The notes below the pieces were generated by a model, which was not told where the DNA came from, ran no database searches, and saw only the letters and a list, made by a program, of their open reading frames with translations. From NCBI RefSeq assembly GCF_900091855.1, contig NZ_FMCH01000388.1, positions 62,001-126,000 on the forward strand: a stretch of DNA of 64,000 nucleotides. Direction: 5' to 3'. Of the stretch, positions 1 through 64,000 are shown piece by piece. Made by a program: the position numbers and the translations under genes. Numbering within the stretch: position 1 is the stretch's first letter; each line of letters opens with the position of its first letter. Source of the DNA: Streptomyces sp. DvalAA-14. Lineage in GTDB: Bacteria; Actinomycetota; Actinomycetes; Streptomycetales; Streptomycetaceae.

Positions 1-291
1 GGGTGGGCGGGATCTGCCCCTGGAAAGGGACCTTGGGTACTGGTCATCTGGCGCCGCCTCGACCTCGTCGTCGTCGCCAGGCAGCCGGCGCTCTCCTGGC
101 GCCATCACCGGCTCACCGGGCTGGTCGGCCCCAGAGCACTCGCCGCCCAACGCAGCTTCGAGTCCGCAGCGACGGTGCCCCATGGCGCCCGTAATCGGCC
201 CTTCGCATTGGCCGAGCAGCTCCTGTCCGACCTCGGGACAACGCAGGCGCAGCCGCCGGAGTGCGAGGGGCCAGGTGTCCCAACACCTTGA
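1..291 (+). CDS. Possible 3' end of a truncated gene, unknown function
   Basis: Frame 1 is open from the window edge to a TGA at 289-291, giving about 96 residues. From roughly base 46 the codons are strongly G/C in the third position, as in the real genes here, and the translation has a hydrophobic stretch (LVIWRRLDLVVVARQP) followed by an ordinary mixed tail. The first 40 bases have a weaker codon bias, so the true gene may start inside the window. No family is recognised. It could be a decayed fragment rather than a working gene. Bases 292-422 hold nothing I can identify. Confidence 0.3.
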   Translation, partial: GWAGSAPGKGPWVLVIWRRLDLVVVARQPALSWRHHRLTGLVGPRALAAQRSFESAATVPHGARNRPFALAEQLLSDLGTTQAQPPECEGPGVPTP

Positions 292-422
292 GGAGGAGTC
301 GGCCGGATGCTCGCCGCGGACTGGTTCGGCGCCGCAGTGGGATCGGGCTGTGCGGCCACCTGACCTGCGAGTTGACCGGTGCTCCGCCCAATCAGCCCGA
401 AGCGGGCGGTTCCAGCACCGGT

Positions 423-1940
423 TCAGCGGTCCTCGTAGGGAAGGTCCTCCTGGCGCACTGCGAGATAGGTTTCGGGTGTGGCCGATTCGAGCAGCCCGGG
501 ATGCTCCTCAAGGTCCAGCGTGGGCTCCTGCCCGCTGGGCAGCAGCTCTCGCCAGGTACGTTCGGCGCCTCGCTCGTAGGCGTTGCGAACGCGGGGTTCG
601 ATGCGGGTGCGGAGTTGCTCCTGCTGGTCGCGGAAAATGTGCCGTTCGCTGCGGCGGCGTTCCTCCTGGATGTACTCGTCGGCCGGTTCGTCAGCGACTC
701 GCCGGTCTTCGGCGCGCAGGCCAGGAGTGCGTTCGGCGATAAGAGCGTCCTCTCGGTGGAGTTGGGCGCATGCAGCGAACAGCCGCCGGGACATGCCCAG
801 ACGCAACTCAGTGCCGGGGATGCGGTAGCTGAGGAAGTCGTCCAATCCCATGCTGCGGGAGAGGGCGCGGCGGCTGTCCTCGTCGTCGGTTCTGGCGCGT
901 GCGGCCCGGCGTATCTCCTGGGTGGATGCGTCGTGCTCCAGTGGGGTGGTGAGGCCGCCGAACTGGGCGCGGCGGGTGGATCGGTCGGCACTCACACCCA
1001 CGGCTCCCAGTCTCGGCGGAGGCGCGGAGCGCATGGCCAGATACATAAGCATCTGGGCGCGAGCGGCTCCCATGAGCGCGTCATCGCTGTCGCCGATGTG
1101 GTCCTCGGGCATTCCGGCCGGCTGTGAGCCGGTTCTGCGCTCTCCGCGCGCCGCGGAGGGCGGTTTGCCACCGTGCCGATCGTGATCGATGGTCAGGAAG
1201 AGGTCCCCTTGGCGTTGAACCGAGGCACCGCACAGGATCAGTCTGTGCTCGTAGGCGTGGAGGATCTTGCTGCCCTCCTTCAGTTGGTGCCAGCCCTCGT
1301 CCAGTGACTTCTTTCGGACGTTGCCTCCCTTGGCCTCGATCAGCCAGTAGGCATCCTCGCCGGCGTGCAGGCCCCACAGGTCCGGCAGGGTCCGAGCCGG
1401 GTCCTTGAAGAGATCGCGCAGGGCGGGATCGGGGTCGGGGCCGCCGTCCTCGATGTGCCAGGTCTGGCCCAGGCCCATGAGGTAACGGCAGGCCCACTCC
1501 GTCATCGTCATGCCCAGGCGGTAGCCCAGAGCACCCTTGGCGGTGCGCTCGGTCCCGTGCTCGTAGATCGCGTTGACGGTCAACCGGCGGCCCGCGTTGT
1601 CGGCGTGCTGGCCGGCGTAGGCGTGGATGCCGAGATACGCGTAGAGCGGGGCGACCCTGGCCACAAGTTCGCCCCGCGCCAGTTGCTCGGCCCGATGCAG
1701 CCAGGGTGTGACGTCGCGGCCCACTTCTGTGGCTGCCTTGACGATCTCCCGCCACGTTGTCGTAGGGAGATACCAGCCGTCCGACTCAGGGAACGTACCG
1801 GGCGACGACCAGGCGCCGTGGGCAGCCGTGCGCCACTGTCTGTACGGTCGTTTGGCCGGACCGTCGCGGAAGAGCACGGGGATGTCAACGCTGTCGGCAT
1901 AGACCATCGGTGGGGCGTCTCTGACGTCACGGGGTATCAC
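423..1940 (-). CDS. Hypothetical protein with PD-(D/E)xK-like nuclease motif
   Basis: A 505-residue protein starting at GTG, chosen because AAGG lies seven bases upstream; an ATG at residue 12 is the alternative. About residues 185-205 read as LPDLWG, a short spacer, then WLIEAKGG. The D187 and E202-x-K204 spacing is what a restriction-endonuclease-like (PD-(D/E)xK) core shows. The upstream half is rich in aromatic and Gly residues; the C-terminal 200 residues are Arg/Glu-rich and probably helical. I do not recognise the family. It lies about 1.5 kb beyond the 3' end of the Wadjet operon on the same strand, separated by a plus-strand gene, so it is not part of that operon. A nuclease role is inferred from the motif and from the defence-island setting; a housekeeping role cannot be excluded. 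Confidence 0.7.
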   Translation of the reverse strand: MIPRDVRDAPPMVYADSVDIPVLFRDGPAKRPYRQWRTAAHGAWSSPGTFPESDGWYLPTTTWREIVKAATEVGRDVTPWLHRAEQLARGELVARVAPLYAYLGIHAYAGQHADNAGRRLTVNAIYEHGTERTAKGALGYRLGMTMTEWACRYLMGLGQTWHIEDGGPDPDPALRDLFKDPARTLPDLWGLHAGEDAYWLIEAKGGNVRKKSLDEGWHQLKEGSKILHAYEHRLILCGASVQRQGDLFLTIDHDRHGGKPPSAARGERRTGSQPAGMPEDHIGDSDDALMGAARAQMLMYLAMRSAPPPRLGAVGVSADRSTRRAQFGGLTTPLEHDASTQEIRRAARARTDDEDSRRALSRSMGLDDFLSYRIPGTELRLGMSRRLFAACAQLHREDALIAERTPGLRAEDRRVADEPADEYIQEERRRSERHIFRDQQEQLRTRIEPRVRNAYERGAERTWRELLPSGQEPTLDLEEHPGLLESATPETYLAVRQEDLPYEDR

Positions 1941-2336
1941 GCAACTACCTTGTCAGCGCGGCGCTTCCTGCGAGACGAGATCGCGAATCGGGCTGGCTCC
2001 CGCTTCCCACCCATGTGGCCCTTGCCATCCATCAGACCCTCCGAGCAGTCAGCGAGGGAGACAGGCAAACGACGTCAGTGACCGTCAATCTCCGAATGCC
2101 GTTGGTTCGGTATGAGGGCTGCGACGGCAGAGTGCACTGCCTCCGCTGCGCCGACGACGCTGGGGATAGCAGTGCCAGGTCGGTCACGCCGCCTCCTTGG
2201 AGATGCGATGCCAGGGCCAGGTCGTCGTGCGCATCGGATCGCCCGCGAGGCTTCGGTCATCGGAGGCCGTAGCCGTGTCAGAGCCTTCGGATAGCGTCCA
2301 GGGCGTTGGAACGATGCAGGGGAGTGGGGCGGCGTC
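1941..2336. other. Intergenic, nothing recognised
   Basis: This 396-base gap separates two divergent genes, so it must hold promoters for both. I see no convincing -35/-10 pair, hairpin or repeat. Short open frames here have random codon use. Confidence 0.5.
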
Positions 2337-3086
2337 ATGGGTGCCAAGACAGGTCTGCTGATCTTTTCGGACGGGGAAGCGCCGCCCGCCCTGCGGGGTG
2401 CCCGCGTGGTTGACGGCGAGGCGACGGCCGAGCTGCTTCAGCGCCTCTACCCGGGCTGGGTGGTAGAGCCCGACGACGGCATGGCTCTGGGGGAGGCGAC
2501 GTATCCGGCCGATGGGGTTTGCTACGCGGCCAGTTTCCCTGGCGTGGATGTCATCTGCGATCGGCGTCTGATGAGCCTCCGCCCGTCGGTCATGCCCGAG
2601 CACCTACTGGAAGCGAGCGGCGGGCGCCGAGTCTTCTTCCACGCGATGCACAGCGTCTCTGACGCCCTCACCTTCGCGGTCTGGGAGAACGGCGAGCTGG
2701 TGCGGTCGCTCAGCCTCTCGCCGGATGACGGGATCGTCGAGAACATCGGCGCCCCGTACGACTTCGAAGCCCCGTATTGGGCGGGAGAGCACCCCGTCGA
2801 GCCGGATCCGGACTGGGGTGACGGCCAGCCGGCGTATCCACTGGCTTTCCACCCCCTCGAACTGGGTGAGGAGGCGCTGCGGATGTTCGCCGGGTTCATC
2901 TTGGAGGGACGACGATCGCCTGCCGACGTGGACCCGGACGCGGTCCCTCTGAACGGCTACCGGGTCACCAACCCGAGCGGGCCCGACCCCCCCAGGGCCA
3001 GAGCGGAGATGCAAGAGCGAGTGGCCGCCATGCATCGACACCGGGTGCTGCGGGTCAACGCGGACGGCACCATCACCGCGGTGTAG
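2337..3086 (+). CDS. DUF6928 family protein
   Basis: A 249-residue cytosolic protein. The N-terminus MGAKTGLLIFSDGEAPPALR, the middle YAASFPGVDVICDRR and the later HSVSDALTFAVWENGELVRS are the recognisable pattern of a Streptomyces family now called DUF6928, whose function is unknown to me. There is no signal peptide or membrane segment. A GGAG sequence lies upstream of the ATG. It stands alone between minus-strand genes, has normal codon use, and shows no sign of truncation. Such proteins occur in several copies per Streptomyces genome, so its presence beside a defence island may be coincidental. Confidence 0.75.
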   Translation: MGAKTGLLIFSDGEAPPALRGARVVDGEATAELLQRLYPGWVVEPDDGMALGEATYPADGVCYAASFPGVDVICDRRLMSLRPSVMPEHLLEASGGRRVFFHAMHSVSDALTFAVWENGELVRSLSLSPDDGIVENIGAPYDFEAPYWAGEHPVEPDPDWGDGQPAYPLAFHPLELGEEALRMFAGFILEGRRSPADVDPDAVPLNGYRVTNPSGPDPPRARAEMQERVAAMHRHRVLRVNADGTITAV

Positions 3087-3399
3087 CCGCCGTTCGACGG
3101 ACCTCCGGGAAGCCAGCTGCCTCAGTTCGCGTGTCGCCGGCAAGCTGATATCGGCTTGGCGCACGTCTTACCCGGCATCGCCGACCGTGGCCTCGGAGCC
3201 ACGGTTCTGTCCGGAGCAGCGATCAGGGGCTTGTTGGCGGGCGTATTCGAGGGCGCGACCGCCCGCTATGGGAAGGAATCCTTGCGCGTGACAGGCGACC
3301 GGGCGGGGATGGCCAAAGTTACCGCGCGTGCCGCTGCCTGACTGATGTCTCAAGGGCCGCTCTGGGGGCGTCCCCAACAGGTTCTGCTTGGTGCGGGCA
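3087..3399. other. Intergenic between convergent genes; weak hairpin
   Basis: A 313-base gap. A short GGGG-GCGT-CCCC hairpin at 3365-3376 lies just past the jetD stop and might act in termination. A 61-codon plus-strand frame at 3156-3341 has no ribosome site and I do not accept it as a gene. Confidence 0.35.
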
Positions 3400-4662
3400 T
3401 TATCGTAGGTCGTCCACCAACAGATCGAGCGTGGCCTCCTCGTGGAGGGCGATGCTCAATGCTTCCATCGTCGGCGCGAGGTCGGCATCCCAGTCGGCAT
3501 CGACGGGCTGTCCTGTCAGTGGGAGTTGCGGGACACCACGGGCCTGAGTGCGGGCGGCGAGTCGTTCGTAGTCCTCGGCGCTCATCCGCCATGGGCGAGC
3601 CCCGTAGCGCCGGATGATTCGGTTGGCCAACGCGATGCCGGGCCAGTCGAAGTCGCCGTGATAGGCGAAGCGGCAGTCCGTGGCGACGAGGGCGTCGAGG
3701 AGGGTGAGGACTGCGGTGGAGGCGCTGCCTGACGTGCAGACCAGCGGCTGCGTGCAGGCGGCGTCGGCCGCGGCCTCCAGCACGCGGGGATTTTCGCAGA
3801 TGCGGACGAGCGTGCCAGGCGCCATGGTCAGGTCCAGGGTGTGCAGATCGCGCAGGGTGAGATGACTCTCGGAATGGTGGTCGGCCCGGTCTCGCAGGGC
3901 TCGTTCGCGCCAGTCGGCGCCGTCCGGGCGCAGGCCGTAGACGAGGACGGTGCTGGAGACCTCGTCCGGAGTGACGCCGGCCAGCCGCCACAGGGCGCGT
4001 CGTCCGGCGGCGTTCTCCGGGAGTTCCGCTCCATGGGCGAGTGCGATGCCCCGCTGGACGAGCCGGGCGAGCCACGTGCCGTCGTCCAGGCCGTGCGCCG
4101 ACCCGGTCGCCTCCGTGGCGATCTCGCCCCGGCCGCGTGCGACGGATCCCGCTGGGCCGTGCAGCAGGACGAGGATCCCGGTGGCTTGGTGGAGGCTGCG
4201 TACCGCGTCGTCGAGGGACACGCCTCGGGGTACGCCCGAGCGTCGGAGCCCGTCGTACCACTGCGCCGCCCACGCCTCCTCGGCCAACGGGGATGCGTTG
4301 AGCGCGTCTGAGACCGACGACCACACCTGGTCACGTCGGGACAAGGCGTTGGCTCGAACCGCCCGGCGGTCGATGAGCGGCTGCCCGAGGGCTTGGACGG
4401 TGGCCACCAGCCCGGCCTCAGCAGCCGAAGTGCGCAGCCGTGCGTCCAACTCCTGCAGTCGCACGGTCACGCTCGTACCAGTGAGTGTCTTTCCCAGCAG
4501 TTGTGACACGGCGGTCCGTTCCTCCGCATCAAGGCCGGTCAGCCTCAGCGAGCCGGTTGCCCGGAGTCCGTTGGCTTCCAGACGCTTGCGCAGGCTCTCC
4601 CACAACCGCTGGAGGCCGGGGCGGCGGAGCCAATCCCGCGTCTCCGCCGGCAGCGTGCTCAT
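3400..4662 (-). CDS. jetD: Wadjet JetD-type Toprim nuclease subunit (DUF2399 / TIGR02679)
   Basis: A 420-residue protein, last gene of the Wadjet operon. In studied Wadjet systems JetD is the nuclease that cuts circular plasmid DNA after the SMC motor has extruded it. The C-terminal part shows a Toprim-like fold: LVRICENPRVLEAA near residue 285 supplies the acidic residue, and YHGDFDWPGIAL near residue 333 is the DxD motif (D-F-D). The N-terminal 180 residues are helical and would contact JetC. The ATG at 4662 was chosen because it overlaps the jetC stop as ATGA; the longer open frame upstream merely reads through jetC. The gene looks intact, so nuclease activity is expected. Confidence 0.9.
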   Translation of the reverse strand: MSTLPAETRDWLRRPGLQRLWESLRKRLEANGLRATGSLRLTGLDAEERTAVSQLLGKTLTGTSVTVRLQELDARLRTSAAEAGLVATVQALGQPLIDRRAVRANALSRRDQVWSSVSDALNASPLAEEAWAAQWYDGLRRSGVPRGVSLDDAVRSLHQATGILVLLHGPAGSVARGRGEIATEATGSAHGLDDGTWLARLVQRGIALAHGAELPENAAGRRALWRLAGVTPDEVSSTVLVYGLRPDGADWRERALRDRADHHSESHLTLRDLHTLDLTMAPGTLVRICENPRVLEAAADAACTQPLVCTSGSASTAVLTLLDALVATDCRFAYHGDFDWPGIALANRIIRRYGARPWRMSAEDYERLAARTQARGVPQLPLTGQPVDADWDADLAPTMEALSIALHEEATLDLLVDDLR

Positions 4663-7600
4663 ACGGACACCAGCCGCCGGTTTCGGCCGTTCCAGGTGTA
4701 GTGGAGGGTGGCCACGCCGCGGACGTGGGGATCGCGCAGGCATTCGTAAATGTGCAGCGACGGCACCTCGGCCCAATTGCCCATCAGCCGTTCGCTCGTG
4801 AGCACGAAGTCGAGATCCAGATCGACCAGGATGTGGCCGAGCCGCCCATGGGTGGGTTCGTCGACCTTCGCGAAGGCGTCGTCCAGGAGGATCAACCGAG
4901 GAGCGTGCGGGGCAGATTCCCCGAGGGTGGTGAAGTGGGACGCGGCGGCGGCGAACAGGATGAGATAGGACAGCACACGTTGCTCGCCCTGGCTGAGTCC
5001 GGTACGACCGGTCAGGCGCCGCCTGCGCCCGGGGTGGGCGTCCTCGACGACGAAGGTGTGGAAGCGGAACCAGTCCCGGTAGTCGAGGGCGGTCCGCAGG
5101 TGTGCGGCGTAGCCGGCCGAGGGATCAGCCCGGCGGGCATCTTCGATCTGCCGTTGCAGTACCTCGCGGAGCTGCTCTGTCTGTTCGCGCGTCCGCAGTC
5201 CGGAGGGGCTTTTCAATAGCTCGACGGCTGCGCGCACATCGGCATCCACGTCCTCGTTCAGCTTCCACTGCAGTTCCACACCCAGGCCGTGGGAGGTTCG
5301 GACGGTCCGCAGCGTGTCGTTGAGGGCGGTGACCAGGTTGGCGGCGGCGATGACCTGCGTCGACAGATGGTCACCGAGTTCGCCGGTGAGGAAGCGCTGG
5401 AACACCTCGCTTTCGCGTTCGGTCAGCCGGCCGCGTGCCTCGGTGGCCTGGGCGGCGATACGTTCTCCGACCATGGCGACGTCATGCGAACCGTGGTCGT
5501 CCAGAAGCCGGCAGACCTTGATTCCGTTGTCTTCAACGAGCTGCGCGTCGTAACCACCGGCAAGGGCGTCGCGCAGCGTGGTGTGCCGTTTCATGAGCGT
5601 GTTGTCAGAGACGTCGCCGGCGGACCGGTCGAGTCGACTGTCAACGGCTTCGGACAACTCCCGCAGCAGCCTGATTCTGCTGCGGACGTCGTCCGCGGGC
5701 GCATCCGCGGTCCGGTCCGGAAGCGCTGCCCTGTCCAGCCCCGCTCCGCGCAGGACTTCCGGGCGGTCGACGGCCCTGCGCAACGTACTGCCGGCGCTGA
5801 CGACCGCCGACTCCTGGAGCGTCAGTTCTTCGCGGAGATGCTTCTCCGCCTCCTCGGCGCGGACTCGCGCCTCCCGTGCGCTGTCCATCTCGCTTCTCGC
5901 ATGCGGCAATTCACCGGCGGATGCCTCGATCAGTTCCTTCACGGCGTCCTCGCGCGCCAGGATCTCTTCCTCCCCGGAACCGATTGACTCCACCAACGTC
6001 GCCAATTGCTGGCGGGCAGGTCTGAGTTCGTCGAGCCGGGAGCGGTAATTCCCTTCGGATCCCAGACGGCCCTGGTGAGCTCTCTCGTATGCGTCCCGGG
6101 TCGACCCGCCGTTGTCGAGTGCGGAGCGGCTGCGATGGACGGCCTTCGCCAGACGTACCAGGCCGGTGTGGACGGCGGTGAGGGAGGCAGCGATACCGGC
6201 GAGGGTTTCAGAGTCGGTGGGAAGGTCGTGGGCGGTGGCGGCGGCTTCCGCCACATGACGAGCCGCTACGGCGGCGGTGCGCGCGTCAACCGCCGCCCTC
6301 GCGGCCGACGATGCTTTACCGGTCAGCTCCCTTACCGAGCTTTCTTTGCCGGTGCTCTCGGCCCAGGCGTGGGACAGGAGCCGAGAAGACGGGAACCGCC
6401 GCAGGGCGGCACTCAGGCCGTCCCGGCGGATATCAAGGTCAACCAGCTTTGCCCGCTCGTCGGTGAGCCGCCCCCCGACGTCCGCCAACTGCTCCTCAAG
6501 TTCGCCCAGCTTCCGGCGCCTTGTCTCGGCGCGAACGGCAGCGCCCACGAACTCGGCGGTCGGCTTGCTGCTCCGTCCTGTCAGCGCGCCAAGGCGCCAG
6601 CTGCCGTCGACGTACACAGTGCTGGGGCTGTCGGTGTCCGTTCCTGGTGCCAGGGCGATGGACGACAGAACATGGTGGACGCGTTCGGTTGAGACAACTG
6701 CGCCGGCCCTCTCCACCGGGCGTAGGGCCGCTGCCAGCGTCGGGCCTTCCGGCGCGGCCGAGCCAGGGTCGAGCAGGGTGTCGAGCGTGCGCGGATCGAG
6801 AACGCTGCCATCAGCACTTACCCACGCGTCCAGCAGTCCACTGGCTTGCAGCGCTGCTTCGAGGTGGGCCCGCTGTGTGTCGGACAGGCCGTCCGCGAAG
6901 TCCACCAACTGGTAGAAGGGCGCCCCGGTTCCGGCGGAGCGCGCGGCCGAGCGGGAGGAAGGCGCCGGGGGTTCCGGATCGGTCCGTCCCTCCCACTCCT
7001 GCCGCTGCCGCTGCAGTTCGGCAAATGCCGTCTGGAGTTCCCGAACCGAGAGGGCGACGTGGTCGCGCATTGCTGACAAATCCTGCTCGTGCGGATTGAG
7101 GACAAGGTGTGCGGCCTGCGCTGCCTCGGCGTCGACGTCGGCGGGGAGCGTCCTCTCCGCCAGCGGTGCGTCGAGCCCCGGCTCAAGGGCGGCGACTGCC
7201 AGGACCGGGGCCAGATCAGGACCGCCGGGGGCCAAGATCGCCGTCACGCGCTTCACCCAGTCCGAGACGCTCGCCCCGTAGGAGGTGCTCTCTTCCACCA
7301 CGCGAGCTCGCGCGGTCTCAAGGAGAACCACAGCCTCCTCCAGGTCCAGCTCCAACCGCTCCCGCTCGGTGTCCGCGCCGACGGCCTCCGTGAGTGCCTT
7401 GCGAGCGAGACCGGAGAGGCGCTGGACTTCAGCGACGGCGCGCGAGCGGTTCTTGGCGACGCTCTGGCCGGCCTCCAACTGGCGGGCCCAGGATTCCAGC
7501 GCTTGCGCTGTCGCTGCGGTGTCAACGCTCACGACGTGATGGTGGCGCACGGTTTGCGGCACGTCGTCCGGGTCCGGCACCTCAATGTCGCATGGGCCGG

Positions 7601-8894
7601 CGAGTTCGGTCTGCTGCGCGATAACAGCATCACCGAGATGAGCCGTGGGCAGGCCGACTTTCTCGGCTTCCGATCGCAGGTCCCCGTGCTCTGCGGCCAG
7701 GCCGGCAAGGCGTTCTGCCAACTGCCCGAGGTCGCCGGACAGCCGCCCCGCCGCGCCTTGCTCGGCTTCGTGTGCGGTCAGCAGTGCCGAGTGGGCTGAT
7801 ACCGCTGCCTTGTGCAGTGCCTGGACTGTCGTGCGGCGTTCCGACAGCTCCTGCACGCCGCGGTAGCTGTCACTGACATGAAGGGCATTGAGTTCCGCAC
7901 GGGCCGATTCGAGCGTCTCCGAGACAGCGGTGTGACGCTCGACTGCCTCCCCTTCGGCCTTCCGCCAGCGACTGACCTCCTTCGCGGCATCCCCGGCTTT
8001 CCTGCGTCCCTCGGTGAGCCGACCCAGTTCGTCACCCACGCCAACTGACGCCCTGCGCAGAACTCCGGTCAGATAGTGGTGGTAATCGACGAGGAAGTCG
8101 CGCAGTGCGCGGTCGGTCTTCTCCAGCCGACCCAGTTCACTGCGGACCGCGTCCAGGTCGTGCAGGTTCCGGGCCACCTTGTCCACGACCTCGTCGTCCA
8201 GACCGGGCAGGGTTTCGCTCAACAGGAGCGCGAGACCCCCGGATTCGATGCGATCGCCGACGGTGGGCCGACGCAGCCGGTGGAGGAGCTGGGTGACGTT
8301 GCGGAAGCGGGTGACGTCGGTGATGCCGAACAGCTCGCGGGCGACGCGAGCGCGGTGGTCCACGGCCCTTTCGGAGACGTTCGCTTCGCCGATCCTGTCC
8401 TTGAGTTTGTCCACGGACAAGGGGCGACCCGCTTCGACGAGTTGCAGGTCCTCGCCGACTCTGAGCGGGGTCACGAAGAAAGCCGGCACTGCCCTGTTGG
8501 TGGATTTGGACGCCCGGATCGCGGCGCCGAGAGTGAGGTACTGGTGCCCGCCTTCGTCCTCGGACGGCCGGCGGAACTCGACCCAGAGGTAGCCCAGCCG
8601 GTTGGTCTGCTCGAAGCCGTCCAGCATCAGCCAGACGAGCGTGGTGCGGCCGGTGCCTGTCGCGTCGAGCGCCCGGGAGTCCCCGTCGAGCAGATAGGGC
8701 AGCAGCATTTCCAGGGCCTTGGACTTGCCTGCCCCGTTCTTGCCGCGCAGCAGCAGGCGGCCGTCCCCGAAGGCGAACTCCTGCTCGTCGTACTGCCACA
8801 CGTTGCGGATCCCTGCCCGGTGGAGCCGGAACCGGGTCGTGGCCGGTGCAGTGGCGCGCTGCAGCGGGATGGCGGTGGTGGTCTCGGCGATCAT
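4659..8894 (-). CDS. jetC: Wadjet JetC-type SMC ATPase (SbcC-like, TIGR02680)
   Basis: A 1,411-residue SMC-like ATPase, the motor of the plasmid-restricting Wadjet complex. Walker A is visible near residues 52-60 (LLLRGKNGAGKSKALEM). The ABC signature LSQGEQRVLSY is near residue 1,300 and Walker B LILLDDAFAKVD near 1,333. Between the ATPase halves lie two long Glu/Arg/Ala-rich coiled-coil stretches separated by a hinge-like part around residues 600-720, and total length is normal for the family. The start overlaps the jetB stop (ATGA) and the stop overlaps the jetD start, so all four subunits are translationally coupled. I see no damage. The coiled coils make long false open frames on the opposite strand. 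Confidence 0.93.
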   Translation of the reverse strand: MIAETTTAIPLQRATAPATTRFRLHRAGIRNVWQYDEQEFAFGDGRLLLRGKNGAGKSKALEMLLPYLLDGDSRALDATGTGRTTLVWLMLDGFEQTNRLGYLWVEFRRPSEDEGGHQYLTLGAAIRASKSTNRAVPAFFVTPLRVGEDLQLVEAGRPLSVDKLKDRIGEANVSERAVDHRARVARELFGITDVTRFRNVTQLLHRLRRPTVGDRIESGGLALLLSETLPGLDDEVVDKVARNLHDLDAVRSELGRLEKTDRALRDFLVDYHHYLTGVLRRASVGVGDELGRLTEGRRKAGDAAKEVSRWRKAEGEAVERHTAVSETLESARAELNALHVSDSYRGVQELSERRTTVQALHKAAVSAHSALLTAHEAEQGAAGRLSGDLGQLAERLAGLAAEHGDLRSEAEKVGLPTAHLGDAVIAQQTELAGPCDIEVPDPDDVPQTVRHHHVVSVDTAATAQALESWARQLEAGQSVAKNRSRAVAEVQRLSGLARKALTEAVGADTERERLELDLEEAVVLLETARARVVEESTSYGASVSDWVKRVTAILAPGGPDLAPVLAVAALEPGLDAPLAERTLPADVDAEAAQAAHLVLNPHEQDLSAMRDHVALSVRELQTAFAELQRQRQEWEGRTDPEPPAPSSRSAARSAGTGAPFYQLVDFADGLSDTQRAHLEAALQASGLLDAWVSADGSVLDPRTLDTLLDPGSAAPEGPTLAAALRPVERAGAVVSTERVHHVLSSIALAPGTDTDSPSTVYVDGSWRLGALTGRSSKPTAEFVGAAVRAETRRRKLGELEEQLADVGGRLTDERAKLVDLDIRRDGLSAALRRFPSSRLLSHAWAESTGKESSVRELTGKASSAARAAVDARTAAVAARHVAEAAATAHDLPTDSETLAGIAASLTAVHTGLVRLAKAVHRSRSALDNGGSTRDAYERAHQGRLGSEGNYRSRLDELRPARQQLATLVESIGSGEEEILAREDAVKELIEASAGELPHARSEMDSAREARVRAEEAEKHLREELTLQESAVVSAGSTLRRAVDRPEVLRGAGLDRAALPDRTADAPADDVRSRIRLLRELSEAVDSRLDRSAGDVSDNTLMKRHTTLRDALAGGYDAQLVEDNGIKVCRLLDDHGSHDVAMVGERIAAQATEARGRLTERESEVFQRFLTGELGDHLSTQVIAAANLVTALNDTLRTVRTSHGLGVELQWKLNEDVDADVRAAVELLKSPSGLRTREQTEQLREVLQRQIEDARRADPSAGYAAHLRTALDYRDWFRFHTFVVEDAHPGRRRRLTGRTGLSQGEQRVLSYLILFAAAASHFTTLGESAPHAPRLILLDDAFAKVDEPTHGRLGHILVDLDLDFVLTSERLMGNWAEVPSLHIYECLRDPHVRGVATLHYTWNGRNRRLVSV

Positions 8895-10216
8895 GAGGGC
8901 AGCTCCTGCGGTTCGCCGCTTTCACTGGCGGGTCGTCGGGCGGTGCGTACAGTGACCTGTGTGGCGTATCTGGCTGCGGCGGCCAGCAGGATCAATCGGC
9001 TGCCGGAGGCTCGAGCCTCGGCGACATCGGTGACGGTCCGCCCTTCGGGGGCTGCTCCGTCGTGGCCTTCGGGCAGCCCCGCGCCTTTGGACCGCAGAGG
9101 GCCGTCTCGGGCCACGAGGCGCATGCGAACGAGCAGGTCGATCGCCGCTTCTCTCAGGGCATCCGGATCATCTACGAGTTCACGCTTCCAGTTGCTCCGA
9201 GACCCGTAGGCGCTGACGAGTTCCGCGAGGATCGCGTCCACCAAGCCGTCCGGGACGGGCACCCCGATCACGAGGCGTCCGCCGGTGGCGGGGTGACCGG
9301 GATCGTCGGGCCGTAGTCGTTCCACCAAGCGCTCCAGCAGCAGGAGCGCGGCTTGTGCCAGCGTCCCGCTGCCGGGCAGGTGCAGGTCCGACAGTTCGTC
9401 CTCCGGATCGATCAGGGCGGCGCCCTCAGCTCGAATCTCCATTTCCAGGCCCAGAAGCTCGGAGAACGCCTGGGACTCGCGGCGCTGCCGGGTGCGGAGC
9501 CAGTCGCGTTCGGCGTCGGTCAGTTCGTCGAGGTAGAGGACCGGCGTCTCCACGAGCATCCGCCGTACATAGGTGCGCGGTCCGGCAAATCCCGGGTCGG
9601 CGGCCCGCCGCACGAGATCGGCGCCGTTCATGCTCTGCGAGAGGGGACCGGCGACCACTGCCCGAGCGATTTCCCGGTCCACCGAGATCAGTGCCTCACC
9701 GCTGTCGTCCTGCTCCACGGCCGCCACACTGCCCTCGGTCTCGGTGAGCACACCCCACTCGACCAGTTGCCGGAGCGCGGCGCTCAGCGTCCGCTTCTGG
9801 GTCACCCTGCCACCGGCTTCCCACTCCATACGGGCGTCGGCCGCTGCTGCCTTGATGTCGGCAACCAGCTGGGAGAGCAGTATCTGCTCGGGCGCCGTCA
9901 CCAGCACGGACAGGGCGAGGGCCAGGCACGCATAGGTGCGTGGCGTGAAGGCGGCGCCGCTCGAACGCTCCAGGCGGCGACCTGAGCCGACGCCCAGGCC
10001 GGCTTTGAACAGGCGCGCGTGGGAGGTGTCGACCAGGAGGCGGTATCCGAGGACCTGCTGAAACCGCCCGGTGAGCCAGTCGGCATGCCGGCGGATGAGC
10101 GGGAAGAGTTCGGCATAGGGGCCGTCGGAAGTCACCAAAGGGCGGGCAAGGAGCAGGCGGCCCGCGGTGCGGCGCACCGCTGCAAGGGCGACGTCGTGGG
10201 CCGAAGGCAAGGTCAC
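8891..10216 (-). CDS. jetB: Wadjet JetB-type KITE subunit (DUF2398 / TIGR02678)
   Basis: A 441-residue protein. By position between jetA and jetC, and by its winged-helix-like content (for example RRLLVDTSHARLFK, ALRQLVEWGVLTETEG), it matches the TIGR02678/DUF2398 family, the kleisin-interacting (KITE) subunit of Wadjet complexes. The GTG start lies inside the jetA stop (GTGA overlap) and its own stop overlaps the jetC ATG. No catalytic motif is expected or seen. Family assignment rests on synteny plus recognisable sequence; the KITE role is family knowledge rather than something visible here. Confidence 0.88.
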   Translation of the reverse strand: MTLPSAHDVALAAVRRTAGRLLLARPLVTSDGPYAELFPLIRRHADWLTGRFQQVLGYRLLVDTSHARLFKAGLGVGSGRRLERSSGAAFTPRTYACLALALSVLVTAPEQILLSQLVADIKAAAADARMEWEAGGRVTQKRTLSAALRQLVEWGVLTETEGSVAAVEQDDSGEALISVDREIARAVVAGPLSQSMNGADLVRRAADPGFAGPRTYVRRMLVETPVLYLDELTDAERDWLRTRQRRESQAFSELLGLEMEIRAEGAALIDPEDELSDLHLPGSGTLAQAALLLLERLVERLRPDDPGHPATGGRLVIGVPVPDGLVDAILAELVSAYGSRSNWKRELVDDPDALREAAIDLLVRMRLVARDGPLRSKGAGLPEGHDGAAPEGRTVTDVAEARASGSRLILLAAAARYATQVTVRTARRPASESGEPQELPS

Positions 10217-11841
10217 GACGCGCTCACCCTCGTCTCCTCGGCCGGGACCTGTTCCCCGATGCCTACCAGCGTGATCTCCAGGTCGTCCAGTGTCAGGTCG
10301 CCGTCTGTTGAATGCAGCACGGTGGCGGCGCCTTCCACCCGCCGGACCGTCAGACGGATCCCCAGCTCTACTTCCTCGCTGCAGGCGGCCTCCACGGTGA
10401 AGCCCGGACTGTGCTCCGGGTCACGACCCGCGGTGCGCCGAAGCTGCGCGTTCCCCAGAGCCGTGGCAAGCAGCTCCAGTAGCAGCGACAGGGCAGGGGA
10501 CGTCAGCCGTATCTGGGTAAAGCGGCCGGACCCACTACGGAGCTCGTCCGCCGCGGCGCGTCTGGCTTCCGCCTCGGCCCGGGCCGTCCCCTGCAGCCGT
10601 CGCTTCTGGTCGGAGTGGTCCTCGACCACGCTTGCCCTGCCTCGCTGGGCACGGCTGCCCCGTTCACGGAGTGACACAGGTACTTCGACCACCGGACCTG
10701 TCCACCAACTGGTGTAGGCGGGAACGGCCGTATCCGTCACCGGCGGGATGCCCACATGGCGCGCGCTGTACAGACCGAAGGCGGCCACGGCGATGTCGTG
10801 GGCGTCCTCAGGAGTAGCTTCATCGAGCCACTGGGCGAGCCGCAGCAGGTCCTTCCGCCGCGACATCTCTCCCGATGCCGACCGCAGCATCCGCTTCGCG
10901 TTGGCCAGCAGCGACTGCAGCGCCCGCATCGTGGCGTCGCGCAGCTGATCGACCTGGCTGCCGCGGCCCTCCGTATCGGCGAACCAGCCACGCAGCCCTT
11001 CCCAGTCGGCAAGCTCGCGGCCGCGGCTGCGCTGCACTCTCGTGGCCAACTGCCCGTCCGCGCCCAGCGGACCGCCGGACAGGCCCCGGCTGTGAGAGTC
11101 GAGGAGGCTCAGCAAGCTCGGCAGCTGGGGCCACAGGGTGTTCAAGATCGATGCGATCCGGGGAGCCCGGAAGGACACGTCCTCCGTGATCGCCTCGACG
11201 TAGTCGAGAAGGAGTTCTTTGAAGCCCTGGTACTCGGCGCTGTCCAGGTCGTACCGCGCCAGGACCTGCCCCAGATAGGCGTAGAAGTCCCGGATGGAAT
11301 CGGCGAACTCGGTGAACTGGACGAAGATCGTACTGACCCGCTCCAGCGCCTCCTGCGGCTCCGCCCCGCCCGGCTGGGCCACCAACTCGCCGAGCTCACG
11401 CAACCCGCGCTCGACCAGCGCCAGCAGCTCGCTGCTCACCTCACGAGCCGCGTCCGCTCCGGCGAGCACCTCGTCCGCGTCGCGCTGGATGCGCTCACCC
11501 AGCTTGGACAGTTGGTACCGGGACCGGGCGCGCTGGTACTCGCTGATGCTTGAGGCTTTCACCGTGTGCGTGCTGGGCAGCAGGTTCCCCCACTTCACCA
11601 GCTGGTTCAGCCGCGCAGACAGCGTGTCGGCGTCCCATCGCGCCGCCGGGCCGGCGGATCCCGCGAGCTTGTCCAGCACGTCGGGCACGGCCAGGTCCGC
11701 CAGCAGAGTCCCGCAGAAGACGCGCATGATCGCGATGTGCTCAAGCCGCTCCGGTGCACTGAGGTAGGCGTAGGCGGTTAGCCGCTGCCAGGATGCGTCG
11801 CGTTCGGCCTGCATCGAAGGCTCTTGTGCCGATTCCTCCAT
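10213..11841 (-). CDS. jetA: Wadjet JetA-type kleisin subunit (DUF2397 / TIGR02677)
   Basis: First gene of the JetABCD operon, 542 residues from the ATG at 11841. The motif RLTAYAYLSAPERLEH near the N-terminus is characteristic of TIGR02677/DUF2397. This subunit is the kleisin that links the two SMC heads. The start is uncertain: the open frame extends ten codons further, and there is no clear Shine-Dalgarno. TAGCCT sits seven bases before the ATG, which would suit a leaderless transcript, a common arrangement in actinobacteria. The gene is intact and its stop overlaps jetB. This TIGR02677-02680 combination is a recognised Wadjet type, but I leave the type number open. Confidence 0.87.
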   Translation of the reverse strand: MEESAQEPSMQAERDASWQRLTAYAYLSAPERLEHIAIMRVFCGTLLADLAVPDVLDKLAGSAGPAARWDADTLSARLNQLVKWGNLLPSTHTVKASSISEYQRARSRYQLSKLGERIQRDADEVLAGADAAREVSSELLALVERGLRELGELVAQPGGAEPQEALERVSTIFVQFTEFADSIRDFYAYLGQVLARYDLDSAEYQGFKELLLDYVEAITEDVSFRAPRIASILNTLWPQLPSLLSLLDSHSRGLSGGPLGADGQLATRVQRSRGRELADWEGLRGWFADTEGRGSQVDQLRDATMRALQSLLANAKRMLRSASGEMSRRKDLLRLAQWLDEATPEDAHDIAVAAFGLYSARHVGIPPVTDTAVPAYTSWWTGPVVEVPVSLRERGSRAQRGRASVVEDHSDQKRRLQGTARAEAEARRAAADELRSGSGRFTQIRLTSPALSLLLELLATALGNAQLRRTAGRDPEHSPGFTVEAACSEEVELGIRLTVRRVEGAATVLHSTDGDLTLDDLEITLVGIGEQVPAEETRVSAS

Positions 11842-11913
11842 GGGGATGAGGCTACGCAGGACCACTGACAATGGCGGGGCTTTGACTGAAGGCCTATCAC
11901 TAATCGAACATAT

Positions 11914-11926
11914 GAACTATGAGTTC
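11914..11926. promoter_or_regulatory. Short perfect inverted repeat upstream of jetA
   Basis: GAACT-ATG-AGTTC is a perfect 13-base inverted repeat about 75 bases upstream of the jetA start, in an A/T-richer pocket that also carries GAACATATGAAC. It could be an operator for the Wadjet operon. The repeat is short and may be chance. Confidence 0.3.
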
Positions 11927-12116
11927 TTCCGCTTTTTCTACCTGGCCGAGAGCCACGCCTCCTTGGCTCGACACATCGATCCGGGCACTCGGGCGGCCCA
12001 AGTCCCTTTGCTCGTCTCCATGTGCGTCTCATGGAAACCTGAACGCTCCCCGGCACGTGGGAGGAAGCGACACGATTGCCCTGTCGCATTCACCCTTCGC
12101 TGAAATGGGAGACGCT

Positions 12117-12536
12117 ATGACTGGGTACGGCCGGACTGACGAAGACTGGGAACTGCTGACCCGGGTCGGGCTGGAGTTCCTGAAGGAGCGGGCGCGGCTC
12201 GCCAGACTCACCTCGTACACCGAGCTCAATGTGAGTCTCGAGAGCAGAACCGGCTTGGCGCGGTTCGACTTCGAGCAGGCCAGTGAACGGGCGGCGCTGG
12301 GCCACCTGCTGGGCCTCATGGTCGAGGAGGACTATCCGACGTCAGGGTTGATGATCTCCGCCCTCGTCCAATACCTCGACGCCAACGACGCGGGCCCCGG
12401 TTTCTACATCCTGGCCCGCCAGCTCGGCTTGCTCGCTCCTAGTACCTCCAAGCAGGCACAGTGGGATTTTTGGTGGCAGCAGGTCAAGGCGTTGCATCAG
12501 CGCTATCAGGCCCCCTCGCGCCCGACTCCCGCCTGA
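12117..12536 (+). CDS. Hypothetical protein, 139 aa
   Basis: Chosen start is the ATG at 12117, preceded by GGGAG at five bases; an in-frame ATG at 12105 lacks such a site. The protein is helical and soluble, with no signal peptide. Recognisable segments include LEFLKERARLARLTSYTELN and FYILARQLGLLAP, but I know no family. It is divergent from jetA and upstream of the type ISP-like gene on the same strand, with a 143-base gap. Codon use is normal for the genome. A link to either neighbouring system is only positional. Confidence 0.65.
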   Translation: MTGYGRTDEDWELLTRVGLEFLKERARLARLTSYTELNVSLESRTGLARFDFEQASERAALGHLLGLMVEEDYPTSGLMISALVQYLDANDAGPGFYILARQLGLLAPSTSKQAQWDFWWQQVKALHQRYQAPSRPTPA

Positions 12537-12679
12537 CGCGGTCTTCACGCCGTGCCGTTGTGACCTTACATTCAGTAATGGGCGTGTGCCGGGGATGAGC
12601 CGCGGCACCCTCGAAGGCAAGGTGCGGCCGACAGGTCCGTACGGATGCCTCCGGCCGTCTTTGCCCGTCAGGGGGCGGG

Positions 12680-15600
12680 ATGGTGTCACGGGCGGGGCAG
12701 CGCGGCACGTACGAAGAGGCCGTTCTCGCTGCCGTTTCGGCTTTCGGTGGCGAAGTGACCCCGAAGTTGAAAGGCAGCGGTTGGAAGGAAGACCAACTAC
12801 GTGGCCCGCTCGAAGGCTTGATCCGAGCTGCCGGCCGGAATCTGGGACTCGACCTCACGCTGATCGGTGAGGTGCCGCTCGTCGATCTGCGCGCGCGACT
12901 CGACTACGGGGTCTCGGTGGACGGCGCGCTGGTCGGGTACATCGAACTGAAGCGACCGGGCTACGGCGCAGATCCGACGACCTTCACCGGGGAGAACGCC
13001 GCACAGTGGCAGAAGCTGCGGTTGCTCCCCAACGTCCTCTACTGCGACGGCAACGAGTTCGCCCTGTACCGCAGCGGTCGGCTGGTCGGCGGGATCGCCC
13101 GGATGAAGGGTTCGATTCTCTCCGCCGGGGTCCGGCTGGCCCCGGTGGACGGGGCCTTGGCCCGAATCCTGCATGACTTCCTCTCCTGGCAGCCGCAGCC
13201 TCCCCGCAGTACCGCCCAGCTGGTCCGGTCGGTTGCGAAGCTCTGCCGGCTCCTCTGCGACGAGGTGACCGAGGCCATCGCGCTGGAGAAGGCAGGCCGA
13301 CGGCGACGCGTCTTCCTCGAGATCGCCGAGGAGTGGCGCCGACTGCTCTTCCCAGAGACGACCGAGGAGGAGTTCATCGAGCAGTTCGGCCAGACCGTGG
13401 TGTTCGCGCTGCTGTTGGCCAGAGTCGAAGGCATCGCCTTCGAGGGCGAGTCGGTGCACGGCATCGCCCTGAAGCTCGGGAAAAGACACTCGCTGATGGG
13501 CAAGGCCCTCGACGTCCTCACCGAGGAGTCCGCGGCGGTCGGGTTGTCCACCACACTGGACACCCTCCTGCGGGTGATCGGAGCCGTCGACTGGGGCCGG
13601 CTCGACGACGGTTCAGGCGACTCGTACCTGCTTCTCTACGAGGACTTCCTCCAGATCTACGACCGGGATCTGCGCAAGCGGACCGGCTCGTACTACACGC
13701 CGCACGGCATCGTCGAGGCGATGGTCCGGCTGACCGAGGTCATCCTGGAGCGATCCTTCGGTATCGCCTCTGGCTTCGCGTCACCCGAAGTGGTCGTTGT
13801 CGACCCCGCCATGGGCACCGGCACCTTCCTGCTGTCCGTACTGAAGCGAGCAGCGGCCACGATCGCCGAGGACGAAGGCCCCGGGGCGCTCGGTCCCCAG
13901 CTGCGGCAGATGGTCGGACAACGACTCATCGGCTTCGAGCGGCAGATCGGCCCCTATGCCGTGGCCGACCTCCGCATGCACGCGCTTCTGAAGGACTACC
14001 GATCCGCGGCCCCCAAGGAGGGGCTGCGGCTCCTGGTGGCGGACACCCTCGACAATCCGAGGGCCGAGTTCAACTGGATTCCCCATACCTACAGGCCGCT
14101 CGCGGAGTCCCGTCGGCAGGCCAACAAAGTCAAGCGGGACGAGCGCGTCATGGTGGTCATCGGCAACCCACCGCACGACGCCGTCTCCCGAGGCGCCGGC
14201 AAGTGGATCGAAACCGGCGACCCCAACGTCGGGGAGCCGGCCCCCCTCGACGCTTTCCGCCTGGCCGGCAACGGAACCTATGAGTCGAAGATGACCAACC
14301 TGTACGTCTACTTCTGGCGCTGGGGCACCTGGAAGGTGTTCGACGCCCACGAAGATGCCCCGTTCGGCGTGGTCGCCTACCTCACACCCAAAGCGTGGCT
14401 GAAGGGGCGTGCCTTCGCCGGCATGCGCCGCTATCTCCGGCGGTCCGCAGACGAGGGCTGGATCATTGACCTGTCCCCGGAAGGACAGCGACCAGACAAC
14501 GCGACCCGCCTCTTCCCGGATGTCGCGCAGGAGTTGTGCATCGCCGTCTTCGTACGTCGCCGGGACAGCCGAGGCAGTACTCCAGCCGCCGTGCACTACT
14601 TGCAAGTCCACGGGCACCGCGACGAGAAGACCCAGCGCCTGCTGACCGTTGCTCTGGATGATCCGCAATGGCGGGACTGCGCTGGCGGCCTCACGGACCC
14701 CTTCCTGCCCGAGGGCAGTGATCTGTGGGAGAGCTCACCGCAGCTCAAAGACCTGATGCCGTGGTCTTCCCGCGGTGTCACGCCGGGACGGGTCTGGGTG
14801 TACGCGCCCGACAAGGCGACGCTCCGCGAGAGATGGCGCCTCTTCCTCGGCGCCGACGGCGAAGAGCGCAGAGGACTGTTGGGCGAGGCTCGAGATCGTA
14901 CGGTCGACACCCGCGTGGTGCCGCTACCGGGGACGACGGGATACGACACGACGCCGCTGAGGACGGAACAGAGGGAGCAACCCGAACCGGTCGAGGTGGG
15001 CTACCGCTCCTTCGACCGCCAGCTGATCATCCCGGACCACCGACTCATGGTGGTCGGCCGCCCGGACCTCTGGGCGGTACGGGGACCCGGCCAGATGTTT
15101 ACCGTGGAGCAGAACGCTCACGCAGTGGTGAGCGGCCCGGCCTTGCTGTTCAGCGCTCTCATCCCGGACATGGACTACTTCAATGGGCGCAGCGGATGCG
15201 TCCGGCCGTTGTACCGCGACAGTCGGGGAGAGATGCCGAATGTCGCACCGGGCTTGCTCGACCTGCTCTCGCAGCGTTTGTCCATGGCGGTCATCCCGGA
15301 GGACTTCCTGGCCTACGTGGCGGCCGTAGCCTCTCATCCCGCCTACACGCTCCGTTTCCTCGACGATCTCAAGGACCCGGGCGTCCGTATCCCCCTCAGC
15401 GCCGAGGCCGACCTGTGGCGGGAAGCGATCCGCATCGGTCGCCGCATCCTGTGGCTGCACAGCTACGGCGAGAGGTACGCGGACCCTGCCCAGGGCCGGC
15501 GAGCCGAACGTCCCCGCCTCATCTCGAATCGTCCGCAATGCATCGACGAGATCCCGGACACCGTTGAAGGCATGCCCGAGGCGCTGCGCTACGACCCGGA

Positions 15601-15988
15601 GGCCGAGCAGCTTTGGGTAGGCTCTGGCTGCATCGCTCCGGTGCCTCGGTCGACGCGGGAGTACGAGGTCTCCGGCATGAATGTGCTCGATAAGTGGTTC
15701 GGTTACCGCCGGCGTAAGCCCGCAGGAAAGCGTCGCTTGGAACTGGACGGCGTAGTGGCCCAAAGCTGGTCCCCAGACTGGACCACCCAACTTCTCGAGC
15801 TCCTCAACGTCCTGGGCCTTCTCGTACAAGAAGAACCAGGCCAGAGGGAGCTGCTGGACGCCATCTGCGCAGGTCCACTCGTGCCGGTGGGGAAGTTGAC
15901 GGAATTGGGCATCCTTCCTGTGTCCGCGAGTGAACGGCGCCCGATCAAAGTCCGGCCTCCAAACGAGGGCGATCTATCCCAGTTTTGA
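12680..15988 (+). CDS. Type ISP-like restriction-modification enzyme (nuclease-N6-adenine methyltransferase)
   Basis: A 1,102-residue single polypeptide. Residues about 70-95 hold a PD-(D/E)xK-like core: Asp75/Asp81, then YIELKRPG with E89-x-K91. The methyltransferase domain has motif I VVVDPAMGTGTFLL near residue 374 and motif IV VIGNPPHD with Asn496-Pro-Pro-His. The C-terminal third resembles the specificity region of type ISP enzymes, giving the order nuclease, methylase, target recognition. Classical type ISP enzymes (LlaGI, LlaBIII) also carry a SF2 helicase between nuclease and methylase and are about 1,500 residues. No Walker A or DExH motif is seen here, so this is a helicase-less relative and may cut by another mechanism. 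All catalytic motifs look intact. It is preceded by a G-rich ribosome site. Confidence 0.85.
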   Translation: MVSRAGQRGTYEEAVLAAVSAFGGEVTPKLKGSGWKEDQLRGPLEGLIRAAGRNLGLDLTLIGEVPLVDLRARLDYGVSVDGALVGYIELKRPGYGADPTTFTGENAAQWQKLRLLPNVLYCDGNEFALYRSGRLVGGIARMKGSILSAGVRLAPVDGALARILHDFLSWQPQPPRSTAQLVRSVAKLCRLLCDEVTEAIALEKAGRRRRVFLEIAEEWRRLLFPETTEEEFIEQFGQTVVFALLLARVEGIAFEGESVHGIALKLGKRHSLMGKALDVLTEESAAVGLSTTLDTLLRVIGAVDWGRLDDGSGDSYLLLYEDFLQIYDRDLRKRTGSYYTPHGIVEAMVRLTEVILERSFGIASGFASPEVVVVDPAMGTGTFLLSVLKRAAATIAEDEGPGALGPQLRQMVGQRLIGFERQIGPYAVADLRMHALLKDYRSAAPKEGLRLLVADTLDNPRAEFNWIPHTYRPLAESRRQANKVKRDERVMVVIGNPPHDAVSRGAGKWIETGDPNVGEPAPLDAFRLAGNGTYESKMTNLYVYFWRWGTWKVFDAHEDAPFGVVAYLTPKAWLKGRAFAGMRRYLRRSADEGWIIDLSPEGQRPDNATRLFPDVAQELCIAVFVRRRDSRGSTPAAVHYLQVHGHRDEKTQRLLTVALDDPQWRDCAGGLTDPFLPEGSDLWESSPQLKDLMPWSSRGVTPGRVWVYAPDKATLRERWRLFLGADGEERRGLLGEARDRTVDTRVVPLPGTTGYDTTPLRTEQREQPEPVEVGYRSFDRQLIIPDHRLMVVGRPDLWAVRGPGQMFTVEQNAHAVVSGPALLFSALIPDMDYFNGRSGCVRPLYRDSRGEMPNVAPGLLDLLSQRLSMAVIPEDFLAYVAAVASHPAYTLRFLDDLKDPGVRIPLSAEADLWREAIRIGRRILWLHSYGERYADPAQGRRAERPRLISNRPQCIDEIPDTVEGMPEALRYDPEAEQLWVGSGCIAPVPRSTREYEVSGMNVLDKWFGYRRRKPAGKRRLELDGVVAQSWSPDWTTQLLELLNVLGLLVQEEPGQRELLDAICAGPLVPVGKLTELGILPVSASERRPIKVRPPNEGDLSQF

Positions 15989-16166
15989 CCCTTCGGCCGG
16001 ATCCGAACTGGTAGGGCTGACGAACTTCGCCACCGCTCACGCATCGGTGTCTACTGAGAGAAGCGCTGGCCGTCCGCAAGCTGGTTCTCGGAGCTGGTCT
16101 GGTCAATGGACGCACTGGACCGGATTGCCTGCACCGCACGAGATGATTCAGAAAAACCTGTGTAGG

Positions 16167-16176
16167 CTGTCAACGG
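16167..16176. promoter_or_regulatory. Possible half-operator upstream of the N6-methyltransferase gene
   Basis: CTGTCAACGG here is identical to the right half of the 25-base palindrome at 48459-48483; the left half is degenerate. It lies 45 bases before the methyltransferase start. One exact 10-mer is suggestive, not conclusive. Confidence 0.3.
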
Positions 16177-16220
16177 GTTCTGACCTGTAGGAATAGTTGC
16201 GGTCCGTGTACGCTGGGACT

Positions 16221-17873
16221 ATGACGGACAAGGTTGCTTCTTCTATCGGCCCTCTTGTCACCGGCTCCGAGATCGCTCGGCTGGCCGGAGTCACTCGGGC
16301 TGCTGTCTCCAACTGGCGTCGGCGCTACGACGACTTCCCCGCGCCGGCGGGAGGAGCCGCCAACAGTCCGCTGTACGCGCTCGCCGAGGTTCAAGCATGG
16401 CTGGACCGGCAGCGCAAAGGCCAGGAGGTATCACTTGAGGTCGAGTTGTGGCAGGCCATGCGGGCTGCTTACGGGGAACAGATGATCGCAGGTCTGGCAG
16501 AGGTGGCCGGGGTGCTGGCCGGTGAGCATGGGTCTGGACTGCCGGATGATGTCGCCGGCCGCGTGCAGGGGCTTGCCCAGACCGAGGCGCCCGTCGACCT
16601 CGTAAATGGTCTGACGGGACGTTTCATGGACTCCGCTCGGCGCGCGGGGTCGGACCAGGTGACTTCCGAGCGCGTGGTGCGTGCTGTGTGCCACTTCGCT
16701 CCCGAGCTGTCGGCCAATGCCACGGTATTTGATCCCGCCTGCGGAATCGGGGTGCTACTCCTGTCTGTGGCCCCCGAGGGGGGGAGTTGCTGGGGCCAGG
16801 ACGTGGATGCTGACAGTGTCCGCTTTGCGCAGCACCGCGCGGGAATCACGGGGCAATCAGGTGTGCGCGTTGCACAAGGTGACTCCCTGCGCGCGGATAA
16901 ATGGCCGGATCTGAAGGCGGATCTAGTCGTCTGCGATCCCCCAGTCGGCCTGACCGAGTGGGGACGAGAGGAGCTGTTGCTCGACTCTCGTTGGGAATTC
17001 GGTGCCCCGTCCAAGGCCGAAGGAGAACTCGCCTGGCTCCAACATGCGTACGCGCACACCGAGCCCGGCGGTCAGGTCCTCATGGTCATGCCGGCGTCAG
17101 TTGCTTACCGCAAGGCAGGCCGACGCATTCGAGCAGAACTCGTGCGCCGGGGCATCGTTCGCCAAGTGGTCGCTCTGCCACCAGGGACAGCGACATCTCA
17201 TGCGCTGCCAGTCCACCTGTGGTGCCTGCGGCGGCCCGAGAATAGCGGGGGTACGGATACCAACCACGCCGTGCGCATGGTTGACCTGACCGGCAACAGC
17301 CCGGACGGGAGCCTGGAACCCCGCCCCGATCAGATCGCCGACGTGCCGTTGATCGAGCTCCTGGACGACATCGTTGACCTGACGCCAGGCAGTCATCTCA
17401 GGGCCCGGCACCGTGACTATCCCGGTGAATACGCGGCCCTGCGCAAGGAACTGGGGGACGAGCTCCGCCGACTTGCCGCCATTCTGCCCGAGCTCTCGCC
17501 GGCCAGCGGATCGGGGTCATTGGACGGCGCCACTACCAGCGTTGCGGATCTCGCCCGCGCGGGATTTGTCGAGTACGAGGGCTCCGAACCTGTCTCGGCC
17601 AGCGAGCAACTTGACACGGACTTTTTGCAAGGATTTCTCCGTAGCTCGGCCAACACTCGCCGGTCCACAAGTGCCAGTGGGACCTATCGATTTGACGGTA
17701 AGGGTGCACGGATTCCCCGTATGGGCATCGACGAGCAGCGTCGGTACGGCTCGGTCTTCCGAGCTCTCTCTGCGTTTGAGGAAGGAACGCGCAAGGTCGA
17801 CGAACTGAGTCGGCAACTCGCCGAAGTCGCCCGTGACGGCCTCGCCTCGGGCAGCCTGGCGCCCGAGGAATGA
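16221..17873 (+). CDS. N-6 DNA methyltransferase with N-terminal HTH domain
   Basis: A 550-residue protein from the ATG at 16221. Residues about 10-60 form a helix-turn-helix module (VTGSEIARLAGVTRAAVSNW, then LAEVQAWLDRQ). The methyltransferase core follows with motif I VFDPACGIGVLLLSVA and motif IV LVVCDPPVG; DPPV is a DPPY/NPPY variant. No endonuclease or helicase domain is present, so it looks like an orphan HsdM-type adenine methyltransferase. TACGCT lies six bases upstream of the ATG, which suggests a leaderless transcript; a TTG eight codons earlier is the alternative start. It converges on the UvrD-helicase gene across a strong hairpin. It may protect host DNA from a nearby nuclease, but no partner is proven. 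Confidence 0.85.
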   Translation: MTDKVASSIGPLVTGSEIARLAGVTRAAVSNWRRRYDDFPAPAGGAANSPLYALAEVQAWLDRQRKGQEVSLEVELWQAMRAAYGEQMIAGLAEVAGVLAGEHGSGLPDDVAGRVQGLAQTEAPVDLVNGLTGRFMDSARRAGSDQVTSERVVRAVCHFAPELSANATVFDPACGIGVLLLSVAPEGGSCWGQDVDADSVRFAQHRAGITGQSGVRVAQGDSLRADKWPDLKADLVVCDPPVGLTEWGREELLLDSRWEFGAPSKAEGELAWLQHAYAHTEPGGQVLMVMPASVAYRKAGRRIRAELVRRGIVRQVVALPPGTATSHALPVHLWCLRRPENSGGTDTNHAVRMVDLTGNSPDGSLEPRPDQIADVPLIELLDDIVDLTPGSHLRARHRDYPGEYAALRKELGDELRRLAAILPELSPASGSGSLDGATTSVADLARAGFVEYEGSEPVSASEQLDTDFLQGFLRSSANTRRSTSASGTYRFDGKGARIPRMGIDEQRRYGSVFRALSAFEEGTRKVDELSRQLAEVARDGLASGSLAPEE

Positions 17874-17878
17874 GGATG

Positions 17879-17908
17879 GTGCGGGACGCCCCCAGTGGGC
17901 GCCCGCAC
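17879..17908. terminator. Bidirectional hairpin terminator between convergent genes
   Basis: GTGCGGGACGCCC and GGGCGCCCGCAC pair around a five-base CCAGT loop with one bulged base. The stem lies between the methyltransferase stop (17873) and the helicase stop (17930), so it can end both transcripts. There is no U-tract, which is usual for this genus. Confidence 0.7.
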
Positions 17909-17929
17909 AGGTCCGCGTACGGTGGTTGT

Positions 17930-20065
17930 TCAGGCAGGGCGTGGTAGGAACGGGCTCGGGGTTCCGCTCCACGTCACACTTAGCGCTTCGCGAGCGCGAG
18001 TGCATGCGACGAAGAGCAGGCAGCGCTCACGGAGCAGGTCGGCGTCATGCTGCACCGGTTCCGCCTCGCGTGGGGTGATCCCACGGGTGAACGGGACTGA
18101 GCCCTCGTCGACGCTGAGGACGGACACAGCACGGAACTCCAGCCCTTTCATCGCGTGCATCGTTGCCAGACGGACTCCCTCGGTACTCTGGGTGATCTGC
18201 CCCTTGACCCTTAGCACCGGGATGCCGGCGGCCTTCAACTTCTCCTCGGCCGCGTCCAGAGAGAGGTTGAAGCGCGCACACACGCCGATCTCGCGCGGTG
18301 CGAGGCCCTCGGCGAGCAACGCCCGGATTCGGTCTACCAGGGATTCGATCTCCTCCTGCCGGGTCGCGTATCCCTGCGCCTGGGGGCTTCGCCCGTGCAG
18401 CAGGGAGCGGTAGCCCGCCAGCGAGTCCGTTCCCTCGCCGTCGAGTGCGTCGACGGTGACGGGGGCGAGGAGTCGCGCCGACCAGGCGAGGATCTCCTCG
18501 GTCGAGCGGTAGTTGACACGCAGCCGGGAGCTGCGGCCGGCAGTGGAGATGCCCAGGGAGCCGAGCGAGACTCGGGAGTCATAGATTCGCTGGTGCGGAT
18601 CGCCGGTGACGAACAGGTCGTCCTGGCCGGGGGACACGGCGGCGCGCAGCACACGCCACTGGGCGGGGTGCAGGTCCTGGGCCTCGTCGACAACAACATG
18701 GCTGTACGGAGCCTGCTCATCGATGAGGAGTTCCGCCGCATGAGCGCAGATCCGGAGGTGTGTCGTCTCCCCGCGGTCGCGCAGGTACTGTTCGAACCGC
18801 TCTACGCCGTTCCACACTTCTTGGCGGCGTGTGGGACCAAGGCCGGTTCCACGGCCTCGGCGGCTTGCGCCGAGGTACGTATCGAGGCTGCGGAGGTTCT
18901 GGCCGAGAATGATGTGCCGGTACTCCTGGGCCAGGAACCGGGCGGTGAAGGGCAGATCGAGCTGCTTGACGGCCTTCTCCCACAGCTGCAGCTGTTCCCG
19001 GTCCCCGACAGGTCTGGGCGTAGTCGCCGACTTCGCGCGCACGATGCCGTTCGCATAGGCGTCAACCGTCGTTACGTCGACCCGGGCCAGCAACCTCTCG
19101 TCCTGTTCGAGGAGCAGGCCGAGCAGGTCACGCAGTCCTGCGGCCAGCGCGTTCGTGTACGTAGTGAGCAGGATGCGGCCGTCCTCGGAACGGCCGAGCA
19201 GGTGCTTGATCCGATGCAGGGCAGCGACGGTCTTGCCTGTCCCGGGCCCGCCGGTGACCTGGACAGGACCCCCGTACGAGGTGCGGTAGGCGACGCGCCG
19301 TTGGGAGGGGTGAAGGAAAACCCGCCAAGCATCGAATGGCTTCTCCAGGATGTCCTCCAGCTCCTGCGGCCCGGTGACCAGGCGGATGCGTGCCGGAGTG
19401 TTGGCGATCACTGTGGCCAGATCCTCGACCGGTTCGGCGGGCGCATCGGCAGGCCGACGGACGGCCACCACATCCCGGTAGACCTCTTCCGGGCTGAAAC
19501 CCTCGGCCAGGTACTGCAGCACCTCCAGCTGATCTTCCGGCAGGAGTAGGGAGAACGCCTCCAGTTGGGCCTTGTCCACCAGTGAACGCGCGGCGCGCAG
19601 CACTTGGGCATCGACGCCGAGCTCGCGCAGCGTGCCGTCGGAGATGCCCGCGAAGAGCAGCCGTGGAGCCGTGCGTGCGGCCGTCTCGTACAACGGCGTC
19701 AGCTCGTCCAGGGCGACGGCGTTGCGTACCTCCAGGGCGCGGGTTGCGGAGTTCGCGCTGTACAGACGTTTCGCCGCCCACGTATAGGCGTCGTCGTGCG
19801 GCAGGACATTGACCAGGAGGAACGTGTCGCTGCCGTCGTCGGGTGCGAGGACGACGCCCCGCCAGAAGCCGGTGATGCGAATGGTGCGCATGCGCGGGTC
19901 ACGGGCGTTCTCGACGGACTCCAGGTGCAGGCCCTTGTCCGCGTTGAGCTCGGCGACGCTCAGGGCCTGGAATTTCGCCATGGCCTTGTGGACTCCGGCT
20001 CGGATGAGCTTGTCCAGGGTGTCGTAGCCGTCCCAGAAGCTCTGGGCGAAGGCGAGCCGGGGCAT
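17930..20065 (-). CDS. UvrD-type helicase with N-terminal RelE-like domain
   Basis: A 711-residue SF1A-type helicase. Walker A GGPGTGKTVAALHR is near residue 270, Walker B VVVDEAQDLHPAQW near 458, and the C-terminal LATMHAMKGLEFRAV plus VACTRAREALSVTW are typical UvrD/Rep motifs. Residues 1 to about 115 look like a RelE/ParE-type toxin fold: MRTIRITGFWRGVVLAPDDG followed by LLVNVLPHDDAYTWA. The ATG at 20065 was chosen because GGAAGGA precedes it; the upstream part of the open frame lies in mcrC. The gene starts 37 bases after the mcrC stop and is probably co-transcribed with mcrBC. Whether the RelE-like part still cleaves RNA or only binds nucleic acid is unknown; its assignment is by pattern, not search. 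Confidence 0.85.
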   Translation of the reverse strand: MPRLAFAQSFWDGYDTLDKLIRAGVHKAMAKFQALSVAELNADKGLHLESVENARDPRMRTIRITGFWRGVVLAPDDGSDTFLLVNVLPHDDAYTWAAKRLYSANSATRALEVRNAVALDELTPLYETAARTAPRLLFAGISDGTLRELGVDAQVLRAARSLVDKAQLEAFSLLLPEDQLEVLQYLAEGFSPEEVYRDVVAVRRPADAPAEPVEDLATVIANTPARIRLVTGPQELEDILEKPFDAWRVFLHPSQRRVAYRTSYGGPVQVTGGPGTGKTVAALHRIKHLLGRSEDGRILLTTYTNALAAGLRDLLGLLLEQDERLLARVDVTTVDAYANGIVRAKSATTPRPVGDREQLQLWEKAVKQLDLPFTARFLAQEYRHIILGQNLRSLDTYLGASRRGRGTGLGPTRRQEVWNGVERFEQYLRDRGETTHLRICAHAAELLIDEQAPYSHVVVDEAQDLHPAQWRVLRAAVSPGQDDLFVTGDPHQRIYDSRVSLGSLGISTAGRSSRLRVNYRSTEEILAWSARLLAPVTVDALDGEGTDSLAGYRSLLHGRSPQAQGYATRQEEIESLVDRIRALLAEGLAPREIGVCARFNLSLDAAEEKLKAAGIPVLRVKGQITQSTEGVRLATMHAMKGLEFRAVSVLSVDEGSVPFTRGITPREAEPVQHDADLLRERCLLFVACTRAREALSVTWSGTPSPFLPRPA

Positions 20066-20102
20066 GAGGTCCTTCCTTCCCTTCCTGCCTGACGGTGTTT
20101 CA

Positions 20103-21353
20103 TCATCGTGGACGTGGGGTGACTGCGGCCAGTTGTTCGGAGATCTTCCGGAGAGCCGAAAGGAGCTGTTTGGGTTCACGGGAGAGGTCGAGGCTGTGCT
20201 GGTGCAGCCGCACTCCCCATCCGTCCGGCCCTGCCGTCGTTCCGCGCACCTCGTGGAAGCGCTCGGGCGTTCGCCCAGCCGCGTACACCAGGTGTGCCTC
20301 GCGCAGACCGAGCACGGTGGCGTACGCGAGCGCCTGGTACAGGTCGGCGTTGAGGAGTCCGTCGGCCTTCTCGACCTTGTATTTGGCGTCGACGACAGCA
20401 AGCGGAGTGCGGCCGTCGCCTGTGCGGACGACGAGATCGGGGCGCACCCGTACGAGACCTGCGGTGTCGAGGTGGTGGAGGTCCTGGAGATTCGCGGTCA
20501 GGCCGTGTTCCCGAAGGGCCTCACGCAGGGCGACCGTGACGAAGTCCTCGAACAGCTTGTTCATGTCGAGCAGGAAGCCGTCGATGGTGAGTGGTTCGGG
20601 CCCGGTTGGGCGGTGTTCCGGTGAGGTGCCGTGCAGGACCGCCTCGGCGAGCCGCAGCGCGGGCTGATAGCGGGAGTTCAGGCGCGACGGCCGCCACCGT
20701 GGCAACTCCTGCCCCCGCACCAGTGGCAGCGCGTCTGCGAGACGTACCCGCTGATGGGCCAGGCGCCTCCGGACGGGGCCGGGAACCCCCGGCAACCGCA
20801 GCAACCGCTCGACGGCAGCACGCAGGATACGGTTCTCCGCGGTGTCCGCGCTGTACGCGTCGTAGACGATCTCCACGGGCGGTGTTCGGCCGAAGTGCCG
20901 TCGAATCTGTTCGGCCTCGCGCAACCGCCCGCGCACCACCAGTGCGGATTCCTCCACCTCGCGGTAGCCCTGGAGGACCCCCTGCCGGAGCGCGGCGTCG
21001 ATCTGCCGCTCCACAGCGTGCGCGAGTGCGGGGACAACATCGTCGTACGTGCCGATGTCGACGGTGCCCTCTCGGCTGTCGCGCCATGCGCGTGCTGGCG
21101 CGAGGCTGAACCCGAGGAGGAAGAACAGCCGGCTCACGGGGGTCTTGGGCGTGATCCGTACGACCGAGCCGTCCGGTGTGCGTACGGCGCCGACCCAGCT
21201 GCCCGCCCGCAGCAGCCAGTGCCCCTCCCGGCCGGGATCCGGGGTGGCGCTGTGCAGGATCCCGGAGGCGGCGAGGGCCCGCCCGGCCTCGGAGCCGAGC
21301 GGGACAGAGACTGCGGGCCCGTACTCGCGCAGCGTCACTTCCATCACGGTCAC
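20103..21353 (-). CDS. mcrC: McrC nuclease subunit of McrBC
   Basis: A 416-residue McrC protein, partner of the McrB GTPase in cutting modified DNA. The PD-(D/E)xK nuclease site is visible: RPDLVV near residue 304, then VVDAKYK near 317 (D-x-K). The middle part, with SADTAENRILRAAVERLL, matches McrC family architecture. The GTG start overlaps the mcrB stop (GTGA), so the two are translationally coupled; an ATG three codons on (MEVTLREYG) is an alternative. No truncation is seen. Confidence 0.9.
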   Translation of the reverse strand: MTVMEVTLREYGPAVSVPLGSEAGRALAASGILHSATPDPGREGHWLLRAGSWVGAVRTPDGSVVRITPKTPVSRLFFLLGFSLAPARAWRDSREGTVDIGTYDDVVPALAHAVERQIDAALRQGVLQGYREVEESALVVRGRLREAEQIRRHFGRTPPVEIVYDAYSADTAENRILRAAVERLLRLPGVPGPVRRRLAHQRVRLADALPLVRGQELPRWRPSRLNSRYQPALRLAEAVLHGTSPEHRPTGPEPLTIDGFLLDMNKLFEDFVTVALREALREHGLTANLQDLHHLDTAGLVRVRPDLVVRTGDGRTPLAVVDAKYKVEKADGLLNADLYQALAYATVLGLREAHLVYAAGRTPERFHEVRGTTAGPDGWGVRLHQHSLDLSREPKQLLSALRKISEQLAAVTPRPR

Positions 21354-23176
21354 GGGCGCTGTTCGCGCAATGAGTCGAGACCGTAGCGGGCGGTGACGTC
21401 GAGGCCCTCGCCGTAGTGGTGCTCCTCGAGCAGCGGGAGAATCTTGGTTCGCCAGGTCCGTTCGAGACCGCCCTCGCGGTACACGCCCGGCTTCATCAAG
21501 TACGACGGACCGATGGCGAAGTCCGCGTCGTCGATGCGGGCATTGAGGGCATCGAGGAGGTTGGCGGGCTCCGGATCCCTGCCTTCGCGCTTCAGCCAGC
21601 GAGCGAGCAGTCCGGCGGTCGGCTCGGTGCGGGGGGACAGCTCAACGAACGCGAACCGGCGCCGCATCGCCGCGTCGACCAGGGCGATCGATCGGTCGGC
21701 GGTGTTCATCGTCCCGATCACGAACAGATTCGGCGGAAGCGCGAAGTCGTCCCCGGAATAGGTGAGGCGGACGGACCTCGTGCGGTACTCCAGTAGGAAG
21801 TACAGCTCACCGAAGACCTTGGCCAGATTGGCGCGGTTGATCTCGTCGATGATCAGGAAGTGCGGGAGGTGCCGGTTGCCCTCGAGTGAGGCGAGATCGG
21901 CGAGTTCCCGGAGCGGGCCCGCGGTCAGCCGGAAGGCAACCTCCCTCGTCTCGGAATCTTCCGCGGGCCGGAACCCTTCGAAGAAGTCCTCATAGGCGTA
22001 GGAGGGATGGAACTGCACGATCTTGACCTGTTCCGGGCCGCCGCCGAAGTACTCGGCCAGCTTCATCGCCAGATACGTCTTGCCTGTGCCCGGCGGCCCA
22101 TAGAACACCAACTGACGTTCATCGAGGAGCAGTTCACGCATCTCGTCGAGCCAGGACCGGTCGTGGACGAGGAGGTCTGCGGCAAGCGCTTCGGTGGTGT
22201 CCGGCAGTGACAGCTCCCTCTGTGTCGGCCGTTCGACAGCGGGGTGCTCACCGGTGCCATCGGCAGCCGCCGGGACCGCACGCGCTGAGAGCTCGGTGAG
22301 CGCGCCCAGTGCGTCCAGAACGCCGGTCAGGTCGACGACATCATGCTGAACGGACAGCTTCTGCTGTACTTCCTCCGGCAGTTCCTCATACGCATGGCTC
22401 TGCGGCAGCCACGCGACAGTCCGTCGCAGATTCGACAGCCCGCCCGGCGACGAGGTCTGGAGGGCCTCCCCGGTGATTAGCCCTACGTGCAACCGGCCGT
22501 CGCCGATGGCGGCCACCGTGTCGTCCACACGCATCTGCGTCAGGAATGCGTGCAGATCGTCGACGAGGCCCTGCTTCTGGTTGTACGAGGCCGCGCCCTC
22601 GTATCCCTCCTCCACGTAGCGGCGCAGGGCGCTCTTCGTCGGGTCGTTCTCCTCCAGGGGCGGCAGGTGTACGCCGGCAAGCGAGACGAACCCCTCTTTC
22701 AGCCACAGTTGCCGCACCAGGTTGTGCCCCGAGACGTTGGAGCCGCGCACCAGCCACGCCTTGCGTGGGGCACGCCAGCCGGTGGACAGATAGTCCGCGA
22801 GCGGGTGGTTCTCGGCGGTGCGCCAGGACTCGGGGCCGGACGCGTCGTAGCCATACACCAGCGCGGCGGCAGCCGAGGAGGAGTTGCAAATGATGTCCCG
22901 GGTCGCCACCCAACGCGGCGGAGCCTGCGGGTTGTCAGGATCGGCGCGGGTGTCGGCGAGCGCGTTGCTCGCCCGCAGATCCGCGCGGATCCGATGTGCG
23001 TAGTCACCGAGCCCGGGCCACTCGTCGGCGGCCACCGTTGAACCCTCTCGCAGGAGGAACTTGTGCGTGCCGTTGCCGCCGAACTGAGTGAGCAAATATC
23101 CGCGCGCCTCTCCGCCGTTTTTGGGAAGCTTGATGCGGAATTCGGGGGCGCCGGGGAGGCGATCGGGGTGCGGCAT
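21350..23176 (-). CDS. mcrB: McrB GTPase (AAA+) subunit of McrBC
   Basis: A 608-residue protein. The C-terminal AAA+ domain has Walker A VFYGPPGTGKTYLA near residues 357-366, Walker B FLIIDEINRANLAKVFGELY, and the McrB-specific MNTADRSI near residue 489, which distinguishes GTP-using McrB from ordinary AAA ATPases. The N-terminal 300 residues would recognise modified DNA; I cannot tell which modification. The ATG at 23176 was chosen for its GGAAGG site, discarding 31 upstream codons that run into the promoter region. The gene is divergent from the sigma-factor gene across a 172-base region with palindromes. Confidence 0.9.
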   Translation of the reverse strand: MPHPDRLPGAPEFRIKLPKNGGEARGYLLTQFGGNGTHKFLLREGSTVAADEWPGLGDYAHRIRADLRASNALADTRADPDNPQAPPRWVATRDIICNSSSAAAALVYGYDASGPESWRTAENHPLADYLSTGWRAPRKAWLVRGSNVSGHNLVRQLWLKEGFVSLAGVHLPPLEENDPTKSALRRYVEEGYEGAASYNQKQGLVDDLHAFLTQMRVDDTVAAIGDGRLHVGLITGEALQTSSPGGLSNLRRTVAWLPQSHAYEELPEEVQQKLSVQHDVVDLTGVLDALGALTELSARAVPAAADGTGEHPAVERPTQRELSLPDTTEALAADLLVHDRSWLDEMRELLLDERQLVFYGPPGTGKTYLAMKLAEYFGGGPEQVKIVQFHPSYAYEDFFEGFRPAEDSETREVAFRLTAGPLRELADLASLEGNRHLPHFLIIDEINRANLAKVFGELYFLLEYRTRSVRLTYSGDDFALPPNLFVIGTMNTADRSIALVDAAMRRRFAFVELSPRTEPTAGLLARWLKREGRDPEPANLLDALNARIDDADFAIGPSYLMKPGVYREGGLERTWRTKILPLLEEHHYGEGLDVTARYGLDSLREQRP

Positions 23177-23228
23177 GGGTGACCTTCCGTCTAGGTCGAA
23201 GCCTGCGCGAACGCCAGCCACCTTACCT

Positions 23229-23242
23229 GTTGACACTGTCAA
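23229..23242. promoter_or_regulatory. Palindromic operator, mcrB-proximal copy
   Basis: GTTGACACTGTCAA contains the perfect palindrome TTGACA-C-TGTCAA. The same 14-mer recurs at 48464-48477, upstream of the kinase-helicase operon. It is 53 bases before the mcrB start, in the region shared with the sigma-factor gene. This is probably a binding site for a dimeric repressor. Confidence 0.65.
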
Positions 23243-23254
23243 ACTACTAATTCT

Positions 23255-23285
23255 GTTGACAGTGTTCACGGGTCGGTCTTAGTGT
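23255..23285 (+). promoter_or_regulatory. Second operator copy overlapping a putative promoter for the sigma-factor operon
   Basis: GTTGACAGTGTTCACGG matches the core of the 48 kb palindrome at 14 of 17 positions. Its TTGACA (23256-23261) is also a consensus -35 box, followed after 18 bases by TAGTGT (23280-23285), a Streptomyces-like -10. If so, a protein bound here would block transcription of the sigma-drmAB operon. Confidence 0.5.
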
Positions 23286-23348
23286 GTAGCTACGCCGGGC
23301 TGGCTCGTTCGAGCAGAATCGGCGCTCGGTCGCTGGAGTGGGGGCGCT

Positions 23349-24905
23349 ATGGGTGGGGACTCGATGGCCGGGGTCGAACGGGTCACGGTCGAGGCGGAGT
23401 TGCCGTTCGTCATCGAGAGGCTGAAGCGGTGCGCGTCTCGTACGGGCGTTGTCAGTCAGCAAGCTTTCGCTCTGGAGGCGGGTCGACTCGGGCTGAGAAC
23501 CGCGGAGCAGCAGCGAAGGCTTCGCAATGGGCTAGCTGTTTTCGGCATTCACGTGAAGCCTTCTCCCCGGGGAGGCTCGAGCCATCGCGCCGGGCCCGTC
23601 TCCGACCTTGAGGTGCAGGCTGCGACGCCGTTAACGAAGACGCCCGCTCCACCGGTTGCCGCCCCTGAACCAGGGCTCGGTGCAACCGAGGCGGCCGGAC
23701 GCTTGGCCCAGGCCCGTCGCATGTTGGCCCGCTACGCCGATGGAGACGGCGCCGTCAGCAAGCTCGCCCACGACGGTGTGGCACGGCTCCACGGCCTCAA
23801 CCCTACCGAAGTGCGCGAGCTGACCGCTGACTTCCGGATCAGCCGACCCGGAACGCCCAGCGTGCCCGCTGAACCGCCGGAGCGTCGTGAGGGCCGCCCT
23901 GTCGGGTCTGTACTCGCGCCGACCTCCAGGGTCGCACGTGTGCGGGCGCCGATCGTCAGGAAGGGCGCCCGAGTTGCCTCCTACGCCGTGGACGCGCGCC
24001 CGGCCGATGCCGTTCGCGTTGCCCGAGTCGTTGTGGAAGAAGACCGGTGGCGGCGTGACCCGGCCAAGGTGGTGCTCAAGGCGGAAGAGGAAGTCGGCCT
24101 GGCCGTTCTCCTCCGTGGCGGTACGCACCTGCTCGGTCGTGATGTTCCGGTGGACGAGATTGCGGCGCTGCCCCGCGACGGTGAGCGATGGCGCGCCTAC
24201 GAGTGCCTTGTCCTGCACAACCAGCGGCTCGTGTGGAAGATCGCGCAGGGCTATCAGGGACACGGACTGGACGTCGAAGACCTCGTCCAGCACGGAAGTA
24301 TCGGACTGCTGCGCGCGGTTCGCAAGTTCGACGCTACTCAGGGGTACAAGTTCTCGACCTACGCAACCTGGTGGATCAAGCAGTCAATGACGCGGGCCAT
24401 CGCCGACGAAGGCACCCTGATCCGATTGCCTGCGCACCTCCACGAAAAGGTCACCAAGGTCGCCGCGGCCGAGCGGAAGCTGCTGGGTGAAGGGCGTGCC
24501 AGGTCCGTTGAGAACGTGGCCTACGTCACCGGCCTCACCTTCACGGAAGTGGAAAAGGTGCGCAGGATCAGCCGGCCCACGGATTCCCTGGATCGGATCA
24601 TCGGCGACGACGCCGCCCTCGGTGACCTGGTTATCGGGCCGAGCCGACTGCCCGGCCCTCCCACCGTACTGATCCGCAAGGAGTTTCACGCGCGCTTGCG
24701 GCACGTCCTGGAGCACCTCTCGGAGCGTGAGCGGCACATCCTCATCAGGCGCACCGGCCTTGACGGTGACGAGCCGGACACGCTGGAGGACATCGGTGTC
24801 GTCTTCGGCGTCACCCGTGAGCGCATCCGGCAGATCGAGTCGAAGGCCAAGCCGAAGTTGCGCGACGAGCTGGCCCGTCACGGGCTCATTCCGTCCTTCC
24901 GCTGA
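23349..24905 (+). CDS. Sigma-70 family RNA polymerase sigma factor heading a DISARM-like operon
   Basis: A 518-residue protein. Region 2 is clear: LDVEDLVQHGSIGLLRAVRK, then YKFSTYATWWIKQSMTRAIA. Region 4, with an HTH, ends the protein: LEDIGVVFGVTRERIRQIES. The first 75 residues resemble sigma region 1.1 (VIERLKRCASRTGVVSQQAF and GLAVFGIHV), and residues 75-230 form a Pro/Arg-rich linker unlike ordinary housekeeping sigma factors. It is followed after 78 bases by drmA on the same strand. Sigma factors are rare in defence operons, so it may switch on the operon or act as a sensor. The start could be the second Met five codons later. It shares its promoter region with mcrB. Confidence 0.88.
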   Translation: MGGDSMAGVERVTVEAELPFVIERLKRCASRTGVVSQQAFALEAGRLGLRTAEQQRRLRNGLAVFGIHVKPSPRGGSSHRAGPVSDLEVQAATPLTKTPAPPVAAPEPGLGATEAAGRLAQARRMLARYADGDGAVSKLAHDGVARLHGLNPTEVRELTADFRISRPGTPSVPAEPPERREGRPVGSVLAPTSRVARVRAPIVRKGARVASYAVDARPADAVRVARVVVEEDRWRRDPAKVVLKAEEEVGLAVLLRGGTHLLGRDVPVDEIAALPRDGERWRAYECLVLHNQRLVWKIAQGYQGHGLDVEDLVQHGSIGLLRAVRKFDATQGYKFSTYATWWIKQSMTRAIADEGTLIRLPAHLHEKVTKVAAAERKLLGEGRARSVENVAYVTGLTFTEVEKVRRISRPTDSLDRIIGDDAALGDLVIGPSRLPGPPTVLIRKEFHARLRHVLEHLSERERHILIRRTGLDGDEPDTLEDIGVVFGVTRERIRQIESKAKPKLRDELARHGLIPSFR

Positions 24906-24983
24906 ACGCACCACCCCCGACAGATCACCGCCGTCCCCTCAACATCCGATACCGGACCCGACCTGATCCGAAGGAACTCGCAC

Positions 24984-27900
24984 ATGGACCCGCGCCAAGA
25001 GCTGGTCGATTACCTCTCCCGGCACCTCGTCGGGCCCGCCCGTGGGGATGACGAGGTGCTCGACGCGCCGCCGGACCAGCAGTACCTGATGGGCACGCTC
25101 TATCCGCAACAGGCAGATCTCCTGCGGCAGCTCGCCCGTGCGGCCGACGACCCCGACGCACCCGGCGCCGAGCAGGACGCCCCCGACGTGGATCCGGCCT
25201 CCGACCCCGTGCCCGAGACCAACAGCTGGCTTCCCGCTTCCCTCGGCGTGAGTTTCTACACCGACGCTGGACGCGTCGAGGTGACATGCACCGGTGCCCG
25301 CTACGAGACGTTGAGGAGCGAACCCGGCCGCGGGCGGCGCTGGCGGCGTGTCCCTCACATGCCCGAGACGCACACGATCGGCACCGACCGGGAGACCGTG
25401 CCCGTCCTCGACGGCCGCGCGGAGATCCGGGTGCGCTGCCGCCCTTACGGCAACGGCACGCTGGTCACGGTGGCCCTGGTCAACGCCGCTCGCCATGACG
25501 GTTCCGACGGTAAGGCGCCGAGCTGGGACGACATGCTGTTCCAGTGCGGACTCACGGTCCGCCCGGTCGGCGGTGCCGTGCTTCCCTATCCCAGCGTCCG
25601 ACTCGCCAGTCGTGACCCCGAGGAGCGTGAACTGCGCCTGCAGTACCGGCACGTCGTCACCCACGCTGTCGGGCACGGCTGCGCCGTCCGAGAGGAGCCC
25701 ACCGAGGGAAGCGGCGTCGTACTCCTTGCCAGCGAAGCCCTGCCGCGTGCCGAAGTGCCCGCCATCCGGGCCGGCGGCCCGCTCGACGCCCCCGCGCTCA
25801 CCATCTCGCACCTGGCCGACCCGGCCGTCAGCGGCGACCAACTCCGCGAGGAGCTGGCCGATTTCGCCGCGTCGTACCACGCCTGGTACGTGGGCCAGCG
25901 ATCCGTCGAGGTGCCGGCCTGGGGGCAGGAGGCGGCGGAGCGGATCCTCGAGCGCATCCATCAGGCAGTCACCCGCATCGAAGCGGGCGTGCGCACTCTG
26001 TGCGACCCGAACCGCCCCGAACTCCTCGACGCCTTCCGCATCGCCCAGCGGGCCATGCTGCTGCAGATGCGGCATTCGGCCCCGGACCAGGCCGGAGAGC
26101 GACGCCGCCGCTCCGAAGCCGTGGCCACCGACCCGCCGGTGGACCCCAAGGCCACCTGGCGCCCCTTCCAGCTCGCGTTCTTCCTTCTCGCCCTCGACGG
26201 CGTAGCCGAATCCGGCCACCCCGACCGTGAGACCACCGATCTGCTGTGGTTCCCCACCGGTGGAGGCAAGACGGAGGCGTATCTGCTGCTGGCCGCCTTC
26301 GCGATCGCGCTGCGACGGCTCCGCGGCGAAGGTGGCGGCACCGCCGTACTCAGCCGCTACACCCTCAGCCTGCTCACCACCCAGCAGTTCCAGCGCGCCG
26401 CCACCACGATCTGCGCCCTCGAACATCTCCGTCGCAGCGAACCCGGACTCGGTCTCGGCGACGAGCCGATCACCGTCGGCCTGTGGGTCGGGGAGACCAC
26501 CACCCCCAACAAGTTCGAGGCGGCCAAGGACGCTTTCGACCAGCAGCGCGAGGCCACCCACCCCGAGGACGTCTTCATCCTCGACCGCTGCCCCTGGTGC
26601 GGCACCCGCATCCTGCCGCCGAGCCACTCCAGCGTCCGCTCCGACTACGGAGTCCGCGCCGAACCAGACGACTTCGCCTTCTTCTGCCCACGCGACGAGT
26701 GCGCCTTTCACGACCTTCTGCCCGTTGCCGTGGTCGACCAGCACCTCTACCAGCAGCCTCCCACCTTCGTCCTCGGCACCGTCGACAAATTCGCCCGGCT
26801 CGCCTGGGAGCGCGACTCCGGACGCCTCTTCGGGGCCGGCACCGGTAACCCACCCCCGTCCTTGATCATCCAGGACGAGCTGCATCTGCTCACCGGGCCG
26901 CTCGGCACCACGGTCGGTCTCTACGAGGCGGCCATCCTGGAGCTGTGCACCGACCGGAACGGCCGGCGGCCCAAGATCGTCGCCGCCACGGCCACCATCC
27001 GGCGCTCCGCCGAACAGGTACGCGCCCTGCACCACCAGGACGTCCAGCTCTTCCCGCCGTCAGGAGTCGACTCCCGCGACAGCTTTTTCGCCGTCCCCGA
27101 CCACAGCCGCCCGGGCCGCCTCTACCTGGGTGTCATGGCGCAGGGCCACACCGCGGGCCGGGGGGCCGTCGCCACCACGGCGGCCATGCTGCAGGGCGTC
27201 CACCAGCTTCCCGAAGAGCACCGAGACGACTACTGGACGCTCGTCGCCTACCACCACAGCCTGCGCGAACTGGGCCGAACCGTAACCGCGGCCGGCGACG
27301 AAATTCCCGCTCAGCTCCGCGGACTCGACGAGGGGGCCGGCGTCCGCGCGCTCGGCAACGGCGACGTACAGCAACTGACCAGCAATGTGCCGGAGCGTGC
27401 CGAACAGCCCGTCCTGCTCGACCGCCTGGAGAAGCCCTGGACGGACCCCAGGTGCGTCTCGCTCCTGCCGTGCACCAACATGCTCTCCGTTGGTGTCGAC
27501 GTGAAGCGGCTCGCCTACCTACTCATGCAGGGCCAGCCCAAGACCACCGCCGAATACATCCAGGCCACCAGCCGCGTCGGCCGCCATCAGGTGCCGGGAC
27601 TCGTCGTCACCTACTTCAACGCGACTCGGCCGCGTGACAGGTCCCACTACGAGACTTTCCTGGACTATCACCGCGCCCTCTACCGTTACGTCGAACCCGC
27701 CAGCGTCACCCCCTGGTCCCTGCCCGCGCGCCGCCGCGCGCTGCACGCCGCTCTTGTCATCCTGGTCCGCCACCGGCTCGGTCTGGCCGCCGAGAACCAG
27801 GCCGGACGGATCACCCTCCACAGGGACGAGGCCGAGCGGATCGCGGACGCCCTTGCCGAGCGTGCGGCGATCGCCGAGAGCGGCGCCTCGGGAACCGACA

Positions 27901-28136
27901 GCGATGCGGTCCGCGTCGACGTCCGCGCGGAACTGGGCTACCTCCTCGACGACTGGCACCAGCAGGCCAAGGCAGCCGCCGCCGAGGGCAAAGACCTCTA
28001 CTACCGCAGCCAGGGCAAGGGCCAGCACAACCTGCTCAAGACCTTCGAGCAGCGCTATGGCCTGTGGGAAACCCTCAACTCCATGCGCAGTGTGGATCGC
28101 GAATGCCAGATCACCGTGACGGGAGCGGGAAAGTGA
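24984..28136 (+). CDS. drmA: DISARM DrmA-like helicase
   Basis: A 1,050-residue SF2 helicase. Walker A WFPTGGGKTEAYLLLA is near residue 423 and the DEAH-box variant LIIQDELHLLTGPLG near 627. The C-terminal helicase lobe contains SVGVDVKRLAYLLMQGQPK and YIQATSRVGRHQVPG near 835-868. Two cysteine pairs (CPWCGTR near 535, CPRDEC near 567) suggest a zinc site between motifs I and II. The GGGKTEA Walker A, DELH box and following DrmB-type gene together match the DrmA of DISARM, which with DrmB binds invading DNA. AAGGA lies eight bases upstream of the ATG, and the gene overlaps the drmB start (GTGA). It is intact. Confidence 0.87.
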   Translation: MDPRQELVDYLSRHLVGPARGDDEVLDAPPDQQYLMGTLYPQQADLLRQLARAADDPDAPGAEQDAPDVDPASDPVPETNSWLPASLGVSFYTDAGRVEVTCTGARYETLRSEPGRGRRWRRVPHMPETHTIGTDRETVPVLDGRAEIRVRCRPYGNGTLVTVALVNAARHDGSDGKAPSWDDMLFQCGLTVRPVGGAVLPYPSVRLASRDPEERELRLQYRHVVTHAVGHGCAVREEPTEGSGVVLLASEALPRAEVPAIRAGGPLDAPALTISHLADPAVSGDQLREELADFAASYHAWYVGQRSVEVPAWGQEAAERILERIHQAVTRIEAGVRTLCDPNRPELLDAFRIAQRAMLLQMRHSAPDQAGERRRRSEAVATDPPVDPKATWRPFQLAFFLLALDGVAESGHPDRETTDLLWFPTGGGKTEAYLLLAAFAIALRRLRGEGGGTAVLSRYTLSLLTTQQFQRAATTICALEHLRRSEPGLGLGDEPITVGLWVGETTTPNKFEAAKDAFDQQREATHPEDVFILDRCPWCGTRILPPSHSSVRSDYGVRAEPDDFAFFCPRDECAFHDLLPVAVVDQHLYQQPPTFVLGTVDKFARLAWERDSGRLFGAGTGNPPPSLIIQDELHLLTGPLGTTVGLYEAAILELCTDRNGRRPKIVAATATIRRSAEQVRALHHQDVQLFPPSGVDSRDSFFAVPDHSRPGRLYLGVMAQGHTAGRGAVATTAAMLQGVHQLPEEHRDDYWTLVAYHHSLRELGRTVTAAGDEIPAQLRGLDEGAGVRALGNGDVQQLTSNVPERAEQPVLLDRLEKPWTDPRCVSLLPCTNMLSVGVDVKRLAYLLMQGQPKTTAEYIQATSRVGRHQVPGLVVTYFNATRPRDRSHYETFLDYHRALYRYVEPASVTPWSLPARRRALHAALVILVRHRLGLAAENQAGRITLHRDEAERIADALAERAAIAESGASGTDSDAVRVDVRAELGYLLDDWHQQAKAAAAEGKDLYYRSQGKGQHNLLKTFEQRYGLWETLNSMRSVDRECQITVTGAGK

Positions 28137-30017
28137 AGCGCAAACTCCGGGTCCGCCAGGCACAGACGGTGCTGCCGTTCGGCGTCGGCGCCATCCTCGA
28201 TGTCCAGGGGGAGTCCTTCGTCGCCGCCGGCATCGAGTCCTGGCCGCGGCAGAAGACCGCCATCACTTCCGAACGGCTCGCCACTCGGCTCGGCGTCCAG
28301 GGCTTCTTCGCCGCACCCCCTACCCTCAACGACCGCTACGACCAGTCCGACCACCCCGGCGTCCCGTATGTGCGATTTCCCGGCTGGCTGTTCTGCGGCT
28401 CCTGCCGGGCCATGGTCCGCTTTCTGCGCGAGAACGAGAAGCCCGGTGAGCCGCCCGTCTGCACATCCTGCGCTGCCGCACCGCGTCTCACCCCGATGCG
28501 GTTCGTCCGCATCTGTCCGGACGGGCATCTCGACGACGTGGACTGGTGGTACTGGGCCCACTCCCAGCTCCCAGCCGAACTGCGGTCCTCCTGCTCCGAG
28601 TCGAAGGACGCCTGGAAGGCACGCCGTCTCAGTTTCCGCGTGGCCGACCGCGCTTCCGGACTCGAAGCGCTTTCGGTGCGTTGCGGGGCGACCAGGGCGG
28701 ACGGCAAGCCGTGCGCCGCCGAGCGCGACCTGCTCGACATTCTCGGACCCCGGGGCGGACGGTGCTCGGGTGGCAATCCGTGGCAGCGCCGAAAGGAGAA
28801 CGCCACCTGCGGCCAGCAGACACACATTGTGCAGCGCACCGCCGGCAACGTCTACTATCCGGTCGTCTACTCGGCTCTCGACATCCCCCAGTCCCGCCGA
28901 ACCCCCACGCCTGGAGCAGGACGCCGGCGAGGCCGTGCGCGGCCATCCGTACTGGCTGATCCTGCTGGGTGCACTCGGGACGGGTCGAGCCGATGCCTTC
29001 CGCGACATGATCAAGGAAGACACCGGCGCCGCCGACAGCCTCATCGATCAACTCGTCGCTGAAGCCACGGGCGCTCCGGCGACGCCGTCCGGCGGTCGAC
29101 CAGAGGCCGGCGACATCGACCTGAGCCGGGACGAGTGGTGCGCCTTCGATGCTGTCGAACATCCGGAGCCTACGAAGGAGTTCGCGATACGCCGAAGTGG
29201 TCTCGGTCTTGACGGTGAGACGGAGGAGCCCTGGGCCACCCTCGACACGCACATCGATGGCATCGTCCTCGCCGACCGCATCCGCGAGGTGCGGGCGCTG
29301 ACCGGGTTCCGTCGCCACACTCCGGACGGCACCCTTGTTTCCGCCGACACCAGTGGGCGCCTGCGCTGGCTGCCCGCGACGGAGGTCTACGGCGAGGGCA
29401 TCGTCCTCACCCTCGACGAACAACGCCTGATCGCCTGGGAAGGCGACCCTCGCGTTCAGGCGCATGTGCGGGGGGTCCGTACGGACCTCGACGCGTCGTT
29501 CCGGGACGAACAACTCGCCGATACCGTGGGCAGCGAACTCTCACCCCGCTTCTTGCTCCTGCACACTCTCGCCCACCTCCTCATCCGCCAGCTCTCCTTC
29601 GACTCCGGCTACACCACAGCAAGCCTCTGCGAGCGCGTTTACGGCCGCCCCGAGTACGGCCAGCGCGGGCTGCTGATCTACACGGCCGCCGGTGATGCGG
29701 CAGGCACCCTCGGCGGCCTCGTCCGGCAGGGAGAAGCACCGCACTTTGCCGAAACCCTCATCCGGATGCTGGAGGCGGCCGCCTGGTGCTCTGCCGACCC
29801 GCTGTGCGCCGAGCACACCGGACAGGGCTTCGGAAACCTCAACCGCGCCGCCTGCCACGCCTGCGCCCTGCTGCCGGAGACGAGCTGCCAGACTGGCAAC
29901 ACCCTGCTGGATCGCGCCCTGGTCGTCGGCTCCGCGGGCGTTCCCGGCTACTTTGCCGACGTCCTCACCGCGAGCCGCGAATTCGCTGCCGCCACCGTTC
30001 TGGGGTCACAAGAATGA
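28133..30017 (+). pseudogene. drmB: DISARM DrmB-like protein (DUF1998) with apparent frameshift
   Basis: The 5' part reads from a GTG overlapping the drmA stop: VKRKLRVRQAQTVLPFGVGA, then CGSCRAM and CTSCAAAP zinc-type pairs and WWYWAHSQ. This frame loses coding character after YSALDIPQ. The remainder continues one base further on (LEQDAGEAVRGHPYWLILLG) to the stop, with the DUF1998 features LLLHTLAHLLIRQLSFDSGY and a late cysteine cluster (CHACALLPETSC). The shift must lie around 28880-28915, where two runs of five C occur (28885-28889 and 28902-28906); one C too many explains it. Repaired, the protein would be about 627 residues. DrmB partners DrmA. Either the gene is inactivated or the base call is wrong. 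Confidence 0.82.
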
Positions 30018-31125
30018 CCAGGGCGAAATCCCCCGTTCTCCACCCCGACCTCACCTCCGCCCAGCGCGGCTGCCTGGACGCCCTGCCGCTCAAGGGCAAC
30101 CGTGTCGTCAGCGGCTCGCCCGGCAGCGGCAAGAGCTTGCTCGCCGCGCATCGCGCCGTCCATCTCGCCCTCACCGGCCGCCCACCCTGCTGCTTTCGCG
30201 CTCAAACCTCCTGCGCCAACTCCTGGACGACACCCTTCAAGGCATCACGGTCCCGGGCGCACCCGTCGAAGCCGCCACCGTCCACGGCTGGATCCTGCGC
30301 CACTTCGGCCGCGACGCACCGCGCACCACGGATGGCTGGTTCGACTGGACGGCCCTCACCCACCGAGCCGCCGCCACCTTCGGCGAGACCGACGCGTCCG
30401 CACCCCACCTCGTCATCGACGAGGGCCAAGACCTGCCACCGGGCTTCTACCGGCTGGCCCGCCTCGCCGCCGCCTCGGTCACGGTGTTCGCCGACGAGTG
30501 CCAGCGCCTCACCGAGACGAACTCCACCCTGAGCGAGATCACCGACGCCCTCGGCCGCTCCACCGGACGCGTCGAGGTTGCCGGCAATCACCGCAACACC
30601 CGCGAGATCGCCTCCCTCGCGGAGCACTTCCGCACCGGTGGCACCCGCCCGGACATGCCTATCCGCAGCGGCTCCTTGCCCGTCATCCGTCACTACTCCA
30701 GCAACAAGGATCTCGCAGACGGCATCGCCACCATGGCCGCCCGGCACCCGCAGGACCGCATCGGCGTCATCGTCAACGCTTCGCGCACCACGGTCGAGCT
30801 GATGCGACACCTCGAACGGGCCGGCCTTGCCCACGAACCCCAGCTCTACAGCTCGGCGGCGTCGTTCGGCCGCTACCGTGACCTCGACCTCGCCCGCCCC
30901 GGCGTCGTCCTCGTCCACCGCGCCAGCGCCAAGGGCCTCGACTTCGACACCGTCGTCATCCCCGACACCGAGACCGACGCCGCCACCGACCCCACCGAGG
31001 CGTCCCTGCGGATGGCCTACTACGTCATGATCACCCGCGCCCGGCAGCGGCTGGTCCTGGGCTGGCAGGGCAGCCGACTGCCGGGGCACCTGGAGGGGCT
31101 GAGGGGCTGGGTGACGATGCGCTGA
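30014..31125 (+). pseudogene. SF1/UvrD-like ATPase, apparent frameshift near its start
   Basis: The gene starts at an ATG overlapping the drmB stop (ATGA). The first frame gives Walker A VVSGSPGSGKSLLAAHR and ends its coding character at about 30180. A -1 shift then continues LLLSRSNLLRQLLDDTLQG through Walker B LVIDEGQDLPPGFYRLA and the C-terminal HRASAKGLDFDTVVIPDTE to a stop at 31123-31125. One missing base near CGCCCACCCTG (30179-30189) would restore about 370 residues. The motifs are those of a compact UvrD-like helicase or ATPase. It occupies the place where DISARM normally has drmC (phospholipase-D nuclease), and no such domain is seen. The function in this operon is unknown. Confidence 0.78.
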
Positions 31126-31362
31126 AGGCTCGACTTATGCGAACGCTTTCGTCACACCATGTTGCGGCGATGACGCTCGCTCGACTGAGGTCGACCCGGA
31201 GTTTACTGACCTTCTGACAGATTGATTGGACCCAACGCGAGGCAGAATTAGTGAAAGTCGGGCTCGGGGATCGACTGCACATCTCACTGGATTTCCGATA
31301 CAAACCTACGTGCACTGCAAGTTGTCCTCTTCGCGAGGTGCAACGGACCTGGAGGGGAAATT

Positions 31363-32031
31363 ATGAACCACGCAGCGGACGAGCTCGAACCGTCTCGGCT
31401 CCAGAAGGCTGTCGAGGCCATCGTCATCACACCGGAGGCGGCCGCTGAGCTCGTGGGCGGTTACTGTGCGAATTTCGAGACAAAGTTCAATCGGAAGCCC
31501 GAGAATCTGGAGGACAAGAGCCGGATCGCCGCCAAGATCATCGGCCGGTACTCCAAGTTTTCGGCAGCCGCCGGGGCGGTCACCGCAGCCCCGAGCATCA
31601 TCCCTGGGGTCGGGACGGCGGTCGCAGTCCTGGGCGGTGGTGTCACTGATATCGCCATGTCACTCAAGCTCCAGGTAGACATGTGCATGTGCCTGGTTGA
31701 GGTGTACGAGACCGAGTTGAAAAGTGAAGACAAGAAGCACCTCGCCTTCGTGCTCGCGTTGGCAGGTTCTGCAGAGCAGATGGCGGCGAAGGGCGGCAAG
31801 GCAGCGGCCCAGAAGATCGCCCAGAAGTTGGTCTACCAGTACCTGCGAGGGCCCGCCTTGATCACGATCAAGCAGTTGTTCAAGCGGGTGTCCATCACGT
31901 TCACCCAGAAGGCGGCGGCAAAGGCGATACCAGCCGGCGTAGGTGTTGCTTTCAGCGGCTCAACCAACTACGTCCTGACGAGGGTGGTGGGCAAGGTCGC
32001 CGTGGCGGTCCTGGCCAAAGATGTGAAGTAG
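31363..32031 (+). CDS. EcsC-like protein, copy 1
   Basis: A 222-residue protein with a strong ribosome site (GGAGGGG five bases before the ATG). The centre, SIIPGVGTAVAVLGGGVTDI followed by an acidic helix, and the C-terminal GVGVAFSGSTNYVLTRVVGK with Gly-rich hydrophobic segments, fit the EcsC family, which is thought to associate with membranes. It lies 237 bases after the SF1-like gene on the same strand and may have its own promoter. A second EcsC-like gene ends the kinase-helicase operon (34090-34794). The EcsC call is by pattern; the biochemical function of the family is not established. Confidence 0.7.
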   Translation: MNHAADELEPSRLQKAVEAIVITPEAAAELVGGYCANFETKFNRKPENLEDKSRIAAKIIGRYSKFSAAAGAVTAAPSIIPGVGTAVAVLGGGVTDIAMSLKLQVDMCMCLVEVYETELKSEDKKHLAFVLALAGSAEQMAAKGGKAAAQKIAQKLVYQYLRGPALITIKQLFKRVSITFTQKAAAKAIPAGVGVAFSGSTNYVLTRVVGKVAVAVLAKDVK

Positions 32032-32276
32032 CAACGCTGCATCGGATCCCGTATAGCCGACTCAGGATCAGCCGTACCGCAGACGTTTTCCGTCCGTGTG
32101 GACCGAGCGAGACTGCTTGGCACCGAGGACCTTTTCCGACGTCTACCAACAACTGCGGGAGCTGTCCAGCGGAAGACCTCCGGCATGTCACCAGCCCGAA
32201 CACGGTGCGACGGGCCGGCTCACCGTGCGTTCCTACCTCGGCCCCGTCCGCAAGCGGGGACTGGGTGCTTCGACGC

Positions 32277-32708
32277 TTACCCGCGCGGAGCGAATTCGCA
32301 CCAGACGACTTTGCCGGGCGTCCGCTCGCCGACATCCCACTTGTCCGCCAGGGCGTCGACGAGGAAAAGGCCCCGACCCGACTCCATTTGGTCCGGGTCC
32401 GGGCCCCGTTCCCCATCCGCCTGGGTGGGCAGGCGGGGCCGGCCGTCGCCGCTGTCGTGGACCTCGATGCGCAGCACGCCGCCCGCGTCCCGGCTCAGCT
32501 GGAGCATGAACCCGCGCCCGGGCGGCACACCGTGCAGCAGCGCGTTGGTCGTCAGCTCGCTGACGCACAGCAGCACGTCGTCGGCCCGGCTCGTGCAGCC
32601 CCAGTCGACCAGCGCCTCGTACGCGAACCCCCGCGCGGCGGGCACTGAACGTCGCTCCCGGCGGTAGAACCGCTCCCGGAGAGCTTCCTGTTGTGGCTCT
32701 GTGTTCAT
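32277..32708 (-). CDS. RsbW-like ATP-binding protein (HATPase, anti-sigma type)
   Basis: A 143-residue single-domain GHKL ATPase. The N-box is LLCVSELTTNALLHG near residues 46-60, and the G-box ESGRGLFLVDALADKWDV near 109-126. The ATG at 32708 was chosen; the longer open frame runs through the divergent promoter. In Streptomyces such proteins commonly sit opposite an HTH-DUF5753 gene followed by DUF397, as here. They are thought to control development or specialised expression by sequestering partners. The gene lies between the two DISARM-type operons, but nothing ties it to them mechanistically. Confidence 0.88.
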   Translation of the reverse strand: MNTEPQQEALRERFYRRERRSVPAARGFAYEALVDWGCTSRADDVLLCVSELTTNALLHGVPPGRGFMLQLSRDAGGVLRIEVHDSGDGRPRLPTQADGERGPDPDQMESGRGLFLVDALADKWDVGERTPGKVVWCEFAPRG

Positions 32709-32821
32709 GAAACCCAGCGTCGCGCAGGGTAATCGCGATATACCAGTCTTGTTACTCGTACATCGTCGATGTACGGGTAAGGAGCGATACGGCACGGGTT
32801 GAAGTGGGGTAATCCAGAGCC

Positions 32822-33655
32822 ATGGCACCACGAAGGCGGCGACTGCCGAGGAAGAAGAATCCGACACCGTTCGAGTCGCTGGGCGCGCAATTAGCCCGGG
32901 CACGCATCGCGCGAGGCTTCACGCAGGTCCAGTTGGCCGAGGCGGCCATCATCAGCCTGGCCAAGCTGGAGTCCATCGAGCAGGACCGGCGGCCGTTGAC
33001 GCTCGACCTGGCCCGGCAGTTCGACGAGGTGCTGGGCACGAACGGCCTGCTGGAGGTGGGCGTGGAGCATCTGCCCGATGCCGACAGCGTGATCCCGGTC
33101 TGGGCCTTGGCCTTCGTCGACTTGGAGCGCGACGCCATCGCCATCTCGTCGTTCGAGAACCAGGTACTGCCTGGCCTGCTCCAGACCGAGGAATACATGC
33201 GTGCGGTCTTCGACAGCCGCGTGCCGATCCTCGACCCCGACGAGATCGCCTTGCAGATCGCTGTACGACTGGAGCGGCAGGAGATATTGCAACGCAGAGT
33301 GCCACCCGTCGTCAGCTTTGTCCTGTCGGAGGCCACCGTCCGTGACCGACTCGGCGGCGACGAGGTCTACCGGGGCCAACTCCGACACCTACGCGCTTGC
33401 GCGGACGTGCCGGGCATCGCGATCCAGATCCTGCCACTCGGCCTGACCGGTCACGCGGGACTTTCCGGGCCGTTCGTACTCGTGGAAACCCCAGAGCACG
33501 AGCACCTCGCCTACGCTGAAACGCAGCGCGGCAGCCATTTCGTGCACGACCCGGATGAGGTCAGCATCTTGGCGGCGAGGTATGCCATGCTGCGCACGCA
33601 GGCCCACAACACCTACGAGACGAAGGGCCTGTTGGACCAGCTGGTAGGAGAGTAA
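32822..33655 (+). CDS. XRE-family HTH regulator with DUF5753
   Basis: A 277-residue regulator. The HTH near residues 18-70 reads GAQLARARIARGFTQVQLAE and ends LDLARQFDEVLGTNGLLE. The following DUF5753 domain has the usual pattern: VDLERDAIAISSFENQVLPG, LLQTEEYMRAVF, and later ARYAMLRTQA near the C-terminus. It is the WhiJ-like type of regulator that normally acts with an adjacent DUF397 protein and an RsbW-like ATPase, both present. Its stop shares one base with the DUF397 start (TAATG). Confidence 0.92.
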   Translation: MAPRRRRLPRKKNPTPFESLGAQLARARIARGFTQVQLAEAAIISLAKLESIEQDRRPLTLDLARQFDEVLGTNGLLEVGVEHLPDADSVIPVWALAFVDLERDAIAISSFENQVLPGLLQTEEYMRAVFDSRVPILDPDEIALQIAVRLERQEILQRRVPPVVSFVLSEATVRDRLGGDEVYRGQLRHLRACADVPGIAIQILPLGLTGHAGLSGPFVLVETPEHEHLAYAETQRGSHFVHDPDEVSILAARYAMLRTQAHNTYETKGLLDQLVGE

Positions 33656-33843
33656 TGAGCGAGTTCCTGAAGTGGTTCAAGTCCAGCTACAGCAGCGAGG
33701 ACGGCGGCAACTGCGTCGAGGTCGCCGCCCACCCCGGTGCCATCCACGTGCGGGATTCCAAGGACCCCGAGGGCCCCGCCTTCACGTTCGACCCCGCCGC
33801 GTGGTCCGCGTTCACGGCGTTCGCCGCCGCGCAGGACGCCTAA
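33655..33843 (+). CDS. DUF397 domain protein
   Basis: A 62-residue protein with FKSSYSSEDGGNCVEVA near the N-terminus, then VHVRDSKDP-like and WSAFTAFAA elements that define DUF397. Coupled to the upstream HTH-DUF5753 gene by TAATG, with GGAGAG as ribosome site. DUF397 proteins act with such regulators as small partners. Confidence 0.93.
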   Translation: MSEFLKWFKSSYSSEDGGNCVEVAAHPGAIHVRDSKDPEGPAFTFDPAAWSAFTAFAAAQDA

Positions 33844-33859
33844 GCGCCCACAGGGCGCT
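33843..33859 (+). terminator. Hairpin terminator after the DUF397 gene
   Basis: AGCGCCC-ACA-GGGCGCT is a perfect 7-bp stem with a 3-base loop, beginning at the stop codon of the DUF397 gene. It also insulates the following minus-strand operon's 3' end. Confidence 0.75.
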
Positions 33860-34089
33860 GCCCCGTCCCGCTGCCCGAGCCGGCCTCTCGCCACTTGGTC
33901 GGCGGGGCGGTCGTGTCTGCGCTCAGAGTGCGCGTACGTGCACTGTCAGCTTGCTGCTCTGGAGGGACTGCCCTCGCTTTGAAATGAGGGGTGCTTCCGT
34001 TTCCACGCGGCCGGCACGGCGGCTACTCGGAGGGAGCGGGGGTCTGTTGTGCCGTGGCTCATACCGGTCTACCCATCCGAAGGCTGGCG

Positions 34090-34794
34090 TTACGGCATTG
34101 AATCCTCCGAGTCAGGACCGAGTTGTGCCTCGTCCTCGTGAGCCCCGCCGGCCCAGCTCGACGGGGGAGGTCCGAAGATGGCGCGTGCGGACCTGATCGT
34201 CAGTCGCCCGACGACATGGTTGCCTCCGGCCCCGAGCGCCGTACCGATACCAAGGGGCACCTGTTTGCCCAGCACGAGGACCCCTTGCTTGGTCCCGTAC
34301 TTGGTGACGAACCGATGACCCAGCACATCGTTGACCCGGTTGATCGCGGTCATCGGGATCGCACTAACGATGCGCCGTGCCCAGTAGGGGCCAGTACGCC
34401 CGACGGCTTTGTCCAGAGCCTTCACCGCTCCGTCGCCGAGGAGGACGGTCAAGACCAGGAGCTTGCGTCGCTCGAAGTCCTCAGGATGCAGGTCGTGGAC
34501 CTCAGCCAGCGACAGCGTGTACAGCACTGACGCTTCGGTGAAGACCATGACATCAGCCAGCGCCGTCGGTATCCCGGCACCGGGCACGATCCCTGCCATG
34601 CCCGATGCTCCTCCGGACGCGGTGACGCTGGCAAGGAAGTAACGATCTAACCGACGGATCAGCTCCTGTGGAGTGTCGCTGGGGTGAACTCGCCGAAGGC
34701 GCTCGAAATGCTTCCTCGCCAGCGGCTGCTGGGCGACCAGCGCCTTGTCGAGAACCCGTTGGACCAGGCTCTTGGCGTCATCGACCTTGCTCAT
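34090..34794 (-). CDS. EcsC-like protein, copy 2, last gene of the kinase-helicase operon
   Basis: A 234-residue protein. It contains GMAGIVPGAGIPTALADVMV, then LLGDGAVKALDK, GHRFVTKYGTKQGVLVLGK and a Gly-rich LGIGTALGAGGNHVVGRL segment. This order (small hydrophobic helix, acidic helix, Phe-Val-x-Lys-Tyr-Gly, Gly-rich tail) fits EcsC. Its ATG lies 17 bases inside the end of the methyltransferase gene, with GAAAGGA upstream, so it belongs to that operon. The likely role is membrane association, perhaps as an effector. It is a divergent paralogue of the gene at 31363-32031, matching it in layout more than in sequence. Confidence 0.72.
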   Translation of the reverse strand: MSKVDDAKSLVQRVLDKALVAQQPLARKHFERLRRVHPSDTPQELIRRLDRYFLASVTASGGASGMAGIVPGAGIPTALADVMVFTEASVLYTLSLAEVHDLHPEDFERRKLLVLTVLLGDGAVKALDKAVGRTGPYWARRIVSAIPMTAINRVNDVLGHRFVTKYGTKQGVLVLGKQVPLGIGTALGAGGNHVVGRLTIRSARAIFGPPPSSWAGGAHEDEAQLGPDSEDSMP

Positions 34795-37700
34795 GGGGGT
34801 TGTGGTCCTTTCGGATCGAGAGCGCCTTGAGGGCGTGGGTTCCCTCGGGCGCCGGGTGGCGGGGGCCGTGGCCGGGGGGCGGGGTGAGGGTGGAGCGGTA
34901 GGTGCCGCCCTCGCCCTCGGTGAGCGGGACTTCCAGGGTCAGCCCGGCGGCGGCCATGCGGTCGTACTCGGCGAGGATCAGTTCCTTGGTGCGGTACTCC
35001 CCGAATTTGGCGATCTCGTTGTTCTTCAGGCCGCCCGACTCCGTCTGGAAGGATTCCAGGATGTAGTCGGTGTCCTCACGGGAGATCCCGTAGAGGTGGA
35101 AGAAGTATGTGTCCAGCTCGGCGCGCAGCTGCGCTCGGCGGTCCTCGCCCCACTGGAAGGGCTCGCCTGCGTCGTCCAGGTCGCGGGCGAGCGGGGTCAT
35201 GTCGTAGGCGGTGTAAACGAGTTCGAGGACGCGGGGGACGAGGAAGGGGAGGTGGGGTTCGAGGGTAGTGGGGGTGTGAACGGGAAGCTGCTTCCAGATG
35301 AAGAGACTCATGTGGGCGGCACTGACCTTCTGACGGCTCACGAAGTCGAAGATCACGGACGATTGGGCTGCGATCAGGGCTGTGACCAGCGAGGGTTTGA
35401 TTCTTGGCAACATCAAGGAGAAGGTATTACCGACCCCTGTACGCGGCAGGAAAGCAGGGACGGCGGTGCGCTCGTTGGTAGAGGCGGTTACGTCGCACCA
35501 ACCGCAGAGCCATTCGCGGTCCCAGTTCTCCTCGGCGAGGCTCAATTCGACCCCTTTGACATGAACGTCCTTGCCCCTGCGTCGAGTGGGAATCATTCCA
35601 TGCCGCTGAATCCAGTTAAGCGGCAAAGCCAATCGCGCAGGATCCTGCAGTTCTTCGGTGAGCAGGTATTTTGGCTGGTTCTGCCGACTGACCGCAGTCA
35701 AGCTCTTGACGACATCAGCGGCGCGATGGTTGAAGAAATTCGCCATCTTCGCCTCATAAAGCGGCAGCATGCGCTCCGTCCCGCGCTCGAAGACGTTGCC
35801 CCGTAGTTCCCAGCCCTCAGTCTCAAGCCGCTCGCGACTGCGGAAAAGGTCAGAGTCGTCGGTCAAGTCGAAAAGGCGTTTGAACGCCATCCCCCACGGG
35901 TTGCCGTCCCGAAGCCCTTCGTTCCACAGTACGGGAATTCGTCGGTACACATCCGCAGTGATGTCTGCGTCGCGTTGCGAACGAAACACGGGGAGGGTGC
36001 CTGTGTTCGGGCTGATCCGGGCCAGGTCCTCCGGGTTCAGCGCGAAGACACGGTTCGGGTCATTGATATCCGTGGTGTCGGAAAGGAAGAAGCCGATGCG
36101 GGTAGCGTCCGCGTGCGCGGCCCGGCCAGTGAGGGAGAGCAGACAGAACTTGTAGCTGGAATGAACGCTCTCGAACCACTTGCCACCCTTGGGAAGCATT
36201 GCTGACTTGGGGCGACGGTTCTGGAAGTCGTAGAGCGATGCCAGAATTCCCCGGCGGGTGAAATCTGCGAACAGATACTGGGTGCTCGCGCCGGTCGCGA
36301 TCGACGTCTGCAAGATCAGGCCGAACCGTCCCTCGGGTGCCACCACGTTCGCCATCCGCTCGGCGAACAGCGGATCAGTCTGAAGCATGGTAACGCCCTT
36401 GACCGTCAGACCTTTAGCGCAGAGTGGGAACGCCCCTGAGTCGCCTGCAAAGTGGAACGTCCTCTTAACAGCGTGCCGGGCATCCCGGTATCGTCTCCCG
36501 TCCTTCGGGTTTTCCTGCTCCCATTCGGCGATGCGGGTGCGGCGGGCGGTACCGGAGATCGCCGCAATCTCTGGTGCGATCACGCTGAAGTACTTCTTGT
36601 CCTCGAAGTCGACTTCGTCCCAGGGCGGGTTGCCCACTACACACGAGAACCCACCGGCCCACCCTGTCCCCGGATCGACCGCACCGGTCTCTGCCGGCAT
36701 GCCACCGTCCTCCGGAACCGCGAAGACCTCGGGAAACTCCAGGTGCCAGTGGAAGAAGACGTACTGGTCGCGCAATCGCACGATCTCGTCGTGCGTCGAC
36801 TGGGGCACCGCGTCGCCCTCAGGGTCCTCCAGGCCGCGGAATAGTTTGTGCGTGAGAGTCGGCGGCGCATCCTCGCGTTTGACCCAGACGAAGGCCGCAC
36901 ACCAGGCGTCCGCCAGATGCAGGGCGCTCAGGTACTCTGCCGACGTGGCCCAGTCGCGGTAGGCCGCCTCCTTCCGGCGGACGTCCGTGAGGTTTTCGGC
37001 GGGGGCGGCGGTGATCTGGCGCAGGCCGCGGGCGAACGAGGTGTTGGCGACCTTTGCGTCGGCCTCTATTTCGAACAGGTTTCCCTGGCCCCTGCGCTCC
37101 AGGGCGTTGCGGTTGAGCAATTGACGAGCCCACGCCTCGTCGTCTCCCTCGGTCTTCTTGAACGCCCGGTCCGGAATTCCGTCCCGCATCAGGGCGGGCG
37201 TCGCCCCGATCAAACCGTTGCCGTGCCTGATGCGGGAGTCGAGGAACCCGAGGGGGCGGCCGGGCTCCATGGCCTCCAACCACAGGGATACCTTGGCCAG
37301 CTCCACCGCCATGGGATTGAGGTCCACGCCGTACACGCAGCTCGCGACGACCTCATGGAGGGAGTGGCGTATGGCCTCCGCCGTGGGCTCAGGGTTGCGC
37401 TCCCGTACGGCGGCGACCCGCTTGGCGATGCGGCGGGCCGCTCCCACGAGAAAGTGGCCTGATCCACAGGCAGGGTCGCAGACGGTGAGGGACAGGAGTT
37501 CCTCGACGATTGTGTCCGCGGGGTCCGGGCGGCCCTCGGCGCTCGCGCGCTGCTCGCCACGCCTGACAGCGTCGTCTATCACCGGGTTCAATGTCGAGTC
37601 GAGCAGGGTCTCGGTGAGTGGGGTCGGAGTGTAGTAACTGCCCGTCTTCTTGCGGTCGTTGCCGATACGGTCGACCAGTTCAAAGGTGCGGTCGGCGGCA

Positions 37701-39025
37701 CTGTGCTTCGGCACGAGCTCAAGCAGCGCCTCGTACACCGAGCCGAGTTCCTCGGCGCCCATGTGCAGGTAGTCGACCGGACGCCAGCGCGCCGAGCCCG
37801 CGTCCCGTACGCGGGCCAGGTGCTTGACGGCCTCGAACAGGTGGCGGTTGGTCAGCCTGGCTCCGAACAGGGGCTCGTCAGCGGCGGTGTCGTTGAACAG
37901 ACCGCCCAGGCCCTTCAACCCCAGCTCGGGCCGGCCCTCCTCGGAGCCCAGCGCCTCGATCAGCAGATTCAGGGCGCGGTACTGGTCGTCGTGCGCGGTG
38001 CCCAGGCGACGCAGGGCGTTGCGGCGGAGGCGCGCGGTCGAGAAGTAGCGGCTGAAACGCTCGCGCGTCTCCTCGTCCGCCTTGGGGTCCAGCAGGGCGC
38101 CCCGGTCCTCGGCGACGAAGAGGAAGATCATGCGGTAGGCGAGCCGGAGCAGCGCCGTCTGGAGTGCGTGGACGTCGAGCTGTTCGCGAAGCTTGTTGTT
38201 CTGCGGGTGGCTCAGGAACCCGGTGCCGAGGACCGTGAGGGCGGCCTGGACGCCGTCGCGGAAATGCTCGAGCGCCCGGCTGCCGGACTCGATGGCGATC
38301 GTCCGCCACTTCTCCAGCCAGCACCCCGCAGCCGCCGTCCCCTCCGGCACCGTGAACCGGGACGCGTGCAGCACGGAGTACAGCAGTACGAACTCGCTGA
38401 ACAGCTCACCGTCGAAGATGGCTTCGAGGTCGAAGTCGACGTAGGCGGCGGTCGCGAAGGACGACGAGTCGCGCAGCAGTCGCAGGCGGCGGCCGTTGGT
38501 GAGCATCGCCCACAGGTGGGCCTCGGTGCGGTTGAGGCAGTCCTGGAGCATGGACTGCGCGGGGAGTTGACCGGGGGCCGGGCGTTTGTCGAGTTCCTGG
38601 TTCCAGCGCAGCAGGTGGACGAGGGCCGGGCCGTGGTGGTGGGAGACCGGGAAGTGCTTGTCGGGGTCGGAGTCGGCGGGGATGCCGTTCGGGCCGACCT
38701 CGGTGAGTGCGCCGAAGTCCAGCTTGCGGAAGAGCTGGGCGAGCCAGTCGGTGCCGGCCCGGCCGGTGGGGTCGGCGGCGGGTGCCCCGGTCACGGGGTC
38801 GGAGGGTAGGGCGGCGCGCAGCTCGCGCCAGAGCGGCTTGAGGTACTCCCAGGCGCGCTCGGCCTCGTCCCGTACGGGGACCGACGCGGGCATGCCGTAG
38901 TCGGCGGCCTTGGTGCCCGGCAGGTTCCGCGCCTCGGCGATGCGCAGCAGCATGTCGGCCGGGAGCAGCCCGCCGACGGTGGTGACGGCGGTGAAGGCCA
39001 GAGCGGTGCGGGTGGCGGCGGACAT
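34778..39025 (-). CDS. drmMI: DISARM DrmMI / PglX-like N6-adenine methyltransferase
   Basis: A 1,415-residue Eco57I-like adenine methyltransferase. Motif [16 protein letters not shown] is near residue 515, and motif [19 protein letters not shown] near 795, with the catalytic NPPW intact. The 500-residue N-terminal part contains [20 protein letters not shown] and [17 protein letters not shown], shared by DrmMI and PglX proteins. The C-terminal 500 residues are a target-recognition region. No nuclease domain is evident. It overlaps the drmD-like stop by one base (TGATG). In DISARM class 1 the methylase marks self DNA and works with DrmD, which fits this pair. Confidence 0.85.
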
Positions 39026-41973
39026 CAGGCTTCGGCTCCGGACACGGTAGAGGCGGCGGGGGCGGCGGGCTGCTGCGGCAGGTAGACGTACACGCCGAGG
39101 ACGTCGGCCGGTTCCTGCGGTACGACCTTCAGGCCGCGGACGATCTCCTCGTTGGCCCTGCGGACCCGGCGGTGCGAGGCGTCGAGTTCCGCGGCCAGGC
39201 CGGCGCCGTACTCGGTGAGGTGCGCGGACAGGTCCCGCAGGCCGTCCAGGGTGCGGGAGATGTGGTTGCGCGCCGACTGCTCGTGGGTGTTGGCGGTGGC
39301 GCCGGCCGCGAGCAGGGCGGTGGCCGCGTCGTCGTCCAGCCAGCGGGCGCGCGCAGGAATGCCCTCGTAGGCGAGCAGGCGGGCGTCCTCGGCCACCACC
39401 TGCCGTTCACCGGTGCGGGACGGGAGGGTGAGGTGGAAGCGGTAGCGGACCAGCAGGAGCGTGGTGCGGGTGGTGACCGCGTTCGTGGTCACCACACCGC
39501 AGCGGCGGGCGGGCCGGGGGCCGGGCGTGTTCGCGTCCAGCGCCGAGTCCAGGACGTAGGAGGCGATGGCGCCGATCGCCGGGTCGGTGCGGACGAGGGC
39601 GGCCTCGCCGCGGGCGGTCGCCGGGGAGCTGCGGAACGCGATCTCGCGGTCCGCCTCGACGAGCCGGCCGCCGAGGGTGGCGGCGAGTGCGTCCCGCAGG
39701 CCGGCCGGGGCGCCGCCCGCCTGGGCGGTGAAGTCGCCGCTCCCGTCGCGCGGGTCATGGACCAGTGCGTCCAGGTCGCGCAGCGCGTCCAGGGCGAAGC
39801 TGCGGACCTCCTCCGCGCCGCCGAGGGCGGCCCGCACGGCGGCGACCTCGCGGGCCACCTCCTCCGGGTGGATGGCGCGCTGGGCGTACTTGGAGCGGGA
39901 GGTCTTCTCCCGTTCGGCGGCCGAGCTCCACTCGCGCTCGATCCGGTCGAAGGACTCCTGATGGCCGCCCATGTCGAACAGGCTCTCCTGGCTGCCCTGC
40001 CGTCCGTGCAGCAGCAGCCACTCCACGAGGGCGTCGGTGACGCCGGAAGCGGTCTCGTCGGGCACGGAGACGGAGATGCCCAGGTCCTTCTTGATCTGGC
40101 GGTGCTTTGCGAACAGCACTTCCAGGACCTTGCCGTCGATGCCGTTGTCCTCGCCGAACATCGTGATGACCCGGACCTGGTCGCGCTTCTGGCCGTAGCG
40201 GTCGACGCGGCCCTCGCGCTGGTCGTGGCGGGTCGGGTTCCACGCCAGGTCGTAGTGGACGACGGCGTCGAAGTGGTGCTGGAGGTTGACGCCCTCGGAC
40301 AGGCAGTCGGTGGCGACCAGCACGCGGCGGACGGCCGGGTCGCCGGCCTCCCCGGCGGACTCGGCAGCGAGCTGTTCGATGCGCTCCAGGCGCTGCTGCG
40401 GGGAGACGGTGCCCGTCACGGCGGCGACCTTAGTCTTCTTGCCGAGCTTGCCGTCGAGTTGCGCGGCGAGGTATTCGGCGGTGGGGATGTAGCGGCAGAA
40501 GACGATCGGGTTGTAGCCGTTGGCGATCAGGTTCTTCAGGTGCCTGGTGAGCGCCTTGAGCTTCGCGTCCTGGGCCGGACCGACGAGCTGTGCGGCCCGC
40601 CCGGCGAGTTCGAGCAGCCGGGCGCCCGCGTCCTCCGACTCGGCGGCGCCAGGAGCGACGTCCATGCCTTCCAGCCGGTCGTTGTCGGCGGAGTCGGCGG
40701 CCACTGAGGAGCCGAGGAGGTCCGCCTCCTGCGCTGTGCGCGCGGTGGCCGACTCGGAACGGGTCTTCAGCGTCTGCGCGGCGGCGGCCGGCGAGGAGAC
40801 CATCGAGCGCAGCAGCGCGATCACCGACCACCAGGCGATCCGGGCCTCCCGCTTACCCTGCTCACCGGCCGCCTGCACGCGGTCCCTGGCATAGGCGATG
40901 GCGTCGTCGAGCAGCGCACGGTACTCGGGGGTCAGCTTGTACGGCTCGTCCTTGGTCCAGCGGTCGGACGGGAAGGCAGTCCGCTCGGCCAGGGAGTCGT
41001 CGGCGAGGCCGTCCTCCTTGGTGAGGTACGTGCGGATGTCGGCGCGCTTGCGGGCGACGAAGTGCTCGGCAAGCCGTGCGCGCTCCGCAGGCGATTCCAA
41101 GTCCAACGTCGCCAGTTCGGGCCGGACCAGGCCGAGCAGGTTGCGAAAGGCGGACTCCTTGCCGGAGTGCGGGGTCGCGGTCAGCAGCAGCAGGTGGCGG
41201 TCGGGATCGGCGGTGACCTTCCGCAGCAGCTCGTAGCGGAGCTGGTTCGCGCCGGAGGACGCGGCGTCGTCGGTGGCGACGCAGCTGTGGGCCTCGTCGA
41301 CGATCACCAGGTCCGGGCAGTGCCGCACGAAGTCCTCGCGGTGGCGGGTCGACTTGATGAAGTCCGTCGAGATGATCGTGAACGGGTGTTTGTCGAACAG
41401 GGACTGGCCCAGCTCCAGGCCGCGTTCCAGCCGCGACACCGTCGAGGCCAGGACCAGTTCGGCATCAATGCCGAACTTCTCCCGCAGCTCGCCCTGCCAC
41501 TGCTCGGCCAGCGAGGGCGAGCACAGCACGGCCAGCCGTGTCGCCTCACCCTGTGCGAGCAGCTCCTTGGCGATCAGACCCGCCTCGATGGTCTTACCGA
41601 TACCGACATCGTCCGAGATCAGTAGCCGCACCGTGCGCTGCCGCAGCGCCATCAGCAGCGGGACGAGCTGATAGGCGCGGGGCTCGACCGCGATGGAGGC
41701 GAGCGAGCGGAACGGGCCCGCGCCCGACCTGAACCCGATACGCAGCGCCGTGCGGAGCAGGCCGGCGGCGCGCTGATCGCCCAGGTCGTCCGCGCTCGGC
41801 GCCGCGAATTCGGCGGGACGCACATCCTCGAAGGCGGGGAAGACGGCCGCGATGTCGTCCTCGCTTCCGCCCAGGGGGCGCAGCACCAGCATGTCGGAGG
41901 CGCTCTCGGGCAGCACCACCCACTCCCGGCCGCGGGCGGCGACCAGGGAGCCGACTGTGTACGTGAGGCTCAT
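39025..41973 (-). CDS. drmD: DISARM DrmD-like SNF2 helicase
   Basis: A 982-residue SNF2-family protein. Walker A is LLISDDVGIGKTIEAGLIAK near residue 119, motif II VIVDEAHSC near 223, motif III LLTATPHSGKESAF, and the C-terminal lobe has VATDCLSEGVNLQ and YDLAWNPTRHDQREGRVDRY, all intact. I start it at the ATG at 41973 because MSLTYTVGSLVAARGREWVV is the usual DrmD N-terminus. A TTG at 42018 overlaps the upstream stop and would add 15 residues. The gene is followed by a DrmMI-like methylase, the standard DISARM class 1 pairing, but here it is preceded by a kinase-helicase instead of being followed by drmA and drmB. Confidence 0.87.
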   Translation of the reverse strand: MSLTYTVGSLVAARGREWVVLPESASDMLVLRPLGGSEDDIAAVFPAFEDVRPAEFAAPSADDLGDQRAAGLLRTALRIGFRSGAGPFRSLASIAVEPRAYQLVPLLMALRQRTVRLLISDDVGIGKTIEAGLIAKELLAQGEATRLAVLCSPSLAEQWQGELREKFGIDAELVLASTVSRLERGLELGQSLFDKHPFTIISTDFIKSTRHREDFVRHCPDLVIVDEAHSCVATDDAASSGANQLRYELLRKVTADPDRHLLLLTATPHSGKESAFRNLLGLVRPELATLDLESPAERARLAEHFVARKRADIRTYLTKEDGLADDSLAERTAFPSDRWTKDEPYKLTPEYRALLDDAIAYARDRVQAAGEQGKREARIAWWSVIALLRSMVSSPAAAAQTLKTRSESATARTAQEADLLGSSVAADSADNDRLEGMDVAPGAAESEDAGARLLELAGRAAQLVGPAQDAKLKALTRHLKNLIANGYNPIVFCRYIPTAEYLAAQLDGKLGKKTKVAAVTGTVSPQQRLERIEQLAAESAGEAGDPAVRRVLVATDCLSEGVNLQHHFDAVVHYDLAWNPTRHDQREGRVDRYGQKRDQVRVITMFGEDNGIDGKVLEVLFAKHRQIKKDLGISVSVPDETASGVTDALVEWLLLHGRQGSQESLFDMGGHQESFDRIEREWSSAAEREKTSRSKYAQRAIHPEEVAREVAAVRAALGGAEEVRSFALDALRDLDALVHDPRDGSGDFTAQAGGAPAGLRDALAATLGGRLVEADREIAFRSSPATARGEAALVRTDPAIGAIASYVLDSALDANTPGPRPARRCGVVTTNAVTTRTTLLLVRYRFHLTLPSRTGERQVVAEDARLLAYEGIPARARWLDDDAATALLAAGATANTHEQSARNHISRTLDGLRDLSAHLTEYGAGLAAELDASHRRVRRANEEIVRGLKVVPQEPADVLGVYVYLPQQPAAPAASTVSGAEA

Positions 41974-42014
41974 GAAGTGTCTCAGTTCCTTGAGGTCGGG
42001 AGCCGGTGATGCGA

Positions 42015-44039
42015 TCAACGGAGTTGGAAGTAGGCGGCGTTGTTGTCCGCGATGGCGTCCCAGTCCGTGTCGGTCGGGAACCGCAGTACGTCCCAGCCAG
42101 CATCCTCCAGGCGATACCCGGCCTCGACATCACGGGTGGAGTCGGCCGTTTGGCCGGGGAGGTCGACGAAGACGGCGAGGTTGGCACCGTCCAGGCGGAA
42201 GACGAGGTCGGGGCAGGCACCCGCCTCCGGGACAAGGGCACTTGTCTCGTCCGGCAACCGGTAGGCCTTCGCCTTGAGCCAGCCGAGCAGGTCGCCCTGT
42301 GCGACGAGGGCCGTCAGATCCGTCTCCAGCGGGGTCAACGAAGACGCCTGGCCGTTACGGGGCGCGGCCTTCCCGCTGCTGACCGCCGGGGCGAGCCTGC
42401 GGAATTGTTCGCTGCGGGACTCACCGCGGTCCTCCCGCTCGGTCTTGGCGCCTGCCAGCCGCGCCAGCAGAGGGCGGGCCGCGTGGCGGCTCAACTGGCG
42501 GTGGTGCGTCTGGTTGGCGTACGTCAGCAGGCAGGCGTAGCAGCCGCGGGCGCACTTCTCGTGGTCCGTCGGTCCGCCCTGGTCCTCGCCGCTCTCGGCA
42601 TCGAAGTGGCAGATCTCCAGCGCTGTCCGGGCTGCCTTGGCGAAGGCGTCCTTGTCATGTTGGATCCGGCGCAGGACACCGGCGCCGCCTTCAGCGGCCT
42701 CCGTGAACAGCATGCGTCGGTGCGGGCCGCTGGCCGGAGGCAGCAGCTCCGCGGTCAGTTCGGAGTCCTCCAGCTCGAACGCGGCCTCGATGCCCCGCTC
42801 CAGCGCGTACAGGAACGACAGGGCAACCGGCTCGGGCTGCGCCTCGTCCAGGGTGACCACGAGGATGTTGCGGCGATCCTCTACATAGGGCAGGACCCGC
42901 TTTTTGCGGTGCTTTTCGTTGCCGTCCTCGTCAACCACCGGCATGCCGGTGCCCTCGATGGCGTCCGCGGCGGCCCGGTCGTTGAGCCAGCGTCCGTCGC
43001 TCAGGTCGAGCCAGTAGCCGTCCGTTTCCCCCGGCTTGTCGCGGACACGGCCGAGATTGGTGATGCGGATGGTCGCCGAGTCGCCGTAGTCCAGGTCGAG
43101 GACGGGGCCGCCGTCGGCGTCGCTCACATGGGAGGTGAGGCGTCCCTTGCGGGTCCCGTGGTCCTGGAACGCGTACGAGGTTTCCAGACGGAAGCCGGCC
43201 CGGCGGCGTTCCTCCTCGTCGGAGGAGATCCGCTCGCGCGGGGTGGTGTACACGGTGTGCAGGTGCAGCAGACCTGTCCGCTTGCCCACCAGCGGCTCCC
43301 CGCACATCGTGCAGACGTCGGCGCCGACCTTGACGGCGTAGTGGTAGCCGCATCCGTCGCAGCGCCGCGCCTCCGCCGTCGCCGGGTCGCCCGAGGCGTC
43401 CGGTGGGAGTTGAACCCGGGTCACCTGGTAGCGGGCGCCCTCGTGGTAGATGAGCGCGCCCGGGCCGAACTCGCGGATCGCGAGGAACCGGGGACGCTGA
43501 AGGTAGTCGCCGTCGGCGTTGCGGCGGTTGCCGGAGCGCGGGATGTACGCGGCCAGGGGAAGTCGCGGGAAGCTGTAGCCGGGCAGGAACCCCTCGGACG
43601 CCAAGTAGCGGTACGGGTTGAAGTCGCTCATCATCGACTTGTTGTCGCTTGAGCGGTTCAGCAGCAGGTTCGTCTGTGTCTCGGCTTCGAATCGGCGGCC
43701 CCGCGCCCGGCCCTGCTCACCGGGAGAGAGGGTGTGGTCGACGACACGCCTGTTTTGTTCGTACTGGTCTATGACGGCGGCCCGGAACAGCTCACGCCAT
43801 CGGTCGAAGGAGGCGTCGAACTCCTTCTGGGCCCGCTCGATCCGGTCTTCGATCCATTCGTCGTACCACCAGGTGGTGGCCTCGAAGTCCGTGATCAGCG
43901 GCGCGAGGATGGTGCGGGAGGTGGCGACCGCGCGTCGGCGGGCATCCTCATCCAGGGACAGATCTTCGATGTGCGGGAGCAGCGGCAGTGGCAGTGTGGG
44001 GGTCGGGCCGGTCGCCGGTCTTCGGGTCGTAGGCGACAT
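42015..44039 (-). CDS. DUF1998-region protein, probable severed C-terminus of the kinase-helicase
   Basis: A 674-residue frame. Segments SDFNPYRYLASEGFLPGYSF and FPRLPLAAYIP are what follows the helicase core in large DEAD/DEAH-DUF1998 proteins. Cysteine pairs (CDGCGYHYAV, CTMCGEP) and a later CARGCYACLLTY suggest zinc binding. The last 65 residues (CPDLVFRLDGANLAVFVDL, then LEDAGWDVLRFP) look like a Vsr/DUF559-type nuclease fold whose catalytic residues seem altered. Its ATG overlaps the upstream kinase-helicase by 92 bases in the +1 frame with no strong ribosome site. Removing one C from the five-C run at 43998-44002 would fuse the two into one protein of about 2,116 residues. It may be a separate subunit, but the fused reading is more likely. 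Confidence 0.8.
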   Translation of the reverse strand: MSPTTRRPATGPTPTLPLPLLPHIEDLSLDEDARRRAVATSRTILAPLITDFEATTWWYDEWIEDRIERAQKEFDASFDRWRELFRAAVIDQYEQNRRVVDHTLSPGEQGRARGRRFEAETQTNLLLNRSSDNKSMMSDFNPYRYLASEGFLPGYSFPRLPLAAYIPRSGNRRNADGDYLQRPRFLAIREFGPGALIYHEGARYQVTRVQLPPDASGDPATAEARRCDGCGYHYAVKVGADVCTMCGEPLVGKRTGLLHLHTVYTTPRERISSDEEERRRAGFRLETSYAFQDHGTRKGRLTSHVSDADGGPVLDLDYGDSATIRITNLGRVRDKPGETDGYWLDLSDGRWLNDRAAADAIEGTGMPVVDEDGNEKHRKKRVLPYVEDRRNILVVTLDEAQPEPVALSFLYALERGIEAAFELEDSELTAELLPPASGPHRRMLFTEAAEGGAGVLRRIQHDKDAFAKAARTALEICHFDAESGEDQGGPTDHEKCARGCYACLLTYANQTHHRQLSRHAARPLLARLAGAKTEREDRGESRSEQFRRLAPAVSSGKAAPRNGQASSLTPLETDLTALVAQGDLLGWLKAKAYRLPDETSALVPEAGACPDLVFRLDGANLAVFVDLPGQTADSTRDVEAGYRLEDAGWDVLRFPTDTDWDAIADNNAAYFQLR

Positions 44040-47000
44040 CCACGGTTTCCGGGATAGCGGAGCCCAGCTTCATGCCGGTCTCGGCAAGCCAGATGCCCTG
44101 CAGGTGGGAGCGGACCAGGTCCTCGTTGGCAAGGTCCAGGCGCGGCGGTGCCACCTGCCCGGAGACCATGTCCTGGGAGCGGCGGAAGTAGTACTGGTCG
44201 TGGCTGTTGCCCGTCGCGCAGTATGTGGCCACCAGCGCGGGCTGGCCGGAACGGCCCGCCCGGCCGGAACGCTGCGCGTAGTTCGCCGGTGTCGGTGGCA
44301 CATTGCGCATCAGCACGGCATTGAGCGAGGAGATGTCCACGCCGAGCTCCATCGTCGGCGAGCAGTACAGCAGGGGCAGATCCGCGGTGCGGAACAGCCC
44401 TTCGCGCTCCAGCCGGTCCTCCGGAGTGACCTGCGCGGTGTGCTCCCTCGCGAACAGACCGGCCAGCTCAGCCGATGCGGTCTTGTACAGGTCGCGGAAG
44501 AACGGGTTGACGCGCGGACCTTCACCGCTGCTGTAGGTGCGTGCCAGCGGGTCGACGGCGCCTCGTTCGCCGCTCCCGGCATGCCAGATCAAGGCGGCAG
44601 CCGAGACCCGGTAACCGGTGCGCTTCTCCGCCGCACGGCGGCGGAAGGCCGGCCCGGAACGTTCGGGGGCCACGTCCACCTCGTTGACCAGTTGCGCATC
44701 CCGCAGCACCTTCAGCAGATCCTCGATGACGCACTGAACGTCGTCCAGGGGCAGATCGCGGAGTTCGGGCATGTTCCGCCGCAGGTACTTACCGAACTTG
44801 CCACGGGCCGAAAGGAACTGCGCGGAACGCTCCATGCCCGGCCGTGAGCCGTACGGGTAGGCGGTTCCGACGGCCGGCCGGTCGCTCTCGCCCAGTACCC
44901 ACGGCCCGGTGAGGCGCTCCTCGCTCGCCCGCTGGAGTGTGTCGAAGTCGTCCCGGAAGTACTGCACGTCGATGGCGAGGGCGCGCCGCATGTAGTCGAG
45001 AAGTGCCCGGGCGATCTCCTCGCGCAGCGCGGGGTCCGCGCCGCGTAGCACGTCGTGGGCGGACTGCCAGCGCTCGGGCTTTTCCGCGATCCAGTGCAGG
45101 TCCTCGTAGTCGATGCGCAGCAGGCCCGTCTGCTCCAGGTTCGGCATCGTGATGCGCCAGCCACGCTCCAGGTCGCGGTAGAGGCGGAAGCCGACGATGT
45201 CCCGGAAAGCCTTGACGGCCCGTCGCTCCATGGACGGCGCCAGGTCCTTGCCAGCCGCGTACGCGGCCGGCGAGAGCCCCATAACTTTAGTGACGGCCTC
45301 CGCGAGGTCGTCGTGATGCAGCCCTTCGTCGCCCGCCCCCAGCGCGGCCTGGTACAGGGCGCCGCGCAACTGCGTCACCTGCGCGAAGTCGTTGAAGTGT
45401 CCGGCCTGCAGTGAGGCGTCCTGCCGGTTGTCGACGAAGGTGAGCAGCTTGCGCGCGTCCTTGCTGAGGCTCTCCGCAGGCACTGCTCGCAGGGACTTCA
45501 GGATCGATGCGGAGATCAGTGACGTGGCCGAGGACCGCCCTTCCTGGTCCAGGGCAGCCAGTTTGGCGAAGTCCCGGCCGCGGGTCTGCTCGTAGGAGAC
45601 CTGGCAGTGCACACAGAAAAGGAATGGTGCCGGGACGAAAGCTGCCACCAATCCCTCGGTGGACTCGTTTCCGCGAGCGTCCACCACGACACGCTTGGGT
45701 ACGCGGGGCCGGTACGACTTCTTGACGACCGTCATGCCCTGCGCGTCCGGTTCCAGCCATGACTCCGGCAGCCGCCTGTCGTCCACGGCCTTCTGCGGAT
45801 CGGCCGGCCACTCGTAGTCCTCCCCGGGCATGCCCAGGTAGAGGTATCCCTCCCCGTCGCGGCCGCCGGAAGCGGCGGTGTTCCTGCGCGGCTCGTACTG
45901 GAACGCGCCGTCCTTCTCGGTGCGCCAGACCGTCAGGTACTCCTGGCCGCACTCGCGGCAGAATGCCATCGGGTACAGCGGCTTGCCATCACTGTCCGGC
46001 TGCTCCAGCTGGTACGTGCGGGTCAGCGGTCGAGTGAGCGGATCCTCGAGCGTCGTGTAGACGGTGTCGCCCTTGGAGAGGAACTGGTGCAGCCTGAACG
46101 CGAACAGCGGCCGTTCCGTCACCGGATTCTTGGCCTGCGCGCCCGCCTCCAGGGTCGTCTGGATCGCCTCACGCACGCGCTCCTCGGCCACCCCGTACTG
46201 CGCGGAGAGCTCACGCGCCACTGTCTCGATGGTGCTGGGGGGACACCGGCGCAACCGCCCCGTGCCCTCTTCGCGTTCCAAACCGAACCGGGACTCCACC
46301 CAGCGGGCCAGGGGGTCCTTCGTGAGGGCTTCGTACGAGCGGGGCGCTGCCGGCACTCGCAGCCGCTCGGCTGGCATGGTCGCAGGTGCCTCTTCGGTCG
46401 CCCGAATCAAGGTTTCGCCGATGACCCGCTCCGGCAGCACCGTCGTACCGAACAGCCGGCCGGCGACCTTCGCCACCTCGCGCCGCTGTTGCTTCCAGGA
46501 CCCTTCGGTGGACATGGTCGCCGAGGTGCCGATGCACTGCAGGGTTGCCGAGGCCCGGCAGGCCTCCCGGACCCGGCGGATCAGGAACGCCACATCCGCG
46601 CCCTGTCGGCCGCGGTAGGTGTGCAGTTCGTCGAAGACGAGGAATTGCAGTCCCTCGGCCATACGGATCAGGCTGGACCGGTCGTCCGGCCGGGTCAGCA
46701 TCAGCTCAAGCATCACGTAGTTGGTCAGCAAGATGTCCGGAGGGTTCGCACGCAGCTCCCGACGCTGCTCTTCGGATTCCTGGCCGGTGTAGCGGGCGAA
46801 GGTCACCGGCTCGTTCCCGGCTCCGAAACCGTGGCGCAAGTACTTCTCGAGCTCCATCAGCTGCGAGTTGGCCAGTGCGTTCATCGGGTAGACGACGATC
46901 GCTCGCACTCGACCCGGAGTTCCGGGTCCAGCCGCCTGGCGCTCCTTCAGTACCCGGTTCACGATCGGAACGATGTATGCCAGCGACTTGCCGGAACCGG

Positions 47001-48366
47001 TGCCCGTAGTGAGCACGTAGGAGTCACCCGCCTGCGCCGCCTCGATCGCCTCCCGCTGGTGAAGGTGGAAGGTCAGCGGGCGGCCGTCCGGACGGAGAGA
47101 GGTCGCCTTCTTGCCGGCCTGGAAGATCTCCGCGCACTTGGGGTGCAGTATTCCGTCGCGCACAAGGTCGGTGACCTGGCCACCGTCGGCGAAGAACGGG
47201 TTCAGAGACAACCACGGGTCTGGCCACTGCGACTTCGCGGCGAGGTCGTCCTCGACGAAGCCGGTGATCCGGGCGTCCCGGATCACCGTCGCACTCTTCG
47301 TGAAGCTCATGTATTCGCTGATCAGGTCAGCATGAATACCGAAGACATCCATGGCCTCGGGCAGGCGCGGCTCCCTGCGCGGCACCGGCGTCGACGCGGC
47401 GGGGGCGCGCTCGGGAAGCAGGGCGCGCAGCCGCGCCACCGGGTCCATCACCTGCCAGTGCGGAGCGAGCAGGGAGGCCGTGCGGTCCGGCGCGAGCGCG
47501 AGGGGGACCAGCACCTCCCGGACCAGGGCGGCGTTCTCGGGCCGCAGTTCGGCGTCCTTCTCCAGGAGGCGGTCTACCAGCCGGACCAGTTCGGAGGGCA
47601 GATCCGGGCGTACGAGGGTCAGCTGCGGTGGCTGCTCGTGCTGGTGCTGTTCGGACAGTTCGTACGGCGTCTTGGCGGAGAAGGGGGGCCGTCCGATCAG
47701 CAGCTCGTACAGGATGCAGCCGAGCGCGTAGAGGTCGGCCAGGGCGGTGACCCGTTCGGCACGAAACTGCTCGGGCGCCATGTATCGGGCCGTGCCAACG
47801 CTGACGCCTGTGCTGGTCAGGCGCGTCTGGTCGGGATCGTCGACGATCGAACCCATGCCGAAGTCGAGGATCTTGACAGTGCCGTCGCGGGTCAGCATCA
47901 CATTCGCCGGCTTCAGGTCGCGGTGGACGACCCCGGCGGTGTGCGCGGCAGTGAGGCCGGCGGCGATCTGCGCGCCGATCGCGGCTACCCAGGAGATCGG
48001 AAGTTGGGGCTCCTCGTCGATGAGGTCCGCCAGGGGATGGCCGTCCAGCAGCTCCATGACCAGGTAAGGCAGTCCGCTGCCGCCCGGAGCCGGGTCCACG
48101 CCGCCGTCGATCAGCAGGGTGAGGTTCGGGTGCCCCTGGGAGAGCATCCGCATGATCCGTACTTCGCGTCGGAACCGGGCTACCTCTTTGCCGGGTCCCG
48201 ATGTGTCGACCGCGACACCGGTCCGGCCGCGCAGCACAGTCTTGACGGCCACCTTGCGGTGCGGCGAGTCCGGGGCTGCCTGGAGGTCCTCGGCTCGGTG
48301 CACCTCGCCCATGTTCCCGCGCCCCAGGATCCCCGTGATCCGGAACCGTCCGTCGACCGTCTCCAT
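43948..48366 (-). CDS. Ser/Thr protein kinase fused to DEAD/DEAH-box helicase
   Basis: A 1,472-residue protein as read. Residues 1-270 are a Hanks-type kinase with the glycine loop ILGRGNMGEVHRAED, VAVK lysine near 37, HRDLKPAN near 143-150, DFG near 165 and MAPEQ near 194, so it should be active. The helicase follows: Walker A VLTTGTGSGKSLAYIVP near 451, VFDELHTYRG near 577, and SGRAGRSGQPALVATYC near 1,370. The start ATG at 48366 has GGGAGGG upstream; the longer open frame runs into the palindromic operator. The last 30 residues after YDPKTGDRP have poor coding character, and the next gene continues the protein in +1 frame. It may sense or modify phage proteins, relate to DrmA and DruE helicases, and heads a five-gene operon. 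Confidence 0.88.
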   Translation of the reverse strand: METVDGRFRITGILGRGNMGEVHRAEDLQAAPDSPHRKVAVKTVLRGRTGVAVDTSGPGKEVARFRREVRIMRMLSQGHPNLTLLIDGGVDPAPGGSGLPYLVMELLDGHPLADLIDEEPQLPISWVAAIGAQIAAGLTAAHTAGVVHRDLKPANVMLTRDGTVKILDFGMGSIVDDPDQTRLTSTGVSVGTARYMAPEQFRAERVTALADLYALGCILYELLIGRPPFSAKTPYELSEQHQHEQPPQLTLVRPDLPSELVRLVDRLLEKDAELRPENAALVREVLVPLALAPDRTASLLAPHWQVMDPVARLRALLPERAPAASTPVPRREPRLPEAMDVFGIHADLISEYMSFTKSATVIRDARITGFVEDDLAAKSQWPDPWLSLNPFFADGGQVTDLVRDGILHPKCAEIFQAGKKATSLRPDGRPLTFHLHQREAIEAAQAGDSYVLTTGTGSGKSLAYIVPIVNRVLKERQAAGPGTPGRVRAIVVYPMNALANSQLMELEKYLRHGFGAGNEPVTFARYTGQESEEQRRELRANPPDILLTNYVMLELMLTRPDDRSSLIRMAEGLQFLVFDELHTYRGRQGADVAFLIRRVREACRASATLQCIGTSATMSTEGSWKQQRREVAKVAGRLFGTTVLPERVIGETLIRATEEAPATMPAERLRVPAAPRSYEALTKDPLARWVESRFGLEREEGTGRLRRCPPSTIETVARELSAQYGVAEERVREAIQTTLEAGAQAKNPVTERPLFAFRLHQFLSKGDTVYTTLEDPLTRPLTRTYQLEQPDSDGKPLYPMAFCRECGQEYLTVWRTEKDGAFQYEPRRNTAASGGRDGEGYLYLGMPGEDYEWPADPQKAVDDRRLPESWLEPDAQGMTVVKKSYRPRVPKRVVVDARGNESTEGLVAAFVPAPFLFCVHCQVSYEQTRGRDFAKLAALDQEGRSSATSLISASILKSLRAVPAESLSKDARKLLTFVDNRQDASLQAGHFNDFAQVTQLRGALYQAALGAGDEGLHHDDLAEAVTKVMGLSPAAYAAGKDLAPSMERRAVKAFRDIVGFRLYRDLERGWRITMPNLEQTGLLRIDYEDLHWIAEKPERWQSAHDVLRGADPALREEIARALLDYMRRALAIDVQYFRDDFDTLQRASEERLTGPWVLGESDRPAVGTAYPYGSRPGMERSAQFLSARGKFGKYLRRNMPELRDLPLDDVQCVIEDLLKVLRDAQLVNEVDVAPERSGPAFRRRAAEKRTGYRVSAAALIWHAGSGERGAVDPLARTYSSGEGPRVNPFFRDLYKTASAELAGLFAREHTAQVTPEDRLEREGLFRTADLPLLYCSPTMELGVDISSLNAVLMRNVPPTPANYAQRSGRAGRSGQPALVATYCATGNSHDQYYFRRSQDMVSGQVAPPRLDLANEDLVRSHLQGIWLAETGMKLGSAIPETVDVAYDPKTGDRPDPHTATAAAPAHRRSVPG

Positions 48367-48458
48367 GCCCACCGACCCTCCCTTGTGCCTCGTCGCGTGC
48401 AGGATGGCTACTTCTCGCGAGGAGTGTACACCTGAACTACGTGAAAGAGAGTCACATC

Positions 48459-48483
48459 TCTCCGTTGACACTGTCAACGGAGA
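48459..48483. promoter_or_regulatory. 25-base perfect palindrome upstream of the kinase-helicase operon
   Basis: The core TTGACA-C-TGTCAA (48465-48477) is flanked by TCTCCG and CGGAGA, giving 12-base arms around one central base. It lies 93 bases upstream of the kinase start. GTTGACACTGTCAA is shared exactly with 23229-23242. Perfect symmetry and an odd centre suit a dimeric DNA-binding protein. It is not followed by a clear terminator context, so I read it as an operator. Confidence 0.72.
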
Positions 48484-49075
48484 AGGCGCAGTCGGCGAGC
48501 GACAAACACGTAGCACTGGCCTGTCCAGCAAGTCGCTGGCGTCGCCACGGGCGTGAGCGCGAGAGTCGTGGACGGCAGCGTGGTCATCGCAGTCGTGTAC
48601 ACACCCCTCGCTGGCCCAGGAACCACACGGGTGGGTCCGTCAAGCGAACGGCTCTGCCACAGAAATGGCCACAGCGTTGTGTGGTGATCATCGGAGAAGG
48701 AGAAGGAACGGGCTCTGTGCCCGCCCTCCAGCGTCAAGATCTGGCGCTCTGCTTCATCATGGCCGATGTCAATGGACGATGGACGCATATCTTCTAACCC
48801 CGCGGTCAGGCGATGGGGTTGAGGCAGGCGTGTTGGTTTCCAGGTATCGAGGATGCGCTGTTCTATGGCTGGCCCATCAACGCCCCACGTACCAGGGTGA
48901 GCTGGAGCAATGTGCGCTCTACCGCCGGCGCAAGCGCTCCGCTGTGCTGGTTGCCGGATGGCGTGAACCCGGACTTTGTGGCTTGGCAGGGGGTTGCGTC
49001 CTTGGAAGTGGTGTAGCGGGTTGGACCTGATCCGGGGGTTTGCTCCCGCGTTCGGGTTGGTGCCCGCATAGACGA
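48484..49075. other. Intergenic region, possibly decayed sequence
   Basis: About 590 bases between the operator and the IS element. Small frames on both strands (for example 48813-49016) have no ribosome site and no recognisable product. Part may be remnants of earlier insertions. No terminator or RNA gene was identified. Confidence 0.4.
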
Positions 49076-49094
49076 ACGGCCACCGGCTGATCTT
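49076..49094 (+). repeat. IS256-type left terminal inverted repeat
   Basis: Nineteen bases beginning ACGGCCACCGG, matching the right end at 16 of 19 positions when inverted. It lies 34 bases before the transposase ATG. Confidence 0.75.
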
Positions 49095-49127
49095 CGAAGT
49101 GTCGAAGCCTCGAAGGAGATCAGCACG

Positions 49128-50365
49128 ATGACCGCACCTGACAGTCTGCCCCTGTACGCCCTGAGCGAGGACAACCTCGCTTCGGCGAGTCCGGATCTGC
49201 TGCGCGCGATGGTCAAGACGTTCGCCGACGCGCTCATGTCGGCGGAGGCCGACGCCCTGTGCAACGCCGAATACGGGCAGGTCAGCGACGAACGCGTCAA
49301 CCACCGCAACGGATACCGCCCGCGCGAGTGGGACACCCGCGCCGGCACCGTCGAACTCGCCCTGCCCAAGCTGCGGCAGGGCAGCTACTTCCCGACCTGG
49401 CTCCTGGAACGCCGCCGCCGGGCCGAACAGGCCCTCATCTCGGTGGTCGCCACCGCCTACCTCCTGGGCGTCAGCACCCGCAGGGTGGAGAAACTCGCCC
49501 AGTCCCTCGGCGTCACGCAACTGAGCAAGTCGCAGGTCAGCGCCATGGCCAAGCACCTGGACGAACAGGTCACCGCCTTCCGCAACCGCCCGCTGGACGC
49601 CGGGCCGTATGCGTTCGTCTGGGTCGACGCCCTGACCCAGAAGGTCCGTGAGGAAGGCCGGATCATCAACGTCCACGCACTGGTCGCGGTCGGCGTGAAC
49701 GCCGACGGGCACCGCGAGATCCTCGGCCTGGATATCGCCACCGCTGAGGACGGCGCCGGCTGGCTGGCTTTCCTGCGCTCGCTGACCCCCGCGGCCTGGG
49801 CGGAGTCCAGCTCGTCGTCTCCGACGCCCACACCGGCCTGGTCAACGCGATCGGAGCCGTCCTGCCCGGCGCATCCTGGCAGCGCTGCCGCACCCATTAC
49901 GCCCGAAATTTGCTGTCCCAGGTTCCGAAGTCGGCCCAGCCCTGGGTGGCGACGCTGCTGCGGACGGTCTTCGAGCAGCCCGACACCGACGCCGTCCACG
50001 CCCAGATGCGGCACGTCCTGGACGCTCTGGAGGCCAAGTTCCCCAAGGCCGCAGCCCATCTCGACGCCGCCCAGGCCGACATGCTGGCCTTCACCGCGTT
50101 TCCCCGTGAAATCTGGCGGCAGATCTGGTCCAACAACCCGCAGGAGCGCCTGAACAAGGAGATCCGCCGCCGCACCGACGTCGTCGGGATCTTCCCCGAC
50201 CGCACCGCCGTCATCCGCCTGGTCGGCGCCGTCCTGGCCGAGCAGAACGACGAATGGACCGAAGCCCGCCGCTACATGAGCCGCGAACTCCTCACCAAAA
50301 CCCGAACCCACCCGAACGGGTCACAAACCAACGAAACCACACTGCCCACCGAACTCACTGCATAG
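49128..50365 (+). pseudogene. IS256-family transposase, frameshifted
   Basis: The 5' frame starts at ATG after AAGGAG and reads normally (RVNHRNGYRPREWDTRAGTV, VTAFRN, FVWVDALTQKVREEGRIINV with the first catalytic Asp) up to FLRSLTP. It then loses coding character. The correct reading continues in another frame: GGVQLVVSDAHTGLVNAIG with the second Asp, WQRCRTHYARNLL, and IWSNNPQERLNKEIRRRTD with the catalytic Glu. The break is at a run of five C (49786-49790); one missing C explains it. Repaired, the protein would be about 412 residues. As read, the element could not transpose by itself. Confidence 0.88.
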
Positions 50366-50374
50366 CCTCACAAC

Positions 50375-50393
50375 AAGATCACCGAGTGGCCGT
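50375..50393 (-). repeat. IS256-type right terminal inverted repeat
   Basis: Plus-strand AAGATCACCGAGTGGCCGT; its complement pairs with the left end at 16 of 19 positions. Confidence 0.75.
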
Positions 50394-50685
50394 CAATACA
50401 CCACTCCCGCGGACGTGACCTGGCAGGGAGGAGCGTTGCGGAAGCCGAGTTCAGGCTCTGCTATGCGCTACGGCAGGCAGTACGCGCGCCGATAGTGCCG
50501 TTCGAGATGAACCTCGCCCTGCTTGTGCTGCCGCCGCGTCTGAAAATCGGTGACCAGCGTCGTCAGCGGCCAGGAGGTTCGTTACCTCACCGACTCCGTC
50601 GAGGCCTCCGCACCCTGATCACCGAAATCAAGGCGGCCAAAGCCGACCACTTGCTCTGACCAGGCCCGTCTTGCGGCCAGCACGC
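50394..50685. other. Degenerate region between IS256 and DUF6879 gene
   Basis: Short fragments of coding-like character appear in different frames (for example EMNLALLVLPPRLKIGDQ near 50505) without starts or ribosome sites. This looks like a decayed gene or old insertion; I cannot identify it. Confidence 0.35.
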
Positions 50686-51297
50686 TCAGGGGGCGGTCGC
50701 GGGCGGCGGGAGAGGGGCGATCTCGCGGTCGAAGAAGCGGGCGTACTCCTCGCCCTGTGCGTAGAGCTCGTCGAAGCCCGCCGAGGTCTCTGCGATCAGC
50801 CCTGGGTCGGCGTAGTGGTTGGCCCCGTCCGCGTTGCCGTCGTCGTCGTACTGCACCTCGAACATCGCCACGTCGCCGAGGATCACTACCTCAGGGACAG
50901 GGCGGTGCTTCTCGATGTCCCGGATCGCCCTCGCGTCGAGCAACCGGATACGGTCTCCCACCTCGACCCGCAGACGCAGCACGTGCAGTTCCCACTGCAC
51001 GTAGGGGGTCACGGGGAATTCGACTACGCGGAGACGCCGCTGCAGCACTCCGAGGCGTTCTACTTCCTCGACCTGCTGGACGTAGGCGTCGCGCCTCTCC
51101 TCGATGAGCGAGAGCGCCTTGTCCCATTGTCGGGATGCGAATGCTTCCCAGCTCGCGAAGCCGCGTTCCTTGAAATTTTGGCCCCGCTCAAGCTTGTTGA
51201 GGTGTCCGATCCCGCTCTTGAGAGTGCGGTAGTACTCCTCGTGGTAGCTCGGACGGGCGAGGCGCGTTGAGACTCCATGGGGGAAGGAATCAAACAC
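50686..51297 (-). CDS. DUF6879 family protein
   Basis: A 203-residue protein. Elements such as RRLRVVEFPVTPYVQWELHV, ARAIRDIEKHRPVPEVVIL and VQYDDDGNADGANHYADP are the recognisable layout of the Streptomyces DUF6879 family. The GTG start lies eight bases inside the preceding gene, so the two are translationally coupled. The protein has no membrane segment. The function is unknown to me. Its pairing with the small upstream protein is repeated in many Streptomyces genomes. Confidence 0.75.
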   Translation of the reverse strand: MFDSFPHGVSTRLARPSYHEEYYRTLKSGIGHLNKLERGQNFKERGFASWEAFASRQWDKALSLIEERRDAYVQQVEEVERLGVLQRRLRVVEFPVTPYVQWELHVLRLRVEVGDRIRLLDARAIRDIEKHRPVPEVVILGDVAMFEVQYDDDGNADGANHYADPGLIAETSAGFDELYAQGEEYARFFDREIAPLPPPATAP

Positions 51298-51559
51298 TGG
51301 GGATGTCCGGCTTCGCCGCGATGAGCATGCTCCTGGGGATCACCACAAGGCGCTCGTCGGGCCCGATCGACACACCAGCCGGCAGCTTCGCTCCGAGAGA
51401 ACTCGACAAGTCCCGCCCGATGACTGCGACATCGCCGTTGTCCAGCTCCCACATGTCGGGGCAGTCGGGGGTGTCAGAGGTGACTCCCAGTTCTTGCGGC
51501 GATTTGCCGATCCGCCGTAAGAATGTTGTCTCCGGATCTGCTTCCCACGATCTTGCCAC
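51290..51559 (-). CDS. Small protein paired with DUF6879, 89 aa
   Basis: Starts at GTG 51559, chosen for the GAGGGAGGA just upstream. The longer open frame extending to 51727 has poor codon character in its first 55 residues. The protein reads ETTFLRRIGKSPQELG, then DMWELDNGDVAVIGRDLS and GPDERLVVIPRSMLIAAKPD. This pattern is familiar from Streptomyces genes upstream of DUF6879 but has no assigned function that I know. The VIGRDLS part may be a small beta-structured domain. Confidence 0.75.
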   Translation of the reverse strand: MARSWEADPETTFLRRIGKSPQELGVTSDTPDCPDMWELDNGDVAVIGRDLSSSLGAKLPAGVSIGPDERLVVIPRSMLIAAKPDIPSV

Positions 51560-51833
51560 AGCATCCTCCCTCGGCTCGGAGACCGAACGGAGCAAAGCTA
51601 GCACCGTGCGTGACCGTGGCGATCGGATTTCGCAGGGGCTTCGCAAGGAACAGGCCATCTGTACCGTGCTGCTGTGCGGATCGGAACTTACTCTTCTTAT
51701 CCCGTGCAGCCCCGACGTGCTCCCCATGGGCGGAGACTTGTGAGCGGAGTCGGTGACGCGGAATCGCGGGTGTCGACGCCCGCGTGCCCTCTACGTAAAG
51801 TAGTCGTTGAGTCGCCTGGTTGGGGGGAGAGCC

Positions 51834-52247
51834 ATGGATCCGGAGATCACTTCACTTGCTCAGGGCGGCGGAGCCACCTTGGTCACCTTGATGGCGACTG
51901 ACGCCTGGCAGGCGGCCCGCGAGGGGTTCGTCCAGCTGTGGCGGCGCATGCAACCCAACAGGGCCGAGGCGATCTCTGCGGAGCTGGACGCGGGGCACGC
52001 GGAGGTAGCGGCCGCGGTGGTGGTGGATGACCAAGGGGTGCTGAGCGAGGTGCGCGCCGAATGGCAGGGCCGGTTGCGACGGTTGCTCGTCGGGCGGCCC
52101 GAGGCCGTCGCAGAGTTGCGCCGACTGCTGGACGAGATCGCCCCGCTGGCGCTGGCGGGCGTCCCTGCGGTCACGCAACGTGCAATCGCATCCGGACATG
52201 CCAGGATCTATCAGGCCGGTCGAGACCAGCACATCACCGAACAATGA
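51834..52247 (+). CDS. Small partner of the STAND NTPase, 137 aa
   Basis: Starts at the ATG at 51834 after GGGGGGAGAG. The protein is helical and Ala/Arg-rich (LMATDAWQAAREGFVQLW) and ends in IYQAGRDQHITEQ. The STAND protein encoded next begins with a very similar VYQTTGDQHVTEH. Its stop overlaps the STAND ATG (ATGA), so the pair is coupled. Such short helical proteins preceding Streptomyces NTPase-TPR proteins may be adaptor or effector-associated modules, but no function is proven. Confidence 0.75.
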   Translation: MDPEITSLAQGGGATLVTLMATDAWQAAREGFVQLWRRMQPNRAEAISAELDAGHAEVAAAVVVDDQGVLSEVRAEWQGRLRRLLVGRPEAVAELRRLLDEIAPLALAGVPAVTQRAIASGHARIYQAGRDQHITEQ

Positions 52248-54406
52248 GCGGCGCCATGGACGGCCGCGCCCAGAACGACGGCCGTGTGTACCAGACGACC
52301 GGTGACCAGCACGTCACCGAACACCACCACTACGCGGGCGGCGGGCCCGGTGCCGTTGGCGGACCCGACTCCGTCCGCCGCCCGGCGGTCGGCCGCACGC
52401 CCTTGGCTCTGCGCGACCGCAGCGAGGTCCTAGCGCGCTTACGTGAAGGTCTCACGTCAGGCCGAGGCGCCGAGGTGTACGTCCTGCACGGCATGGGGGG
52501 CGCCGGTAAGACCGCCCTCGCACAGGCGTTCTTCGACATCGCCACCGCCGAGTACCGCCGGGTGGGCCTCTGGGTCAATGCGGCCGACCGAGCCGCTCTA
52601 CGGGCCGGCATGCTCGCTGCTGCGGCCGACCGAGGCGCCCTTGACGGCGAACTCCTGGCCGCCCACCAGGGACACCGTCCCGCAGCGGATCTCGTGTGGC
52701 ACTACCTGGACCGGTCGGTTGAGCCGTGGTTTCTGGTGCTCGACAATGCCGACGACCCGGCCATCCTCCGCGACGGCAGTTGGCTGCGCGGCAGTCCGCG
52801 CGGCACGGTTCTGGTCACGACCCGCCGTGCGGCGGCCCGCTGGTGGCCTGGTGCTGAGTTGCAGCACATCGGCGTACTCCCACGTGAGGACGCTGCGCGT
52901 GTGCTGTGCGACCTCGCCCCGCACAGCGGCACTTTGGCGCAGGCAGCGGAAGTGGCTGACCGCTTGGGACGACTGCCTCTGGCGCTCACTCTTGCGGGCG
53001 GTTTTCTGGCCCATCAAGTAATCGATCCCTGGACCATGGACCTGTACGGGCGCAGGCTCGAAGACGACGAAGCGGTAGAGCTCATCGATCAGGGGGCGGA
53101 TGCCTTGACCGAAGAGGATCCTCGGCATTTAGTCAGCCGAACCTGGCAGTTGACACTCGATTCGTTCGAGGAGCGTGGCCTGCCCGAGGCGGTCTCGCTG
53201 CTGAGGCTGTTAGCTCGGCTGGCACCCGAGCCGTTGCCCCTAACCGTGCTGAACGGCCCGGAAATCGCCGCGGTTCTCCCTCCGGCCCGCACCGAGACCG
53301 CGCTGGCAGCGCTGCTCGACCATTCGCTGACCCAACTGGTCGATCTCGGCGATCTGCGGTGCGCGCACAGCCACGGAGTGCTCCTCGACACTGTTGCGGC
53401 CGCAACACCTCCGAAGGACCTCGCCGTGATCAACGGGACGGCCGTCCGGTTGTTGGACGCGGCGGTACCCGCGGTACCGGCTGCCGGACCGTACGACCCC
53501 CGGCTACGGCTGCTCGCGACGCATGTCCTCGCTCTGCTGCGCAGGACCTCCGGACCATCCGACGTTGCGAACGCGTTGGCGGTCGCCACGCGCCTGGCCA
53601 CGGCCCTCCACCGCACCGGGGACTACCTGTCCGCCTGGGAGACGGCCAGCGCGGCGGCTGCCCTCGCGGCGACGACGCTCGGCGATGAGCACCGGTTGGT
53701 ACTCGCCGCTTACGCCAGGACCGGACGTTCGCTCTTCCGACTGGGGAGGTACGCGGAGGCGGAGCCGCTGCTCCGCCGTGTCCGTTCCGCGCAGCTGAGG
53801 CTGTTCGGGGCGGACGATCCCGACAGCCTGGACAGTGGTCAAGGGCTGCAACTCGTGCTCGGCAACCACGGCAAACGTGAGGAGGCCGTTGTGCTCCTCA
53901 GGTCGGTCGTGACCAGCCGGCAGGCAGTGTTGGGGGCCTGGCATCCTGCGACTCTGCGGTCGCGCGTCAGCCTGCTGGCGATGCTCACGGCAGGGGAGAT
54001 CGCGACCGAAGCCGAGGCCGACGACACGCTCCTGGCTATACCGCAGGATTGCGCCCTGCACCTGGGCCCCGACCACGCGGTCACCTTAAGCGCGCGGCAC
54101 AACCACGCCCGCGCCCTGTTCGTCCTAGGCCAACATCGTTCGGCTGATGACGAGATCCGCCAGGTGGTCGCGGACTACCAACGGGTATTGGGGCCCGACT
54201 ACCCGACTGTCCTCGCGGCTCGGCAGCTGCACGCCCAGACACAGGCGGCACTTGGGCATATGGACCTCGGAGTCGAGTTGATGACCGAGGTCGTCGCCGG
54301 ACGCGAGCGCAACCTGGGTGCGGACCACCACTTCACAGCGGTGAGCCGGGACCTGCTGGAGGAGCTCAGATCCGGGCGTTGGCGGCCACCACCACCGCCG
54401 GTTTGA
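52244..54406 (+). CDS. STAND/NB-ARC NTPase with TPR repeats
   Basis: A 720-residue protein. After a 45-residue leader with VYQTTGDQHVTEHHHYAGGG, the NTPase domain has Walker A VLHGMGGAGKTALAQAFF near 82 and Walker B WFLVLDNADD near 161. LGRLPLALTLAGGFLAH is a typical NB-ARC segment. Residues about 470-720 form a tetratricopeptide array (repeats with ARTGRSLFRLGRYAEAEPLL, then AVVLLRSVVTSRQ). STAND proteins oligomerise on signal detection and many act in phage defence. No effector domain is seen, so the coupled small protein may supply it. The start overlaps the upstream stop. Confidence 0.85.
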   Translation: MSGAMDGRAQNDGRVYQTTGDQHVTEHHHYAGGGPGAVGGPDSVRRPAVGRTPLALRDRSEVLARLREGLTSGRGAEVYVLHGMGGAGKTALAQAFFDIATAEYRRVGLWVNAADRAALRAGMLAAAADRGALDGELLAAHQGHRPAADLVWHYLDRSVEPWFLVLDNADDPAILRDGSWLRGSPRGTVLVTTRRAAARWWPGAELQHIGVLPREDAARVLCDLAPHSGTLAQAAEVADRLGRLPLALTLAGGFLAHQVIDPWTMDLYGRRLEDDEAVELIDQGADALTEEDPRHLVSRTWQLTLDSFEERGLPEAVSLLRLLARLAPEPLPLTVLNGPEIAAVLPPARTETALAALLDHSLTQLVDLGDLRCAHSHGVLLDTVAAATPPKDLAVINGTAVRLLDAAVPAVPAAGPYDPRLRLLATHVLALLRRTSGPSDVANALAVATRLATALHRTGDYLSAWETASAAAALAATTLGDEHRLVLAAYARTGRSLFRLGRYAEAEPLLRRVRSAQLRLFGADDPDSLDSGQGLQLVLGNHGKREEAVVLLRSVVTSRQAVLGAWHPATLRSRVSLLAMLTAGEIATEAEADDTLLAIPQDCALHLGPDHAVTLSARHNHARALFVLGQHRSADDEIRQVVADYQRVLGPDYPTVLAARQLHAQTQAALGHMDLGVELMTEVVAGRERNLGADHHFTAVSRDLLEELRSGRWRPPPPPV

Positions 54407-54439
54407 CAGTGCACCTTGTGGATACCGCGGTGGCGCCGG

Positions 54440-56170
54440 TCACCTCCTTCGCATCGGCGCCTGGGTCGGCAGCGGGGAACGCGGCGCGGCAGGTGGCGGC
54501 GTCCGGGGCGGTTGCTGCGGCTCCGGTGCGTAAGTCGGGGCGGCCGGGAGGTTGGCGTGGTGGCGGAGTCGCCAGAGGAGGACGTCGCTGAGGGAGTCAG
54601 CGGTGTCGAGGGCGCGTTCGTCCGCAGCCCTGTGGAGAAGGGCGGTGAGGTCGTGGCCGGCGGCCTGGGCTTCGGTGAGGGTGGCGGCGAGGGCGGGCCA
54701 GTTGGGCTCGGCTTGGATGCGGGTGGCGTCGTCGGGCAGCACGCTGTGGAGGGCGCGGGTCGCCTGGTCGCGGGCTGGGGCGGGGAGTTGCTGGCCACGT
54801 TCGCGCATGGTGGCGACGGGAGTGCCGGCGGCGGCCTGGTAGGCGGCGCGGAGGTGGGTGGCGGTCTGGCGGGAGGCTGCGGCCTGTTGGGCGTGGCCGC
54901 GAGCGGCGTGCCAGTGGGCGGCCATGACGGCGGCGGTGACGAGGATGCTGAGGAGCATCGCGGTGGCGCCCCCGTCTTCCCCCTTGCCGAGGGCCGGACC
55001 AGAGCGGACGAGGTCGCGGGCGGCCTGGCGTAGGGCCTGGTTGTGGGTGTTGCCGGCCTGGACATGGAAGCGGGTGCCGCGTTCGAAGGAGCGGGCAGCC
55101 TGCCGCAGTTCGGCGCGGGTGTTGACGGGGGAGGTCTGGGCGAGAGCGTCGAGGACTTCGCCGACGCCCCCGAGTTGATCGGCAGTGGCCGCGTCGCCGC
55201 CGCCATCGACGCCGTCGCGGTTGCCGAGGGCCCGGAGGGCATGGGCCGTGGCGGCGGTGCCGATGCGGCGGGCGCGGGCGGGTCCGGTGCGCGGGGAGGC
55301 TTCGGCGGGGTCGTCGGGGGAGAAGGTGCTGGGCGCGAGGCGCTTGCGGATGCGGGGGAGGGAGAGGTCGGGGGCCAGTTCGGAGCCGGAGAACCAGATG
55401 GGCTGCTGGTCGCGGTTGCGGTCGCCGGGCAGCGCGACGCTGAAGCCGGTCAAGTCCCCCGAGGGGGCGAGCCGCTTGTTGATCCGGATGCCTTGCTCGG
55501 TGAGGCGGCGGAAGAACTCTTCTTCGGCGGACGCACCCGCCAGGACGCGGCGGACATCGTCGCGGAGCTGGTCGCGGGCGGGGCGTTCGAGGCCGCGGCG
55601 TTCGGCCTTCCGGCGCTCCGCGCTGGTGGCGCGTTTCGCCGCCGTGCCGTCCCCCGGTTGGAGTTCGCGCAGCCCGAGGTCCTTCTCGATGGCGCGAGCC
55701 TCGGCCTGGACGGCCCTCTTGTCGAAGTTCCGGCGGACGGTGTGGCCGTCCTCGCGGACGAGGGTGGCAGCGATGTGGATGTGGTCGGGCGCGTGGCGTA
55801 CGGCGACCCAACGGCTGGCTTTGGCGTCGCCCTCGGGCACGATGCCGGCGGCGGCGACGATACGGCGGGCGATGCCGGCGGCCCACTCGTCGTCGGTCAG
55901 CTGACGATCGTCGAGGGCTGCGCGTACGGAGCAGTGCCAGATGGTCGTCTTGGGGCGCTGCGTGCGAGGCAGCGACGTGACCGGCAGGTCAAGTTGACGG
56001 GCGAGCTTCGCGAGGGCCTCGCGGCTGGCGTGCGGGCCGGGGTCGGGGGCGAAGTCGTTCCAGGACGCGACCATGTGCTGGTCGGTGTGCTCGTTGGCCT
56101 TGCCGGGGCCGTACAGGTACGCGATCAGGCCGTACGTGCCGCCGGAGCCCTCGGTGATCTTGGGGATCAA
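54440..56170 (-). CDS. MOB-type relaxase (mobilisation nuclease)
   Basis: A 576-residue relaxase of the MobA/VirD2-like fold. MIPKITEGSGGTYGLIAYLY begins the protein and the histidine motif HAPDHIHIAATLV, near residue 125, is the metal-binding triad that defines relaxases. The later C-terminal half is Ala/Arg-rich with one hydrophobic segment (AMLLSILVTAAVMAAHW), a feature of Streptomyces versions. The TTG start has GGAGG nine bases upstream and follows the MobC gene by six bases. It would nick DNA at an origin of transfer that I could not locate. The downstream STAND gene converges on it. Confidence 0.87.
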   Translation of the reverse strand: MIPKITEGSGGTYGLIAYLYGPGKANEHTDQHMVASWNDFAPDPGPHASREALAKLARQLDLPVTSLPRTQRPKTTIWHCSVRAALDDRQLTDDEWAAGIARRIVAAAGIVPEGDAKASRWVAVRHAPDHIHIAATLVREDGHTVRRNFDKRAVQAEARAIEKDLGLRELQPGDGTAAKRATSAERRKAERRGLERPARDQLRDDVRRVLAGASAEEEFFRRLTEQGIRINKRLAPSGDLTGFSVALPGDRNRDQQPIWFSGSELAPDLSLPRIRKRLAPSTFSPDDPAEASPRTGPARARRIGTAATAHALRALGNRDGVDGGGDAATADQLGGVGEVLDALAQTSPVNTRAELRQAARSFERGTRFHVQAGNTHNQALRQAARDLVRSGPALGKGEDGGATAMLLSILVTAAVMAAHWHAARGHAQQAAASRQTATHLRAAYQAAAGTPVATMRERGQQLPAPARDQATRALHSVLPDDATRIQAEPNWPALAATLTEAQAAGHDLTALLHRAADERALDTADSLSDVLLWRLRHHANLPAAPTYAPEPQQPPRTPPPAAPRSPLPTQAPMRRR

Positions 56171-56176
56171 CGACCC

Positions 56177-57361
56177 TTACCTCCGGACGATTTCGGAGGC
56201 GGCGGTGTCCACGCCGTCCAGGGCGTCACGAACCAGCTCCAGGGTGCGATGGGTCTGGTCGTGGAGGGAGTCGCCGGGGCGGAGGCGGGCCAGGACCTGG
56301 TTGAGGTTGTTGCCGACGGCGGCGAGTTGGCGGTTGGACTCCATGAGTTCTTCGAGTTGGCGGCGGGTGTCGGCGATGGCCGCCCTGGGGTCCGTGGTGC
56401 GTGCCGCGAGGAGCGCGGTTGCGGCCGCGTATCCGCCGGGTTTGAGGCGGCAGGCGGCGGCTGCGGTGGTGAGGTCGGCCCATTCGCCGTCGCTGAAGCA
56501 GGGGTGCGTGCGGTTTCGGCGTGGTTCGTTCATCCGCCGGCGGTGCTGGTGGGCGATTTCGGCGGCCGGGGGCGGGCCGGCCGAAGGGGAGCGGGACGGC
56601 GGTACCGGTTCGGGGTGGGGGATGGCGAGGACGGCGGCGTCAACATGCTTTACGGCACGCGTGATGCGTTCCAGGGAAGAGCTGGCCGGTTCGGGATTCG
56701 GCATGCCGCCGGAATTGAGGTAGCGGGCAAGCTGGTTGAGTCGGCTGCCGGTAGCGGCGAGTGCGCGGTTGGCCTCCATGAGACCTTCGAGGCGACGGCG
56801 TTCCTCGTCGATGCTGGTACGTCGATCGGCTCGTGAGTAGGCGACGGTCGCGGCGGCGGTGAAGCCGCCGGGTGTGAGGTGGCAGTCGCTGGCGGCTGCG
56901 GTGATCTCGGTCCATTCGTCGTCGCTGAAGCAGGGGTTGACGCGGTGGGTGCGCGGTATGGCAAGGCGGCGTCGGTGGTGCGTGATGGCGTCGGCAACGG
57001 TGATCGGGGCGCCGGTTACCTCGGCGACGGTGGTGGTGATCGCGGTGGTGCATACGTCGGCTGCTGCGGTGACGAGGGGGCTCGGTGCTGCGGTGGCGCG
57101 GTCGTACGTCCCCCTCGGCACCCCCGGGCCGTAAGCCGCCGAAGTCGACCGCCCCCTGGCGGCGGCTTCGGCCCGGCCCGCCACCCCTGGGGCGGACCGA
57201 ACCCCGGGATGACTCATCCCCGGACAACTTGCTCCGCCAGGTGCCGTCTTTCCGAACGTTCGCCTCCACGGGCCCTTCAGCTCAGGGGCCTTGGTGGTCT
57301 CGTGCGTCTTGTGCGCAGCGCTGTCGGGGGATTCGTCGGCGCGGTTTAGGTCCGGGGTCAC
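56177..57361 (-). CDS. MobC-like relaxosome protein with duplicated domain
   Basis: A 394-residue protein with two tandem copies of a MobC-like domain. Copy 1 has NPCFSDDEWTEITAAASDCH and RRLEGLMEANRALAATGSRL; copy 2 has HPCFSDGEWADLTTAAAACR and RQLEELMESNRQLAAVGNNL, then LNQVLARL. Such proteins bind the transfer origin and load the relaxase. The GTG start at 57361 is uncertain, since the first 100 residues are Pro/Ala-rich with weaker coding character; a later start near the first copy is possible. It is immediately upstream of the relaxase. Confidence 0.8.
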   Translation of the reverse strand: MTPDLNRADESPDSAAHKTHETTKAPELKGPWRRTFGKTAPGGASCPGMSHPGVRSAPGVAGRAEAAARGRSTSAAYGPGVPRGTYDRATAAPSPLVTAAADVCTTAITTTVAEVTGAPITVADAITHHRRRLAIPRTHRVNPCFSDDEWTEITAAASDCHLTPGGFTAAATVAYSRADRRTSIDEERRRLEGLMEANRALAATGSRLNQLARYLNSGGMPNPEPASSSLERITRAVKHVDAAVLAIPHPEPVPPSRSPSAGPPPAAEIAHQHRRRMNEPRRNRTHPCFSDGEWADLTTAAAACRLKPGGYAAATALLAARTTDPRAAIADTRRQLEELMESNRQLAAVGNNLNQVLARLRPGDSLHDQTHRTLELVRDALDGVDTAASEIVRR

Positions 57362-57522
57362 GGCGCTCTCCGTTCAGGACATGGCGGATCTCGGGCTGCG
57401 GGTGGGGACCCCTCCCGTGTAGCAGGGATGCGATGGTCCGGCCGAAGCGCGGTTTGGAGGGACCGCCCTTCTGAGATAGGGCGGCCCCCGGAGACGCGGT
57501 GGTGCCGTCGGTTCAGGCCGGC

Positions 57523-58398
57523 TCAGTCGGTGGGTGGCCCGGGCTTCGTGGACCGGCTCTGCGACAGGCGGGTGAGGGCTTGGGTGATGCGGTCGTTTCC
57601 GGCGGACAGTCCGGCGGCCTGGATCGCCTCGCGGGCGGCGGTGCGGCTCACTTGGCCGGCATCGGGGTGGGCGGCGGCGATGATGGCGGCCAGGTCGTCG
57701 ATGGTTGCGTCGGCTCGCCGACCCGGCCGGCCGGTACCGGTTCGTGCGCGCGAACGGGTCCGGTCGGTACCGCTGGTGGCCGTTTTGCGGCCGGGGATTC
57801 CGGCGGCAGGGGTCTCCGTCGTTGGCTGCTGGCGTATCTCCGTGTGGGATGCAGCCGATTCGGCGGCCGGAATCACCTCTGCAGCGGCCGGATTCGGGCT
57901 CGGCGTTCCGGCCGCCACCGATTCCGGCGAGTGGGACTGGGCGTGGCGGGTGACCAGGATGTGGAGGTGGGTGGCGCCGCCGAGGGCCATCGGGGCGATT
58001 GTGGACAGCACCGCGACGGTGTGGTTGCCGAGGACCAGGACGTGGGTGCCCGGAGTGTTCAGGCGCATGGAGTCCAGGGAGTTGGCCCACAGGCTGGCGG
58101 CGGTCGCGGCGGCGAAGGGGGTCCAGGCGTAGAGGCGGGCGCTAAGCGGGGCGTCGCGCAGGAGGAGGATCGCGCGGATGCCGTACGCGATGAAGCCGTC
58201 GATGACGACCGGGAAGAGGTAGCTGAGCTCGGGGCGGACGTGGGTGGCCAGGGCGATCTGGCGCAGGGAGTCGAAGGAAAGCACGCAGCCGCAGGCGCCT
58301 AGCAGAAGGATCGCGAGGCGGTCGTACGGGAGCGAGCGGCGCCGTGGCCGGTTGGCTATTCGGTCGGCGTGCGTGGGCGGCGGGATGGGCGTGGGCAT
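57523..58398 (-). CDS. DUF2637 membrane protein, transfer-associated
   Basis: A 291-residue protein with four hydrophobic segments: LAILLLGACGCVLSFDSL, LFPVVIDGFIAYGIRAILLL, AWTPFAAATAASLWANSL and VAVLSTIAPMALGGATHLHI. This is the DUF2637 pattern found in Streptomyces plasmids and integrative elements, where it is linked to DNA spread (Spd-like). The C-terminal 120 residues are Ala/Thr/Pro-rich with a possible HTH at the end. A GGAG lies six bases before the ATG. It belongs to the same element as the relaxase genes. Confidence 0.82.
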   Translation of the reverse strand: MPTPIPPPTHADRIANRPRRRSLPYDRLAILLLGACGCVLSFDSLRQIALATHVRPELSYLFPVVIDGFIAYGIRAILLLRDAPLSARLYAWTPFAAATAASLWANSLDSMRLNTPGTHVLVLGNHTVAVLSTIAPMALGGATHLHILVTRHAQSHSPESVAAGTPSPNPAAAEVIPAAESAASHTEIRQQPTTETPAAGIPGRKTATSGTDRTRSRARTGTGRPGRRADATIDDLAAIIAAAHPDAGQVSRTAAREAIQAAGLSAGNDRITQALTRLSQSRSTKPGPPTD

Positions 58399-58547
58399 GC
58401 AGAACTCCAGGCAGGGCGGGGGTGATGCACGGCGCGGGTCGGCGCAGGCCGGGGCGTCACCCGGTTCGGGGGAGAAGGGCGCGCGTCAGGGCAGGGACGG
58501 CGCGAGGGCGGCTGTGAGCCGCGAGAAGTGCGTGTCCGCGGTGGGCG

Positions 58548-59486
58548 TCAGGCTCTTGCGGCGGCCAGTGCGGAGGGCCGGGGGCCGTGGAGGGCAGCGC
58601 GGACCAGGGCTCGGCCACGGGTGGCCGTGCGGGCGCGTTCGTCGAGGGCTTCGGGCGGGGTGGCGTCCAAGCCCGCGCAGGTGCGGCAGATGCCTTCGTG
58701 CGCGATCGGCCGTGCGCAGGCGGCGCACTCGTGCTCGCGTTGCTTCGCCGATGCGGTGACCGGTTCGGGCGCCGGGGGCAACTTGCGGGTGAGGCGGTCG
58801 TGGAGGAGGGCCGGTGCGCTGTGGACGTGTTCGGGCAGGCCGCTGAGTAGGGCCTGGGAAAGGTCGCGTGCACCGTGGCCGCGCTCCAGCCAGCGGGTCA
58901 CCAGCGGCGCGAGCGCGATGGCCTCCGCCGTACCGAGGCGCAGGCGCGGCTCCGCCGCCGTCACGCGGTGCAGCAGGGCCGCAGCCTCGCCCACGCCCGC
59001 GTCCGGCGGTCCGGCGGGGGTGGCTTCGGCGCCGTGGGCTTTCTGCCGCCCTCCCGCGCCTGAGCCAGACTCGGCGTCGGGCGACGTCCGTTGCGCGGGG
59101 AGGGAGGGTTCTTTCCCACGGTCCTTTAGTGGGTGGGCGTCACGGGCGCCGTCAGCCGATCGACCGGAGCCCGGAAGTACGGTATTCGGCCCCACCTGCG
59201 GAGTGTCGTACACGTGGGTCTCGCTCACGAATGTGCCGTCCGCGCGGCGTACCCGCTCGACGCGGTAGTAGCCGAACGCGGCCAGCTCGCGTAGGGCCTT
59301 CGCCACGGAGTGACGGCCCTGGGGGCTGGTGTCGGCCATCCGCCGGCCGTCCTCGCGCCAGCCGTCGGGCCGGGAGAGGAGGTCGGCCAGCAGGCCGCGG
59401 GCGGTGTAGGACAGCCGCCGGTCTTGCAGCAGCGTGTTGGGCAGGACCGTGAAGCCGCGCGCATGGCGGCTACGATGAATCTGCAT
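58548..59486 (-). CDS. HTH-domain protein typical of Streptomyces plasmids
   Basis: A 312-residue protein. The first 90 residues form a winged-helix part (GFTVLPNTLLQDRRLSYTAR, MADTSPQGRHSVAKALRELA), followed by a variable linker. A small zinc motif ends it: CAACARPIAHEGICRTCAG. The ATG at 59486 was chosen because the previous 94 codons of the open frame lack coding character. Proteins of this type occur in mobile elements and plasmids and may regulate or initiate replication; the role is not certain. It ends the transfer block on the right. Confidence 0.75.
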   Translation of the reverse strand: MQIHRSRHARGFTVLPNTLLQDRRLSYTARGLLADLLSRPDGWREDGRRMADTSPQGRHSVAKALRELAAFGYYRVERVRRADGTFVSETHVYDTPQVGPNTVLPGSGRSADGARDAHPLKDRGKEPSLPAQRTSPDAESGSGAGGRQKAHGAEATPAGPPDAGVGEAAALLHRVTAAEPRLRLGTAEAIALAPLVTRWLERGHGARDLSQALLSGLPEHVHSAPALLHDRLTRKLPPAPEPVTASAKQREHECAACARPIAHEGICRTCAGLDATPPEALDERARTATRGRALVRAALHGPRPSALAAARA

Positions 59487-60082
59487 CGGGAGGTAGAGCT
59501 CCTTGTGCCGGACCCCGGAGCGTTGGCGCGCTGCCGGGGTCACCCTATTGAGTTGCTTGGTGACAGAACGTACCACGCAAGTCGACCAAGATCGACTGGT
59601 CTTGGGCGCCTTGTTGTTCGGCGGAACGTTCCTTCCGTCAGTGATGAGGGAAGCCCGGACGGATGCGGTTCGGCTGGTACGGCACGTGCTCGGATCCACG
59701 TCCACGGTTCCCTCCCTTCGGTGGTGGGGCCGGTTGGATGGCCTTGGGGCTGCGCCGGGACAGTACATGCTTTTTCCGGACTGGCCTCTGGGGGCGCCTG
59801 CGATGCTGTTGGCACCTGGGAGTGCCCCGCCAGGCGAAGATCATCCAGAGCCGAGTGGGCCACTGCTGCCTGGCCCCAGCAGCGGCCGCTTTATCCGTCG
59901 GCTGAACGCTCGATGGGGACCCCGGCAACCGCGACGGCTCCGACAATCCCGAGGGGAGGTACGGAAGGGCGTGCCTCTGGACCGTCGACAGGACACCTGC
60001 TTCAACTGCTCGGGTAGCGACCGCTCGGCCTCCCCCCACCGGGAGCCCTGTCCTCCTGCGCGATCGCGACCGCGTTGAAAGA
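59487..60082. other. Intergenic, 596 bases, nothing recognised
   Basis: Small frames on both strands are random in codon use. A weak imperfect repeat (GACCA...TGGTC) occurs near 59585-59610. An origin could be hidden here but I see no iterons, AT-rich tract or clear hairpin. Confidence 0.4.
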
Positions 60083-60880
60083 TCAGAGCGCGAGGACAGG
60101 CCGGGTGGAAAAGTCCTCGCAGAGGTCTTCGCCTTCCGGCCCGTACACAAATTCGGCCATGGCGGGGTTGCGGTTGGCTGTGGCCAGGGGCAGCCAGGAG
60201 AGTAGGGCGCCGTAGCCGCCGCATGCGGACTCTCCGCCATCCCCGCCATGCACCGCGTTGACGTCGCTTGTCAGTTCTGTGCGATAGGTCTCGTAGGCGA
60301 TGCGCAAGCCCAAGGCGTTCAGCTGATGCTGCGGGCCGGCGTGGTCGTCGTAGGGGATGCGGTCGAGAGGGCAGTCGTTGCCCCATCGGAACAGGGTCTG
60401 CGCGCCGGCTCCGCAGGCGTACTCCCACTCGTCTGAGCTCGGCATGCGCAGACCGCGAGCCGCGAGGACGGCCGGCATGTCGGTGGGCACCTCGGTCAGG
60501 TTCTCGTCCTCCACGGCCATGAGCACGGTGGGCAAGGTGACAATCCGGCGTGGGCTGAGCAGTTGTGCGAGGTGGGTACGCAGGTCGGGACCGTGGCCGA
60601 AGCCCGCCTCCAGGCTTTCCGCGTAGTCGGCGATCTGCTCGGACGTCGGCTCCCAGGTGGCGACGTCGAATCCAAGCGCCACCGTACCGGCGGGTATCAG
60701 GGCGAATTGCTGCGCATTCCGCTCGACTCGGACGCGGTGCAGCGGAGCACCGAGGTGCTCGACGATTTCGACTTCGGCTACCTGGCCACCCACCAAGTCC
60801 GCGGCCTCCTCGGCGATCCGGCTGGCGGTCGGCAGGTCGAAGGACCGCCACTGGTCAAGGGTGAGGTTGGCGAGAGTCAC
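60083..60880 (-). CDS. Formylglycine-generating-enzyme-like protein
   Basis: A 265-residue protein. FALIPAGTVALGFD in the first third and RMPSSDEWEYACGAGAQTLF followed by RWGNDCP are the hallmark of the FGE-sulfatase/SUMF1 fold. The family includes enzymes that oxidise cysteine and non-catalytic domains used as carbohydrate or peptide binders. It is smaller than typical FGE proteins, and the active-site cysteine pair cannot be confirmed, so the enzyme activity is doubtful. GTG start; there is only a weak ribosome site. It stands alone beyond the transfer block. Confidence 0.65.
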   Translation of the reverse strand: MTLANLTLDQWRSFDLPTASRIAEEAADLVGGQVAEVEIVEHLGAPLHRVRVERNAQQFALIPAGTVALGFDVATWEPTSEQIADYAESLEAGFGHGPDLRTHLAQLLSPRRIVTLPTVLMAVEDENLTEVPTDMPAVLAARGLRMPSSDEWEYACGAGAQTLFRWGNDCPLDRIPYDDHAGPQHQLNALGLRIAYETYRTELTSDVNAVHGGDGGESACGGYGALLSWLPLATANRNPAMAEFVYGPEGEDLCEDFSTRPVLAL

Positions 60881-61011
60881 GTGCCGCAGTGTTCCACCGG
60901 GTCTGACACTGCTGGATCCAGGGTTGCGCGGTGGAGGGGGCTGCTGAGGGCGGCGGGAGTTCCGGCGACGTTCGGCATGTCCGGCGGATCTGCCGTCGTA
61001 GGCTGCGCCGC

Positions 61012-61356
61012 ATGCACAGCACCTTGACGGAGCATGCCCGGTGTCTTTACGGAGACGAGTACCGACCGACTCCGAAGTGTGACCGAGAACATCGCGATCA
61101 CTTCTTCATCGAGGAGCTGACCTTCGCTGATGCGGACACGATCCTTGCGATGCTGCACGAGCTGTCGCCTCATGCGGTCGACGGTCTTCTCCCGGTATGG
61201 GTCCGAAACCTGGCCTACCGGCTCGTGCTTCTTCAGCGACCCGACGAGCCGGCTCTCCTACGGGAGGCTGCTGAGAATCTGTGGCTGCATGGTCCGGACT
61301 GGGACGACGTTGCGGCAGAGCTCACGCAACGGGCTGACGTTCTGGAAGCGGGCTGA
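61012..61356 (+). CDS. Hypothetical protein, 114 aa
   Basis: Starts at the ATG at 61012 (an upstream in-frame GTG at 60931 lacks coding character). It reads MHSTLTEHARCLYGDEYRP, then LTFADADTILAMLHELSPHA and LYRLVL-like and LLREAAENLWLHGPDWDDVA segments. It is acidic and probably helical. I do not recognise it. Confidence 0.5.
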   Translation: MHSTLTEHARCLYGDEYRPTPKCDREHRDHFFIEELTFADADTILAMLHELSPHAVDGLLPVWVRNLAYRLVLLQRPDEPALLREAAENLWLHGPDWDDVAAELTQRADVLEAG

Positions 61357-61380
61357 TCCGCGAATCGGAGAGCTGCGGCC

Positions 61381-61470
61381 GGAACCACAAACGGATCGAC
61401 GCCAAGGCGGAAGTACCGTGGAAGCCGGAGGCGCGCCTGTCGTAGCGCGTTGCGATGGCCCTGCACCCGA
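61381..61470 (-). pseudogene. Fragment of an IS5-type transposase (C-terminus)
   Basis: The minus strand reads CRAIATRYDRRASGFHGT then SALASIRLWF, the conserved C-terminal signature of IS5-family transposases. The upstream parts of the gene are absent. This is a remnant of an old insertion. Confidence 0.6.
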
Positions 61471-61524
61471 CGGGCGCTCCGCGCTGCCTCATAGACTGCC
61501 CGGCCGCTGCCCAGTCGGATGCGG

Positions 61525-61962
61525 TCAGCCCATGCCCTCGTCCTGGATGAGCCAGCGCCCGTGCTGCCGGACCAGGATGTAGCTCCAGTCGTGGTGTCCG
61601 GGAGGCATGGAGGGGTCTTCGGTCCACCAGTGCTGGTGCAGGTCGAAGGTCACCGGGACCTGCACTTCGCTGCCCTCGGTGATCGGCGCGGATACCGTCA
61701 GGGCCTTCATGCCGGAGGTGTCGGCCAGCCAGGACCCCGTCACGGCACGGTGGCTCGAGGTCGACAAGGCCCGTGCGGTGGCGACGTCATGGGCGTCCAG
61801 CGCTCGCATGTACGCCCGGACGACACCACCGGGCTCGGCAGCCGCCGACGGCATGGGCACGTCGTATCTCGGTGTGTTCCACCACCACCAACCCCCGCCC
61901 GCCACCGCCGCGACGGCTGCTACCCCCAGCGCCACGGCCTTCCACGATCTCCGCACGCCCAT
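61525..61962 (-). CDS. Membrane-anchored hypothetical protein, 145 aa
   Basis: The N-terminus MGVRRSWKAVALGVAAVAAV is a short basic stretch plus hydrophobic helix followed by GGGWWWWNT, so it is probably a single-pass membrane anchor facing outwards. The rest (VVRAYMRALDAHDVATARAL, HDWSYILVRQHGRWLIQDEG) has the form of a small NTF2/DUF4878-like extracytoplasmic domain. Function unknown. Confidence 0.7.
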   Translation of the reverse strand: MGVRRSWKAVALGVAAVAAVAGGGWWWWNTPRYDVPMPSAAAEPGGVVRAYMRALDAHDVATARALSTSSHRAVTGSWLADTSGMKALTVSAPITEGSEVQVPVTFDLHQHWWTEDPSMPPGHHDWSYILVRQHGRWLIQDEGMG

Positions 61963-62304
61963 CCCTTTCCCCCGGTGAATCCCGAAAAGGCGACGGCAGT
62001 CGTACCAAGCCGCACACCAACCCCCTACCGGGGGACGTCAAATCTCCCCGACCGGTTCTCCGGACGAGGTGCCGACGCCGGAGAGGCAGCCTGCCGAATC
62101 TTGCGGGCCGCCTCTCGCCGTACAGCCCGGCCGCCGAGCTCGGGGGATTCAACGCGGCCAGGCGGTGCTGGATATTCAGAGGGGTGTCGCGGCCGCCTCC
62201 TATGGCTGGATGTGCCAACTGGGCTGAAGCGATGGCGAGGGTCCGACCGTGTGATCGGGATCCCTCGCCTTCCTCGGCTGCCGCCGACGGCCGGTGGAGC
62301 CTGG
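61963..62304. other. Intergenic, nothing recognised
   Basis: A 342-base gap between two minus-strand genes. It must hold the promoter of the 61525-61962 gene, but I see no clear promoter boxes, terminator or RNA gene. Confidence 0.4.
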
Positions 62305-64000
62305 TCAGGGGATTTCTCCCGAGCTTCCAGGTTCGGGCCAGGGGAACCCGAGTGCCGCGGCATGCTGGCGGCTACCGCCTCTGACCGGCGCGTACGACTT
62401 CGGGTCGTGCTCGGCGAGCTGGCGTAGCGCCGTATCGGCCCGTATCTCGGGGGGTGTTCCGTCGTCGGGGAGGCTCCAGATGAACTGCAGCCAAGGGCCG
62501 TCCTTGTCCCTGTGGCCGGCGGCGAGGCCCGGCCAGTAGGTGAAGGAGACGACGGTGGTGTCCGGGTCGTGGAAATCGGTGCCGATCCAGCCGACTTTGG
62601 CGTCCCACCGGGTCAGGAGGTCAGGCCGGTCGCGTAGACCCGCGGCTATCAGCCGGGCGGTATTCCGGGACGGCCACGCCCACGACCGGTCGTGCTCGGC
62701 TCGCTTCACTTCGGCGTCGTAGTCGGCTGCGTCGAAGCGGTACTGGGGGAGTTCTGCCGGGATTCGTCGTGAGGGCGACGTCGGCGGCCGACGCCAGTCG
62801 CGCCACACGACCTGGCCCCCCTCCCGACAGATGGTGACGTAGAGCGCGCCGCAGCAGCCCTCAGTGCAGTACGCCTCGGCGAGCTGCACCTCCCGGGGCT
62901 CGGCTGCGGCCCGGAGCCGTCCGCTGTCGAGAAGGTCTTCCGGGGAGTTGGCCGGGCCCCGCCCGAATGCTTCGGGTACCAAGGGCCGACCATCGATCAG
63001 CAGCCGAGTCTCGACGGTGCCCGGATCTGCGGGGTCGCGCACGGTGACTTCAACGCGGAACCGGGAAGCTTTCGCGTGGTCGAAAGGCCGCCGTGCCGTG
63101 CGCCGTATCCATTGGAACCGGCGGCGTTCGGCAGGCTCTGCGGGCTCGCTCGCCGCGACAGCGGCCCAGTCCGACGTGCCCAGGAGAGTTTCCAGAGCCT
63201 GCAGAAGTGCTTCCCGCTGGCCCGGCTGCCAGTCGAGGAGAACGCTGGGGCCACTGTGCAGATCCAGGGCGAGAGACAGCAAGGTGGCGTAGCGGTCCAG
63301 CGTCGGGGACATCTGGGAGGCACGGGCAATGAGGGCGTCGTAGGAGGTTGTGGCCTCCTGGTAGTTGAGGATTTCAGGTTGGTAGTCGCGCGCTCCCGTC
63401 ATCAGCGAGAGGAGGCGCCCGGCCTGGGCCAGGACTTGGGCGTCGACGTACTTCTCGCGGAGGATGTCGGCGAGCCGAACGGCCTCGGCGATCCGGCGGG
63501 CGGTTGAAGGGTCCACTGACCTGGCGGCGAGAGGGGCCGTCGTGAGCCAGTTGCGTGCCTTTTCGTCGTCGCGCGCGGCGATGGCGTCGATCAGGTGGCG
63601 CAGCGCCCGGTCCTCGGCGTAGGCAGCCAGCCAGACCAGGGCCGCGGTCGGGCAGTTGAGGGCGGTGAGCGCCTTGACCACGGGGCGGGCGAAGCCGCGC
63701 AGAAGGCCGAGGATCTTGAGGTAGGGCACGTCCTCCGCCTCACCGAGGCGGGTCAGGAGAGCGATGCCCACGCTCACAGTGAGCGTATTGGTGCCGGTGC
63801 GCGTCAGATGGCGGCCGAGGGAACGGGCCACCGCCGGGTCTTCCAAGGGCAAGCCGACCACCGCTGCGTGGATGTGCCGGTCCCCGACCCCCAGTGCGTG
63901 GAGGCGACGATGGATCTCCTCGCTTGCGCGGACCGTCGCCGGGTCGGACAGTAGGGGGGCGAGAACCTCGCACACGCCCGCTTGCGCTTCGCGCCAACCG
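62305..64000 (-). CDS. Large hypothetical protein, N-terminus beyond the window
   Basis: At least 564 residues; the frame is open to the window edge through a GTG at 63975, so it is probably 5'-partial. The N-terminal half is helical and resembles HEAT/armadillo-like repeat packing (ILGLLRGFARPVVKALTALN, LVWLAAYAEDRALRHLIDAI). The middle contains RFRVEVTVRDPADPGTVETR and the cysteine-rich YCTEGCCGALYVTI, the rest being aromatic (WGYP-type) residues near PGLAAGHRDKDGPWLQFIW. No family is recognised. Confidence 0.7.
   Translation of the reverse strand, partial: GWREAQAGVCEVLAPLLSDPATVRASEEIHRRLHALGVGDRHIHAAVVGLPLEDPAVARSLGRHLTRTGTNTLTVSVGIALLTRLGEAEDVPYLKILGLLRGFARPVVKALTALNCPTAALVWLAAYAEDRALRHLIDAIAARDDEKARNWLTTAPLAARSVDPSTARRIAEAVRLADILREKYVDAQVLAQAGRLLSLMTGARDYQPEILNYQEATTSYDALIARASQMSPTLDRYATLLSLALDLHSGPSVLLDWQPGQREALLQALETLLGTSDWAAVAASEPAEPAERRRFQWIRRTARRPFDHAKASRFRVEVTVRDPADPGTVETRLLIDGRPLVPEAFGRGPANSPEDLLDSGRLRAAAEPREVQLAEAYCTEGCCGALYVTICREGGQVVWRDWRRPPTSPSRRIPAELPQYRFDAADYDAEVKRAEHDRSWAWPSRNTARLIAAGLRDRPDLLTRWDAKVGWIGTDFHDPDTTVVSFTYWPGLAAGHRDKDGPWLQFIWSLPDDGTPPEIRADTALRQLAEHDPKSYAPVRGGSRQHAAALGFPWPEPGSSGEIP

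What the first reader, a model, noticed from the sequence alone, without database searches (positions are those of the whole stretch)
23349..24905. A sigma factor as first gene of a DISARM-like operon
A complete sigma-70 (regions 2 and 4, with a region 1.1-like N-terminus and unusual linker) directly precedes drmA by 78 bases. Sigma factors are not known components of DISARM. It could drive self-amplifying expression of the operon, or be an antiphage decoy that recognises phage-altered polymerase.
Basis: partly seen in the sequence, partly recalled or inferred. Interest (0 to 1): 0.68.

Follow-up and report, generated by a model that had tools for sequence, protein, structure and literature searches.

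The report
Sigma factor inside a DISARM-like module
In Streptomyces and relatives, one branch of a phage-defence helicase operon always travels with its own transcription sigma factor, and in many strains the operon shares a promoter motif with two other restriction operons nearby.

Summary
The sigma gene (23349-24905) is real and intact, with sigma-70 regions 2, 3 and 4, and lies 78 bp before drmA. It is not a one-off: in all 25 distinct Streptomycetaceae loci found with this sigma family, the same branch of drmA, drmB and an SF1 helicase are present. In 150 family genomes, the 16 with the sigma are exactly the 16 with this drmA branch. The 24 sigmas placed in a tree group together, the form A members are under purifying selection, and most keep housekeeping-type promoter-reading residues. 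In one subgroup (4 loci) the sigma is fused to a ~700-aa region of unknown fold. The nearest named relative is MzaA of the MZA system, which it does not qualify as. A dyad (TTGACNNNGTCAA) or imperfect copies of it mark the sigma, mcrBC and ARMADA-like promoters. The dyad tracks an HTH-bearing N6-methyltransferase gene, not the sigma, so a methyltransferase repressor is the likelier binder. What the sigma does is unproven: a dedicated factor for its own operon is most likely (0.4); a subunit tying DrmAB to RNA polymerase is the bold rival (0.27).

The parts
23349..24905 (+). sigma-70 family factor (518 aa): two small N-terminal helical domains, variable linker, regions 1.2-4
23256..23285 (+). 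conserved sigma promoter: -35 TTGACA (in an imperfect copy of the dyad), 18 bp, -10 TAGTGT
   Evidence: same layout in 18 of 19 loci of forms A, B1 and P (17 with 18 bp, 1 with 17 bp, L007 none); the generic scan did not flag it
23229..23243 (.). full dyad TTGAC-N3-GTCAA between mcrB and sigma (operator candidate), 4 bp before the mcrB -10 TAAGGT
   Evidence: mcrB-side dyad in 16 of 16 form A loci
24984..28136 (+). drmA-like YprA/DISARM helicase (1050 aa)
28142..30017 (+). drmB-like gene; reading frame broken near 28.89-28.91 kb relative to relatives (start approximate)
30014..31125 (+). small SF1 (UvrD/GajB-like) helicase; frame broken near 30.20-30.22 kb
21350..23176 (-). mcrB-like GTPase (first gene of the divergent mcrB-mcrC-uvrD operon)
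20103..21353 (-). mcrC
   Evidence: PF10117, 4.1e-52
17930..20101 (-). UvrD-like helicase (start approximate)
16197..17873 (+). N6-adenine methyltransferase with a weak N-terminal HTH; candidate dyad-binding regulator
34778..39025 (-). PglX/DrmMI-like methyltransferase of the ARMADA-like operon
39025..42018 (-). SNF2/RapA-type helicase (DrmD/DpdE-like)
42015..48366 (-). protein kinase + YprA-type helicase (+MZB), one ~2100-2200 aa open frame in relatives; frame broken near 43.97-44.00 kb here
48464..48478 (.). second full dyad, inside TCTCCGTTGACAGTGTCAACGGAGA, upstream of the kinase-helicase operon

Best explanation
The gene is an invariant component of a module, sigma-drmA-drmB-helicase. It most likely encodes an RNA-polymerase-binding sigma factor that serves the module's own operon. 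The promoter in front of sigma (TTGAC, 18 bp, TANNNT) is one that the sigma's own reading residues should fit, so the product would raise transcription of sigma, drmA, drmB and helicase (positive feedback), possibly keeping them transcribed when a phage disables the housekeeping sigma. In forms A, B1 and P the promoter overlaps a perfect or imperfect copy of a dyad that also marks the mcrBC and ARMADA-like operons. That dyad is probably an operator bound by the HTH-bearing N6-methyltransferase, as in M.SsoII/M.Ecl18kI. Shown: gene, association, grouping in a tree, purifying selection in form A, conserved promoter and dyad. Inferred: RNAP binding, autoactivation, identity of the dyad binder, link to infection.
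For: 25 of 25 loci of this sigma family have drmA, drmB and helicase. In 150 family genomes 16 have the sigma (E<=1e-56) and 48 have drmA (E<=1e-40); the 16 drmA copies at >=54% identity are in exactly those 16 genomes, on the same contigs. The 24 sigmas in the tree lie on one side of a 99/95 branch. Core dN/dS is 0.15-0.26 in eight form A pairs, against 0.15-0.23 for drmA in seven usable pairs. RER(I/V)RQ of region 4.2 is kept in 23 of 23 rows and YATWWI(K/R)Q of region 2.3-2.4 in 20 of 23. The promoter has TTGAC-17/18-TANNNT in 18 of 19 loci of forms A, B1 and P. Full dyads lie at the mcrB/sigma and kinase-helicase promoters and, as TTGACNNNGTMAAC, nowhere else in the 7.94 Mb genome.
Against: The mcrB and kinase-helicase promoters share no -35 with the sigma promoter, so sigma is not shown to drive them. 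Forms B2 and C (6 loci) show no dyad and no TTGAC-18-TANNNT; B2 has only a TTGAC with a 20-bp spacer on the opposite strand. If an operator already controls the operon, a dedicated sigma seems redundant. In G023 the sigma is truncated (about residue 412) while the neighbouring genes are intact. Both B2 sigmas and L102 depart in region 2.4. Housekeeping-like specificity is odd for a one-operon regulator. Fusion to a large extra region (form C) hints at more than transcription.
Confidence: 0.4

Rival explanations
1. The sigma is a working subunit of the defence machine: it carries DrmA/DrmB/helicase (or a fused region) to RNA polymerase or to promoter bubbles on incoming DNA, where sigma region 2 holds single-stranded DNA that the helicase can load on.
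For: The sigma tracks drmA-drmB-helicase strictly, whatever the orientation and whatever else is in the locus. It is fused to a ~700-aa region in 4 of 4 form C loci (PADLOC candidate family PDC-M33A in L104, the one tested), to an HA domain in G432, and has long C-terminal extensions in G443 and on the S. fungicidicus plasmid. MzaA in the MZA system is another defence sigma. In forms A and B1 the sigma operon is among the dyad-marked operons rather than their evident controller.
Against: No physical interaction is known. The form C region has no Pfam or PDB match beyond a small HTH, so its role is open; extensions could equally be sensors that control a transcription factor. The promoter-reading residues are mostly kept, as a normal sigma would need.
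Confidence: 0.27
2. RNAP sentinel or decoy: the sigma senses phage takeover of RNA polymerase (altered core, anti-sigma) and thereby triggers the system.
For: Complete sigma regions. The region 2.2 motif QEG of three sigmas of the same genome is QHG, QNG or QWG in 23 of 23 family rows, a place I recall as a core-binding contact, so its affinity for core may differ.
Against: No direct evidence; no phage partner examined.
Confidence: 0.12
3. Master regulator of the whole island: sigma itself recognises the dyad and drives the sigma, mcrBC and ARMADA-like operons.
For: The dyad contains the TTGAC half that region 4.2 should read, and a copy of it is at -35 of the sigma promoter. Among window ORFs of 60 aa or more outside the core genes, none had a homologue (blastp 1e-6) in more than 6 of 10 comparison loci.
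Against: The dyad fronts the kinase-helicase gene in four islands with no intact sigma (G485, G502, G522, G473) and the N6-methyltransferase gene in G402 and G485. B2 and C have sigma but no dyad and no N6-methyltransferase hit at 1e-60 in their genomes. The dyad centre lies at about -30, -23 and -55 in the three promoters (my arithmetic), which suits a separate dimeric regulator.
Confidence: 0.08
4. Passenger: a duplicated housekeeping-type sigma that merely hitch-hikes in the operon.
For: G023 has lost its C-terminal part with neighbouring genes intact.
Against: Kept with drmA in 25 of 25 loci across strongly diverged forms (drmA down to 54% identity), purifying selection equal to drmA, kept in a divergent position in B2 and C.
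Confidence: 0.04

Closest known systems
DISARM (DrmA, DrmB)
   Same: DrmA and DrmB homologues adjacent and in order; a PglX/DrmMI-type methyltransferase and an SNF2 (DrmD-like) helicase in the same island
   Different: DrmA below the NCBIfam cut-off; no PLD-type DrmC seen among the neighbours scanned, an SF1 helicase stands in its place; a sigma factor heads the operon; methyltransferase and SNF2 lie in a separate operon
MzaA, sigma factor of the MZA system (NF041931)
   Same: sigma-70 factor encoded in a defence operon; the best NCBIfam match of the sigma core; PMC9523054 (section 11 read) calls mzaA a sigma factor
   Different: 238 bits against a cut-off of 800; only the core (282-507) aligns, not the N-terminus
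ARMADA Type I (PMC12458937; abstract, section 5, figure legends and found passages read)
   Same: window 34778-48366 has the order YprA-type helicase, RapA/BrxHII-like helicase, PglX-like methyltransferase
   Different: a protein kinase domain is fused to the helicase; no ARMADA profile was at hand
McrBC associated with a DISARM-like system (PMC11090510; found passages read)
   Same: the association of McrBC operons with a DISARM-like system is reported there
   Different: no sigma factor of this kind is mentioned in the passages or the Figure 2 abbreviation list I saw (their one sigma passage concerns sigma54/RtcR); supplements not read
M.SsoII / M.Ecl18kI autoregulating methyltransferases (PMC3695355; abstract and passages read)
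   Same: a methyltransferase with an N-terminal HTH and a 15-bp inverted repeat in the promoter region of its own system's genes
   Different: those are cytosine methyltransferases of small Type II systems; binding by the N6-methyltransferase here is untested

Membership tests
sigma-70 (group 1/2) factor | regions 2, 3 and 4 present and above cut-off | tested here: met
   r2 75.1/24, r3 25.9/25.3, r4 50.9/24.1 bits
sigma-70 (group 1/2) factor | promoter-reading residues of regions 2.4 and 4.2 | tested here: met
   window protein: YATWWIKQ and TRERIRQ as in own sigmas. Family: 20 of 23 and 23 of 23 rows. Roles of the residues are recalled
sigma-70 group 1 | region 1.1 | tested here: not met
   no Pfam hit, no PDB sequence or fold match
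sigma-70 (group 1/2) factor | binds core RNAP and starts transcription | not testable with these tools
   needs biochemistry
MzaA (MZA system) | NF041931 at or above 800 bits | tested here: not met
   238.1 bits
DISARM | DrmA at NCBIfam cut-off | tested here: not met
   864.7 (window) and 867.2 (G466) against 950
DISARM | DrmB family | tested here: met
   254.8 (broken window frame) and 398.3 (relative G466) against 240
DISARM | PLD-type DrmC beside drmAB | tested here: not met
   third gene is an SF1 helicase; no PLD in the neighbours scanned. Not every ORF was scanned
DISARM class I | methyltransferase and DrmD in the system | tested here: inconclusive
   DrmMI-like and DrmD/DpdE-like genes lie in a second operon; NCBIfam cut-offs not reached
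DISARM | protects against phage | not testable with these tools
   needs infection assays
ARMADA Type I (34778-48366) | gene order YprA-type helicase, BrxHII-like, PglX-like | tested here: met
   against the order given in PMC12458937; by domain resemblance, no ARMADA profile was available
M.SsoII-like regulating methyltransferase (16197-17873) | N-terminal HTH | tested here: inconclusive
   HTH_23 7.1e-4, below cut-off
M.SsoII-like regulating methyltransferase (16197-17873) | inverted repeat in promoters of the system | tested here: met
   in forms A and B1 not before the methyltransferase gene itself
M.SsoII-like regulating methyltransferase (16197-17873) | binds the repeat and controls transcription | not testable with these tools
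   needs footprinting

The most novel reading that the evidence does not exclude
A sigma factor is a working part of an antiphage machine: it delivers the DrmA-DrmB-helicase complex (in form C, a fused ~700-aa region of unknown fold) to RNA polymerase at promoters on incoming DNA, so that transcription start itself is the recognition event.
Probability: 0.25. Interest if true: 0.87.

Novelty: new variant of a known kind. Interest (0 to 1): 0.62.

Why it matters
Sigma factors are the cell's promoter readers, and no DISARM component of this kind turned up in the literature listings I could see. A strictly conserved sigma in one branch of DISARM-like systems, and another in MZA, makes it directly testable whether antiphage systems use RNA polymerase recruitment for control or for target recognition. 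The shared dyad also suggests that three restriction systems in one island may be wired to one methyltransferase, a concrete way in which defence islands could act as a unit.

Tried and rejected
Region 1.1 or HARE-type N-terminus: no support. HTH1 against HTH2 as a repeat: hhalign P 0.0045 but probability 3%, so not claimed.

The ~700-aa region fused to the sigma in form C looked to me like an HTH plus a GHKL-type ATPase. Pfam and PDB give no ATPase match; an HTH is above cut-off only in L104 (34.2 against 23), weak in L058 and L106, not seen in L105. I therefore drop the ATPase label, and for that reason lowered the subunit model from 0.30 to 0.27 and the novel case from 0.27 to 0.25.

The idea that sigma binds the dyad and is master regulator was my first reading; searches turned it round (dyad without intact sigma, sigma without dyad).

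Distant sigma hits L011-L021: only the sigma core, none of the window genes beside them; 7 of these 11 served as tree outgroup. The plasmid search gave 248 records, 1 of them near full length (L107); the rest were not examined. In one search the G499 drmA pair was out of frame and is not used. In one search L100 and L125 gave no row (L100 was added); G023, truncated, is in neither. The first helicase query was out of frame and was replaced by relatives' frames. The full-length AF2 model is poor (pLDDT 55) and I drew nothing from its core.

Threshold caveat: sigma searches used E<=1e-56 to exclude housekeeping sigmas (own hits about 2e-51); form C lies not far inside it (4e-59 to 3e-61), so more diverged relatives may be missed. 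For the phylum set the 21 other drmA loci (L059-L079) were checked directly with phmmer at 1e-5: 0 of 21 had a sigma. In the family set the neighbourhoods of the 32 other drmA genomes were not fetched as such. I fetched only those methyltransferase loci without an intact sigma that had a dyad on the same contig: 7 of 13 rows at >=54% identity, the stop-containing G510 row included. In two of these seven (G499 second copy, G470) the dyad lies 3-4 kb from the methyltransferase and before no gene of the set, and a third dyad of G485 (L130:5067) likewise.

Full report
What is there. The ORF at 23349-24905 (+) encodes 518 aa. Pfam finds sigma-70 regions 2, 3 and 4 above cut-off. The best NCBIfam model is NF041931, MzaA, the sigma factor of the MZA defence system, at 238 bits against a cut-off of 800; the RpoD C-terminal model scores 218. 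PDB relatives are SigA and HrdB. drmA begins 78 bp later; a generic scan of 23100-25100 found no terminator and no consensus promoter. Downstream follow a DrmB-family gene and a small SF1 helicase; divergently lie mcrB, mcrC and a UvrD-like helicase, then an N6-methyltransferase. At 34778-48366 a second operon encodes a kinase-YprA-type helicase, an SNF2 helicase and a PglX-like methyltransferase, the order given for ARMADA Type I in PMC12458937.

Conservation. A genome scan returned 21 loci; the 10 with full-length relatives (64-76% identity) all keep drmA, drmB and helicase, and all 10 also mcrB and the N6-methyltransferase, mcrC and uvrD. The other 11 share only the sigma core. In 396 phylum genomes the sigma (E<=1e-56) was in 4 and drmA (E<=1e-40) in 24; all 4 sigmas lie close to drmA. 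In 150 family genomes the sigma was in 16 and drmA in 48; the 16 drmA copies with at least 54% identity were in exactly the 16 sigma genomes, on the same contigs. A plasmid of S. fungicidicus carries the same four genes with a 1273-aa sigma. Counting each locus once gives 25, and sigma, drmA, drmB and helicase are found in 25 of 25 (sigma truncated in G023, drmB broken in the window, helicase broken in the window, L003 and L099): form A 16 (sigma>drmA, divergent mcrB), B1 2 (sigma>drmA, divergent kinase-helicase), P 1 (plasmid), B2 2 (sigma divergent from drmA), C 4 (sigma fused to a ~700-aa region, divergent, with another coding stretch, a NERD-helicase gene in L058, between it and drmA). The fused region of form C matches PADLOC candidate family PDC-M33A in L104, the one tested, and shows an HTH in L104, weakly in L058 and L106, not in L105; no other Pfam or PDB match of note (PDB was asked with L104 only).

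Family and selection. A tree of the sigma cores puts the 24 rows of forms A, B, C and P on one side of a branch with support 99/95, against three sigmas of the window's genome and seven proteobacterial ones; the outgroup is small. Between the window and eight form A relatives the core dN/dS is 0.15-0.26, the N-terminal domains 0.15-0.46 and the linkers 0.59-1.10; drmA is 0.15-0.23 in seven usable pairs. Of 23 family rows shown, RER(I/V)RQ of region 4.2 is kept in 23 and YATWWI(K/R)Q in 20 (not in L102 and the two B2 rows); the QEG of region 2.2 in three own sigmas is changed to QHG, QNG or QWG in 23. That these residues read promoters and bind core is recalled, not tested.

Promoter and dyad. 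The sigma promoter reads TTGAC, 18 bp, TANNNT in 17 of 19 loci of forms A, B1 and P, with 17 bp in one and no match in L007. Its -35 lies in a copy of a dyad: 14 of 19 fit TTGACNNNRTMAAC, one of them (L102) as a full dyad; the window, L002, L007, L095 and L100 are less exact. A full dyad TTGAC-N3-GTCAA lies 4 bp before a TA...T hexamer on the mcrB side in 16 of 16 form A loci. In the 7.94 Mb genome TTGACNNNGTMAAC occurs only at 23229 and at 48464, upstream of the kinase-helicase gene. The number is not remarkable: base composition predicts 0.6 per strand for the GTCAAC version, about 1.7 for the pattern on both strands (my arithmetic). The placement is. With one mismatch the window has 7 matches of TTGACNNNRTMAAC against 0.95 in shuffles. 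A full dyad fronts the kinase-helicase gene in the window, G466, G499, G503, G403, G023 and G432 and, by coordinates, in G506; it was not found there in G409 or, as a full dyad, in G443. It is absent from B2 and C (0 of 6) and from 21 drmA loci without sigma. In 150 genomes, 92 have at least one match, mostly 0-3 per strand; the reversed control is of the same order, with 29-50 per strand in three genomes.

Who binds the dyad. Sigma is present where the dyad is absent (B2, C), and those six genomes have no N6-methyltransferase hit at 1e-60, while all 10 form A and B1 genomes of that set do. Of 13 further methyltransferase rows at 54% identity or more with no intact sigma beside them, 7 have a dyad within 45 kb on the same contig. 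It stands directly before the methyltransferase gene in G402 and G485, and 62 bp before its annotated start on the plasmid; it stands before the kinase-helicase gene in G485, G502, G522 and G473. In G470 and the second G499 copy it stands before no gene of the set, and in forms A and B1 it is not before the methyltransferase itself. The methyltransferase has a weak N-terminal HTH match. M.SsoII and M.Ecl18kI are methyltransferases that bind a 15-bp inverted repeat through such a region and regulate their own systems (PMC3695355, abstract and passages). So I read the dyad as a methyltransferase-bound operator and the sigma operon as one of its targets. This is inference.

Mechanism. I commit to the sigma as a dedicated initiation factor for its own operon (0.4). 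The subunit model (0.27) is not far behind: the sigma follows drmA-drmB-helicase strictly, carries extra regions in forms C, B1 and P, and is not the evident controller of the neighbouring operons. Against function in every strain: in G023 the sigma is truncated near residue 412 while the neighbouring genes are intact. In the window itself the reverse holds: sigma and drmA are intact but drmB, helicase and kinase-helicase each show one frame break; assembly error is not excluded.

Literature. Searches for sigma factor with DISARM/drmA, MzaA, MORC with restriction-modification, CoCoNuT/McrBC with DISARM and sigma factor with anti-phage terms listed no title or abstract start that describes this sigma. 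Most listed papers were not opened. Opened for passages: PMC9142583, PMC11090510, which reports McrBC with a DISARM-like system, PMC12458937, PMC12839542, PMC12707154, PMC3695355, and PMC9523054, whose section 11 calls mzaA a sigma factor. The original DISARM and MZA papers were not held and supplements could not be read, so 'not in print' is limited to this.

Noticed in passing
28890-28906, 30196-30217 and 43973-44002: Three frame breaks (drmB, SF1 helicase, kinase-helicase) in the window copy relative to relatives; sigma, drmA, mcrB, mcrC, uvrD, methyltransferase and SNF2 genes are intact. Helicase frame breaks also in L003 and L099.
   Followed up: partly
42015-48366: A protein kinase domain fused to a YprA/DruE-like helicase heads an ARMADA-like operon; in relatives it is one open frame of about 2100-2200 codons.
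   Followed up: partly
4659-11871 and 12680-15988: DUF2397, DUF2398 and SbcC-type genes (Wadjet-like set, name recalled) and a Type ISP restriction-modification gene next door.
   Followed up: no
L136:675-2168 (G473): An ORF with sigma N-terminal similarity and a drmB C-terminus, opposite the dyad before the kinase-helicase gene: looks like a remnant of the sigma-drmAB module.
   Followed up: no
L063 (G000:C195): The window's genome holds a second drmA-drmB pair (drmA 41% identity) with no sigma within the 20 kb examined.
   Followed up: partly
L058:8262-9893: In form C a NERD-nuclease/helicase gene (named by Pfam in L058) lies between the sigma fusion and drmA.
   Followed up: partly
L102:8852-10771: The sigma of G432 has a C-terminal helicase-associated (HA, PF03457) domain, 2.2e-8.
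   Followed up: no
L056:10183-11514 (G023): Sigma truncated near residue 412 in a one-contig genome while the neighbouring defence genes are intact.
   Followed up: partly
L107:19063-19819: On the S. fungicidicus plasmid short remnants of the kinase-helicase and PglX-like genes lie beside the sigma operon, as if the ARMADA-like operon had been deleted.
   Followed up: no
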